Shown here in pieces: positions 1 through 64,000 of a stretch of DNA of 64,000 nucleotides; the stretch's first letter is position 1, and each line of letters starts with the position of its first letter. Position numbers and translations under genes: made by a program. The notes under the pieces were generated by a model. It was not told the DNA's origin and searched no databases. It saw only the letters and a list, made by a program, of their open reading frames with translations. This DNA comes from Arbacia lixula (taxonomy: Eukaryota > Echinodermata > Echinoidea > Arbacioida > Arbaciidae), in assembly GCA_963669155.1 (NCBI GenBank), contig OZ022581.1:25690197-25754196 (forward strand). The letters run 5' to 3'.

Positions 1-411
1 TATATATGCATAACAATACGTTGCTGTGGACAACTGATGAAAGCAAATTGCACGTGGAGATTCTCGGCTGAAGGCTTGCTAAGCGGGGGTATTGAACCAT
101 TGCCCTGCCGCGGCTGTCGGACTGGCTGATGTTGAAAAGCCATGGAGAACTTGTTTTCATCGCTCTAAGGGGTTGCTAAGCGGATATGACGACACTCCGC
201 GCCAGCCTATATGCCTTACAAACACTGCTTCTCAACGGATCTCCTCTGTATGGCTAGCGTCACCCTCTCCCCTCCATTCCCCTCCCCCTTCGACGCCGCT
301 CACCTCCATTTCTTCCCTCTATTCTACCCCTCACCTCTCTCTAGCATTCTGTCCCTCTCTTCTCCTTTCCCCGCCCCTCTCTCTTTCTCTGCCGTCTCTG
401 GGTTCGCACAC

Positions 412-1206
412 CTGATGCCGTGGGAGGAGTCGCGGCCAAGGATCTTGCTCGGGAGAGGCGTCATGGGGGAGGTGTTCCTTGTTCCGCCATCGCCTTACAA
501 AGACCCCTGTCGCCCTCAAGATCGTAGGGTTACCATCCGTGGGCTTTGAGAATGAAGTCTGCATCCACCGAGCTCTTGGCTGACTTCCTTGGTTCCCCGC
601 CTTCTATGGCACCTTCAACATGGCCGGAGAATGAGCCCTGGCTATGGAGTTTATAGGGGTGAGGCTGATGACAAGAGGTTCACTATCGGCGATTGCATTG
701 ACAACAATGGTCCTGTCATAACCAGAGACGATTGATTCGATAACCTGAACGATACTGCCATGGGACTCAAAGCTGCACACACCGCTGGATATTTGGTCAA
801 TGATTTGAAAGAGGACAATACCATGCTTACGAACAGCTCGGACATTTGGCACGCCAAAATAATCGACTTTGGGTGGGCATCGGCTATCAATGACTCCTTC
901 ATGACTCCTCTCGATGAGGAACAGATTGAGGGGTATAAGCGGAAGGAGATGGGACATCATATTGCCCCCGAGTGCGTCCTGGAGGGTAAGCCATTCTTAA
1001 CATCCAGTGATGTCTTCTCCCTCGGACGCCTGGTGGCGCTGATCGGCCAGGAGATGAAGTATGACGACTTCCTCTCCTACGGCATGGAGATTCTCCTGGC
1101 CGATCAGCAGGACAGGCCATCAGTCGATCAGGTCATGCACGCCCTATACCACCTCCAACTGGTTGAGGGCGGGGAGGACGGCCGTGGGTCGTCCTGCTGC
1201 TATTAA
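412..1206 (+). pseudogene. Protein-kinase-like retropseudogene
   Basis: Conceptual translation in two alternating frames gives an almost complete kinase fold. A glycine-rich loop (LLGRGVMGEVFLV, near 445-480) is followed by the ATP-lysine strand VALKIVG (near 509-529). An alpha-C ENEV glutamate and a hinge-like ALAMEF (near 635-652) follow. Then come the catalytic loop VNDLKEDN, where N replaces the usual HRD arginine, the DFG motif IIDFGWAS (near 862-880) and an APE motif, IAPEC. The last part, 760-1206, is a single open frame ending in TAA and reaching the kinase C-lobe. Upstream, in-frame stops at 581, 632 and 719 and at least two frame changes break the protein. There are no introns and an A-rich tract follows at 1599-1619, so a retroposed copy is likely. 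The family was not identified beyond a Ser/Thr-type kinase. A separate gene using only the 148-residue 3' frame is possible but unlikely. Confidence 0.7.
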
Positions 1207-1598
1207 AGATGATGGCGCAGGGCCGGGTTACAACATGGCCACTAATACACAGATCGAAGATCAGCCATGTCACTGTGCCCCTGTTTCTCCTCCTCACCAA
1301 AACAACTTGGCCCGGCCCTGCAGCGATGGAGATGGAGGAGACAAGAAGGCAACAATATCAAGCAGAAAGGAAATTGATAACCAGATACCGAATGTTGGGG
1401 AAGGAGGTGAACATCTGCAGTCTTTGGATGATCAACAAAGAATGTAACACATACCATGGGGCCTTCAAGCGATTCTACGTGAACGTTAATTGACTGGAAG
1501 ATTTATAACACTCAACTCTCCGCAACAATGGAGACAATCGTTCACTATGGGAAAGAATCAATTAAGGGGGAGATGCAGCATCGAAGCAGTCCTTTATA

Positions 1599-1619
1599 AA
1601 AAAAAAAAATAAAAAAAAA
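1599..1619 (+). other. A-rich tract, possible retroposon tail
   Basis: Two runs of A separated by a single T follow the kinase-like pseudogene about 390 bp after its terminal stop. This fits a poly(A) tail of a retroposed mRNA with a 3' UTR. No target-site duplication could be identified with certainty. Confidence 0.45.
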
Positions 1620-3839
1620 GATATGGAACCAACGTTACCTTTGAATGAGTTATTTTAATCATTCACTTGAATATATCAATTTTATCATTACACACAACAA
1701 TGGAAAGTAAGAATAAGCATTTTATATACAATATGGTACAAGAAAAGAAAGACAAATTATTTCCTGATCAGTTTTGATTTTACCCAGTTTGCAAAACCAT
1801 GGAGTAAAACACGTCATTATGTTCAACAAAGCAAGAAACAAAGAATGGGGGTTATGATTAAGTAGAACGAAACATTGTGTATGACCAATAATTTGATTCA
1901 TTCTTCCTGAATCACCCAAACATATAAAACACTGTTCAAATCAGTTGCAGCAAAAGCGAGTTCAATAGAAATGACACTAAAATCTGAAGCAAGTACTCTT
2001 TAACCATGGACAATTCAAATAAACTAAAAAGGAACAATGCTATATTATTATCGCCCGATAATTGACAAGATTGCAATTTATTGGAACGAAGAGAGACATT
2101 CCCATCTACAAGGAACGAAAGGAAGAACTTATCACTCCTTTAAAAATCGCTTATAGCATACCCTCACTCACCTCAAACAAGTTGTTGTCGTTAACTTGTG
2201 CATTAGGTATAAGGAAAATAACAAACGAGAAAAAGCAAAGTGCCTCAGGAATTCAAAGATAAAGACAAAGTACCATATCTCCTTGAAAACATTGTAAATA
2301 GTGCAAATAATATATTATCTATCATATTGTAAAAGCCTTGCCTAAAATTGTTTCAGTTGTTTGATTTAAATCCTTCCTTGCTTGTGGTGTCGGTGATGAT
2401 TTTTATTTCAGGACTTCTTATATTATTTTGTGTGTATGTGCATTGTTTGTGCGTGTTTCAATGGAGAGAGGGGAGAGAGATGGAGAGTGAGTGAGAGAGA
2501 TTATAGAAACAGATAAATAAAAAGTACTACCAGAGGAGGGGGAAGAGGGGGAGCAGTTTGTAAATTAGAAGGGGCAGGGGGCGATGACAGACTGGGATAC
2601 CGGACTTGTGAGTGTGCTATTTGTCAGAGATTTTCAAAGCATATTCAAATTAGCCTTCCAGGACTCGAGAAAAATATGATTATTTAACAATAGTTTATAA
2701 TCGAGACATAGAGATTTTACTGTCCACATTGATTATACATGTATGTTAAAAGTTTCCCATCAAAGGATGGGAGAATATCCTTCTTGAATGTATATTGTAA
2801 TACATCATTCGAACCTCCTCTTTTCAAACTCCACAAGATTTGCAAAACCACACCCACCCTTGCAAATTAGTCTTCCATTGTACCCGGCCCTGTTATGGGC
2901 TGGGATCCACATTCCAACTAGATTTACCCGACTATATCAAAACGGGCCTTTTCTCAAGATGTATAACTGTCCCTCAAAAACACTTTTATAGGCTTACAAT
3001 CATAAAATTGTGCCACTTTTCGATGAAGAAGACTGCATAAATATCTCTCTAAACTAAATGGGATCAATAGGCCCTATGTCATGTGCCTTTCCTCCCTGGT
3101 CGACACATTTTAAATGTACCATACGACAGAGATGTTCTCATCTGCCGTCAAGTTTATGACATGACAAGGGTAAAAAAAAAAGGTCTAAGGGAAAAACAGA
3201 AAAATCGTGAGCAAGGTCAAAGAAATTCTTTAGGCCTACATGTATGAAGAAGAGAATAAGAGTGAGCAAAGTTTAATTCTTGTGACGTTTTGTGTGCCAG
3301 ATGCTCTGCTGCCCAGACTATGGCAAAAATCCAACAAGGACGCATAAGGAGTTAAAATTCACAACTTCTTTTATTCTTAAGTCTCTCTTCAATTGTGCAC
3401 TCTTTTCGAATAGAGGAATTAAATTGGGCCCATGACCTGGGATAAAGATTGAGAATGCGGTATTTGTGTTTACATGTATGTTGAAGGAGCCGTGGAAACT
3501 CTCCTGAAGTGGCGAAGGAAGCATCGCATCGCCAGTAGTCTGCAAAGCAACTGCGGCACAAGAGGGCGTATGACTTAAATCATGAGAAATTCCATTGGCG
3601 TCCGTAACTTGGCAATACGAGATGTCAGTGCCGTAACGTTCAGAAGAAAATCACTGAATTTGAGTTTCGTACATATTTCCACGTTTTATTTTTCAATGCT
3701 AAAGGTAAGCCAGATGATCTTTTGTTTGTAAATTTCACTTTTTTTCTCCTTCTCATTGCTCTCAGCTTTATGTTTTGTTATGTTTGCTACGTTAGTATTT
3801 ACCTCGGTCCCACTCGTACAATTCGCTGTAACACATTAG
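1620..3839. other. AT-rich intergenic stretch, nothing recognised
   Basis: There is no convincing exon, RNA gene or repeat boundary here. A purine-rich, GA-dominated patch lies at about 2461-2585. All open frames are short and show no family signature. Confidence 0.4.
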
Positions 3840-3865
3840 CTAGTCACTAGTCGTCTAGTGACTAG
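3840..3865. repeat. 11-bp-arm palindrome at element edge
   Basis: CTAGTCACTAG and CTAGTGACTAG form inverted arms around a 4-bp spacer. The palindrome ends 5 bp before the left terminus of the adjacent inverted-repeat element, so it may be the insertion target or part of an older terminus. Confidence 0.6.
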
Positions 3866-3870
3866 TGTAA

Positions 3871-5446
3871 AGCCCCTTTCATACTGAAGCCTTCGATGTC
3901 CAAGGTGAAGTGGAGTTACTCCGGAGAACCTCTGGGTTGAGTTGATCTGCTTGTACTGTGGACCGACTTTACACCCCCTTTCATATTGATAAGCACCGCA
4001 GCGGTATATCTGCAGTCGTTTCCATGGTTTCCAAGCGAGTTTGTGCTATACCGTATACGCGTGCGCGTGGCGGCATGGCCAAATTCCCCAATGTCCAACG
4101 AGCGATGTGTTTTGCAAGTGTACAGCTGCGCTAGCTAGCGATATGTGCAGCATGAGCGCCGGTAGTATACTTTACTGGCTAGATAAACGTTGGCTATATC
4201 GTATCTGTTAGCTTTCATTGCTTCCGTTTTACAATGTTACTTTTGAGTCAGTAAACTGTTGTTATTTCTGACGATTATGATGATGATTGAACTGGCCACG
4301 CACAACGAAAAGTTGTCCATAGACTGTGTACAACGGATAGATCGTCTGCGCACAGCGATTCAGAGACCGCTGATTGGGCAATCGCGCAGATCACGTCATG
4401 ACCACATGGTTGCCTTCGGACTGCGTGTGGAAGTATCGATAGCGATAACGATATCCGGTCATGTTGTGTACGCAGGAAATGGTCTTGGTTCGTGATCGGA
4501 TCACTCAGGTATTGATCGAAAATTATCGAAACTCTGCAATTTCATGCATATTGACGCGACGCTTGGAAACCCGGAAGCCAATTGACTTTGTGCACGTTGC
4601 GATAGACTCTACAAAGTCCAACAAACACGATGCGGGGGTGATGCTAATTCGTAAGATTTTGACGGAAAAGCAAGAAGCAATCGAAATTCGCTTACCTGTG
4701 CGGTATCGGTGAGAAAATAGATCCTCTGAGAATACCTTTCAAAATTCATATAAAATATAGGAAAGTGAAATTCTAGGTCGATTTTGGTACGAGGTGATAG
4801 AGAATTTCACATTTTTTGGGGGTGGAATACTGTGTGGGGAAATAGAAGGCCTGCACTGCGCATGCTTACTATATTTTCATTCATAAATTGGCTCTCGGCA
4901 GTGGCTGGATGACGTCATGTAATAAGCAAAAATGTACACGACCGCTAGCGACCACGCTCTGCTATCTGTTGTACACAACTTGTCGATGTGCCACGAGAAC
5001 ATGGTTAAAAATGCGGGACATTGACGATTCATTTGACTTACGACTAAGGAGGAAGCAGCAAAGATTTAAGGCTAGAATAGCCAGGAGTTACCGCCGACTA
5101 CAGTCGCGGAAGAGGGCGCTGGTCGTATCTTTACTAACAGCAGGAATAGTACACAGGACCACAAGCACTGGCATTCATACACTCAAAATGTTGCAGTGCA
5201 CTTGTTGTTGACGGTCGGGGGCGCCGATCAACAGTAAGTTACGCGTGAGGTCACAGCGATAAGCGCATACCGCATTTCCGATGCGGAGTAACTCCGTTTG
5301 TAACCGTCTTCTCGAAGTAGATTGAGTACTCCACTTTGAATCCGGATCGAAAAAATCTCAGAATTTTCATATTGCCCTCCAAAGGTGAGTAACTCCTCCT
5401 GGATTCCGGAGTAACTCCACTTCAGCTGTCAATATGAAAGGGGCCT
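3871..5446. mobile_element. DNA-transposon-like element with TIRs, 1.58 kb
   Basis: The left end (AGCCCCTTTCATACTGA) is matched in reverse complement by the right end (AGGCCCCTTTCATATTGA). A second perfect 19-bp inverted repeat, GAAGTGGAGTTACTCCGGA, lies 36 bp in on the left (3907-3925) and 23 bp in on the right (5405-5423). Further GGAGTTACTC-like subterminal motifs occur near 5282-5335. No transposase can be recognised. A frame at 4888-5211 encodes a basic stretch (RLRRKQQRFKARIARSYRR) of unknown meaning. No clear target-site duplication was found, so the superfamily is left open. Confidence 0.65.
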
Positions 5447-5474
5447 CAATGAAACTAGATCTTGAAGTACTTTT

Positions 5475-5479
<5 letters not shown>

Positions 5480-5521
<42 letters not shown>
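5480..5521 (+). repeat. (CT)n microsatellite
   Basis: An uninterrupted CT run of about 21 units lies some 345 bp upstream of the BBS2 start codon. Confidence 0.95.
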
Positions 5522-5523
<2 letters not shown>

Positions 5524-5805
5524 TCATCTTGCTGTTACTTCATTTTGTCAATCTAACTGTACTTGATTCTGTTCTTGTGTCCCTACTAAATTAAGACAAG
5601 TTAATCAAAATCTATCAATCACGTACATACACAGACACACTGTCTAACCTGACCTGGCCTGGCTGTGAATATATCTGCTGGTTTCTAACAAAAGCTGAAT
5701 TAAAATCCTGATAATAAACAGTAATTTAAAGCTCCTTCATCTAATGCCACAGAAGAAGAAAGTTTAAAGCCAAGGCCTGCAATAATAATATTGATATAAA
5801 ACTTC

Positions 5806-5830
5806 TGTCTTGCAGGCTTCCCATTCTCAG
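5806..5830 (+). promoter_or_regulatory. Possible 3' splice site in BBS2 5' UTR
   Basis: Two pyrimidine-rich AG sites, TTCTGTCTTGCAG (AG at 5814-5815) and CCATTCTCAG (AG at 5829-5830), lie 35-51 bp before the BBS2 ATG. Either would be a good acceptor for an upstream non-coding exon. If so, the promoter is further left, possibly beyond the CT repeat. This is inference; no upstream exon was identified. Confidence 0.35.
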
Positions 5831-5864
5831 CACTGAAGCATCGTAATCCAAGAGCCAGACCAGG

Positions 5865-5981
5865 ATGTTGGTGCCAATATTCACCCTCAAGCTAAACCAT
5901 AAGATCAATCCTCGGATGGTCACCATCGGCAAGTATGACGGCAAGCACCCCAACCTCACAGCTGCTACCACTGCAGGAAAG
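5865..5981 (+). CDS. BBS2: BBS2 coding exon 1 (residues 1-39)
   Basis: The exon runs from the ATG to AAG, with donor GTGAAT. It encodes the first propeller strand ending in TTAGK and is in phase 0. The human exon ends at the equivalent lysine (TGK before VFIHNP). Confidence 0.95.
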
Positions 5982-8900
5982 GTGAATGTGCTGATACAGT
6001 ATCTTATACTTAGCAATTTCACAGTAACAGAATGTTATTACTGGTAGATGTCATTAAATTTGATCAACTTTAATAGATATTTAAGCAAAAAAAATTAGGG
6101 GGAATTTGTCAGGTGTTACAGGTAGATTAGATGAATTGAACGTGTTGTTTCAATATTTGGAATCTTTGGAGTACTTTTGAGTTAATTGAGTTTTAAGTTA
6201 AAGTTGAATTAAGAAGACGATCCCAAATAATGAGATATTTGCATTAATATCATCCTTATGACACTAGCTTACCTATGAGAGACCTTTTAACCCCCTAAAA
6301 TAAGCTTAGAATATTAAATTTAGACGATTTATCCCTCACCATATTTTCTCTGATCGCTCCGGCGATGAGTACTCGAGACTATTGTTCGAGCACTGTGACG
6401 TCACGGACGGGATTTGGGTCACAGTGAGAAAGTAAACAAAGCGAGCAGTGCAGTATATTGTGTGCATAGACATACACGCTAGTACAATTATGAATGAATT
6501 TACTTTCACGTCAGAACTTTTCTTCTATTGTTATGGTTTTATGTGAATGATTTTTGAAAATAAATGAGAATTAAGCAATGTCATATAGTCAATGATGTGT
6601 CTCTAGTGTTCCAATATTTCTCATTTGAAGCGATTTTACTGCCTTGTCTTTCGACTTCAACACCTCCTTCAGCTTCATCATCTTCCATAAAGTCTTCAAA
6701 GTCCATATAAAGGTCATTTTGCTCCAACTCTACACTAAATGGCTCCATTATTGGGTACTAATATTTTGTCAACAGCGAGATCGAGATCGAAAGAAAGCTA
6801 ATTATGCACAACGAAAGTCAAAGCTAAAGAAAGCCAACATGCACAAGTTTCTCGCGATCACGTCACAACATAAATATAGAGTACACGTGCGCTGGCTGCA
6901 AGCATGCACACACACACACACACGAGCGCCCATACGCATAGCATGCAGTATACTGGACAAGTTCAAGCAAGCAGCGCGCTCGAGTGTGTATGAGCTGGGT
7001 GGGGATGGCCGGATCTACTTTACGCTAGTATTCTCAAGTTGTAGAAAATAAGAAAATCAAGTGAAAATATTGACTAATAACTCATCGTTTGCAATCTTAC
7101 TTCACAATTTAAGACTTGAAAACCGTTATTTATACTTTTTTCTACATAGGGAGAGTAAAGATTTGTATATATGATTTGTAATTGTTTGATATGGCTTCCT
7201 TTGAAAAACATTGGTAAAATCTTCTCTCTCTTTCTGCACTGATTTTTGTATTGATACCAGACACTGGATATTACCCAAATCCCGTCCGTGACGTCACGCT
7301 CAGCGTGTACCTATGCGTCCAAGGCTTATCGGGGACTCTAAACAGGCTAATTTATATCGACTTTCAAACCAGAATATTGAGCATTCAAATGAGTTTTCTG
7401 ATATGCTCTCTGTTTGAACAGCCTATATGAACTATATAAAGTGTGTATAACCAAAATTTACGGGAATTCGCGCCCTTCTTAATTCAACTTTAATAGCGAT
7501 GGAGGAAATTCTCAAATACATTGTTCAATATTTAACATGTCTGTCTAAAATATTGCTGAAAAAAGTTGTAACTTTTAATTCATGCTGACTACCATGACAA
7601 CAGCAGCATTGCTCATCGCTCATTGGCTTTTTTCATGAAACATAATTTTAATTTACAATGATTGAAAAGCGATTCAACATGCCAATGACCTTTGAAACCC
7701 ATATTTTGTCCAGGTGTTTGTGCACAATCCACACACCAAGACTGCTCGGGGTGGGAGGGCCAATGAGCTGGCCCTCGACTCTGACATCAGCCTGCTCAGC
7801 ATCAATCAGAAGGTCAGTGCAGTGTGTGCAGGTTCTCTGGACTCCATGGGGGTCAATGACCTCCTGATGGTGGGCACTCAAACCAACCTGCTGGCCTACG
7901 ATGTGCAGAACAACACTGATGTCTTCTACAAGGACGTAAGTACACAAGCAAAACTCCTATGAAAAGCCCCTCTTGTTGCAGACATTTAAAAATTATTGAC
8001 ATTGCTGATCTGTGTACTAGACCTAAAATAAGTGCTTATTCATTCTGTAAAGTTGAACATTGTGATAGAGTCATGTTTCAGTTTGCTACAATTATAATCT
8101 TTGTGGCTATTATGGCAACACATCATTCTTAAAGACTTTCCCAAGAAAGTTGCAAATAGATCTAAATGTAATTCACAATCGTTAGAGTTATATTGCAAGA
8201 TTTGTACTAACGTCAGTCAGAACTTCTTTGCCATGATTTGATTGTAGCCCAGACTCGATCGTTGGTTCAGAGATGGTGTATTTGGAGAATAATTACTCAC
8301 TCAGGAATTTTCCAGTTGTCTATAAATACAGAATTTGATTTGAAGAAAATGTAACTGGCATATAACAATCTTCAATTCTGTTAATATTGTTTGTCTCAGG
8401 CTGCAGATGGAGTCAATGCTATCGTGATGGGCAAACTTGGGACAATTGCTTCACCCCTTGTCATCATTGGGGGCAACTGTGCCCTCTCTGGTTATGACAT
8501 TGAAGGGAACGATCTCTTTTGGACTGTGAGTACTACTTAACTATACAGTGAATACAGTACGGCTGTTTTTCTCTTAAATGCCAGTAGTCTTATGAAATGG
8601 TTGCTGAGGGTATGTTGCAATAAAAAAACACCTTGGAAAAGAGAACTTTGGGATATATTTTGAATATTTTGTTAGTTCATTTTCGTCTCACTTTGTTTGG
8701 AAGACAAATGAGAATCTATGCTATAAAGATCTTTTCATCTATCCACAGTTTAGATTTACACACTGTACTTTTTGCTCCCTTTCTTTGTTTTGTGTGATAG
8801 CACTGTATACTACATGTATCCCATGCACAGAAGTGATAAACAAAATAGTTTTGTATGGTATTCTAGTGACAAATAATATCTGAACTGATCATTTGTTTAA

Positions 8901-11900
8901 AAAAAAAATGCTCAAGATGTGGGCTACTTGATTTCCTGAAGAAAGATTTTCCAGAAAAAAAGGGGTAAAAAACAAATTTATCACTTTCTTGTTCTGCGAT
9001 ACGGTGATAGGTGACTGGTGACAACGTGTGCTCCTTAGCCTTGTGTGAATTCTCTGCGGACGGCCACCATCAACTCATCGTCGGCTCAGAGGACTACGAC
9101 ATTCGCGTCTTCCAGGAGGATGAGATCATTGCAGAGATGACAGAGACAGAGGTGAGTACGGTCACAGAGACTGGCGTGTGTCACCTATTTCACCTTAGAG
9201 TTAAATTGTAGAGGCAGTAATCTTGAAGATTAAGATTTGATTTTTTTCAGGTGAGGTCTCTGAATGTGTGCTTCAAGTATTTTAGTGAACTAAGAAGTTA
9301 TACTGCATATGATGACATTTGTAGGATTGTGTGTATTCATATTACAGTTTCATTTTTTTTAAAGTTTAGTTTGATTTATTTTGTCTTCATTGCTTCATCA
9401 TGCAGGCAATTACAGCTCTGTGCCCAATGACAGATGCCAGGTTTGGCTATGCCCTGGCCAATGGCACAGTGGGTGTGTACGAGAAGAATGCCAGATACTG
9501 GCGAATCAAGGTATGCAGATTACCGTTTGGGGGAGTTTTTAGCCAATTTTGGCAAAGTTCATTGATCTTTGACCTCTGACCTTTCAGGAATATTAACCAA
9601 AAATGTTACCAGTCTACCCCCAAGTAGTCATCCATCTGTGTACCATATCTAATGAGAATTGCATTCTTGGATTTGGATTTATTGTGAATAAGGTCAATTT
9701 TTTTGCAAATTTTCACAAAGTTCATTGACCTTTGACCACTGATCTTTCAGGAATTTTGCCAAAAATGTCACCAGTCTACCCCCACATAGTGATCTATCAT
9801 TGTACCATGTTTAATGAGAATTGCATGCTTGGATTTGGATTTAATGTGAAAAGGGTCAATTTGGGGCAATTTTTCTCAAAGTTCATTGACCTTTGACCTT
9901 TGACCTCATCAGATTTGACCCCAAATATACTCACTTCATTAGTTTCATGCAATAAATCTGGTTAACGGTTCTCAAGATATTGCCTAAACGGATTCAGGAC
10001 GGACAGACGTACAGACGGACAACCCGAAAATATAATGCCTCCGGCCACTTCGTGGCAGAGGCATAATGAGATGAAAATTATATATCTATGAAGTGTTTTC
10101 TGTAATCAAATCATGCACAAGTGATTTTATTGTCTTAACTCTGAATGCACCATGTGTGCATTTTATCACCATCAATGCCCACAAATCCCCTAGAGAATAA
10201 GATTGTGTGGCACACAAAGGCTGAACCAGCCTCCTATCTTAAGTTGATACCAAGCTGATATTTGTGTTTGCTGTCTTGCTCTGTACAGTCCAAGAACCAA
10301 GCAGTCACCATAGATAGCTTTGACCTGGATGGAGATGGTGTGCCTGAGCTTATCACAGGCTGGAGTAATGGCAAGGTGAGTGGATGGGAGTCCAGCCGTA
10401 TACATCACGTGCAGCCCTCCCGCAGGTCTAAACAATTGAATTATATAAATACCATGGGAAAGGGAAGGAAACGCTGTATAAGAACTCCACCAACAATATT
10501 GGAACTGTGCACCGACTTCAAGTGGAATTATATTGATCGCAAGATTTCAAGTAAATTTTGGGACATTAGCGGTTCCCGTAGCCTAGAGATACCACAACTT
10601 CTCTGCACCGAAGTGATGTGTTGAGCCGGGCTCTTACCGCTGATCGGTGCAATATGTTTTATAAATGTAGACCATGATTGCTAAGAAATGGCGGGTTCAA
10701 AGGTAATTAAGGATAGTTTTTCACTTTTGCTGAAAAGGTTTGTGAAGCACTGACTGAGATTTCATACATGTTATCATTAGGGTATAGTGCTGATCCGTGG
10801 CGAGTTTCACGACTTTGGTAAAAAGGCCACTCCACATTTAAAGGTAGTGTGTCCCTTCCCTACCCTTACCTTTCCCTAGATTGGAGAAGATTGAGCGTAA
10901 TAGGCTGGCAATAGAAAGGAAAGCCTGGCATTTCATGGTCGCCAACATCACAAGATATGGCATTTGAGAGAGCGATCCCTTTTTCAAACACAATAGTGAT
11001 GTGGCAGTGGGAAACTATATAGTAACATGAGTGATGCAGTGAATAACACAGTGCTAACCCTACACAGAATAGAGGTTACTCATACGGCCCAAACAATGAA
11101 TGTAAACAAGCTCATCACTTTCTGTAGAGATCGAATTTACAGGCTTGTGATTAAGATTTTTCAACACAAATAATTTTCTTAAAACGTGTTTGTTTGTTTT
11201 CAAAATTCTGCTAATTGTTTTTGCTTGTATTAAAGTCAACTTATTATGGGTGTTTAATTCCCTTTTAAAATGTTTATTGACATCGACTAATTGATGCAGA
11301 TTGATGCAAGAAGTGACAGGACAGGTGAGGTTGTCTTCAGGGACAATCTGTCGTCAGCCATTGCTGGAATCGTCCAGGGTGACTATCGCATGGACGGGAA
11401 CATGGAGCTCATCTGTTGCTCAAATGAAGGAGAAGGTATCGGAATACTTTCCTCTCTGTTTCTTCTCCTTTCTCATTCTCTTGATTAATTTATGCATGTA
11501 AAACTATTCATTCCACTGGCTTTCATCACCCATGACAAATTTCACCTCAACCATCTCGGTTTTTATATATAAAAATACTGAAAACAGATGAACAAAGAGA
11601 AATGAAATGTTTCAAATGTATGTATATTGTTAATGTATTTTCCAATGATACAGTAATATGTCATTTATTCTAAAGCATTTGATTCAGTGATTAAAGGAAA
11701 TCATCCTCAGTTAAGAATATATGTCTTTGACTGAAATTCAAGTAATGCTGATAAGTATGATAAATTTAAATATAAATCAAAGCAAGACTAAAACAAATAT
11801 TCTACCAAACACTCTATTTTGTAACATTTTCCAATGAAATTGTCAATATGTAAACATTTTGGCTAAGATAAAATCTTAAGATTAATGTGTTGAACAAATA

Positions 11901-14900
11901 AATTGAATGATTATTGTAAGGTTGAGTTGATATCAGTATGGTCATCTTCTTTTGAACTCTCCAAAACGGTACTCCAATTCCTCCTTGTTAAAAACTTTTA
12001 CCTTGTTATCCCTTTCTCTAAAATATACTCAGTGGTAAAATTCAGGAAACTTCAATCAATCAATCAATCAAGTCAGGTCGTACTTCGAAGATTTGTAGAT
12101 AAGTTTCCTCCAGCTGCCCTTGTCTTTCATTTTCCCAGCAATATCTTGTGTATTGTGGAGACCAGTGTCCATTCGTAACGAATCCACATATGTTCTTCTG
12201 GGTCTCCCACTTTTTGCATGTCCAAAAAGGGACTCCTGGAATACTGAATAAAGAGTAACAAACTACAGCTCAGGAAACTTTAAATTAAAAAGAAGATTGA
12301 TGTAGGGCCGCCATCCATATTTGCTTTGTCATGAATATTGACATTTCATGTTAAAGGTCAAAGGTCAAAGTTCATTGTGTCCAATTTCAAATCACGCTGG
12401 TAGTGTACCACATGGGATCACTAAATTGAGGTAACCTTATTACAAGTTAGGTGAAATCTCTTAGGACCAAAGGTTAAAGATTAATGAACATTGTCCAAAA
12501 TGGCCGAAAATTAACATCTTCCAAATTTTTGTGCAATAAGTAGGAATTGAATGGTCCCATTCACAAAAGCATACCAGAGCATAGAACAATTATAAATCAA
12601 AACTAAATGAAGATAACAAAGAGGCATATTTCTTGACTGTATGGCAGAATGTGTTAACTGAATGTGCACTATTCCATTGTTACCCTATCTATGTCACGGG
12701 TTCACACATTCCTATTTGTTTACAAAAAAGTTGTAATTTCACAGGAATTAGGCACTTCAGGCAGCAGTGTGTAGGTCAGATTGTTACTTTCATAGTTGGG
12801 TGTTTACTGAATCATCCTATGACATTCCAACTTGTTTACAAAATTATTGTAAGTTGCAACAGGAAGTTAATACAATACCTTGTTGATTTCACCTTGGCAT
12901 GTCCAAGTGCATGTTCATTTCATCCTGTTTGAAATGTACTATCATTTTTGTTTCTCTGGCACCAGTGACATGTTGTAGAAAGAATTTATATCTTGTCAGA
13001 ACTGTTGTGAAGGTTATATGAACTGTATTCAGTAATTATGTACTGCATTTTCTTGTTCAATAACTAATTTCCTTATAGGAATCATGGGTACAAGAGTGTT
13101 TTTAAACTTCACTCATACATTTAGATTAGATATTGAGTATTGAATTTTGATAAAGCCTTTTGATAATGTTAATAACTTTGCTTGATTGTAGATTGGCAAA
13201 ATATGCCTCTGTCACAAAGTGGCCAGTGGCAGTATGCATCAGGTTGTTTGCCTGTCTGTCCCCCTGTATGTCCGGATCGCGTTTATGCTATAACTCAAGA
13301 TATAATTGACTAAATTTCATCAACTTGAGTAAAATGATAATGTGTGATGGGTCAATTACATGATTAGATTTTGGGTCAGAAAAATCAGAGGTCATAGGTC
13401 AAGGTCAACTCCCGAAATATTGCTTTCTTGATTGTTCAAGAAATATTTAACAAACTTTCACTTGATACAATGATGATTCGTGAGAGCAATTTCTCAAGTG
13501 AGTTGTGTGCCTTAGGCAAATATCAAGATTAATAGTCAAATAGCAACTTTCCAAAGCATTGGACAAGGAAATGTTAATATGGAATATGGCAATCCCAATG
13601 TTTGCACAGTAGAACGCGTATCAGTCAACTGCACAGTCAAATTTGAGCAATTATGGGACAATTTTGTGCTTTCAAAAATTGATCAAGGTCTCTATCAAAA
13701 CAAAATGATATTTTAGAAAAAAATCTACTTTAGTTTTTCCTCATAATATCTTGTATGTTTTCTTAAAAACAATATTATTGTGTGGATTCATCATTGTGTT
13801 CATAATCTTTGCAGGTAATGTTGTGGATCAACCAAATTAAAAAGAAGATTGATGTATCATTGAAATCTTTGAGATGTCCCTTTGTTTCGTCCTGATTCGC
13901 AGTACGAGGCTACCTCCCAGCCAATCAGGAGCAGAAAGGCAACCTCATGGACACCAACATTGAGCAGGAGACCATCAGGGATCTCAGCCAACGCAAGCAG
14001 AACCTCATCCTTGAACTCAAGAACTATGAAGAGAATGCCAAGGTAAGTCTTGATCGTGATGATGCTAGAAACTACACATTATGTTGACACAGAAGCAGTG
14101 CACTGCAGCCTTTTGCTGGCTGCTGCTTGTTACCAGTGTTTAAACTAAAGTTGTAACAACACCATGGTGTAGAGCAGGGCCGTCACCAGCTTTTTTCTAG
14201 GGGGGGGGGGGCTTTTTTTTCATGAAAAAAAAACAACACAAAAACACAAAAAACAACGTATGAACTCAATGTTCATTCAGTTATATAGCCCGCCGGCCAG
14301 AATGGATATAGAAAGTACCATGGGCGGAAATCGCTCCCTGAAGGTGGAGGGGACATGTTTCTCCTCAAGAAGTAGCTGAGCGGGGATGGGGGGGGGGGGG
14401 GGGGGTAGTTAGGGGATTTTGGGGAGGTGGGTTTTTTTCCTTCGTTTTTTTTAGCCCGCCCATGCTCTCATGCTCTCATGCAGTGGGAGGGGGGGGGGGG
14501 GGATTTTGGGGAGGTGGGTTTTTTTCACTCGCCCAGTCTAACCGAAAATTGTGGGGGGGACATTTGATATTGTGTTCCCCCTTCAAAATGGTGGGGGGGG
14601 GGGGGGGGGGTTATGAAGTTTCTTTCGGTACTCGACCGAAAATAGTAGGGGGGACATTTGTAGAGAACACATGGAATTCATCTAACAAACTATTATTACA
14701 ATAAATCATGTTTTAGCAACCATCTGTATTGAAAGACCACCAATCTCTAAAGAATGCATTTGTTGTTTAGATTAATTAATTTCATCTTTGAAACCTGTAT
14801 AGATATAACCTGCACTTTAAGACCACCAGTTCCAGAAGACCTCATTTATTGTCCCTTGATCAGTTTTTCTATACAATTTCACTGTATAATTTGATTTGAC

Positions 14901-16654
14901 CATAGAAATAGCATCACATATAACAGCATTGCAACAAATGAATGCATATCCAACAAAACAAAGGACACCATACAATAGAATACGGTATGACAGAATGACT
15001 GGATGTGGGTCAGGGTCATCAGAACTGCAATTTACTTTTGCCTGAGGGCATAGAAACCCACACATGCTGTCTCAAGAAAGTCACATGCTGGTGACTCCTT
15101 ACTGACATACAAGTAAGGGAAGGGAGGTAAATTTTAATAACAATAACAACACAAATGAATAAGATGAGACTGTATATCACTTTCTTCTTCATTTCATATT
15201 TTTAAAACAGGCCATTAGGCATAAAGGATCATGATTTATCATATGTTTCATCTCGTCTTGGTTGTATTAAATATTGCTAAATTAATTCACTCATAAAATA
15301 TGTTTATAATTGTGTATTGAAGTATATGTACCACTTTTTGTGGGGAAAGCGAATTTCCATGAATGGACAATAAATGATTCAATTCAATTCAATTCAATAT
15401 CGATCTTGTCGTCTGTGCAGGCTGGGAAGGACGAGAGGCCGTCTGGTCTGGGAGATCTGGACAAGGCGGAGATGGGTATCATCCCAGCCAACACACAGCT
15501 ACAGACAACACTCTCCGTCCACTCAGGATCAGAGAAGAGCTCGGTGAGCAGCACACATAAGGATAATGCTTTGGACTTCTTTTGTAATCAAACTGCTACA
15601 TCACATGTAACATGCTTTGTCTTTATATTCTTTGACAGAGTCTAATCAGTTTATTATATATAGTAAAGTTTTCTTTCTGTTTTTGTTCAGTCATGTACAT
15701 GCACGTTTTCATTATTTTATTTTATTTTTATGTTTTTTTTTTTTTTTTTTTTTTTTTTGGGGGGGAGTTATGAATTCAATCCAATTCAATTCAATTAATA
15801 TTCTTCTTTTGCCCTTTATTATTGATATAAATAATGCTGGACTCTAATACACATGAACATGGATGTATGTTAAGAAAGGAAATATAAATGATGTGTGCTG
15901 AACCCATTTCATTCACATTGCAATGAGCAATTCATTCAAAGCAACAAGGAATTCATCCTCAAGGATAACGGTTGAATCCATTTGAAATTCTTATCAGTAA
16001 ATGTTGTTTTTAATGAAAAAATGTATGGCTTAGTTATATAAGTACTACATTAGAAATAAAACAAGCAATGTTCCCAATTTATCCACTAATATCTTCATCA
16101 GAAATATGATAATGGGAAGATATTGTACCACCAAGTCTGTGTGGAATACTCCTATTTTCCTGTTGACGTATGCTGAACTTGTGCTGTTTTCATTTAGAGT
16201 GTTCATATGTCAGATTGATATTATATTTATGCAATGATATCTTTCTTCCCTTGAATCAGCCCCATGTTGAGCTGACTGTTAACACCAGTAATGACACCAT
16301 TCTCCGAGCAGTCCTCATATTTGCAGAGGGAATCTTTGAAGGAGAGAGTCATGTCATGTAAGCATCAGATATTTTGTAATGTTCCTACTCACAAAGTATT
16401 TCCCCTGAATACCGTATGTGCATCTACCTGTCTGTTGTCCATCCATTTCTATGCTTGACTGTTTGTTCATTTGTCTGCCTGCTTGCCTCTGACTTACTCT
16501 TCAACATTTTCCTTTTCCCCTCTTTATTTCCTGCTATCCTCCCCTTCTCTCTCCAGCTACCCTTTCACACTCTATTCTCTTTTTCTCTCTTTTCTCCAAG
16601 TCTGATCTATGTATGTATGTACACTAGCTATCTCTGTATCTATGCATCTTCATT

Positions 16655-16690
<36 letters not shown>

Positions 16691-19600
16691 CCTTTTTACA
16701 TGTTTCTTTATTTTCTCTCTATTTGATAATCAATCTTTCTTATTATTTACGTGTCCAACTTGCCCAATGTATGCATATATAAATTTATGAAAATAATTTT
16801 ACATAAAATCGTACAATATGACAACGTACCAAATAAGTTCGGTTACCAGTGTATACTAGTATCGTATGTACATAAATTTAAGTGTTTGATTTCTTGTTCT
16901 AATTGATATGTGTGAATGTAAAATATGTTATCATACTGCATTTTTTTTTTTTGCAGACATCCGAGTACTGCTAACCTAGCTAACACCCTGAAAGTGCCTA
17001 TAGTCCCTCCTAAAGATGTCCCGGTAGACCTTCACATCAAGGCCTTTGTTGGGACAAAGTCAGGGTAAGGACATGTATGCTACACATTGGGACAATGTCT
17101 GTCTGAGTGTGCAGTGGTTGCTGCTGAGATGAATGGCATGGCAGACCAGAGATTTCCTACTTTTAATGTAGTCACTCATTCTTTTATTCATCACTTCAGT
17201 ACATGTACACTGTGGATGAAGAGTATAAGACCTATTTTTTGCATACTTCATACCTCATGAATATTTTATGGGTTTTGCTTCTTGAGAGTTTAGGCCCATG
17301 CTGTATACACAGCTCTACAGTTATGATAATACAACAGTTATTAGTACCATATGAACAGGCAATAACATCTGAGCATTAGAGCTGTTACTACAGTACTTCA
17401 TGGTCAAATGGTAGACCTATACTACAATTCTTTTACAAAATTGCGCAAGTTACTTATAAATGAGCAAACCATGTCTTTTATTTGTGTTTGTATCAATTCA
17501 GTATCCCATTATTCTAAAGTGAATATGCTTTTACTGCCATTTTTTGACAAATGTAAGCAATTGCATAAAGTGATTTTATTTTTGTATATGGGCAGCATGT
17601 CTGTCCTTTGTGATAACACCACTGCAGTATCTATAAACATGAAGAGGTCAAAATTGAATAATTGTCAGTTTACGCAACATGGTCCAAAGGACTCCCAACC
17701 ATTGTCTTGATCTGTGGGTTGTATTCCTTTTTTGATATGCCTTTTTTTTTTACAGCGCTCAGTTCCACGTGTTTGAGGTGACCCGCCAGCTGCCTCGCTT
17801 CTCAATGTACGTCCCCTGCACCAACCAAGTCCCTGAACCCAAGAGCAGCGTGGTATTCACTGTGAATGAGAGGATACAAAGGGTGAGCACCCGGATATTA
17901 TTTGTTTTAGAGAGATTATCAATCGTTGTAACTTTCATAGCAACAGCTACATGGTTCAACCATTGCTATGTCCATGGAAGTTTTCAGGAGGTGTAATTTA
18001 CAGTATTTGGACAGCTCTACATGCAACTCGTGCCTCAATCTTGAATCATTGAAATGAGCTGCAAATTTCCCTCATATTACCTCGCTGTGGAGAGCATTAA
18101 GGAGCTAGTTGAAATGTGTTCATCCCTCCATCCATATTTGCTTTGTCATGAATATTGACATTTTATGTTAAATGTCAAAGGTCAAAGTTCATTGTGTCCA
18201 ATTTCAAATCATGCTGGTAGTGTACCACATGGGATCACTAAATTGAGGTAACCTTATTACAAGTTCGGTGAAATCTCTTAGGACCAAAGGTTAAAGATTA
18301 ATGAACATTGTCCAAAATGGCCGAAAATTAACATCTTCCAAATTTTTGTGCAATAAGTAGGAATTGAATGGTCCCATTCACAAAAGCATACCAGAGCATA
18401 GAACAATTATAAATCAAAACTAAATGAAGATAACAAAGAGGCATATTTATTGACTGTATGGCAGAATGTGTTGACTGAATGTGCACTCTTCCATTTTTAC
18501 CCTATGTATGTCACAGGTTCACACATTCCTACTTGTTTACAAAAAAGTTGTACATTTCACAGGAACTAGGGCACTTCAGGCAGCAGTGTGTAGGCAGGGA
18601 TGTGTTAGGAAGGAGGGACAACTCAACCATAATATATTCAAACATCTGTATGGATACTAAAGCGTGCTAATGAATGTCAAAAGCATTCCACAATCACTGC
18701 AATGCTTTGAAGTCCCATGCGCGGCACCGTCATTTTGCTATCGTCAACTTGGAAAGCAGTATCTTTAATTGCCTGTTTTGTTTCTCGAAGCTGTGTTTCT
18801 TATCACATTTTTTTGCAATTTTCAAGAAAGTTAAGGGGCAACACCTCTAAAGATCCTGTATTCGTTTTTCTTCTAAATAATTGTTGAATGATGCACAAAC
18901 GGAGATATAAGATAATATTCTTACTTACATAATTAACAAATTTCTTCACTTTCCGGAGATTTCCGGAAATGTCGGATTCAATCATTATCAAAATCATATA
19001 TTAAGCTGCTTACTTTCATTAACAGAGTTTGCGTGAATTTGCGTGCAAATGAGATATTTTACTTTAAAAAACTGTTAATTTTTGTTCGCTGATATCTCTT
19101 TTCCTCACAAAAGTATTGATGCAATCCAACAGAAGTGGACAAGCGAAATAAGACTCTACATTTCTTTTGTTCTCTCTGAGAAACCGTTGCTAGGCAATCG
19201 TGTTCGTTATTGTTAAAACACGTGAAAAGCACATGCTGAGACCACGCAATTTTTCGGCGGTGCCACGCATGGGCTCAAAGAAAGAATGTTGTTTCATATC
19301 CTTTCCTAACACATCCCTGGTGTAGGTCAGGTCGTTAGTTTCATAGTTGGATGTTTGCTGAATCATCCTATGACATTCCAACTTGTTTACAAAATTATTG
19401 TAAGTTGCAACAGGAAGTTAATACAATACCTTGTTGATTTCACCTTGGCATGTCCAAGTGCCTGTTCATTTCATCGTGTTTGAAATGTACTATCATTTTT
19501 GTTTCTCTGGCACCAGTGACATGTTGTAGAAAGAATTTATTTCTTGTCAGAACTGTTGTGAAGGTTATATGAACATGTATTCAGGAATTGTGTACTGCAT

Positions 19601-22600
19601 TTTCTTGTTCAATAACTAATTTCCTTATAGGAAGCATGTGTACTAGAGTCTTTTGAAACTTCACTCGTACATTTAGATTAGATATTGAGTAGTGAATTTT
19701 GATAAAGCCTTTTGATAATGTTAATAACATTGCTTGATTGTAGATTGACAAAATATGCCTCCGTCACAAAGTAGCCAGTGGCAGTATGCATCAGGTTGTT
19801 TGTCTGTCTGTCCCCCTGTATGTCCGGATCGCGTTTATGCTATAACTCAAGATATAATTGACTGAATTTCATCAACTTGAGTACAATGAGAATGTGTGAT
19901 GGGACAATTACATGATTAGATTTTGGGTCAGAAAAATCAGAGGTCACAGGTAAATGTCAACTTTTGAAATATCACTGCTTTATTGTTCAAGAAATATTCA
20001 ACAAGCTCCCACTTGATCCAATGATGATTTATTACAGCAATTTCTCAAATTAGTTGTGTGTCTTAGGCAAATATCAAGATTAAAAGTCAAATAGCAACTT
20101 TTCAAGGCATTGGGCAAGGAAATGTATGGAATATGGCAATCCCTCAATGTCTACATAGTAGAACGAAGGCCTGTCAGTCAACTGCACACAGTCAGATATT
20201 AGCAATTATGGGACACTTTTGTGCCTTTGAAATTGATCAAGGTCTCTATCAAAACAAAAATATTTAAGAAACAAATCTACATTAGGTTTTCCTCATATCT
20301 TGTACTTGTATGTCTACTTGAAAACAATATCATAGTGTGGATTCATCGCTGTGATCATAATCTTTGCAGGTAATGTTGTGGATCAACCAAAACTTCTTGC
20401 TCGATGAGGATCTTCCCGCAGAAACCCCACTCAATATCGGTTTCCTGTCTCTCAGAGGGTCTGGTCCCATCTTCATTCAAATGCAGAGCAGTGGACAGGT
20501 AAAAACCTCCCAGAATTGATGTTCATAATGTACATGTTTCTGTGAATTCCTATGATAAACAGTTCATGAAAATATCAGTCTTGCAACATTCACACTGGAT
20601 AAAGATGGATGCAGTCCTGTTCTTGTTTTAAATCACAAAAATATGTCTGTTATAACGCAAAGTATCTAATCTTGTTGTACTTAAACTCTGACAAGAATGC
20701 ATACCTGTGTCAAGATATCATCACAGAACAAGATTATTACTCATTATTATTGTTGTTGATTGGCTCAGGTAACGCTGCGCACTGACGACATGGACCTTGC
20801 TGGTGATGTGATCCAGGCACTGGCTGCCTTCCTGGGCATCGATGACCTCCAGGTCGTGGCCGACTACCCCATGCACATGGAGGACCTCAAGAATCTTCTG
20901 GTCAAGGTCAACATTGATTACATTTTCATTCTTTATCACTAAATTTTTTGTTTGGCCCCACACCTGTGGTACCACCAGCAAATTAATTCCCAAATCTCTG
21001 GGTAAAGAATTGGGGGTCCAGAACTCTAAATGATCTCTTTTAAGATTTCCCCTCATGGTTCAAAATGCAAATTAAAAAATGTTTGTCGGCAAACCACAAA
21101 ACAACAATCAAAACTAATCTATACATTATGTAAATATGGTAAGTGGAAATGGTAGATCTGGCTCATCTGCAAAATTGTTTCAATAAGCATTTTGTTGATA
21201 CCATGATACCTTGTTCAGTTACAATGTCTTGATTTGGCGTTCAAATGATGTCATTATAACATTTAATCTGAGCAAAGGTAAAAGAATAATAGTTTTAAAA
21301 AATCAACAATTGTCTCCTCACAACAACATATGGATTTTGGAGTACTGAACATTTCTGTATTATAAATGTGATCATTTTTTCAATCATCAATAATGCTTTG
21401 ACTTGTATGTGCTTGATAATGCTAGGTGGATGAATTCCATACTGTGAGGCAGAAGCTGACAGCTGAGATGGCAGACCACTCCAACCTGATCAGAAGCCTG
21501 GTTGTCAGGGCGGAAGATGCCCGCCTCATGTCCGACATGTAAGTATGACAAGGAGCAGGCAATGACGATTTATTCTTCTCTTTTTCTTTTTTTATTCTTT
21601 AACAGATTGATCAATTAATCTTGTTACTATGGAGAGTAACAGCAAAACAAACATCATATCATGTATTGTTTCTCTGCAAAACATTCATGTTTTTTCATAA
21701 ATCATGATGGACTGTGAAATCATCTCTCTCTTTCTTGCTCTATTGATTCAGGAGAAACATGCGGCGGGGTTACATGGAGCTCTTTGACCTGAACAGAGAC
21801 CTGGTCAACGGCTACAAGATCCGCTGCTCCAACCACCAGGAGCTACTCAACTGCCTCAAGCTGGTCAACCAGACCATCCAAAAGGCCGGACAACTCAGAG
21901 GTAGGTCAAGGGTCAAAGCTCAGAGGTTGTCAGGATTTGGGGGGTGTGCTTAAAACCCACCGCAGACCACACAATACGATCATATTGCTCTCTGACTGGC
22001 TAACTCGCAGGACCCCTTCATAGTTTGGAACAAGAAGGTGACTTCACATTTCCAGTTGTAGACCCTAACAACTGCAGCTTTGGGGCAAAATTGTGCCGTT
22101 TGGAATGGCCTTTTGGGTGATCTCTCTAAAATGAATTTGCAAAGCTTCATGCTGAACCTAAATTATAACTTTCCAGAATGTCTTCTCAGGTAGTGTTTTT
22201 TTTTTTTTTTTTTTTTTTTTGGGGGGGGGAATGACATTACTCAAAGAGTGATGTAGGTCAAAGGTTAAGAGGCTCGTTGTACATTGATAAGTTGCAAAGC
22301 TTCATGCTGATCCCAAATGTTATAATCTTGACCCATACTTCTTTTCTATTGAAGCTACCATGGAAACATGAAATATGTAGGCATTGCAGTTGTTGCCAAA
22401 TTATTGTTTTCTCATTTGTAACTTTTGATAAATTGTTTTTGATGTGACTCGATAACATAGTTTGGATGTCATTTATAATAGTACCCATTTATAACATTTA
22501 TACAATTGTTGTATTTTGTGGGACAATTATTGTCATGGCCATAGAAGTGCAGACACATACAGTTCATAATGCTGTCGGCATGCTGCCAATATAAAATGTA

Positions 22601-22861
22601 ATATTGTAAAATGATAATTGAATGTGCTGTTGATTCTAGGATAAATTTCTGCTTGTTCCCTTTGCATCACTTTTGTTTTCAACATCCTTGTTGACATTCA
22701 TATGTTATTTCTTCTTTGAAACCAATTTCCTTTCCTTGGCTGTTTTGTTCTTCCATCCAGTGGGTAAATTCAAGACGGTGGTGATCTCCTCCTGTAGGCA
22801 AGCCATCAAGGACAACAACATCAGCGCGTTATTCAAGATCATCAAGACTGGCACGTCATGA
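5865..22861 (+). CDS. BBS2: BBS2, BBSome subunit (17 coding exons, complete)
   Basis: Joining 17 exons in phase gives a 719-residue protein with no internal stop, against 721 in human BBS2. It starts [18 protein letters not shown] and ends [10 protein letters not shown]. Conserved BBS2 stretches include [60 protein letters not shown]-free coiled region [86 protein letters not shown] and YMEL.DLNRDL.NGYKIRC. In BBS2 the N-terminal half is a beta-propeller (about 1-320). It is followed by a coiled coil (about 330-358), a GAE domain, a platform domain and a C-terminal helical region. With BBS1, 4, 5, 7, 8, 9 and 18 it forms the BBSome, which moves membrane proteins in and out of cilia. The start has A at -3. 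All introns are GT-AG. Confidence 0.97.
6198..7493. mobile_element. Long-TIR element in BBS2 intron 1
   Basis: The ends share a perfect inverted repeat of 18 bp, TAAAGTTGAATTAAGAAG (6199-6216 and 7475-7492), with TTAA at both outer junctions. Exactly 193 bp inside each end lies a perfect 25-bp inverted repeat containing GTGACGTCACGGACGGG (6391-6415 and 7276-7300). The equal spacing shows one element with about 220-bp diverged TIRs rather than two nested ones. The interior has no recognised transposase, so it is non-autonomous. TTAA junctions would suit a piggyBac-like insertion, but the terminal bases are not a clear piggyBac match. Confidence 0.75.
7714..7935 (+). CDS. BBS2: BBS2 coding exon 2 (residues 40-113)
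   Basis: The acceptor TTTTGTCCAG is followed by [14 protein letters not shown]. The exon ends in VFYKD before donor GTAAGT. It contains the BBS2 signatures SLLSINQKV and [15 protein letters not shown], and both ends are phase 0. Confidence 0.96.
8400..8525 (+). CDS. BBS2: BBS2 coding exon 3 (residues 114-155)
   Basis: The exon encodes [26 protein letters not shown] and NDLFWT. The acceptor is TTTGTCTCAG and the donor GTGAGT; both ends are phase 0. Confidence 0.96.
9011..9151 (+). CDS. BBS2: BBS2 coding exon 4 (residues 156-202)
   Basis: The exon encodes [14 protein letters not shown] and the propeller segment [20 protein letters not shown], ending TETE. The acceptor GGTGATAG has a weak pyrimidine tract. 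The donor is GTGAGT. Confidence 0.95.
9406..9510 (+). CDS. BBS2: BBS2 coding exon 5 (residues 203-237)
   Basis: The exon encodes [24 protein letters not shown] and RYWRIK, closely matching vertebrate BBS2. The donor is GTATGC and the exon is in phase 0. Confidence 0.96.
9553..9906. repeat. 162-bp tandem repeat in BBS2 intron 5
   Basis: The unit beginning CAAAGTTCATTGA.CTTTGACC recurs at 9553, 9716 and 9877 (spacings of 163 and 161 bp). This gives two full copies and the start of a third. Each unit shares ACCAGTCTACCCCCA and GAGAATTGCAT.CTTGGATTTGG. The third copy ends in three TGACCT hexamers spaced by one T (9887-9906). Confidence 0.8.
9996..10070. repeat. Interspersed-repeat end with hairpin
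   Basis: CGGACAGACGTACAGACGGACAACCCGAAAAT leads into an imperfect hairpin. The stem ATGCCTC..GCCAC (10035-10048) pairs with GTGGC.GAGGCAT (10052-10064) across a TTC loop. A diverged relative of this stem occurs at 13205-13231 and at 19753-19779 beside CTGTCTGTCC.CCTG. It is probably the terminus of a short interspersed element family. Confidence 0.6.
10289..10375 (+). CDS. BBS2: BBS2 coding exon 6 (residues 238-266)
   Basis: The exon encodes [29 protein letters not shown] in segments that match the BBS2 propeller (human [26 protein letters not shown]). The acceptor is CTCTGTACAG and the donor GTGAGT. Confidence 0.96.
11300..11435 (+). CDS. BBS2: BBS2 coding exon 7 (residues 267-311, 312 split)
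   Basis: The exon encodes [29 protein letters not shown] and LICCS.EGE. It ends with the first base of codon 312 before donor GTATCG. The acceptor is TTGATGCAG. Confidence 0.96.
12042..12280 (-). mobile_element. LINE 3'-end fragment with 11-bp target duplication
   Basis: On the minus strand the sequence translates to [17 protein letters not shown] then [16 protein letters not shown] and a stop. This is the typical C-terminus of a non-LTR retrotransposon endonuclease/reverse-transcriptase ORF. The 3' end is a (TTGA)n run (plus-strand TCAATCAATCAATCAATCA), as in several LINE clades. An 11-bp direct repeat, TCAGGAAACTT, flanks it (12042-12052 and 12270-12280), so the 5'-truncated insert is 12053-12269. 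The clade is not assigned. Confidence 0.8.
12282..13856 (+). repeat. Duplicated intron-12/exon-13 segment inserted in intron 7
   Basis: 12311-13836 is a near-identical copy of 18128-20391 (minus a later insertion there). It includes the exon-13 splice acceptor and the first 20-odd bases of exon 13. A perfect 23-bp direct repeat (AAATTAAAAAG...GATGTA) borders it at 12282-12304 and 13834-13856. The last three A of the copied segment overlap the repeat. The exon fragment shows that intron 12 is the donor and intron 7 the recipient. The left edge lies 1 bp past the LINE target duplication. Confidence 0.88.
13903..14042 (+). CDS. BBS2: BBS2 coding exon 8 (residues 313-358)
   Basis: The exon completes codon 312 and encodes [16 protein letters not shown], then the coiled-coil segment [18 protein letters not shown] ending NYEENAK. 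The acceptor is CCTGATTCGCAG and the donor GTAAGT. Confidence 0.96.
14195..14660 (+). repeat. Poly-G-rich interspersed block in BBS2 intron 8
   Basis: Five or more G-runs of 8-18 bases occur near 14200, 14390, 14490, 14560 and 14592. Repeated phrases such as GATTTTGGGGAGGTGGGTTTTTTT (14415 and 14503) and GGGGGGACATTTG (14555 and 14649) show internal duplication. The block resembles C-rich DNA at 38.2-38.8 kb in style. On the plus (transcribed-sense) strand it could form G-quadruplexes. Confidence 0.7.
15310..15398 (+). mobile_element. Probable LINE 3' tail with (ATTCA)n
   Basis: GAATTTCCATGAATGGACAATAAA precedes four ATTCA units (15377-15398). An AATAAA-like signal followed by a short tandem repeat is typical of a non-LTR retrotransposon 3' end. 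It stops about 20 bp before the exon-9 acceptor, so it supplies most of that intron's branch-site region. A similar (ATTCA)n run follows a T-run and G-run at 15733-15796. Confidence 0.5.
15421..15543 (+). CDS. BBS2: BBS2 coding exon 9 (residues 359-399)
   Basis: The exon encodes a variable linker ([18 protein letters not shown]) and then the conserved [15 protein letters not shown]. It ends SEKSS before donor GTGAGC. The acceptor is CGTCTGTGCAG. Confidence 0.94.
15733..15796 (+). repeat. T-run, G-run and (ATTCA)n junction
   Basis: About 27 T are followed directly by G7 and then ATTCAATCC(AATTC)n. This looks like a second retroposon tail in intron 9. Confidence 0.5.
16260..16357 (+). CDS. BBS2: BBS2 coding exon 10 (residues 400-431, 432 split)
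   Basis: The exon encodes [20 protein letters not shown] and [12 protein letters not shown], plus two bases of Ile432. The donor is GTAAGC. This is the start of the GAE-like region. Confidence 0.96.
16656..16685 (+). repeat. (CT)n microsatellite in intron 10
   Basis: A pure CT run of about 15 units lies inside a wider pyrimidine-rich tract (16500-16730). Confidence 0.9.
16957..17064 (+). CDS. BBS2: BBS2 coding exon 11 (residues 433-467, 468 split)
   Basis: The exon encodes [20 protein letters not shown] and [16 protein letters not shown] 12-T tract precedes the acceptor GCAG and the donor is GTAAGG. Confidence 0.96.
17756..17882 (+). CDS. BBS2: BBS2 coding exon 12 (residues 469-510)
   Basis: The exon encodes [20 protein letters not shown] then [15 protein letters not shown]-rich tract precedes TACAG and the donor is GTGAGC. 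Confidence 0.96.
18128..20391 (+). repeat. Source copy of the duplicated segment (intron 12 to exon 13)
   Basis: This is the parent of the segment at 12311-13836. Shared landmarks are CCATCCATATTTGCTTTG at the left edge, the CAGGCAGCAGTGTGTAGG site, GTATGTCCGGATCGCG, and the TCTTTGCAG acceptor at the right. The two copies differ by scattered substitutions and by one 725-bp insertion plus its 7-bp site duplication here. After removing these, lengths agree closely (1526 against 1532 bp). Confidence 0.88.
18595..19319. mobile_element. hAT-like non-autonomous element, 725 bp
   Basis: The TIRs are a perfect 16 bp, CAGGGATGTGTTAGGA, at 18595-18610 and its reverse complement at 19304-19319. A 7-bp direct repeat, GTGTAGG, flanks it (18588-18594 and 19320-19326). 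The paralogous segment at 12.77 kb preserves the empty site with one GTGTAGG. Both arms also share a subterminal CCCATGCG.GGCACCG motif. CAGGG termini suggest hAT, where 8 bp is usual, so one base may have been lost. No transposase is encoded. Confidence 0.85.
20370..20498 (+). CDS. BBS2: BBS2 coding exon 13 (residues 511-553)
   Basis: The exon encodes [29 protein letters not shown] and QMQSSGQ (human VVWLGQNFLLPED). The acceptor is TCTTTGCAG and the donor GTAAAA. Its first bases also occur in intron 7. Confidence 0.95.
20769..20906 (+). CDS. BBS2: BBS2 coding exon 14 (residues 554-599)
   Basis: The exon encodes [20 protein letters not shown] and [14 protein letters not shown], ending LKNLLVK. 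The donor GTCAAC is weak but the phase and the human match (LVK then VDEYH) fix it. Confidence 0.94.
21426..21538 (+). CDS. BBS2: BBS2 coding exon 15 (residues 600-636, 637 split)
   Basis: The exon encodes [20 protein letters not shown] and [17 protein letters not shown], with codon 637 split AT/G. The donor is GTAAGT. Confidence 0.96.
21752..21900 (+). CDS. BBS2: BBS2 coding exon 16 (residues 638-686, 687 split)
   Basis: The exon encodes [32 protein letters not shown] and [12 protein letters not shown], one of the most conserved BBS2 regions. The acceptor is ATTGATTCAG and the donor GTAGGT. Confidence 0.96.
22195..22228 (+). repeat. T-run followed by G-run in intron 16
   Basis: About 24 T run directly into G9, the same T-to-G arrangement as at 15733 in intron 9. 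Confidence 0.7.
22761..22861 (+). CDS. BBS2: BBS2 coding exon 17 (residues 688-719 and stop)
   Basis: The exon encodes [19 protein letters not shown] and [13 protein letters not shown], then TGA at 22859-22861. The acceptor is CTTCCATCCAG. The last 25 bases resemble the unit of the minisatellite that follows. Confidence 0.95.
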
Positions 22862-23690
22862 TCCAGTCTCAGTCACACAAGCATTCAGAGAACTTTCACT
22901 GGTGAAGATGTCAGATCATCACGACTCATGTTGTGATCCAGTCTCAGTCACACAAGTATTTAGAGAACTTTCACTGGTGATGAAGATGTCAGATCATCAA
23001 GACTGTGATGTTGTGATCCAGTCTCAGTCACACAAGCATTCAGAAAACTTTCACTGGTGATGAAGATGTCAGATCATCAAGACTCATGTTGTGAACCAGT
23101 CTCAGTAACACAAGCATTTAGAGAACTTTCACTCGTGATTAAGATGTCAGATCATCAAGACTCATGTTGTGATCCAGTCTCAATCACACAAGCATTTAGA
23201 GAACTTTCACTGGTGATGAAGATGTCAGATCATCAAGACTCATGTTGTGATCCAGTCTCAGTCACACAAGCATTCAGAAAACTTTCACTGGTGATGAAGA
23301 TGTCAGATCATCAAGACTCATGTTGTGAACCAGTCTCAGTAACACAAGCATTTAGAGAACTTTCACTCGTGATTAAGATGTCAGATCATCAAGACTCATG
23401 TTGTGATCCAGTCTCAATCACACACGCATTTAGAGAACTTTCACTGGTGATGAAGATGTCAGATCATCAAGACTGTCATGTTGTGATCCAGTCTCAGTCA
23501 CACAAGCATTTAGAAAACTTTCACTGGTGGTGAAGATGTCAGATCATCAGGACTGTCATGTCGTGATCCAGTCTCAGTCACACAAGCATTTAGAGAACTT
23601 TCACTGGTGATGAAGATGGCAGATCATCAAGACTGTCATGCTGTGATCCAGTCTCAATCACACAAGCATTTAGAGAGCTTTCACTGGTGG
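22837..23690 (+). repeat. 78-bp minisatellite starting at the BBS2 stop codon
   Basis: Eleven units can be counted by CTTTCACT at 22893, 22968, 23048, 23126, 23204, 23282, 23360, 23438, 23518, 23598 and 23678. The spacing is 75-80 bp and exactly 78 for six consecutive intervals. Variants at positions such as GAACC/GATCC and TCAGT/TCAAT recur every third unit, giving a 234-bp higher-order period. The first unit includes the last BBS2 codons (GATCATCAAGACT). Because 78 is a multiple of three, a 158-codon frame with a 26-residue repeat (MSDHQDSCC...FRELSLV) stays open at 23057-23533. It lies in the presumed 3' UTR. Confidence 0.92.
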
Positions 23691-23699
23691 ACGATGAAG

Positions 23700-26429
23700 G
23701 ATGATGGACTCATATTTCTGGGACTTTGTCCATTCAGAAATTGAATGTTTGTGCATTTAGACGGGCCACAGTGGACAGTTGCACCATCATGTTAGTCAAG
23801 ATGATCGACAGTAGTGTCCTTACATTTCTTATACTTCTGTGATGGTGTTTATTGCAGATTTGGAATTACCCGTGTGATCTTGATCGATAAAATGATGAAA
23901 TCTGATGAAAGGAGCTGATTTAAGCCGCTTCTGAGATGTTGTGATATGTCTGCCCCCACTGCCGACTTGGTGTACCCATCTTGGAACTGGAGCTGCTTTG
24001 TTCTAACAAAATCTTGCATCTGTGCTTGATAAAATGGGAGTAGACTGTAGAAGTGTGTCAAGTCATACCTAGTCCTTAGTCCTCTCCAAAATAGGTAGAC
24101 AATGCTTTCTATTCATGCCATACAAATGGAGAATGCAGGAGGGAGGAGTGTGACATTTTTTTATGCACAATTAGCGTTTATGTGCTAGTCAGTACTAACC
24201 GTGCATTAATCAATGCTGTAGAATAGTACAAATCTGTCTATAAAGAAAACAGAAATAGCAGGCTATTATGGTTAGGTGTTCCAGTAAGGCAGTTGCAATA
24301 ACATGCACATTTCTGTGAAGGGACTCAAACTAGGTGGCCTTTACAGACAGGTGGTCTTTATAGGCTGGTTTCACTGTATGTATATAATCATAATCATCCC
24401 CATTACCCCTGTTGGAGGTGGGACCTTGTAATTTATTGATATTGTCCGTCCATTATTTATGCCACTGTGAATGCTTCAGAACAGGCATGACTGCCGTTAT
24501 TGCAGAGCCTATTAAAGTGATTAAATCACAAATCCTCAAAATGTTCGGGCCGAACATTTTGAGGATTTAATCATTAATCATTAATTACTCCATATGTGGA
24601 TCATTTGAGGGCAAATAACTTTCAGCAAGCTTCTGAAATAGACAATACATGAATTTAAGACCATTGGCAAGAAGATTGCTAACAATGACATTTTGAAGGC
24701 TTTTTTGCCTTCCCAGTACAGTATATGCACTTTAACTCTCTCATTACCGTAGAGATGTGTAATACCTAAGTCAATGAGCTTCTCCTGACGTGGTTCTGAG
24801 AGTTAATGATACATGTATGCACACTAGACTCTTGTTATAACAAGGTGCTTGGGGCACAATTTCTTTGTTACCATGAAATGTTTGTTGGTTTAGTTCTTCA
24901 CTTCAATTGCATGACAGGCATGAGACAGCAACAAAAGACAGCTGTGTATACTTGTAATTAGTCTTACGGCTGCCGCAGACGACCCATTCTGATTAGTCGC
25001 ATGACTCTGCGACTGTCTGAATCACAGGACCTGGTCAGGTGATGTCACCTGTCACCCTTACAACAGCGAAATTGTGTTGTTTGAGATGGTCGGTAAGAAT
25101 CACCTTCATCCAAGACCCTCTGGTCTTGTTCTGCAGCACAACAGAAAACAACCAAATCATATTCATGATCAGGAATTACATGATGGGACATTGAATATTG
25201 GGCTAGACATGGTCAAGGTTAAAGGTTAAGTCAGGATTTCATCACATCAACAATTTACTGATTAGAACTAGAAATGCAAGATTAATCACGGAAATGTAAC
25301 TGTTACAACCACTCTGTCACAATAGCCCAAGAATCAAATTATATTTGATCAACCTACAGGGATAAGTTATGAGAGTGCAATCGAGTGATGAATCTTTGGT
25401 CCTACTTCACCGATTTGTCTATCTGTTTTTTACATTTGTGTACATAAAAATGCGGTCATACCATTCAACTGCGTTCAGCCAAATTATCATTTTTTGTTTC
25501 ATTCAAATCATTTGAGTAATTAAATTACTGGTATCCTTTCAATGTGTGGTCCTTGCTTTAGCGTTCAGACAATGTAAAAAACACTTGGAAGCAGAATTGT
25601 ATGTGAATGCATAATTGTGAGATTTCTATCATTTTTACAGAATTCTGTTAAGGTATTCAGAAAAACCACGATGTTGTGCAGCTACCAAAAGCCAGTTACT
25701 GGCACATGTATTTGTTTGGCAATTTGCATACCAGTAAACTTATATTGTCCCATGCAATAGTGGCATTGTCATGGCTGGAAATCTATTATTACAGTGAGGA
25801 TTTTTGTAAATGCATGCATGTACTTGCATCATGATGTTGCATTAAATAGGTTTGCAATGTAGTGATAGTACCTGTACTTCTGTGGTTCACAAGTACTTCT
25901 TCTTCTTTGGTGTGTTTTTATATAAAATGCAATCTCTCTTTGAATAGCAATTGTACATATATGAGCGTGTGCAAATAGTCTATTCTGAAAAATATATATT
26001 GTGAATAACCAAGAGAAAGAAATGTGTACTTTGTATTTGTATGTGTACAATGTTTATTCTATTTTTCAGGTAAATTGGAGCCATTTCTTAAGTTTCATAA
26101 GATATGTATAGATGCATATTGATGCTGGTTTTGAAAATGTTCATGACCCGTTTCTATCATAATGTGCAATCTTTAAGTGAACAACACAATTGCATTTTTT
26201 TTTTCATCCATAAGAATATTTCTCTCAAGATATTTGATATACATAATGACTTTGATGCAGTGTATCTCCTAATTTTTATTGTTTAACGCAACATATAGAA
26301 AGTAGCTTTGGTTCTGATCTCAATTTATTGCTTGCCATTACCAACCCCTCTTCTAATGCACATACACACATACACGACTTTCTACTCCAAACAAGGACAC
26401 ACTTTCACTTTTTATGAAATACAAAATAC
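23700..26429 (+). other. Presumed BBS2 3' UTR and intergenic DNA
   Basis: No exon is recognised. Possible poly(A) signals for a short BBS2 transcript include ATTAAA near 24511 and 25841. If none is used, the 3' UTR could reach the AATAAA at 26430. A strong palindrome lies at 24530. Confidence 0.4.
24530..24568. repeat. Perfect 19-bp-arm palindrome
   Basis: The arms AAATCCTCAAAATGTTCGG and CCGAACATTTTGAGGATTT are exact complements around a single G. An AT-rich continuation (GATTAAAT / ATTTAATC-like) extends imperfectly. In RNA it would be a very stable hairpin; as DNA it may be the closed core of a foldback element. Confidence 0.9.
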
Positions 26430-26445
26430 AATAAACTCCTTTATT
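26430..26445. terminator. Facing poly(A) signals of convergent genes
   Basis: AATAAA on the plus strand (26430-26435) and AATAAA on the minus strand (plus TTTATT, 26440-26445) lie 4 bp apart. The minus signal would end RAD52 about 730 bp after its stop. The plus signal could end a long BBS2 3' UTR. Cleavage sites are inferred, not seen. Confidence 0.45.
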
Positions 26446-26914
26446 ATAGAACTGTAAAACTGTACATACATGTGCACAACTCTGATTAGACCATGATTTC
26501 AATGAATAAATACTGGTTCCACTTCACAAGGCATACCACTCGAAGGCTCAGAAAACAAGAACATTCCATTAAAATTTTTGCCTGTTAATTGCAAAAAATC
26601 AGTATTGTAACGAAAACCTTCATTCCAAAATACTGAGAATTGATATAAGTTGGCAGCTCTGGGTGTGGTATTACCGCTAGGTTCTTTCAATATGGATGGT
26701 AGCTTATTCTGCCTTTCCATCGTCATTTCCTTTTGTGTCATTCAATGTTAGCCCCCATCGGTTTATAAATAAGGTGTCCCCATGCAAGATTTCCAATGAT
26801 TTTCTCTCATTTCACCCATAGTCCAGGTATTAATTTCCATCAGAATGATAATCCACTGAACTAGGAATGAGGAATCAAGAAATATTCCACAGATTTCAAT
26901 AGCATTTCCACTTT

Positions 26915-27178
26915 TGCCTTACAGTACCAGTCCTATCTACTGGAATAGTTCAACTGCTTTGGCTGTCCATGAGATATCTAACATCACTCCAAGGCTGCTT
27001 TCACATACTTTTCAGTACTAATGCCAGTCCCACCTGCAGGAAGAGTTCTGTTGATTTGGCTGTCCATGAGAAGTCTAACATAATGCCTTGGATGCTTTCA
27101 CACACTTTTCAGTGCCAGTACCAATCTCATGTGCTGAAATAGTTCTGCTAACTTGGCTGTCCATGGATACTTTCACAT
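26915..27178. repeat. 97-bp tandem repeat starting at the RAD52 stop codon
   Basis: The core TGGCTGTCCATG recurs at 26960, 27057 and 27154, a period of exactly 97 bp, with about 2.7 copies. Other shared phrases are GCTTTCACA.ACTTTTCAGT and CCAGTCC.A.CTGC. Read on the minus strand, the RAD52 stop context TGTGAAAG.ATCCA is itself part of the unit and recurs at each boundary. Confidence 0.85.
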
Positions 27179-27219
27179 AGTGTCTGTTCTCCTTCGTTTT
27201 AAGGCAGCTGCATCTCCAT
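27173..27219 (-). CDS. RAD52: RAD52 coding exon 12 (residues 688-701 and stop)
   Basis: The acceptor CTTATTTTCAG is followed by [14 protein letters not shown] and TGA. The KRRR patch corresponds in position to the C-terminal nuclear localisation signal of vertebrate RAD52. The phase matches exon 11 (split Asp687). Confidence 0.8.
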
Positions 27220-30200
27220 CTGAAAATAAGAAATGTAAACACATACTTCTTGATCAGTGAAATACAACAGCAGATTATTTTCAGTATCAAAACAGAAATT
27301 CACACTTTGCAAATGCAGACTGAATTTCTTCTACACAGTGAGCAACCAATTCTCCAACCACATAGGATCAGTACATTTTACTCTAATATGAACATGGAAG
27401 TTGTTGAGAATGAAGGGGAACCACATTCTAACATCCCTGATTGCTCATATGTCCTTGTAATCAACAAGCCTCTCACTCCCGCAGTGATTCTCCGTAAAAA
27501 ATGCATTGAACATGCATGTCACCAGTGACAGACTTGGTCATTGACAGTGGCGCATTCTGTTAAATAGCTAAATCATATTTAATGTCCTATTTATAAGATA
27601 TATGTGAGCAACAAACTACCTTTCATATACCAGGGCCCTGTTGCATAAAACTTACCATTGATGGTAACTCTGCCAGCGATGGTAACCACCATGGTAACAT
27701 CGCTCGATAGCCAATCAAAAGCAAGGTTTCCATAGAAGTTGCTATTGATGGCAAAGTTACCATCAATGGTAAGTTTTATGCAACGGGACCCAGGTATCCC
27801 TTATGTCATGAGGATCAAAGTGTGACTTACCAGGATAATGGCGAGTTCCACCAGACCGTGTGATGACTCGACTTCCAGAGGTGTTCTCCTTTCCCCTCCC
27901 ACTGCCCCCCTGCAGCGGCTGATTGGGTTGGAAAGCTCCCTTCACAACTCCTCCTCCTCCTCCTCCTCCCTGCTGGAACACCCCATGCCCCTTGTTGGTT
28001 CCTGGACCCCCCTGGTTGTAGCCCCTCATAGAGGCACCATGTGGGACAGCAGGTCCCATTTGCCCCCGTTGGTTGGGCACCGCCCTTGAAGATCCAGCCA
28101 CGCCATGAGGCATTGGTCTCTGCCCTGATTGCTGGGCTGGGTTGCTGACCACCGCATCCCGACCCCCGGGTCCTGCTCCTTGGAGACCCTGCTGGTTGCT
28201 GGAGCCTTTCCGCTGCTCCCCCAGGACCCTCATGGGACTGGCAGATTTGCGAGTGTTCCCAGCCGAGGACCTCCTCAGGCTGGAGGGACTCTGGGCACGG
28301 AGCGTACCACCGGGAGGAAGGACTGCAGACGGCGCCGACTCCACTCCAGGCCCTCCCCCTCCCCCTCCTCCTCCTCCTCCCCCTGTCTCCTCATCTGGTT
28401 CTGCTGCATCCAGGAAGGACATATGTGCCCAAAATGCTGGGTCATCTGCAATTCATGAGAAACAGTTCCATCAATTCAGGATATGCCATATCAAGCACAA
28501 GCATTCAAACGCAATTTAGTATCACTGATACGAAGACCATTACGATTGGATAGTGTACATCCTCGTCTCAAAAGCAAAGCAACCTGTACATGCAGTCAAC
28601 ATATCCTCTGAGATCACCCCTTTCTGTCTCACTTGAACTAAAATTCTATTTCTATACTTACGCAATTTAATTTTTAATTACATTTATTTAATTCTACATA
28701 AAAACATTACACTACACTACAGGCTGAACCAGTGAAAAGTAGAAGCTAATCATGGTTGATTTGGACTCAATATCTTCCATGTTCTTACTAGGTACATCAA
28801 AATTAATACTTTCTGCACTATTCTATCAATCAGGCATGTGCTTCCAATTTCTAACTTCACATTAGCTTTGATTACAGATGCATGCATCTGTAATCCAAGA
28901 TAATGTAAAGTTAGAAATTGCCCCATATTCAAAGTTTGAACCCAGAAAACGCCTGTTGGATGGACGGTCCCAGACGTAAATAATAATTTTGGATGATTTA
29001 AAAAGTTTATTCTCTTCTCTTTCTCACACTTAACTATAAATATCTATCAATCTATTCTTTCATTTACCTTCAGCTAACAAAAGATCATCATCTTCAGTTG
29101 TAGCTGCCGTGGTGGTTGTGGTGGCAGTGGTCGTGGTAGGGACTGTTGTTGCAGTGGTAGTAGTCCCCTGGCCAGCCAGGATCACCGTGTCCAGAGGGGT
29201 GGAGGTGGCCAGTGGACATGCAATGTCTGGGGAAGGAAGAGAGGAGGAAAAAAGGGTGCAGGTGGAAGTGGTAAAAGGAGTGATAGCAATGTACAAAGAA
29301 ATAAGGAAGGATATTAAAGATTAATGAAGAAAGTAAGTTAACATAAAGGGTTAGATAGAAACAGAAAATGAAAGATACAAAATGAAAGAAACACCAAATG
29401 AAGGCAAAGAGGATGAGGGCAGAAAGGAAAATAGCAATAGGAAAGACAAGAAAGGAAGGGAAAAACACAAACAGGTAGCCCCCCCTCCCCCCCTCAAAAA
29501 AACAAATATTGAGAGTTGCCTGCAATGAAATTCTTGTCAGTCCTTACCATCAAGATCCATGTTATGGATAGGCTCCATATCTCCCTGTTGTGGTGGACAC
29601 ATCACTTCAGTTGCACCACATTCCTTTTGAAGCAACAGATGGGGCAAAACAAATTTAAGAGGGAGAAGATAAAGAGAATGATAGGGGCAAAGGACATGAG
29701 AGATAAAAATCAATTTGTTTGTTTCAATGAAAAGAAGTCTCTCTCCATAAAGGTGTACAATTCATACAGAATAAAAACCAAGTATAAACAGGCACCTATA
29801 TGAATTAATCATTTGAAACATGAATGTAAATTATCAATGCAAGCAAAATGATAGACAGGGTCTCTTCTGGATCATGCAATCATCTGGCTCATAATGCGTA
29901 CATTCTGGTGTACATTTTCATGATGAAGGTTTGGTCTTCAATAATGACAACTCAGGTAACTGATATTAACTTGGAGATACAATCAGGATGTAAAAGTAGT
30001 ATACCGTTGTATTTTTGGGCAGTATGAAAAGGAAAGGGTGTCTTACAGAGGCATGGGTTGTAGTGCCTTGGACCTGCTGTTGCTTGCGCTTCATCTGCTC
30101 CCTGAATGCTTGTTGTTTCTGCTGCTGCCTCAGCTTACGAAGCCGTAACTGATCATCGATAGAATGATTGCTGCCCTCTGGTGTTGTACTTCTGCAAGAG

Positions 30201-33200
30201 AAGGGGCAAACCATCTAGCAGGTGGATTTAGTGGTCTACATTGACCTGTGTAATATATTCACTTCAAATATATAAGATTTACCGCTCCACAGGGTTTAGA
30301 AATAATCTTGATTTTTGACAAAATCAGTTTAATTTTAATAATATTTAACCCACAGATCTAGTGGCATGTAAATGTTCACGTAATTAGGATTCAATCATTA
30401 AATATGGGGAAATACATCACTAATCACTACAAGGTGGTTCGCGAACCACGAGTCTCACCTGATTTCGCAATCGCTAAACAGTGCTAAGTTGTTTTTTTCA
30501 ATTATTTAAAATGGTGCCGAGAATTACTAGGTCTCTGCCGAACTTTGTTCAGGCGAGAAAAAAAGTAGAAATAACCTGCAATTTAATATATTTCAAAGAT
30601 ACCACTCAATACCGAGGAGGGATTCTTTTCCACAAAACTTAAATCTAAATCACTCTTTTTTACAATATGATTTAAATCATGCCAACCCTACCTCTGCAAT
30701 ATTCAGTACACATAGCTGCTATTCACCTTTAACCAGAAGTGGTTTCTGACCCATTCGTCCGATAGTTCTGCACAAACACAATACTGGTAACAGGATTATA
30801 TTTTCCTAAAGTACTGTACTCCAAGCTTGTGCACTATGTATCATGGAAGATTAATATTCATTATGAGCAGTTAGACTGGATCACTAGCTTTGACATGCAT
30901 TTTACTATCATTTCTTGAATGTTTTGCTCACTTTTCATTCATGAGGACATCAGTCAGCACACAAATGGGAGAGCCATTCTGGGCCAGCGACTGGTGAACC
31001 TGTCTACCCTCCTGCCTGGGTGTCTCCATCCTACCATCCCCTGCTAACAACATTGGGCTGTGGGTTTGATCACCAGTCTCCTTGTTCCCTGATGCAGTAT
31101 TAGCAGTACAGGCAACTGGGGTTGCATTTGATGGAGTTCTACTTGCACTGACAAGTCGTGTGCCATGAGCACTTGGTGTATGTGTACTTGAAGGTGGCCC
31201 GAATGATGCTGGGGTTGCTGTAGCATTCCCTTGACCTTTGACCCCAGTGGTTGACCCATGGACAGGTAGAGGTGTGGTGAACGGTACGACGGACGCAGTC
31301 TCAGCGGGCCGAGCCAGGGGGCTCATTCGGCTTGGCTCAGGGCGTGGGTAACGAGCTTTGACGATGTTGCTATCAATATCAGATCTCTTCATGGCAACAA
31401 CACTTGGCGTTGTTTCTTGCTAAAAACAAAAGAAATCATCAAAATGAAATCATTGTCTTTGTAGAATGCTCCTGACCAACAAATTTTATTGAAATATAAT
31501 ATATAACTTTCTCATTTTTTTAAATCGTTCATTCATTAATTGTTGTAACCTCTACATTGCAGTATCAACAACAAAAATCTTTCGCCCAAGCATGGACTAA
31601 AAAAAAACACATATTCTTAACTTCCAAGTAATGAACAAATTATTGAATAATTAACTTACCATTTTTGGTGCTTTTCCAATCACCCTCAAATATGCCTTGT
31701 CATTGAGACAGTTTCCCAGGCAATTGCCGAAGCTCCTGTAGATACATTGATAAGAACAGATAAACATTTAATGAGGTGGCTACATCATACCAGGAGGAGG
31801 GGGGGGATTAAAGTTAATATGCAGGGGGCTTCTTTTTAATCCTGGGGTCATGAAACAAGCATCTTGGACCATGTTTACCCTATGTGGAGAAAAAAAAATA
31901 TATTTTTCTTTTTATGCGGGCTCTTTTATACAGGGGCTGTACTTTGCTTTTCAAAGGCTACATTGCCCTGGGCCAACGTGTAATCTACTTTTAATGCCAC
32001 ATACATGACTACATAGTTTGTTTTACTGTCATATAATAAAACACTACCAAGGCAAGCAATAATGTTTTTATAATTGTATGTAAAATTGAGTTGGGAAGGA
32101 CTCAACAAAATTATTAAAATTTTGTAGCACTTTGCTATTGTCTTCCTGTGGTAAGATTCAAAGAGAGATGAGTGGAGGATAGGAGCTAATTAATGGAATA
32201 TTGTGAATTATAAGCGAGTTAAGTGAAACACTCACTTGAGAGCTCTCTTGAGTCCATCCGTGACAGCTTCCTTGCGAGCTTTCTCCAATGCTAATGCTTT
32301 TGACTTCATTCCCTCACAAACTCCATACCCAATATCCTCATGGTAAACACCATCCTGAAATGAACATATAGAAGCATACTTATTTATATAACATATTATT
32401 ACATAATACTGATAAATTTTGGCAGAAGCATACACAAATCACAAATATGAGGTAAAAGAAAAGAAAATTCCACTGCAGAATAGACTGCAATTAAAAAAAA
32501 AATCATACACTTACATAAATGATGTGCATTTCATTGAAACGAGAAAGTTTCCACCAGTAAAAGAAGGTGCGAATTAAGGGAACTAATTAGTATTGTTCAA
32601 GTGCGAACAAAATTACATACATTTGGTAATCAACAAATGGATTACCCATGCACTCACTAGCAGGGGCTCTCCTACAAGATTTCATCAAGAAATTTCTTAG
32701 AAGAATATGGCAATACCTTGAGTTCTACTCTGATAATGGCACTGACTCCCACAAAGAACCTTCCTCCAATCTGGTCCACAAAATCTGGAGAGAAAGAAAA
32801 AATCAATACGAATAAACTTGAACTTTCATGTTAGCATTTTTAGTTTTGTTATCAAGAGAGAGCAGCTACATGGATTAGGGTACTAAATAACTTCATAACA
32901 TTTGTACTCACCTATTGTCTGGTTAGTTATTGAGTGGGACCAGCCATTAAATCCAAATGTCTCATTGGCTAGGTTGATCAGACGCCAGCCCTCAATGTAG
33001 GCAAGCTGTGCGAAAAAAAAGAAGAAAATATTAAAGCAAACTTTTTCACAATAAAGTAATACCAGTGTCATCAAAGAAGCATTTCAATTATAACAAGCAG
33101 AATATAATAATGGGTTTTACTCTGCATTAACTGAACATCATTATCTAGATATGAATTTCCATTTCTGACTTTTTCCCCTTATTTTTTTAATCACCTTCCA

Positions 33201-36132
33201 TTGCCAATGCACCATTCACAAAAGAGAGGACTAAACAAACATGATGAACATAAGACAGAAAAGATCTGGGGAGAGAAGGAAAAGAAATGCTATTCATAAC
33301 ATCCACTGATTAGCTCACCTTCTGGCCCCCGGCACCAGCTCGCTGACTCACAAACTCTGGCCCCAGACGCTGCCTCAAGGCTGCTTGGATTGCCCAATGC
33401 TCTTCTTTGGAATATTCTGTCTGTTGAAACATGCATGCATAACACAATATGAATGTACAAGTATTTGAACACTAAAACTTGAATCAGGAATGCTAATCCT
33501 AATAGCATGCCATGTGTATATTATAAAACCATCAATACCATGGACCTATCATGGATGGACTGCAATCGGATAGATTTCCTTTGATCTATGATGACTGCCG
33601 CCTCATAAAAATTCAAGACATTCAGGTGTTTCAAACAATACGCTGTATTTCTAATTAGGCAGTGCCTTCCTCTGAATAACAAAAGAAAATCTGGTTTGAG
33701 AAATATGTCAACCGTTCAGCCTTCGCTAGGAATTCATAGCTGATCTTATTACACACACTGGAAATTAGATTGTGGGTGAGCGAAGGGAAATTTTGATAAA
33801 ATTGTAGAAAGAATTTGGTCCGTAACTTTTTCGGACATCCCCGCACATGAAATCAAGGTTGTTTCCATGGAAGATGAAACACTCAATTAACGATTTACAA
33901 GATATTTGTAAGGAAATATGATTGCCCAATGTGCGATATGGAGGCATTTCTCTGACATGTTTTTGACAGTGTTCTCGATTTATCAAAAAAACGAAGCAAC
34001 AGCGTCATCTGAAATTCACAGAATCATATCATACGATGTTCTACTACTACACATGCACTTCAGTACATGAAGTGGTTCTGAAATCTTCTGCGCATACAGA
34101 ATACATGTACATATTCTTCTAAATGCATCCAAAGTTTTTTGTCTTGCATATTTGGAGGCGGATCTCCCTCGATCAAAGAGCCAAACACATAAAATATTCC
34201 ATTGTGATATCAATGCATGCGACTGCTGTAGGAATAAATTACACTTTGTGCTGACTCCATTCCTTACATCTCTCTGATCAATACACACAAATCTCACACG
34301 GCAGCCTTTTTCTTGCACTCAAAGGCTTAATCTTTAAACTGTACAAAAAATACCATATTTGCACAATTATCAATGCTATTGGCTGTGTAGGCAAAGTGTA
34401 GACAAAGACTTAATTGCGATTTATGTAAGTAGTTTATACATTATTTTGGCATCATTTTTATGATGTTTTACTAAACACATCCTATTTAAACTATGCTCGG
34501 TATAGCCAGCCCTGCATAATGCGTAGAGTGTAGTGACTTCATTTTGAGTTTTGTGGACAAAACCATAATCTTTAAGAACAATGTAGGATCATCATTAGAC
34601 CAAGTATCAGAAATATGGAACTTAACAGTGACAAATAATTAAAATGAGAGCGTGAAAACACATACTTGTGTGTAGTTTGCCCCTCACTCTTGGCTTCTTC
34701 TTCAAATGGTAATACTATAATATTATATTTTACTCCTGCCTTTTACACTACAATGATCACAATAAACATCCCTGAGACATCATACATGTGTAGGATCATT
34801 ATTTTGTCATTTTCCCATTTGTTTATTTCCTCAATTATGTTTTCTTTGCCAGCTGTTTAACATTTCTGTTCTGCCTAGACTTGAGTTCATTTGCATTTCT
34901 TTATAATACAAGTTCTAAGTTGAAGCTCAAATCAATCAATCATCCAACCTAAGGGAAAATAAGTGAAACAAGGAGAAGACGCAAATAAACTGAACTCAAG
35001 TCGAAGAAGTCTGGTAGTGCACTGATTAAATCTCTGGGCTTCTTTGCCTCAGTAAAACTCAGAATGATAATTTACATAAATATTTGAATTAGAAATAACA
35101 ACCAATCAAACTAAAAAGTCAAGATGGAAGGATCGAACTAACATATAAGATTTAAGAACCCAATTCATAAGATAAACCAATAAAGAATGAGATGGAGATG
35201 ATAAAGGATATCTGGGGGGGCATTCCGAAAACGAACTTAGGAAAAATTTTATTGTATCTCAGGGACTTAGGAAAAATTTTATCTTTTGGTATTCCGAAAA
35301 GTCAACTTACAATAAAAGATAAAATTTTTATTCAAATGAGCTTGAGATAAAATTTTTATGTAAATGAGCCTCCGAGATAGAAATTTTATGCAAATGAGCT
35401 AAATCGGTATTCTGAAACGCACTTAGGAAAAAAAAATAGGATAAAAGATAAAACTGCTCCCAGGGAATTTTATCTCCAGACGTATGCGCCTAGGCCCATA
35501 GCATTACGTGCAAAAATAATTCGCGCATTCAACTGTTTGCACATGTGCGCATCAAATGCAATAAGGCGCGCTGATAGACTTTGATGCGCGATGTTTCATG
35601 ACATCACACCATCAGCTAGATGGTGTTAATGTATGCAAAAGCTCATGAAAGGACGTTTATTACTGGCTGCCTCTGGGATAGGAGCGCAGGGCATGCGCTC
35701 ATTAATATTGGTTAAAACCTTCCTAAAATGTTTTTCGGAATACCAAAGATATATTTTAAGGACATTGTATCTTAGGGGAGATAAAAATTTTTATCTCTGT
35801 GGATTTTCGGAATACCGCCCCAGGGTGACATGCATACACACACAAGGAAAATGTAATCAATGGCAAGTAAGACAATAATGAATGTTGAAACTGACAAGGA
35901 CAAAGTTAAACAACAACAACATAAAGACCCGAAAACTGAGTAACACATCACAGTTCTCTACGCCTGGGACCACAATATACAAAAGCTTCCAAAGCGTCGT
36001 CGATGAATTACTCACTTTCCCAAAACCAAACAGACTAGAGGCTGATGATGGTTTCCTCTCCGTTCCTCGGATGTTACTTGCATGATTTCCACCAGGATTC
36101 ATCATAACTGTTCCATTTTTGTCATTTTCCAT
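27173..36132 (-). CDS. RAD52: RAD52 homologue (12 coding exons, complete)
   Basis: Twelve exons join in phase to give 701 residues without a stop, against 418 in human RAD52. Residues 44-192 are the conserved annealing domain ([84 protein letters not shown]). This domain forms the ring that binds ssDNA. The Arg of SQRAG, the Tyr of YIEG and the Lys-Arg of GLKRA match human DNA-binding positions R55, Y65, K152 and R153. Residues about 366-395 ([20 protein letters not shown]) resemble the human RAD51-binding segment (RKLRQKQLQQQFRERMEKQQ). The C-terminus ends in a basic KRRR patch like the human KKRK nuclear signal. The middle and C-terminal parts are long, Thr-, Gly- and Pro-rich. ATG context is strong (A at -3, G at +4). 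Confidence 0.95.
27630..27794. mobile_element. Foldback MITE in RAD52 intron 11
   Basis: The left arm, GTTGCATAAAACTTACCATT and onward for about 45 bp, is repeated in reverse complement at 27748-27794 with few mismatches. It encloses a short centre. Both outer junctions are bordered by TA. At 165 bp it is a typical short foldback element. It sits 37 bp from the exon 11 donor. Confidence 0.85.
27831..28445 (-). CDS. RAD52: RAD52 coding exon 11 (residues 483-686), low-complexity tail
   Basis: The acceptor ATGAATTGCAG is followed by [19 protein letters not shown]. Next comes an 11-Gly run, then Ser/Arg-rich ([13 protein letters not shown]), Gln/Gly/Pro-rich and a second run of seven Gly near VFQQ, ending GGTRHYP. 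The donor is GTAAGT. DPAFWA is the only compact motif. The rest is predicted to be disordered and rich in RG and GG. The exon is one open frame of 204 codons, which supports coding. Such a tail is absent from human RAD52. Confidence 0.82.
29068..29226 (-). CDS. RAD52: RAD52 coding exon 10 (residues 430-481), Thr-rich
   Basis: The acceptor TTCCTTCCCCAG and donor GTAAAT bound a frame encoding [20 protein letters not shown], a Thr-rich run of about 24 residues, and the acidic end EDDDLLLAE. Phases match both neighbours (split Asp codons at each end). Confidence 0.75.
29548..29623 (-). CDS. RAD52: RAD52 coding exon 9 (residues 404-428)
   Basis: A short exon encodes [25 protein letters not shown]. 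The acceptor TGCTTCAAAAG is pyrimidine-poor, and the donor GTAAGG is good. It is accepted because phase 0 in and phase 1 out fit both neighbours. Confidence 0.68.
30047..30191 (-). CDS. RAD52: RAD52 coding exon 8 (residues 356-403), RAD51-binding-like
   Basis: The exon encodes [17 protein letters not shown] then [20 protein letters not shown] and [11 protein letters not shown]. It aligns by eye with human RKLRQKQLQQQFRERMEKQQ, in the region reported to contact RAD51. The acceptor is TCTCTTGCAG and the donor GTAAGA. Confidence 0.9.
30932..31419 (-). CDS. RAD52: RAD52 coding exon 7 (residues 193-354)
   Basis: The acceptor TTTGTTTTTAG is followed by [20 protein letters not shown] and [11 protein letters not shown]. 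The last part resembles the human ARYNSCRP segment just after the annealing domain. Most of the exon is Ser/Thr/Pro-rich and probably disordered. It ends VLTDVLMNE with split Lys355. The donor is GTGAGC. Confidence 0.88.
31660..31735 (-). CDS. RAD52: RAD52 coding exon 6 (residues 168-192)
   Basis: The exon encodes [25 protein letters not shown], matching human [21 protein letters not shown]. The acceptor is TGTATCTACAG and the donor GTAAGT. Confidence 0.95.
32236..32354 (-). CDS. RAD52: RAD52 coding exon 5 (residues 128-166, 167 split)
   Basis: The exon encodes [20 protein letters not shown] and [19 protein letters not shown], the most conserved RAD52 block, including the ssDNA-contacting Lys-Arg pair. 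The acceptor is GTTCATTTCAG and the donor GTGAGT. Confidence 0.97.
32717..32784 (-). CDS. RAD52: RAD52 coding exon 4 (residues 106-127)
   Basis: The exon encodes [22 protein letters not shown] (human [22 protein letters not shown]). The acceptor is TTTCTCTCCAG and the donor GTATTG. Confidence 0.96.
32912..33005 (-). CDS. RAD52: RAD52 coding exon 3 (residues 74-104, 105 split)
   Basis: The exon encodes [20 protein letters not shown] and [11 protein letters not shown]. The acceptor is TTTTTTTCGCACAG and the donor GTGAGT. This is the core of the annealing domain. Confidence 0.97.
33319..33420 (-). CDS. RAD52: RAD52 coding exon 2 (residues 40-73)
   Basis: The exon encodes [20 protein letters not shown] and [14 protein letters not shown] (human [29 protein letters not shown]). 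The acceptor is GTTTCAACAG and the donor GTGAGC. Confidence 0.96.
35212..35823. mobile_element. TIR element in RAD52 intron 1, 612 bp
   Basis: The left end is CTGGGGGGGCATTCCGAAAA. The right end in reverse complement is CTGGGGCGGTATTCCGAAAA. Inside are repeated AGATAAAATTTTTAT and CAAATGAGC phrases on the left arm and TTATCTC counterparts on the right. No coding capacity is seen. The left 300 bp also occurs at 37276-37577. Confidence 0.8.
36016..36132 (-). CDS. RAD52: RAD52 coding exon 1 (residues 1-39)
   Basis: The ATG at 36132 lies in a strong context. It gives [20 protein letters not shown], then [19 protein letters not shown] before donor GTGAGT. The final FGFGK joined to [12 protein letters not shown] matches the human LCFGQCQYTAEEYQAIQ transition, which supports the join. 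Confidence 0.88.
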
Positions 36133-36215
36133 GATGTTGACACAGTCAACGACACAACGTGCCAAATTATGTAATTCAGTCAGTCTTCCTGTAAATGTGT
36201 TATTATGAAGCTCAA

Positions 36216-36330
36216 CCTTTGAAATCCGCGCCGTCGCGTTCGGGCCTAGGTACGCGGCGGCCGCGGATGGAGCGTCGAGTGTTAAGGTCCTAAACCGTAC
36301 TCGGTCTTAAAGTGTAACTCGCCGGGTAAG
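36216..36330. promoter_or_regulatory. CpG-rich block, candidate bidirectional promoter
   Basis: GC-rich sequence with many CpGs (CCGCGCCGTCGCGTTCGGG, CGCGGCGGCCGCGG) lies 85-200 bp upstream of the RAD52 ATG. It lies about 200-315 bp upstream of the plus-strand candidate exon at 36531. No TATA box is evident. It also contains CTTAAAGTGTAAC (36306-36318), the motif amplified in the satellite 330 bp away. Confidence 0.5.
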
Positions 36331-36530
36331 TTCGTAAAAAAATATTTTGATGAAATGCGTACACATCGTGACCGTGCAGCGCGCGCTCTGCGGTCTTTGC
36401 TTTCCACACACACGCTTACACCAATGTACACGAAACCATATCACTTTTGCCGTTACTTTATCACGAAATTTCATCGTTTTTTCTAATTATCATCAGTTAC
36501 TTTATTAGTTGTTTGTTAGTTGTTTTCAAA

Positions 36531-36627
36531 ATGAATTGGTTCTTTTGGCTCCTAATTAGTGCAAGCCTGCATGCAAGCCTGCATGCTCACCCAAATGGGC
36601 CCAAGAAAGATGCGGCCGAAAGACAAG
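36531..36627 (+). CDS. Candidate first exon with signal peptide, divergent from RAD52
   Basis: The frame encodes MNWFFWLLISASLHASLHAH then PNGPKKDAAERQ. It reads as a hydrophobic signal peptide with a small-residue cleavage region, followed by a charged mature start. A donor-like AAG/GTGATG at 36627 could splice in phase 1; unspliced, it stops after four more residues (TAG at 36642). ATG context is AAA at -3 to -1. No second exon was found in the window, so the family is unknown. A chance frame remains possible. Confidence 0.33.
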
Positions 36628-36639
36628 GTGATGATGATC

Positions 36640-37272
36640 TGTAGTGTAACTACAGTGTAACCTACCTCTAATGTGTAACCTGGGCCTGGCTCTACAGTGT
36701 AACCTGGCTCTAAAGTGTAACTTGGCTCTAAAGTGTAACCTGTCTATTGTGGCATTATAGTGGAAACTGGCTCTAAAGTGTAACCTGGCTCTAAAGTGTA
36801 ACTTGGCTCTAAAGTGTAACCTGTCTATTGTTGCATTATAGTGGAAGCTGGCTCTAAAGTGTAACCTGGCTCTAAAGTGTAACTTGGCTCTAAAGTGTAA
36901 CCTGTCTATTGTGGCATTATAGTGGAAACTGGCTCTAAAGTGTAACCTGGCTCTAAAGTGTAACTTGGCTCTAAAGTGTAACCTGTCTATTGTTGCATTA
37001 TAGTGGAAGCTGGCTCTAAAGTGTAACCTGGCTCTAAAGTGTAACCTGGCTCTAAAGTGTAACCTGTCTATTGTGGCATTATAGTGGAAACTGGCTCTAA
37101 AGTGTAACCTGGCTCTAAAGTGTAACTTGGCTCTAAAGTGTAACCTGTCTATTGTTGCATTATAGTGGAAGCTGGCTCTAAAGTGTAACCTGGCTCTAAA
37201 GTGTAACCTGGCTCTAAAGTGTAACCTGTCTATTGTTGCATTATAGTGGAAGCTGGCTCTAAAGTGTAACCT
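36640..37272 (+). repeat. Hierarchical satellite based on an 18-bp unit
   Basis: The base unit CTGGCTCTAAAGTGTAAC (18 bp) occurs in threes, followed by a 27-bp variant containing CTGTCTATTGT.GCATTATAGTGGAA. This makes an 81-82-bp block seen seven times (starts near 36739, 36821, 36902, 36984, 37063, 37145 and 37227). Blocks mostly alternate between GTGGC...AAAC and GTTGC...AAGC versions, giving a dimer of about 163 bp. The last two are both of the second type. The array ends in a G-run that is the left edge of the next element. Confidence 0.93.
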
Positions 37273-37578
37273 GGGGGGGGGGGGGGGTATTCCGAAAACG
37301 AACTTAGGAAAAATTTTATTGTATCTCAGGGACTTAGGAAAATTTTTATCTTTCGGTATTCCGAAAAGCCAACTTACAATAAAAGATAAAATTTTTATTC
37401 AAATGAGCTAGAGATAAAATTTTTATGTAAATGAGCCTCCGAGATAAAAAAAAAATTATGCAAATGAGCTGAATCGGTATTCTGAAACGCACTTAGGAAA
37501 AAAAAGTTAGAATAAAAGATAAAACTGCTCCCAAGCAATTTTATCTCCAGACGTACGCGCCTAGGCCCATAGCATTAA
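37273..37578 (+). mobile_element. Left-half copy of the 35.2-kb TIR element
   Basis: The sequence is near identical to 35214-35512, from TATTCCGAAAACGAACTTAG to CGCCTAGGCCCATAGCATTA, then stops abruptly. The right half and right TIR are missing. The satellite abuts its left terminus. Confidence 0.88.
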
Positions 37579-38190
37579 TAATACTTAAATAGTAGACGTG
37601 TGTCAAATTCATAAATGCATTTAAAATTGAACATCACAGAGGGTACAGAATGGAAGAATAACAAATAATAAAAAGAGTGTGAACACAAGCAGTGGTGTGA
37701 GGCAAGTAAGAGAGTGTGGCAGAAATGAAAAGAAGTGACGGACGTAAGAAGACTGAGAAGCATTTGAAAGTATGTAAAATTATTTTTAAGTCGTGAAGAC
37801 AGTTGGACTGATTTATCAAGAAATGCTATACACAGCTGGCAACCTTTCCAGCCCCCCCCCCCCCCCCCACTCAAAAAAAAAAAAAAAAAAACCACCAGAA
37901 TAAATAGTCTTTACAGAGCTTGGATACTTTATAATTGAGCTCTCAGTGGAAAACGAACGAATAATGATAATGGAGTATCAAATTCCAGAGGTTAGAATCG
38001 TGATTATTTCTCCAAACTAGGAACAGTGTGCTACCTATAGCTATGTATCGACCGCATCGTCTGTTTTAGCCAAGCGCGAGCTGAAATTTTTTGATCCACT
38101 TATCTGAAAAAGGGACAGTTCAAGCTCCATTTCAATTCATTAACGGGATATCATTGAATCAATCATTCAATTTTGCGCCCCTCCCCGAGT
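37579..38190. other. Intergenic stretch, C-run then A-run at 37851-37890
   Basis: No gene is seen. A run of about 16 C, a short spacer and about 20 A (GGGG/TTTT on the other strand) look like the junction type seen in introns 9 and 16 of BBS2. Confidence 0.4.
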
Positions 38191-38194
38191 TAAG

Positions 38195-38840
38195 GTCAAA
38201 TACCCCCCCCCCCCTCCCCTGTGAAACAGGAGTTTGGCACACCAGGTCAAACATAGATTCGGCACCCCCTAAGTTACAGTCAATTTGCCCCCCCCCCCCC
38301 CCATGTTTAAGGTCAGTTTGGCGCCCCCTCCTTGCAGTACAATTTGGCACCCCCTAAGTTTAAGGTCAATTTGGCGCCCCCTAGGTCGCAACATCAATTT
38401 GACACGCCCCCCCCCCTCCCATGTTTGGAGTCAGTTTAGCGCCCCTCATTACAGGTCAAATAGGCGCCCCCTAAGTTTAAAGTCAATTTGGGGCGCCTTA
38501 AGTTTAGGGTCAATTTGGCGCCCCCAGTCAAACATCAAATTGGCACCCGAATGGTCGAGCATCAGTACGGCGCCCCCTAGGTCAAACATCAAGCCTCCCC
38601 CCCCCCCCCCCCCATGTTTAGGGTCAGGATGGCGCCCCCTCATTACAGATCAATTTGGCGTCCCCTAAATTCAAGGTCAATTTGGTACCCCCCAGTTGAA
38701 TATCAATTTGGAGCGCCCCCCCCCCCCCTAGGTCGAACATCAATTTGGCGCCCCCCCCCCCCCCCCATCAATTCGGCGCCCCGGTCAAACATCAAATTGG
38801 CGCCCCCTTTGAAGTCGAACTTCGAATTGGCGTCCCCGTT
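38195..38840. repeat. Degenerate C-rich tandem array
   Basis: Variants of GTCAATTTGGCGCCCC recur about every 30-45 bp, separated by C-runs of 8-18 (for example 38205, 38287, 38405, 38595, 38716 and 38749). The phrases TAAGTTTAAGGTCAATTTGG and CATCAATTTGGCGCC alternate. It is the same style of repeat as the G-rich block in BBS2 intron 8. Confidence 0.75.
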
Positions 38841-39290
38841 CTTTTACTGCTTCTCCCTCTCTCCTCTATCTTCTTTCCTCCCACCCCCCCCCCCTTTTTT
38901 TTTCTTTCTTTCTTTTCTTTCTTTTTTCTTCCTCCCCTTCTTTCACATTTTCCCCTTTTCCTTTTATTTCTTCAGAATATTTTGCGGGGGGACCGTCCCC
39001 CAACCTGAAATTCAGGGGGATGCGTCCTCCCTACCCCTCCCTTCCGCCTCCTATGATTCTCTAAGTCTTTTCCCCTTCTTTTTTATCCCCTCCCCTTTAC
39101 ATTCCTTTCCTTCTCTTTATCTCTTTTCTTTTCTTTTTTTCTCTCTCCCTTTTTATTCTTTAAAGGAAAAAAATCTTCCTCTCTTCCCATTTCTGTTCTT
39201 TTCCCTCTCTGCCTCCCCCATTGTTGTTGTGTGTTTTTTAGATTTCAAGGGGGCACAGGCGGATGTGCCTCTTTTTCGCCACTGGTTATA
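38841..39290. repeat. Pyrimidine-rich low-complexity tract
   Basis: This is C/T-dominated DNA with two GC-rich islands, GGGGGGACCGTCCCCC (38985-39000) and GGGGGCACAGGCGGATGTGCC (near 39250). The first is a palindrome. Open frames here are compositional artefacts. Confidence 0.5.
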
Positions 39291-42200
39291 ACCATTAAAT
39301 AATCTATTAATCAATTTATATATAAATTTGTTTGTTCATTTGTTAATTTAGTGGTTAATGTTTATGATTTAGCCTTCTTTGATAATATATTGATATGAAT
39401 ATTATATAATATTACACAATTACACATAAGAAAAACACTGAATGAAAACATGCATGTCAATGGAATGTGTTTCTGCGGTCGATAGTGTGTTGGTGTAAGT
39501 TTTGCGTTCGTTTCAATACGCCTTTATAGGTGGGGAATAAATAATATATGAATGTTATCGTAATGGCGTGATTGATACACGTTATACTCGAATTGAACTT
39601 GCTATCTGTAGAAATCTTTGTTTATTTATTGATATATGTTTTACCATCATCCACACATTCAACAACAACTAAATCATCATTACCACCGCCATCATCTCTT
39701 TTAATTTTACCCTCATCCAATTCACCTGAACGTAATGATGAATATCTGTAACACATTCAGGAATATAATCACCGCCGTCGGTATATACATGATTGCAACG
39801 TCATCATCCATCATCATGCAACACTATCATGTCCTCCAACAACAAGCATCACTAGCCATTACTGTCATCATCACCACCTCTTGTGCCATTATTGTAGTCT
39901 ATTCTGAAAATACACTCCTTGCATCATCATCCTCATGCAAAAGCTATAAGAACATAGCACACATAAATGCAGATTTCCACGTCACCGAGCTAGGTGAGTG
40001 TCGTGATGGCAATGTATACAACGCGTTTATAGTGTACAAAACCGGCACAGAGGCAGTGCGCGCACGCAATAGCGAACGCACTAAACAAATTTTCAATAAG
40101 CTAGGGAGTGAGTTACTCTATTGCACCGGGTTACAGTTTAGAACCTCAACAGACGTCACCTGCTTGCACAAATCCCTTTGGCCGGGTCCTGTGATTCAAC
40201 CAATTGTAGAGTTGGAGATATTTTGGAGGCGGGGCTGAGACGTGAGCAGGCAATAGAGAAATGTTGTTTAAAATGTATCATACAGATATATTAACGTACT
40301 ATTTATATGTATTAGCAGACGTCAACATGGACATGGACATAGACGACTATGTCATGTGACCTTTAATAAGCTTTCGTATTTTATACAAGCACCTGGTCTT
40401 TTTGTTTTCACGAAGTTATTAAACCCTCCATTGGGGTTTTCCCTCTCTGCTTATATCTTTCACAATATTTTTTCTTTCATCCTCCCTCCCTCTCTCTCTC
40501 CACCGCCCCCCTCCCCCCCCCCCCCCCCCCCACTCCCCCTCCTCTCTAACTCTGTCCCTCATACACACACATACAATAAGAATAATTCACAGATACCATG
40601 CAGGCACTCTCATCTTTTCTCTCTCGCGTGTTATTTCCCTCTCCTACTCTTTTGTACTCAGTAAAACATTAAAACATACACAGATGCTCTGACTGTCTTC
40701 CCCACCCTCTCTCTATCTCTGCCTCGATCTGTCTGTCTGTTTGTCTCTCCACCCATCCCCCCTCTCTCTCTTCCCTTCTTTCTCTCTTTCTCCTTCCCGA
40801 TACTCTTGTTTTCACTATCTATCTTTGCTATATTTAACGACTGACATTAATCAACGTGCTTTGTCACGTCTTGTTGTTAAAACTACCTCATTTGGTTTAT
40901 ACTGCGTCTCTTCGTTTTGTCTTTAAACCCATGATTGTAACCCTGCCCTTTCTATTATGTCCCTCGTATGTCACGACCACTTTTTCGCCATTCTGGACAT
41001 CTTAAAAGAACCATAGCCCGCATCAAACATTGTCATTGAATTAGACTCCAAGATATCCCTTAAGATATGGGTTTGGCGGCCGTCTATATCTCCCTTTTCT
41101 CTCGGTGATTAATTTGCTCTGGAAACTCAAAAACTTTGTGAAGAAATGTCACAGAGACCCTTCACCTTAATAGAATAATCTGATTGGTTAGCAAACCACC
41201 TCTGCACATATCAGTTATCTTAAAACTGTCGTCCTGATAGAAAGTCCAATATACGAACAAGAAAAAAAGAAGACTGAAGAGTTGACTTTATAAAACGTGG
41301 GCATATCCCGAAGACACCTTCCAGCTCTCATTTTAGCTGACTTTTCAAAGCAAATTGGTTGGGAGAAGAAAAGACAACGCCTCTTGCAAATGAAAACAAC
41401 CTAACCCTGACATATACGATCAACCTATGACGGATAGGATATCTTAAGAGTGCATTTCCTAAGGAATTATACATGACAGCTTAAACGACTTATACAACTT
41501 CCGCAGGGAAAAAACAATTACATATACCAGTTTCTTAAATTCGTGTTGAAGAGTATCTATCAATTAAGAGTCTCAGTCATTTCGATGAATATACTTACCC
41601 GATTAGAAGCACACTTATTTGTTAACATATATCGTTGGTAATATAAAATATCCTAGTAATACATCTTGTAGAGTAGAATTTCAACTGCCCACGTCTTTCG
41701 TATTGAAAAAACATGAAACATGGTTTTGAGATATCGCACTGTCGCCATGCGAATTCTGTAATGATCATGATTCGGCGGACAAATTTCAAAGTTGTTAGGC
41801 GTTGTTTGAATTCCTTGATTAGGTCTTATCGTATATCATTGATCTATGCATTATAGTATTGTTCAATATAATCGATACCTAACAATGTTCATTATAATAA
41901 AAACATTCGGTTATTATTTCAGCAGCAAATTCATTTTATTAGAATACGAATCTCTCATAAGTTATCGAAATACACCACAATGAGTTGCAAGGGAATGATC
42001 TCTTAAACTGTTCAATTTTTATACACTATTGCCTGTGTCATTTTATACCCTTATCTTTAAGTCTGAGGTCATGGTTTGAAGGAGAATCAAGTCGCAGATT
42101 AAATTACTCTAATTGTCTAAATAAACCGAACTCATTTTGCTTGAAGACTTTCCCGTTGATTCTACCTAGGTCCGTTTGAAAGCATCTTCCCCCTTTTCAC

Positions 42201-42730
42201 GCTCCTGCCAGTTTCTTTTTCGGAATTAAGCAGAGGAAGAACATTTCTTAAAGCGACATGGGATTTGTTAACAGAATAAAAGCGAAGCTGATTTGTTCTT
42301 AGTTCGTAGGTTCTTTTGGGCGGAAGAATATCCCATGGTACATGTCCTCGATCGAGTCTCTCTGTTTTGTTATCCCGTAAACCAATCAGATTACAGAATC
42401 ACCCCTGTACTGCTCCACTGACATGCCAATTACCTGCCGGCTTCTGCTCCCCGAGTCCGACTCTCTATCACACACAGACATCCCCTACAACCCCTTTTCT
42501 CCGTTGCTACCCGTGTCCAATCTTCATCAACCTCGACCACGAAGGAGAAGGAAGAAGAAGAGAGTGGAGAAGATCCCCTAATTCGGCGGAGAATTCTATT
42601 TTTTGTTCGCGCACAACAGGTGGAAAAATAGCGGATGTTATTCCTTCCCAGAGCGCGCTGACAGTTATTAGAAAGATTGCTGACATTGTAATTGGTACAT
42701 CGTCAATTATCTGGAGATAAACGTTACGCC
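39291..42730. other. Gene-poor stretch
   Basis: CAT/ATC-rich degenerate repeats lie at about 39640-39960. Pyrimidine-rich sequence with a C17 run lies near 40510-40530. No exon or RNA gene is recognised. The GC content rises beyond 42.3 kb. Confidence 0.4.
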
Positions 42731-44592
42731 GCGGATCGCATCTGCAGCGCGCGGGACGGGGAGCTCGAGATGTCAGACAGAGTTGTCATAGCAACGTGAA
42801 CATCCCCCAAAACGAGTACTCAAACCTGGACTATCGATCACTAGATATTTACAATGGCTCTATCCAATCTGAAAATAACCTCGTAATATGATTGTATACA
42901 ACCATTTTTTATTATTCTTTATACAATAAAATGGTAGCATTTCCGATCGAAAAATCTACTTAAAAACACAATGTACATAATGATACTTTGTAACGACTAT
43001 AGATATAATGTGCTATACAAGAGAAAACTTGATATATTTCACAAAGAATTGATCTGATATGCGAAGGCAGTGTTTCAGGTTCCCCTTGATATTTTGTAAA
43101 AATGAAAAATATAATACAAAACCAATACATTCTAAATTATACTCCCACACCGATTCTATCATTGTACTTATGATGACGTTTACATAACGGAACAACTATT
43201 TCAAACTTGCAATATGGTAAGGGGAAAACTGGCAATGGAAACTCAGATATATAATCATAATTCAATGTGATGAACCAATAAAAAGAGCAGAAATAAATGC
43301 AGTTTAATGAGAATGACATTACATACTGCAAAACGTTATTTAACAAGTATTTCATTTATCATGACATCGTATCGATGTCGCTCAAAGGAATGAAAAGACA
43401 CGAGAGCGATTCAAGTGAACCGGGAAAGGGGAGGAGCACCGCGCATGCGCGATGGATAGTCGGTATACAATGTGCCACTTCTGTCGGAAATCAGCACCAA
43501 TTACGCTCCCAAAACGAACGCGTTACGAGAGGCAAGTTTCCTTAACACCAATCAGGTGTTGAAACCGGACACCACGGTGTTAGTGCGCCGTGTCAAAACT
43601 GACAAAATGGCCTTCCTGCGAACCGCCATCGTGAGGTCAGGAGACAGGGAGAGAGAGGTTTGTCAATGCGCACCTCCAGGGGGAGGAGTGGATTGGGGGT
43701 GGGGTGGAAGTGCGTTGCGATGTTGGTTAAAATGTAGCTGTGTGGGAGGGGAGGGAAGGATGTCGGTGTGGAGGGGGAAGGGGGATTATGGATGGGGGTA
43801 TCAGTCCCATGATTATGGTCCCCCAATGGTTAGACGCGGCCCTCTGAATTGTTATATGTTGTTTTGAGGAGGCAAGTAGGGTCATGATAAGCGAATGAGG
43901 CCGAAACGAAGTATGTACATCAGGTTTTGTGGGTATATGTGTGTGTGTGTGTGGGGGGGGGGGGTGGAAGCAGAATCACACAAAGATGCACTCATACACA
44001 CGTAATTATATCTGTGATCAGCAGCGACCAATTGACCTCGTCATCGTAATGTTAGAGCATAAACATGATAAACGTCACAAAGCGGTTGCTTTCGAACTTT
44101 TTCTATTCAACCGAAAAGAAAGCTGAAGCAATGTGCGCCTATACTACTTCTGTAAAGGATTTGTGTGGCGCATGAAGAGATAATCTGGAGACAAGATAAT
44201 GGGAGGGATGTGCCCAAACTACCCCAATATTTATTATATCTAATCTTATCATAACCATTTGAGAAAGTAAGATCCAAGTAAAAATAAAAATGCGATGAAT
44301 AATCATTTTAAACATAATTTCTTCGCTATTAAATGCACAAATAGATACGATTCTACAATGATTATACATGGTTTCTATAAGTACGCGAATAAAGTGACGT
44401 AAGGTAGATGGTTTGTCGTTGCCGCTCATCGCTTGGTATTTGCCGCTAGCGATATCCTGGCCGTACCGCCGCGGTACAGTGAGGACATCTCTAATGTTAG
44501 TAAAGTATAAACGCTTAAGCGGTCAACAGCACCACCGGTAAGTAGACACCGTGCTAACGACCCAATGCAAAGTATTGTCATTATACCAATCG

Positions 44593-44643
44593 GCAAGCGT
44601 TAAGCGGTAAGCGGTAAGCGGTAAGCGGCAAACGTTAAGCGGG
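44593..44643 (+). repeat. Heptamer tandem repeat (TAAGCGG)n
   Basis: GTTAAGCGG, then TAAGCGG three times, then CAAACGTTAAGCGGG. Related TTAAGCGG and CCGCGGTA motifs occur at 44405-44525, suggesting one repeat family with inverted arms. Confidence 0.7.
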
Positions 44644-45954
44644 AAATTGCTTCCATGAGAATAGGCCCTGCATTCATTTATGAGTGATGCGGAAAGAAAG
44701 ATTGTCAACAACCACCATCCGACATCAAGACAAGACAGTGACAAGAGGCGATTATCACTCTCGCCTCTTTACCACAAAGGCCGCAAAATGTAAGCTACTT
44801 CTGTACTAGCAAGAAAAGGGCCAAGAAAAATAATTCTCTCCTCCCCCGCTTGACCGCTTTTCAATTCCTCGGGTGCGGTGGTGTCAAGATTGACAGGGAT
44901 TGGTGTTAAGAAAATGTCATGAATCTTTGATAACCATGACGACTGAAGCGGAAATGGGATATGTGGGGGAGGGGAGGGGGGAAATGTTAATAGTTTCGTG
45001 CAGACGTATGATGGTACTGGATGGATATTCATGGATAGTCCCCTATGCAAGTTTTCAGAGCTGGCCGACCAGAGAGCTATCAGTGTGTCACTATGGTAGC
45101 CTAAATATCATCATGATGATTTCATGGAGTGCCTTGATCATTAACACATTAGATGACAGACAAACGCTCTGATGGATTTGTGTTACAAATAAAAAAGTTA
45201 TCCAATTAATGCACTTATAGGCCGCATGTTATGTATCAACTCGAACAATTAGTAAGATGAAATCCCATGTGTACTGCAAATGTACAGAAAATATAACACT
45301 GGTTGAAAGTTATTCGTGATTAATCATATTATGAGCTATTGATAGGCTATGTGGTTCGTTATTACTTCCACTTAATTTACAAAACACATGTGAAATTCAT
45401 ATGATTATTGATTTTATTTAATCAAAAATACATGTAGTTATTAACATTCATATTCAAATCGGACAAAGTCAAGCATTATGATAAACAATATTGTTGAAAT
45501 ATCTTTGAATCGTACAGCTACGTCGTTCTGTAAACATTGATATCATGAGAGATAGTACACTAGGATGATAATAACCCCGAGAAACAAGTGCAGATGACCT
45601 CGTCTTATGAGCTTAATATTGGGGTTTTCCTACAATTTAAAGTCAATTTCATACTCGGTAGCTCCGAAAGACAAGCATCAGTTGAACAAACACGAGCGTC
45701 GAGCTGCACTGTAAGGCAACAAATGAAATTGATTCTGTATGAGCAAAGGAAACGCATTTCCCGTTTCTATATTACAAAAAGTCTCCTAAATTGACACTTG
45801 CTACGAGTAACTTGACAGCATCTAACAATTTGACATCGCTATAAAGTTCTCCTTCACAGGGCAATATCGTAAATATCACGGGTTATTGATCAAAAGCTCT
45901 GACAGGCTTGTGGAGTGCAATAAAAGGTTTGATGGTGCATGTTCTAGCTAACAT

Positions 45955-46090
45955 GTTCGCGCCAGCTGCGCTGTATGGCCCGGAGGTGCCGTAGAGCGAG
46001 CGCGCGGTGTGTGTGAGTGTGCGTGAAACCTAATGGCCGCTATTGATCGCGCGCTGTCACGCAAGCTCGCGCGCGCTACACGATAGCGGC
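45955..46090. promoter_or_regulatory. CpG-dense block
   Basis: Repeated GCGCGC words (CGAGCGCGCGGTGTG, GATCGCGCGCTGTCACGC, CTCGCGCGCGCTACACG) contrast with AT-rich flanks. It could be a promoter or other unmethylated regulatory island; no transcript is identified. Confidence 0.35.
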
Positions 46091-46504
46091 GTATTGGTGG
46101 TATGACTCGAGGGTGACGGTATACAGTGAGTGTACGAGGGGGAGGGTGGGAGGAGGCAAGAGGATTAGTTAACTTTACATCGCAATAAAACCAACTTGTG
46201 CGCGGTGCTTTGAATCTTGCGACAATAACTCATCGATTTACAAGCAGGAAAAAGCAGGTTGATGATCCAAATGCATCGCCTGTGACAATACACTGTGGGG
46301 ATTTACGGAGGGACCTACTTTTTCGTGATGAAAGGAAAGAAAGTCTGTTGAATGATTAAATGTTGCAAACGAGGGGAAACTTTGTATTTTATACCTCTTC
46401 TCCCCTTATTTTCCCCCAACCCGATTTTTTTTTTCCGAGGGAATACGAGTAGCATGAATCACGCATTACTCTCTAAGATCTCGGACATCGCTCTCCCTCT
46501 GTCC

Positions 46505-46507
<3 letters not shown>

Positions 46508-46556
<49 letters not shown>
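46508..46556 (+). repeat. (CT)n microsatellite
   Basis: About 23 uninterrupted CT units lie within a wider pyrimidine tract. Confidence 0.95.
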
Positions 46557-46559
<3 letters not shown>

Positions 46560-46989
46560 CTTCCCTCCCTCTCCCTCTCCTTCTCTTCCTCGTCGTCGTC
46601 ATCGCCAGCAGACCACCCGCGGCCCTCAGCCCTCTCTCTCTCGCCACCACCTCACACTCTCTTCTGTGAAAACAAAAACGTGTTCAATTATTCAATTACA
46701 CCGATTAACGATTTTCAGTCGCTTGTACGGTGGGTGTTTCTGACAAGCTGCTCGGTGGCTTTGCCCCCCTATCAGGCCCGTACGTGTGCGAGAGAGATGG
46801 GCCTCTCATTGGCGTTTGCCACCTTGCAATCATCTCACAGTCCACAGCTTCTCTTTTGATTAAGTCTCTCCGCTCCGTGACTCATGATAGGGGAGATAAT
46901 GTTGCACAAAGTCACCTTAAACTTATTTTTTCCGCTAAATTGCGGCGATCTATGAAACACGCATGCATGAGTGCATGACGAATCATTGG

Positions 46990-49470
46990 ATGACGTACTG
47001 TATGGCCAATACTATGTCTGATGCTAGTATTCAATTTCTGACCATTATTACATCTATCACCATTACAAAATTATGTTTAGAAGTTGGCCAATAGCCTTAT
47101 TATTAACAAGAACATTCTTGGTACTGATATACACATTTCGTTTTAACAATGACACATTTCAAAAAGTGCATATCTGTCCTTGTTCCATATACCTATTATT
47201 ATTGTGATCTCCTTTGCGCATCATGATGTTATATTTGACGTAAATATGATTTACTTTGAAACTCTATCTTACAGATAAACACTTAAAAGTGGTTATTGCA
47301 TAATAGATGTACAAAAGTGTTTTTTGAAAGTAAATGTTTATTTTGTTAAGAAATCATCAATGCATGTAATTTTCAAATGACACAGACACAGACATGTACG
47401 TCAACAACAAACGCAATTGTATACAGGCGTATGTAATTATCCAAACTGCAACTTAACTTAACTTAAGCTCTGTTTTTCATTTTAAAAAGTGATATTGAGC
47501 GAAGATTGCCCGCCTGGCAGTCATTGTGATGATAACCTCAGGTTCAGTGATAGTGAACGAGCCTGGAGATGGTGTCAACCGAAGCGTGATAAGTGCGCAC
47601 GCGTGCGGCGGCGCAGGCCGGGCCGTTTACACGCGGGTCGATGCAACCCCATCTTCAGCGGGAGTTTTAATGGACAGCCGGAGTAAGACGAGAGATGTAC
47701 CCGTAGGCTCCGGCGCGAGAGCATGTGACACGCCGACCCCTCTCCCCGCCTCCATCCCCTCCTTAATACCCGCCCTCCGTCGTCATTATGACACTCGATT
47801 TATATGTATGTCTCTCGCCCTTCGCGAGATTCGAGAAGAGACGAGATCTGTTTAGCCTACTTTCTACGGAAGATGTGGACGTATTATCCGAGTAGCCGGA
47901 TTCTATTCCGCGTTGGGAAAGAATGTGGTGCACAAAAAAGGAAAAGGCCCAAAGTGCATCACCGCACGCAGCAACTCTCAACCATTCAATATGACACTTA
48001 TAGCAATGAATGATGAATGAAATACTAATGATGATAAAGAAAACTTACAACAAAAAATGAGAATATTAATTTTAATGCTGTGTGATAATAACGTTGTCGA
48101 TTTGTATAGCGCACGATAATCATTTACGGATGCCCTCGACACGACATGGATTTTGTAGCCTTAATGTACATTCCGCAGAACTGGTCGTAGAATTAGTCAG
48201 GCTTCTATATCATTTAGGACATTTTATGCAGTACATTTGTCGGAACATGTGTATTTATAATATGATTATTATTGTCAAGTATATATTTTTATATTCTCTA
48301 CATTCCTCCCGCATAATGCTTTTTTCTGTTAATCTCATGTTTTTTAATGCATGTTTAGGCCTTATGCATTTTTTTTGTATTCATTTATCTGTATTATGTA
48401 ATTTTTTTATAGTTAAAACAGTGCATTCACGTAAAGCAGTGTACCGTGTACCTTAATATTGTCGTTTTTAAGTACGTATTAATTAATAAATAAATACATA
48501 AATACATTTCCAATTCATTAGAATTTTTCGCCAGATCATTGCTTTACAAAGAACATCCACAGTTCTTCCCTTTGACACGAGTAAGCAAGAAAGAAAGAAA
48601 AATCATTAAAATGTGGGTTATTGGTACTCATAGTTTGTACCCAGCATTTCATACATGTAGGCGAAATCTGGAGGAGAAATATTTAACTTGCTGTGAGGTA
48701 TTCAATATAATATGATGTGGTGTTGCACTGATGTCAATGTAAGTGACAAATACATTTTGCTCATTTACAAGAAAAGACCCTTTGGTTAGTTGCTTCCTTG
48801 TGTCAAAGTAGGGCAGAGTTACTTTCCACTGAGATAGAGAGAGGGAGAGAGAGAATAAAATGGTGACAAATGGGAGGATGAGCAGAGATTGAAAATCAAA
48901 CAAAGATAGAGGGAGGGTGATATCAAATGCATGCATTTCTCACACCAAGAATCTTTACATTTTAAACCATTTTTATGACATTCAGACAAAATATTACATA
49001 ACAGACCAAGCAGTACTGTACTTTCGTCACCCATTAAACTCAAGTGTTATATTGAAATAAGTGGGTTATCAGACTTAATAAGCCTCAGAGTGACCAAATA
49101 AATGACGACGGCTTAGTAATTAGAGCTCATAACTTGATTTGCATTTATGGGTCAACTTTCAATACTTTACAGAGTTACCAGTTCATGTAAATGCAGCAAT
49201 TAGGAGAGGGGAAATGGTGGTATCGCTTCAACTAGCGTCCTTGGGTTAGCGGTTAGCGAGGTGTGATGTAGACAAGAATCGACGCTGTTGCGCGCTAAGT
49301 GAGATGTTAACGTGTCCCATCAACTCAATAGGAGACAACGGGTCATTAAGGCGGACTTGCTACTGAAGCTGTAAATTCGATGATCATGATATTATCGATA
49401 TTCGCTGGAGCGTGGTGATGGCGCCTCACGTGTTGACATTTATATTGTAGTGTATATGAGACAGAGGGCG
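46990..49470. other. Gene-poor stretch
   Basis: A CpG-rich patch lies at 47585-47740 (CGCACGCGTGCGGCGGCGCAGG). The remainder is AT-rich with no supported exon. Confidence 0.35.
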
Positions 49471-49489
49471 AGAGAGAGAGAGGGATATG

Positions 49490-49493
<4 letters not shown>

Positions 49494-49527
<34 letters not shown>

Positions 49528-49528
49528 T
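49494..49528 (+). repeat. (GA)n microsatellite then G-run
   Basis: About 13 GA units are followed by G8. Confidence 0.93.
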
Positions 49529-50210
49529 AGTTTGTTGACGAATGGTTAGACGGACGCTTGAGAAATAAAAGTACATTGCTTTTCTCGATGCCGCCATTCA
49601 TTGGGTAACACAGCGATGGCAACCAGGGTTACGATATACACATGATATCTTCTTTTCATGATGATTCACAGAGAAATCATTCATAAATGGCCTGCACTCT
49701 TATTTCCTTGAATAATAATTCATACAGTGTTGCCATTTTTATAATAATTTGAATTAATTTTAAAAAGTGTGACTTAACCAGTAAAAATATTCAAAATATT
49801 AGAACGAAATTTAAGCAATAGTGTTCATTGTTCCATTTCCTTTTTCTTTATTTTGTTTTATTTTTTAGGGGGGGGGGCACTAATGAAACCGTTCAAATTT
49901 ATTGCGCTTGATAATCAAGATAAGTAAACAAGCAATAACTTTTGGTAATTGATGACTAACGATTTAATCATCCGGGTCCTAACTACGGAGCTATATCAAA
50001 CAAACACATTTTACGATTTCGGCAATGAGATTCTTGCGTGTACTGTAAAACAAGTGGGTTTTAATAACACAAAATAATCGCCAAATACCTGTGTATTTTT
50101 TATTTATGAACGGTTCATATTATTTCTGTCTCTATGCTATTTTTGTGTGATTCATGTATTCCATTGATATTCTCTCGCAATTTTCAAAGGCATAACAAAG
50201 GCATGACAAA

Positions 50211-50272
50211 TACACACACACACCCCAAATACACAAATACAGTATATATATATACACACACACACGCACACA

Positions 50273-50312
<40 letters not shown>
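50211..50312 (+). repeat. (CA)n and (TA)n microsatellites
   Basis: CA-rich runs (50211-50223 and 50254-50272) and about 18 TA units (50275-50312) are present. More CA-rich DNA follows at 50345-50385 and 50515-50645. Confidence 0.92.
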
Positions 50313-50316
<4 letters not shown>

Positions 50317-50649
50317 TCAGTGTAGATAAGTGTAAATAATTTAATACACACAAACACAATAGCACACACATACACACACAGCTACACATGCATACCTACT
50401 TTTTAAAGGGATAATTATTCCTCGAAATTGTAATCATATAACATTTACAATGGAATATAATATACACATACTATGTCAAATGTCAATATCTTATTCATGA
50501 ACAGAAAATATAAACATACACACGTTCTAACGCACAAACATACACACAAACGCACACACATAAATACACACACACTCACACACATACATACACACGTACA
50601 AACTTGCATGCATGTACCTACGCACACAATGTGACAAGCACACACAATC

Positions 50650-51660
50650 ACCCCATCAACGTTGACTTTACTGACAGGCGGGCGGAGTGAGGAGAGGGAG
50701 TACCCGGGTGTCGTGATGACCGTGAGGGGTACCCACCTTCTACATTCTCAACTCGTCGCCGTAAGAAGTGTTTAGACAGCTTTAACAACCCCCTGCTCCC
50801 TCGGCCGGGCCCGGGCCATGGGTGGGGAGCGAGCACTCCCATGTGTGCTGCTCCTGCTGCTGCGCCGCCGGAAGCCCTACACGCAACCAGCCCGGTCTCG
50901 CCCAGCACACCGCAGCGGGACCTTACGGGGGTCAGTGAACGAGATTGGGACCTACCAACCAACCCAACGTGTCAGAACTCCGCCAATCCCTGCTCCTGCT
51001 ACATTAAAAAGGAGTCTTCACCGCTGCTGCATTCATAACCAAAACTTGAGAAAGAGTTTGTTCATAGTCAAGAGAGGGAGAGAGAGGCAGAGAGGGAGAG
51101 GGGGAGAGAGGTTAAAAGAAGGGAAAAGATCCGCTGGCGATGTAAGAAAGGTTGTATGACAAGTTGGTAGCAGGTCTTGAGTTTCTGTTTATGCTAAGCG
51201 ATGCATCCTTTGTTGGGTGCTCTACGGGGCTGTGGTAGCGAAGCGCGAACACCTGCAGAGATGCGGGGTAGCCAGAGATACCCGATATGCTCTCTTCTCC
51301 GCTGCACCCCAAGCGAGCCGCGCAGCTCCCATCATCACCCCCCACACCCACCCCGGCCAGCCAGCCCGTCCTTAGACACCCAGCACCCCGGGGCGACGGG
51401 CCCCTGCTCTGCGTTCAGTTACACACCCCCGCAGGCACCCACCACGTTACAAACCCACCTAACAGAACCCTCCCGTGTTCCTTCTCCTTCTTCTTCATCT
51501 CCCCCTCACCCCCATCCCACCCCACCCCACCTCCTCCTTCTCATGCCGCGACAAGGAAACCTGGGTGGGAATTTTATTGCGAAGCTCTCAAATTTGGCCA
51601 CGATCGGGAACTATCGATCCGAGAAAATTGCAAGCGTAATTGGACTGAGCTGAGTCAGTA
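50650..51660. promoter_or_regulatory. GC-rich, CpG-rich block
   Basis: About 1 kb of elevated GC and CpG interrupts AT-rich DNA, with GGCCGGGCCCGGGCC at 50803-50817. It could be a promoter region or a first exon. A minus-strand frame from 50844 down to about 50740 ends at a donor-like GTGGGT, but nothing is recognisable. Confidence 0.35.
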
Positions 51661-51914
51661 GTAGGATGTCCGCAACCGGAGTTCCTCTTGTAGCAAACCA
51701 AGGGGCTCGGTTGTTACTTGCAATTAGCATTATACGGTGGGTAAAGCGTGTCTGAGATGCAGGTAGCCTATTACGGCGGTGGCCCCTCGGGGCTACATCT
51801 GCACTAACCACAGAGAGGGGGAAGAGGCGGGGAGCGAAACGGAATGGAAATCTAATAAACAGCGGGCTTTGAAACAGTGACACGCGCGATTAACTGCTAC
51901 AATCATAATCGAAC

Positions 51915-51934
51915 ATTTGCATTTGCATATAAAA
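51915..51934 (+). promoter_or_regulatory. Overlapping octamer motifs abutting a TATA-like box
   Basis: Two ATTTGCAT octamers (51915-51922 and 51921-51928, sharing two bases) run into TATAAAA (51928-51934). Octamers bind POU factors, and octamer plus TATA is a known promoter arrangement. No gene start is recognised downstream. Confidence 0.35.
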
Positions 51935-52910
51935 TTGCGGTATCAAACTGGTTTACAGACGACGACAATGCGATTTGGGAGTGAGAAAGATAGAGGACAA
52001 GGGGGAGACTAAATGGAGTGGATGAGATGGATTCACAAATTGAATTTGATTTTGTTTCTCTCTCTCGATCTCTCTCCCGCTCGCTGTATCTTGATGCGAT
52101 CTAGTTTCCTGGGAGTTTCCGTACCTACCTCTCTGCAGCGCTGCGCGATCGATAGTGTGGAATGGCGCGCCGAGTAGAACCGATCTAATACAAAGTGACG
52201 TCTGACAATAATCAAAGCGCAGAATGTCGAGCGAAGGTGTCGCGCTGGAACAATGACCTAACACATCAAGGCACAGAACCCCCGCACAATGGGGGACACA
52301 GAAACACACAAAACCCAGAGCTACTGTTACCACTGCTCATTCTCCAACCTTGTTTTGATTGGCCTGCCTTAAAAGCCTCCATCGATAGACTATTATTTAC
52401 ATGTAACCAATTTGCTCGGATCTGATCGAAGTCATGTTAGGTCTGGTTTGAAGACCGTGTTTACCACAAAAATATCCCTAGGTGTAACACTCGAAGAGAG
52501 AAAGGGAGTTGGTTGTAACGTGAACGCACCATTACGCCTTTTATGAAAAGACATCTTAACCCCTTAAGTCCCGACACTGCCTTTGCGAGCCGTCAATACA
52601 CACAGCTCCCGTAGAGCAGCGTTTTGTCTGGAACCGGAGGAGTTAAGACGCGAGTAAGAGAGGCGAATCTTGAGACATAGGAGTGAAGGGGGTTGACATG
52701 TGCGCTGTCCCACGGGCCTTGCGCAGTCGTATTTATTCACAGCCCTCCGTGGGATTTCATGCTTACTGACAATGGGCCTCCTTTCAAACAACCATAAAGT
52801 GTTGCCTTTAGCTGGAGGCGCCAAATACCTCACCCGCTCCGTCATTTCTTCAATTTGAATACATCTGTGACGAAACCGTGCGATATTTTTCCCCCTCGTC
52901 TACAATACGA

Positions 52911-52946
52911 GACCGACCAACCGACCAACCGACCGACCGACCGACC
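52911..52946 (+). repeat. (CCGA)n / (CCAA) tetranucleotide repeat
   Basis: GACCGACCAACCGACCAACC is followed by four more CCGA units. Confidence 0.9.
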
Positions 52947-53780
52947 TGCTTGCCTGCCCTGTCTACCCACTGGCACGCTCGTTTTTCCACGTCGCTCGCT
53001 CGTTTTTCTCTCCTGCCTGTTCTTTACTGTGTGCGCGCGTTGTGCAGAGTTGAGTTCGGGTTGGTCCCATGCATTGAAACCAGCGTGATAATTGCCACTA
53101 ATGTGACCCGCCTAGAAGTGGGACGCTCCCCCCTTCCCGCGGCAAGGCATTTACTCAGCTTGAGCCGTGTACCCTAGATACTCGGGTTCCCTGGCCTACA
53201 AACAGATAAGAAATGTTTAACACCTCTTCTCGGAGGTCTATGACCGAACACCGATGACCCAACTCACTCCGACGGGACCTCTTGGATTCAAAGCGTTGCC
53301 GTGGCGACCAGGATGATTGCCATGTAACGGAGAACATCGTGTCAAATGTAGGAGTATTGAAAATCACAAACACGAAGGGAAAGAGAATAGTTGAACCATG
53401 AACTTTTTAAGAATGTCTCTCTTTTTAGGGAGCCACAAACATGTTCGAATCGGTACAATATAGTTGGCATTTTTGTCACGTCGACTGTCAAAGTAAAATA
53501 TCTTACCACCATTTTAGCATATTATTTGTTTTTGCCATGTAATATATATTAACCTTACTCATCACTACTTTTAAATTGAAAAAAAAAAGCTTGAATCCAT
53601 GCAGATATATGCTTGAATCAAACTATCAAATCATCAGTTGACCATGTTGACATTATAATTCTTGTGTATCAAATTTATGAGTAAATAACTAAAGTAGAAT
53701 ATTAGTGGTTACCGTTTATGTAAAGTATTTTTTCTTTGGGGTAGGCAATTCTAGCTACACTTGCTCCCCCCCCCTCCCCC

Positions 53781-53801
53781 CGTCTCTCTCTCTCTGTCTC
53801 C

Positions 53802-53874
<73 letters not shown>

Positions 53875-53875
53875 T
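53781..53875 (+). repeat. (CTGT)n and (CT)n microsatellites
   Basis: About seven CTGT units are followed by about 19 CT units, all within a 700-bp pyrimidine-rich region (53760-54470). Confidence 0.93.
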
Positions 53876-54170
53876 CTTTCTCTTTCGCTCCCCGTCTCTG
53901 TCTGTCTAGCTACATGCCTATATCTATTTTTCTGCATGTCTTTTTCTCTTTCGCTTCTCTGTCATCTTCTGTCATCCCCCTCACTCTACTCCGTTTAATG
54001 GTTTTGTCTCTGTCTCTGTCATTCACTTCCCTTCTCCCCTCGTCTCTGTTTGTTTATTTTTTTCTATTTTCTAATCTCCCCCTTGAATCATCCTCCTCTT
54101 ATTTTCTTTCTCTCTTTCCCCTCCCTATAACAATTGTCCTCTCCCTATGGCCTCTGTCTCCCTGTCTCCT

Positions 54171-54175
<5 letters not shown>

Positions 54176-54211
<36 letters not shown>

Positions 54212-54240
54212 TGTCTCTGTCTCTGTCTCTGTCTCGCTCT
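54176..54240 (+). repeat. (CT)n and (CTCTGT)n microsatellite
   Basis: A CT run is followed by CTCTGT hexamers. Confidence 0.92.
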
Positions 54241-54312
54241 TTCCAATCCGGAAAATAATTATCACCTGTATATGCTCTCTGTATGTCTGTCTGTCTCTGT
54301 CTCTGTCTCTAT

Positions 54313-54315
<3 letters not shown>

Positions 54316-54376
<61 letters not shown>

Positions 54377-54392
54377 GTCTCTCTCTCCCTTT
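54316..54392 (+). repeat. (CT)n microsatellite
   Basis: About 26 nearly pure CT units follow a C9 run. Confidence 0.93.
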
Positions 54393-54768
54393 CCTCTCCA
54401 ACTCATCTCCCTCTCTCGCCCCCCGCTCCTCTCTTGCCGCCCTCTCTATCTCTCCCTCTTTCTGCTACGCATGTCAAGTGGAATGGGAAGCGAGTAATGC
54501 GCATTGTGCGAAGAGAGATGGCGTACTTGCCTTCTACGCTGCTTCCGTTTATCATTAATTTGTGTTGAAGTTCTGGACTTTTGTGCAACGTCACTCATCC
54601 CTGACAATATGAATTTTGTATTTATCATTTTATCCCATCAAGGTTTGAATAGACGGTTTCAAATGCTGATCACAAAGGGAACATCATTAGTTGAATATTT
54701 TGTTTTATCCTTGGCTTTGTAAAGGCACGAGGGTCATACGGTACAGTGGGTAAGAGCAGCTACCTTTT

Positions 54769-55335
54769 AAAGGGTTACTAAATTAGAAAAATAAGTTCCC
54801 TCCAATCTATGTAAAATTATCCACTAAACACGAATTTCACATTCGTTTGTCGCAATAAAGCCTCATTTTGACGAAAATTTGAAGAAAAAAAAAACCGCAC
54901 GCCTCCAGTGACGTATGAGAAGTCAAAATTCCATAGATTGTACGGAAGTCAACAATAGACCATTTTCGTAAGGTATTCACAACTTTCCTCCTAACTGCAT
55001 AGTAACGCGTTATTGCATTCACCTGTATCTTGTCATTCAGATTCAATGGATGGAATGCACTTTAAATCTCTTAGTTGTTGCTACTCAGACAAACCTCGGA
55101 CAAGCTTTGGGGCTCCCATTGGTAACGTATTGGTTGAATTCCGTGAATGAAACATTTTATTTACACCGTTGGCATTTACGGCATTTTGACTTCTCATACG
55201 TCACAGGAGGCGTACGTTTTTTCAAATTTTCTTCAAAATGAGACTTTATTGCGGCAAACGAATGTGCAATTCGTTTTTCGTGGATAATTGTACATAGATT
55301 AGTGGGAACTTATTTTTCTAATTTAGTAACCCTTT
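54769..55335. mobile_element. Foldback MITE, 567 bp, with 8-bp target duplication
   Basis: The terminus AAAGGGTTACTAAATTAG is exactly complemented at the right end. The inverted arms continue for about 165 bp each, with shared phrases TTTGTCGCAATAAAG.CTCATTTTGA and GACGTATGAGAAGTCAAAAT. The flanks are TACCTTTT (54761-54768) and AACCTTTT (55336-55343), a 7-of-8 match, fitting a hAT-like 8-bp duplication. No coding capacity is seen. Confidence 0.85.
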
Positions 55336-58300
55336 AACCTTTTACGACACAAGACAATGAAGTGACGGTAACTCGGACAAAACTGAAGTCTCGAGACCTT
55401 TTCTCTCCCCACCCTTGCACCCTCCTTCCCTGTTTCTCTACCTCAATAGTTTTATAATTGTGTTCAGGTTCATCAACGATTATTTTTTTTTATCAGTGGA
55501 CGCTGAACTTTGATGAAACGAGAGAATTTAATGACGGGCTCAATGACGGGTAACAGGGGCAACAATAAAAATGAAGGTCTCCAGACCTTGTTCTCCCTCC
55601 CATTAATGTTTCCCTCGCACATTAGTTTTATTCAGCAGCACTGCTGAAGAATTCATGAACTCGTCATTCCCCCCCTCTCCTTGTCTCTCCTCTACCCCCC
55701 CCCCTCTCTCTCTCTCTCTCTCTCCCTCTCTCTCTTATGTTGTATCATTGTGACGAGGTACATGACTTATGAAGGAGCATCTCTTAATGTGTGAATATCT
55801 TTTTCATCGATTGACCATTCATAGTACGGGTTAACATAATGTGGGTCACATAGGGAAACATGTGCATAATGTGATGCTTCACGCCCATCGCACCCATACT
55901 CCTTTCTGCCTCTTTCTTTCTCCACAACAACTATCCCTTAGAATATTAATTTCTTATTCATGGATTGGCCCATCAAAAGGAGGGTAGATGGTATGACTTG
56001 TGAATCACCCCCCAAAAACCCACACACAATATGCTTATTTTACCGCTTTCCCCGTAGCTTGGTAATAGCCTGAGGGGAGATGCAGTGGGTACACTTTTAT
56101 CAGAACATGTTACCTCTTGAACTTTGATGAAATAAGACTATTAAGTGGTTCAGTGACGGGTACGCAAACAATGATGAAGATTGAAAGACCCTTTCCCTTC
56201 CGCCCACTTTCTCCCTCCCCCTCTCTCCCCCTCTCTCCCTCTGTCTTGCCTATCTTCTCGTGCTCCATCCCTAGCACTCAGTTTTCTTTCTCCCGGCCGT
56301 TCTTAATAGGTTCGACTCCGCCATATGCAATTTCACCCACACGACGTTGTTTAAAATGACCTGCATCGCCTGAACTTACTATGTCAGAATGTTTTAACCT
56401 CGTGGACTGTCTATTCCCGCTTCACCCTTATGCAGTGTGATTGCCCGTTGTTGCCTAATAAGGGGCAGGGCGCGCGCATAATGTTCGGCACGTGCCGGCA
56501 GACGCGCGTGCATTATTGCCTTTTAAATTGCTATCTAGGTGCCGTGCAGACGGTCATTATGTTGGTAATAAACATGCGCGTCCTGAATGTATGCTCCCAT
56601 GGCCCGTTTTCCCAGTCACGTATAATCTGCTTTCATCACCCAACCAACCACATCACTTGTCATCTCCTTCGGCTCTAATGCACCTTCCGAATTCCCTCCA
56701 CCAAAGAAAAAAAAAAACCCGACCTAATTGGAAAACACTGCTGCCATCATGTTTGCTTCTGCTAACTCCCGAATCAATCCAGCAATGGCTAAAGACCCAC
56801 CCTACTGAAATGTCCCCTTTCTCTCCGTCTCTTCAGGCGACAAATTTGCAGTTCCTGAGCGCTCAACCCCGCGAGCCTGCTCGGCAGATCGAGGACTCGC
56901 GGAAGCATCGACGCGCGGAACGTTTTCTGTTTACACGTAGAACGATGTAAAGCGGTCCCCTTGCGCGCGTGAAAGCAATTGTTTTATCAACCAGATCCAC
57001 TTTCAGTTTATTAGCCGCTAAATGAACGCTAAAGTGGCGTGCGGGAAGGGAAAACCGTTTTCTTCCTCTCGTCTTCCAGTTCAATGGCATTTGACACTTC
57101 ACCTAATCGAACACAAATGCGAATTAAGGTGGAGGCGAGGTGTGCATTTAAGCGATCAAATTCAGCCATCCATCGCCGACCGTGCCCGCGGGGCGGCCGG
57201 GGCGAGGGCTGATTAGAGAGACCCAGGTAATTGGCTGGCCCGATGACTAAAATGCTATCAACAACTACTTCCCAGATAGCTTTCTTTAAGGGTCTTCACG
57301 AGGAGATGGCAGTATGATGCTTATTATCTCTAAGAAAAACCAACATGGTTGGTCATTAAAACACGATGTTTGCCAGGAGTCATGTTCGACAGAGCAATTA
57401 ACATGTCATGTTCAAACATAAAGGCGAATACGTTAATAATGGCTTTGTAATTAGAAACAAAATAGATGAAGTAAATTATTGGAAAAAAAATATTTACTGT
57501 ATTACTCTACTACTCTACATTTACACCACTGAAACATTTTTTTCCATATGTGTCAGATAATGTCTTATCTGTGGGATAAACCCGCTCGATCTCATGGGAG
57601 CATTACATTTGTAGTAACACTATATGATTCAAATGACTTGGTACCTGGATGGTTAATGTGTATTACTGATCATAAATGGTGCGCACTCGGATACCAGCGT
57701 ACAGGCCTATATTGTGATCATTGCTATCAATCCTGGAAGTACATTTTTGTATAGCGCATGTTGTTTTATACAGGGAATTGGGAGTACTCCCAACTCCCTT
57801 TTTATACATGTATCGAGATACACAGAGCATCGCGTTCTACGCACTAATGACATAATGGTTAAATGTAATTTAATTCAAAACTTTGTAGATTTTATTAAAA
57901 TCATGTTTCGCAGCCACGGGCGGAATTGTACATTACATACTTTCAAACTGAAGAAGGATTATACAATGATGCATTAATCAGAAATATCGAATATTGACCG
58001 TAGGCTTTATCACATTGTGTACGTTATTGATTCGTATATAATTACAGGCTACCACATGACCAAGAGCTACTAAAATGAGATTTATTTTTAAGCAATTGTA
58101 GGCCAAGTCTTTTTAAAATTTCATTAGAAGTCATTGTATTCAATTGCCTCGCATAGCTATGTGTATAATTATGAGCTTTTAATACCAAATTGTGACTTAA
58201 TACCGAAACAAAATTAAGCATAAAACATGTAAAATCAGATAATCAGTTATGTTACTAATAATTATAAAAAATATATTTGGGGGAGGAGGGCAGAAGCCTA

Positions 58301-60120
58301 CAGCGAAGACTAAAGTAATGTTAATTTTGATGTCAAACATATTCTTTGTGAAACTGAACCCATGAAATACGTTGTGAGTATGCTGAGAGCAAATCCATTA
58401 TGTACCAGACAGAATGCAGCTCTACGGGTTTGTGTGCATTACGTGTGAAAAAATGCATATGTGGAATATAAACCATTTAAAGAGTTTAAAGGTAACCCAT
58501 CCCTTTTCAGACCTAATTCTGAAAGTTCCCTGACTTTGTCATCATTTGAGAGAGAGTGGCTATATCCTTTCCCTGGAATCGACAAAGCGTAATATTCGGT
58601 TTTGAGGAAATAATCTTTGATAATTGATCGAGCTTTCTGTTTTCGTACCACGTAAAAAATCTTATCTCAGTGAAAACTAGTTAGATTTTCATTTATTCAA
58701 TGGTAGTTATAGTACCTCTGACCTTAAACTTTCACAGTTAGGATTTCAAAGATACGTGTTGAATATGTGCAAACTTTCACAAAGTTTGCAAATGTTTGTA
58801 AAACTGATGGGCCATCTTTAAGAAATATAGTATTATACAGTATGCATATTAGTTTGTGTCGGAGAAAGTGTTACGATTGTGTGCCTATTAAAGTAAGTTT
58901 AAGCAAAGCACACATTAGTGACACGCAATGCTACCTTTAAAATGAAAACGTTCACTTAGAAACAAAAAAAAAACCTAATGGATTTTAAATGACTGAAACA
59001 GAGGCTTGCATTGTCCGTGTCTCTATAAAAATAGCCAAGCACTTAGGAAGGCATTTTCCTTGCTCTCTCCATTCTACAAATCGATCGTATGTTCTTACCA
59101 GTGTTTTGACTGATGTAAGTAATATGAAAACTAGATGACAGTTTGAGCATATCAAGTGTCATTCGAACATTCCAAAATAGGATGTTAAGCCAATACGGAA
59201 AATGCTCGGCAATTGTAAATTTGAAAGCTTGTCAATATTTTCCCTCGTCATGGAAAATTGGCGATTTAATCGAGAAACGCACGCGGACAAAGTGCTTGTG
59301 ATCGATCCCGGCGTGTCAAGTTGGATGCCTATCGATCCACTGGAAGATTAAACCTCATTCATCTTTCCTATAACAAAGTACAGCTCAACGGGTGGGCAGC
59401 GCCTGGTGATACCACCGACATCACCAATGCACATTGCGCAGTTTTGCTCATGTCCCTTATACCCTACATCCCGTATAAAAAGAGCACAACCCCTTTGAAG
59501 AAAGAAACACCACGTAATCGATTAGAACATGACGCGGCGCCACACACTATTCGTGGAGTATGGTTTGAGCTTCCGCATGCAGTGTGAATCGCCTCGTCTG
59601 CAAACCAGTGCGTGACATGAAAATATATTTCCATGGCGACGCGCTTTGTTCGTTGTGATGAGGCTTGCATTGAGCTGCCAACAAGTTGGTCGGCCAGTGT
59701 ATTTACGTGTCGATATTCATGATTAATTGAAGGCAAATTGTTCCTGCGGCATTGTTCGGAGCCGAAACACGTGTGAAAACACTGGCACTTTCTTCACAGG
59801 GGGGTTGGCGGGGTGGAAAACATTCGAAACTGTAAAATATTGATGGCTTGAGCGGGTAAACAAGTGGCTATTCCTCCGCCAGGAGTGGCGGGAAAAGGCG
59901 ACATGATGTGACGCTTTGTATTGTCATTCATCTGTCAAACAAAGACTTGACAAGCCACATAAAGCAACTAGGTTGCTGGAGCAGAGCTTTTAATGCGCGG
60001 GGAAAATTCCGCATTCCCCTTTTATCAAAACACTCTCACTATTTCAGGTACTTAAATAGGCCAGTAAACTCAAATGTTTGATGAAAGGAATTGATCTTTC
60101 TCCCATTTTATTTTTACCCG
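55336..60120. other. Gene-poor stretch with CpG-rich patch
   Basis: A (CT)n run lies at 55698-55734. CpG-rich sequence lies at 56465-56520, 56860-57060 and 57180-57210 (CGTGCCCGCGGGGCGGCCGG). No exon is recognised, and 57.2-59.2 kb is AT-rich. Confidence 0.35.
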
Positions 60121-60437
60121 CTTTCTCTCTCCCTCTCCGTCTACAATACATAGCAAATCATATATAGCAATGTTTCCTCATCTATAAAAAGAGTGTGTGT
60201 GTGTGTGTATTTGTGTGTGGTCGTGTGTCTGTGTCTGTGCGTCTGTGTTTGGCTATGTGTGTGTGTGACAGAGAAAAAGAACACATTCATTTATCATTAT
60301 CCTCGTTTTCTGAAACGAATAACGATGTCATTTGTAATATTGATCTTATCTTCTACATAAATAGCCTTCTATGTACAAATGTATCCCCTCTCTCTTCCTG
60401 TGTATATCATTACACTCACGAGCCCGCATATATATAA

Positions 60438-60489
60438 AATATACCCCTCTCTCTCTCTGTCTCTCTCTGTCTCTCTCTCCCTCTCTCTC

Positions 60490-60559
<70 letters not shown>

Positions 60560-60560
60560 A
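60438..60560 (+). repeat. (CT)n then (TA)n microsatellite
   Basis: About 90 bp of CT-rich repeat runs directly into about 14 TA units. GT-rich sequence precedes it at 60193-60267. Confidence 0.95.
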
Positions 60561-61421
60561 TGTATCAACCCACATGCACAGAAGGACCCAACAAAGTCAG
60601 GAATGATTTTCGATAAACAAATCTTAATAAGATCTGAATTCATTAGCATGTACATAGATCATATTGAAATCACTCGCAAATACAATTGCTTCAAATACAT
60701 CATCATCTAGCATGTCAAGTGGCAATGAAGCCCAATCTAGTAAAATTGCACCACTAAATTCACTGCGTAGAATGACTATAATTCTCTTTTTTATATTGTA
60801 CAATTTCAACACAGAGCACGATTACGCAATGGAAAAGTTGATGGCAGCAGCATTTATGATGTGATCAAGGCATGCGACATGTACGTATAATTCAAGCTAC
60901 ACACCATTTGGTTTTATTTTTATTTTGTACGGGCCACAGCATGGATATTAAACCGCTCTGTGCCCTTTAGCGCGATGTGAGTTGCATGTATTACCTGCGT
61001 GAAAAAAGTCACATAGAGCACGAGAAGGGTTAAACAAAGTGCGTGCATTAAACTGAGGAAATAGTACATCTTTGGTCGTGTGGTTGAGTACGATAAAGCC
61101 CCATAGTTGTCTTCTTTAGTAAGATTTACATATCCACTGGTCATACAGTAGTAAGTGGTGAGGGAAATACGGTTTAATGTAAGCATCATTACTATGTCTA
61201 TTCACTTTGTTGATGTTCGAGTCAAGACCGGACGCGTTTTATTACTCTAAACGGGGTGGAGAGAGTGTGCGTGTGTGTGGAGGGGGGGGGGGGGGTATAT
61301 GAAAAGAATAGGGAGAGGAGGATACACGATGAGAGAGAAGCGGGGTGAAAGATATACAAAATGGCAAAAGGAGGGGTGAGGGCAAAGTGGGTGGCGATTG
61401 GGCGAGAGAGGGGGAAAGGTT

Positions 61422-61424
<3 letters not shown>

Positions 61425-61462
<38 letters not shown>

Positions 61463-61467
61463 GGAGA

Positions 61468-61507
<40 letters not shown>
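61425..61507 (+). repeat. (GT)n and (GA)n microsatellites
   Basis: About 14 GT units are followed by about 25 GA-rich units. A G14 run lies nearby at 61282-61296. Confidence 0.95.
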
Positions 61508-61512
<5 letters not shown>

Positions 61513-61519
61513 AGAGTGA

Positions 61520-63060
61520 CAAAAGGAAAAGAGGGATGAGACAGATAGACGGCGGCAGGTGTTGGTGCAGGGGGGGGTGGAGTTGGGGGTGTGGCGAGCT
61601 TAGAGCAAACAGCTAATGTTGTTCATGACTATGACTTCTTCCAAACAGAAAAAAAACACACTTTACGATACACTTCTAATAGTAATAGCACAGAGTCGTG
61701 TAGATGTTAATTGGATTATACAATAGAACTGCACACTTAAAATTTGGACGCAGATAGAAAAATAGACAGAATCAAAACAAATTGACATCTACTATAGATA
61801 CAAAACAACTAACTTTATAAAAGCTCGTTATTAGATTTCAAGACACGAGGCTCGAGGGTTCTGAAGATGAACCCCATACATTCTTTCAGATCTCCTTTGC
61901 CATGACAGAGAAGAGGGCATTGATGGCTTTGTTAGTATACAGGAGATCAAAATTTCGAGGGGGAGGGGGTGGTTAAGATTTTCCCTAGTTTTCTCATATA
62001 ACCCCATGCGCCTTTTATGCTGTGGGAAGGAGGAGGGTATTGTGACATGGTAATCATAGATCAAATGTCAAGGGGACACATTGGGACCTGTATACAATCC
62101 ATTTACATGTAGGTGTCATCAAACCTCATACTTGATAACACTATTGAGGGAGAAAGGTCTTCACCCAACACTTTTGCGAAAGCATACCTTTCTTTTGTCA
62201 GACTACAGTACGACCACCCCTAGTCTTGACCTTGATAATTATACCTGATACTCTGTTAATTTGTTCTAGTGTGCATAACTTCTCATTGATGTAAACACAC
62301 CGAACAGTAGACCGTCGACAAATAAAAATCATTATTTTTTCTAGAACGCGACACACCATCAACATAACTATTGATTTTAGACCCATTTTGTGATGGTTTA
62401 CCGAAGGCAGCGAGTGACTGAGGCATGGTGATTCTTATTACGATTGATTTTGTTCATTTCAGTTTCACATCATTATTTTCTGTTAAAATGTGCCATGTGT
62501 TCGAATGAGGCGGGAAGACCTTTAATTTCATTGAAGTGCCTTGGGTGCTTAATAATTATTAAATGTGTTCATCGATATAATATCAATCTTCTCGTATTCA
62601 CCATCTTCCTATTTACTGGCGTATTGATGTAAAATCTTCAAAACCACTTTCATTTTAGTATCAAGGAAGCAACTTATTCTTCATCAACTCAGTATGATAT
62701 TGTTCTTATTTCTGTTTGTTCAGTAAAACTGCCCCTTTCATCACTTTGTTTAATCTGGAACATGAGCGCTGCAATTTCGCACAGTCTCTGCAAAAAGCTT
62801 AGAACAGCGATTCAGTCTGTGTGTCTCGGATAAGAATACAACAAAGATGTCTTTGCTTACATTGTCACAAAATGTTCACATATCATTTCATGCAAAGCGA
62901 AGTCCTGGACGAAATATAGCGAAAAAAAAAACATTTTACCCGTTTATGATATCGACCTAACTCTCGATGTTAATCCATTACGATCTTACTATATGTAGTA
63001 TTTATACGTCCAATGTATGACATATTGTTCATCGGGCTCTTGTGTGAAAAGGGTTAAATT
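61520..63060. other. AT-rich stretch, nothing recognised
   Basis: No exon, RNA gene or clear repeat edge is seen. Confidence 0.4.
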
Positions 63061-63068
63061 CCCTGCAG

Positions 63069-63222
63069 GGTCAGCATTACGTCACTGAAAGGATGCTTCT
63101 ACAACTCGATCGTTGAGAGGTTGGGTCGGCCGGAAGTTATCTACCAACAAACCCTCTTCACCCCGGAAGGAGAAGTCTCCTTTGACGTGGTTCTTGAGCC
63201 GTCGGAATTCCTCCATCTATAA
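63069..63222 (+). CDS. Candidate exon, strand uncertain
   Basis: After a good acceptor, TTCCCTGCAG, the plus frame reads [50 protein letters not shown] and then TAA. LKGCFYN resembles the closing cysteine motif of laminin-G domains, which is weak evidence only. The minus strand is also open over 63195-63064 ([30 protein letters not shown]), with a less good acceptor, TTATAG. Local GC and codon-like composition exceed the flanks, so the block is probably coding or conserved on one strand. Which strand cannot be decided here. Confidence 0.3.
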
Positions 63223-64000
63223 CGTCAGACAAAACAAGACCAAACATAGAGTTGAAATCATTAATTTCTTATGTGACATGTGCACACGTGCAACAATGAT
63301 ATTCCCTCGGCTGATTGGTTAACAGATAGGTCACCAGAATCAAAGCTTAAATCAAACCGTTAATGCATTCGATAGAAAAAAAAATGTCATATGCCTTTGC
63401 TACAATATTCCTTGGCGCATAACGAATGTAGAGGATGGGATTATTAGTTAGTGACTGTTTCGTTATGTGTTTGTCATTTATGTATGATAAATGCTAAGAC
63501 CAATACCCAAATAATAATCTACGTGTACTGTATGTAGCGTGCAATGCAAATCAGGATTTAGTATGTTCCAGATTTGAAATCATTAACCCCGATATGAAGC
63601 ACTATGAGCACAATTATCATATTTAAATCATAATTTACGTGCTTAAATGCACGACATTCCAATAATTGTGAAGAAAAACACGAACACAAACTTCAGTCCT
63701 GACTGGTAGCCACAATGTTGAATGAACTAATGCACACACGCCACCTTTTGTGTGTAGATAAGTGGAGCGCGCGCCCTCAGTTGTACATTCAATGGTGCAC
63801 TATATAATGTGTTTCAATAGAAAACGAATGCACTTGCGACTAATTTTATCCGTGCTTTCAGAACGTGTTGAATAGCAAGATTGTTATGGTGAATACATGT
63901 TTAAAATGTATTTTGTCATACAAGAGGAGAAAATGCAATCCACGTAAGAACCCAAATGACTGTTTGAAGGATATCAAATACACGTACAGTACGTTTCTAT
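63223..64000. other. AT-rich stretch, nothing recognised
   Basis: No supported feature is present apart from a short CpG patch at 63765-63775. Confidence 0.4.

Follow-up and report, generated by a model that had tools for sequence, protein, structure and literature searches.

Tailless retropseudogenes were reportedly first described by Schmitz et al. in 2004. In the sections of Noll et al. (2015; PMC5322556) that deal with their structure, such copies carry no tail, end in 3′ at an A-rich stretch within the source RNA and are flanked by a target duplication; they occupy a TT/A-rich site, and the target is complementary to the 3′ border of the RNA. They were ascribed there to internal A-rich priming, with TT/WAAAAWW as the target consensus; a target duplication of 8–35 nt served as the filter for tailless copies, and the stagger was 8–30 nt. 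The set consists of nearly 5′-complete copies of various RNAs, chiefly from mammals, and 5′-truncated copies are stated in the same sections to be under-represented. Among the vertebrates checked, tailless forms are given there for mammals and the green anole only; platypus and chicken had none. Eight U2-derived tailless cases are given for maize.

Templated insertions fall into two classes in the passages of Onozawa and Aplan (PMC5110952) that concern us here. Class 1 insertions, which are of LINE type, may have intronic templates; they show a duplicated target of 5 bp or more, a T-rich nick site, an added poly(A) of 10–40 nt and a polyadenylation signal. Human class 2 insertions, which were ascribed to break repair, have no tail and no target duplication, and filler bases and short overlaps are stated for insertions of this repair type. 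Short direct repeats also surround inserted sequence in Daphnia, where 43% of the gained introns were flanked by them and staggered breaks were held responsible (in the part of the review PMC3443670 on this genus). Finally, target duplications have been reported for intron-containing host genes that Penelope elements had moved, and the events covered in the corresponding part of PMC3846280 retained the introns, were framed by Penelope terminal repeats and had duplications of 8–10 bp or none.

The locus described here lies in BBS2 of Arbacia lixula, within a window of 64,000 nucleotides (the whole stretch of DNA that was analysed). The end of intron 12, its acceptor and the start of exon 13 are present again in intron 7 of the same gene, between two copies of a 23-bp target sequence (Table 1). 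This is a real templated intragenic insertion and the order of events is clear. It is closest to the tailless retrocopies, with which it shares the missing tail, the 3′ end at an A-rich stretch within the source RNA and the target duplication, and perhaps also the TT/A-rich site and the complementarity between the target and the RNA border; unlike the tailless set, it would derive from unspliced pre-mRNA, is 5′ truncated and lies inside its own gene. It resembles class 1 insertions in its intronic template, target duplication and putative T-rich nick site, but has neither the added poly(A) nor the polyadenylation signal; it resembles class 2 insertions in its missing tail, filler bases and short overlap, but has a duplication of 23 bp. 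The insert falls wholly within neither class. It shares the short direct repeats with the staggered-break insertions of Daphnia, unlike which its donor is known and lies in the same gene, and the insert entered an existing intron. Retained introns and a target duplication are common to the insert and to Penelope-mediated dispersal, whereas the framing terminal repeats were not found around it. The insert is ordinary in kind, and it is one example.

Table 1. Features of the BBS2 insert, its source and the neighbouring exons (positions in the window)
Feature	Positions	Strand	Basis or remark
BBS2 exon 7	11300..11435	+	Frame runs on into exon 8; no Pfam match of its own
Left copy of the 23-bp target duplication	12282..12304	+	Exact match to 13834-13856
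GGG at the left junction, without counterpart	12305..12307	+	Alignments; BLAST match from 12308
Copied segment: end of intron 12, acceptor and 19 nt of exon 13, in sense	12308..13833	+	Alignment, BLAST
More divergent tract of the copy	13395..13799	+	Mismatch counts, change point
Copied acceptor TCTTTGCAG	13806..13814	+	Copied exon start at 13815
Right copy of the 23-bp target duplication; first AAA also in exon 13	13834..13856	+	Exact match
BBS2 exon 8, followed by GTAAGT	13903..14042	+	No Pfam match of its own
Source of the copy, intron 12/exon 13; 20389-20391 is the AAA common to the target	18125..20391	+	Alignment
725-bp element with 17-bp inverted ends CAGGGATGTGTTAGGAA	18595..19319	+	7-bp duplication GTGTAGG at 18588-18594 and 19320-19326
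Exon 13 start present in the copy	20370..20391	+	Frame VMLWINQNF; Pfam BBS2_pf from residue 1; 37-bp terminal identity

Exons were identified by scanning 11 frames against Pfam, with cut-offs as given by Pfam. BBS2 domains were above cut-off in 7 of the 11 (exons 1, 2, 4, 5, 6, 10, and 13): BBS2_N in exon 1 (27.6 bits, cut-off 26.3) and exon 2 (89.2 bits), BBS2_Mid in exons 4, 5, and 6 (45.8, 46.8, and 31.4 bits), BBS2_GAE in exon 10 (48.3 bits) and the platform domain BBS2_pf in exon 13 (35.4 bits, cut-off 27), where the match began at the first residue. Exon 12 had matches below cut-off only (BBS2_GAE, 20.3 bits; BBS2_pf, 18.6 bits), and the frames of exons 7, 8, and 9 had no Pfam match. Exons 3 (8397-8525) and 11 (16955-17065) were outside the Pfam scan and were recognised by eye in three-frame translations. 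With the scanned and the by-eye exons counted together, the numbering agreed with that of the first-pass annotation, which had named intron 7 as the recipient and intron 12 as the source. Pfam also gave matches elsewhere in the window: a RAD52 homologue on the minus strand (two frames, 32232-33083; Rad52_Rad22, 49.4 and 39 bits) and part of a protein kinase domain on the plus strand (736-1206; Pkinase, 41.8 bits).

The two 23-mers were identical (23/23), were separated by 1,529 bp and had no third occurrence on either strand of the 64-kb window. The insert (12308-13836) aligned with the end of BBS2 intron 12, the acceptor and the exon 13 start, 6 kb away and in the same orientation; BLAST gave 96.8% identity over 470 columns and 90.8% over 1,080 columns. 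Thus, the recurrence of part of intron 12 with its acceptor and 20-odd exon bases, as well as the exact direct repeat around it, both of which had been proposed from a first reading of the letters, were confirmed. The exon 13 portion of the copy was 19 nt long, or 22 nt if the three A's common to the target are included. These three bases, the first of the right 23-mer, form an AAA overlap between target and source, and GGG at the opposite junction was matched by neither. The last 37 bases of the copy (13800-13836), acceptor included, were identical to the source.

The direction of copying proposed earlier, from intron 12/exon 13 to intron 7, was supported. Since the platform-domain match of exon 13 starts at residue 1, the beginning of this exon belongs to the gene itself, and it is intron 7 that contains the copy. 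The order of events was given by the 725-bp element in intron 12, owing to which the copied source now spans 2,264 bp. The intron 7 copy has a single GTGTAGG and no such element, and because it retains this empty site, copying preceded the insertion of the element. That these 725 bp had been spliced out of the copy was ruled out by their 17-bp inverted ends and the 7-bp duplication. No relatives of the element were found elsewhere in the window, and two of its reading frames had no Pfam match.

The first-pass annotation had suggested an alignment of the insert with its source as a measure of divergence; with GGG left out (12308-13836), 84 of 1,516 aligned bases differed (5.5%). When the alignment was begun three bases earlier, there were 87 mismatches in 1,519 bases and 15 gap events, one of which was an artefact of an extra source base. 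Mismatches were unevenly distributed, with 39 in the 1,087 bases left of 13395 and 45 in the 429 bases from 13395 to 13836 (Fisher P 6e-7), and a change point as strong as that at 13395 was reached by none of 1,000 permutations. The tract up to 13799 was approximately three times as divergent as the left part and was followed by the identical 37-bp end. As guesses at the cause of this unevenness, we suggest that the left 1.1 kb underwent gene conversion or that another allele of the source was copied. At a divergence of 5.5%, 23-bp target repeats had a chance of 0.27 of remaining identical; at 10.5%, this chance was 0.08. Changes toward A+T in the copy were not significantly in excess (26 vs. 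17, P 0.22), and the excess of A-to-G changes expected from RNA editing was not observed (7 A-to-G changes and 14 G-to-A changes).

Ordinary retrotransposition of spliced mRNA, which the earlier reading had discounted, was ruled out by the kept intron and the missing tail: the copy holds unspliced intron together with an exon start, no run of at least 6 A's occurred in the last 100 bases of the insert, and neither AATAAA nor ATTAAA occurred in it. Two candidate mechanisms had been put forward with that exclusion, templated repair of a staggered break and mobilisation of unspliced RNA by a LINE; the direction and the exclusion stood, and both candidates survive, at similar probability.

We tentatively read the insert as a tailless retrocopy of unspliced sense BBS2 pre-mRNA made by LINE-like machinery. 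A LINE-type endonuclease would have opened a nick (AATTT/AAAG) in the bottom strand of intron 7, and the freed TTT-3′ end would have paired with the AAAA run (CCAAAA) that starts 20 nt into exon 13 in the unspliced sense transcript. A reverse transcriptase would then have copied approximately 1.5 kb backwards, beyond the acceptor, and come to a stop within intron 12; a second-strand cut 23 nt away would have produced the 23-bp duplication, and GGG would have been added at the last junction. The sequence itself shows the duplication, the copied segment with its sense, the missing tail, the AAA overlap and the order of copying relative to the 725-bp element; we infer an RNA intermediate and a LINE, with the RNA either still attached at its own gene or not.

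The L1 endonuclease prefers TT/AAAA. The left edge of the target repeat, TT/AAAT, matched this motif at 5 of 6 positions, on the appropriate strand, whereas the other end of the target matched at 2 of 6; both the motif and the AAA overlap lie at the end where copying of a sense RNA would place them. Sites with 5 of 6 or better made up 1.1% of window positions and 2.2% of the 865 positions of intron 7. Of 400,000 random pairs, 0.03% had both the motif and the AAA overlap, which is a post hoc figure. Among equally A+T-rich positions, 3.4% had a 5-of-6 site, and among equally A-rich positions 5.6% did; 19% of the A-rich positions began with AAA. The chance figures flatter the LINE reading because the features were sought after the site had been seen and both stem from A-richness; with A-richness allowed for, the nick site and the overlap fit this reading weakly. 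Compared with the tailless consensus, the target matched at 7 of 9 positions, as did 2.4% of window positions, and overlapped the RNA end by 3 bp. The 3′ end of the insert lies 19–22 nt into exon 13, inside the source RNA; the sense orientation fits an RNA origin, but the copy had no feature specific to RNA, neither a spliced junction nor an editing excess. The 23-bp duplication lies inside both size ranges given for tailless copies in the sections of PMC5322556 cited above and is longer than the usual peak of 14–16 bp for full-length human L1 (figures given in part of PMC2912911). Extra 5′ bases, as with GGG here, are listed in the same part of PMC2912911 for 14.6% of 5′-truncated L1, 11.7% of 5′-truncated Alu, 12.4% of full-length Alu and 3.9% of 5′-inverted L1 insertions. 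None of the 21 reading frames scanned against Pfam in the window encoded a LINE protein. This result, the length of the duplication relative to the L1 peak, the narrow distribution of tailless forms among the vertebrates checked and the lack of an A-to-G excess count against the LINE reading.

The product of an unattached RNA should land anywhere, so it also counts against the LINE reading that only 6 kb separate the copy from its source, within a single gene; the short distance is partly selected, since reading a single window reveals nearby sources only. Proximity within one gene is better explained, and the common orientation also fits, if intron 12/exon 13 served as the DNA template for repair after a fork had stalled or a staggered break had arisen in intron 7, a course of events that we regard as nearly as likely. 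The template would then have been the same or the sister chromosome, the return would have occurred 23 bp upstream of the departure, guided by AAA, and the 23-bp repeat would be a filled-in overhang or re-copied template. End joining and template switching usually leave filler and a short overlap, and the insert has GGG at one junction and AAA at the other (an overlap of at least 3 bp has a 5.9% chance). In the animal data presented in part of Tan et al. (PMC8277862), gap-filling and other Pack-TIR copies showed a cis bias, and overlaps were present at one or both breakpoints in 190 of them (67.6%). The Daphnia repeats agree with a staggered break, but the human class 2 insertions, as covered in the cited passages of PMC5110952, lack target duplications, and the endonuclease-like site at the sense-RNA end would have to be a coincidence, if a modest one (3–6%). 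Reverse transcription in place, in which a LINE-type or other reverse transcriptase at the nick used the still attached nascent BBS2 transcript, appears rather unlikely, and most of the probability we give it falls within the LINE-type reading. Such an attached template would jointly account for the unspliced state of the copy, its sense orientation, its untailed end and the 6-kb proximity.

Three further explanations were considered. A transposon or repeat family, with exon 13 bordering an old copy in intron 12, is a very unlikely origin of the segment. Relatives (65–71% identical) of two inner pieces (12405-12527 and 13202-13378) were present in intron 4 at 9537-10065, reverse strand, and intron 12 thus contains old repeat material; but no relative in the 64-kb window reached either border of the insert (E up to 0.01), the insert ends, GGGCCGCC and, reversed, TTTGGTTG, formed no terminal inverted repeats (40 bases each), and the window had no tRNA (ARAGORN, bacterial code) or Rfam match (gathering threshold). 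A source element that started at 18125 and had a transcript running into exon 13 was also considered and rejected, there being no repeat of at least 10 bp between 18085-18135 and 18136-20520. Movement of the segment by a Penelope-like element is highly improbable: intron-containing genes do move in this way, with target duplications, but the terminal repeats and short or absent duplications of those events, as described in the cited part of PMC3846280, have no parallel here. Apart from the 23-mer, the 300-bp flanks shared no exact words longer than 8 bases, direct or inverted, and no framing pair of repeats of at least 60 bp was found around the insert. An assembly artefact from misjoined haplotypes is scarcely credible; a single assembly was used, and nothing further speaks for it, whereas the 5.5% divergence, the gap events and the element present in one copy only indicate two real loci, and the exact 23-bp bracket is unlike the pattern of a misjoin.

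Other repeats were also present in the window, and two pairs were inspected as possible recent insertions that might reveal a common target site. A direct pair (35222-35506 and 37289-37577) was 94% identical over 289 columns, each member being preceded by a G run, and an inverted pair of about 170 bp (54767-54938 and 55174-55337) was 87% identical; for neither pair did the 60-bp flanks contain a target duplication of 7 bp or more. Long tandem arrays at 22836-23689 and 36686-37274 had units of 78 bp and 81 bp, and open frames (174 and 280 aa) overlapped them.

The copied exon start (13815) places the copied acceptor 88 nt upstream of that of exon 8 (13903). Its pyrimidine content over 20 bases was 0.65, compared with 0.50–0.75 in ten other listed acceptors, a list in which exons 4, 10, and 12 are placed one base off AG and from which exons 3 and 11 are absent. 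When exon 7 was joined to the copied acceptor in translation, eight codons (GNVVDQPN) were followed by TAA inside the target repeat, whereas the frame stayed open when exon 7 was joined to exon 8. Judged from the translation, the copied acceptor, if used, would break the frame with a stop after eight codons.

The locus shows known kinds of event in a clean form but stands alone. Direct repeats around a sequence of known origin record its manner of arrival, and this locus is unusually legible because the exon fragment fixes the direction of copying and the later element fixes the order. If copying in place is true, the introns of genes in such genomes should be enriched in untailed sense copies from the same gene that are flanked by LINE-like target duplications. 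The insert is a good test case of whether genes in animals other than the mammals and the lizard covered in the cited sections of PMC5322556 regain sequence from unspliced, untailed RNA, or whether break repair leaves an identical trace. In either case, an intron is seen to have acquired a ready-made second acceptor shortly before the next exon, which would be frame-breaking if used.
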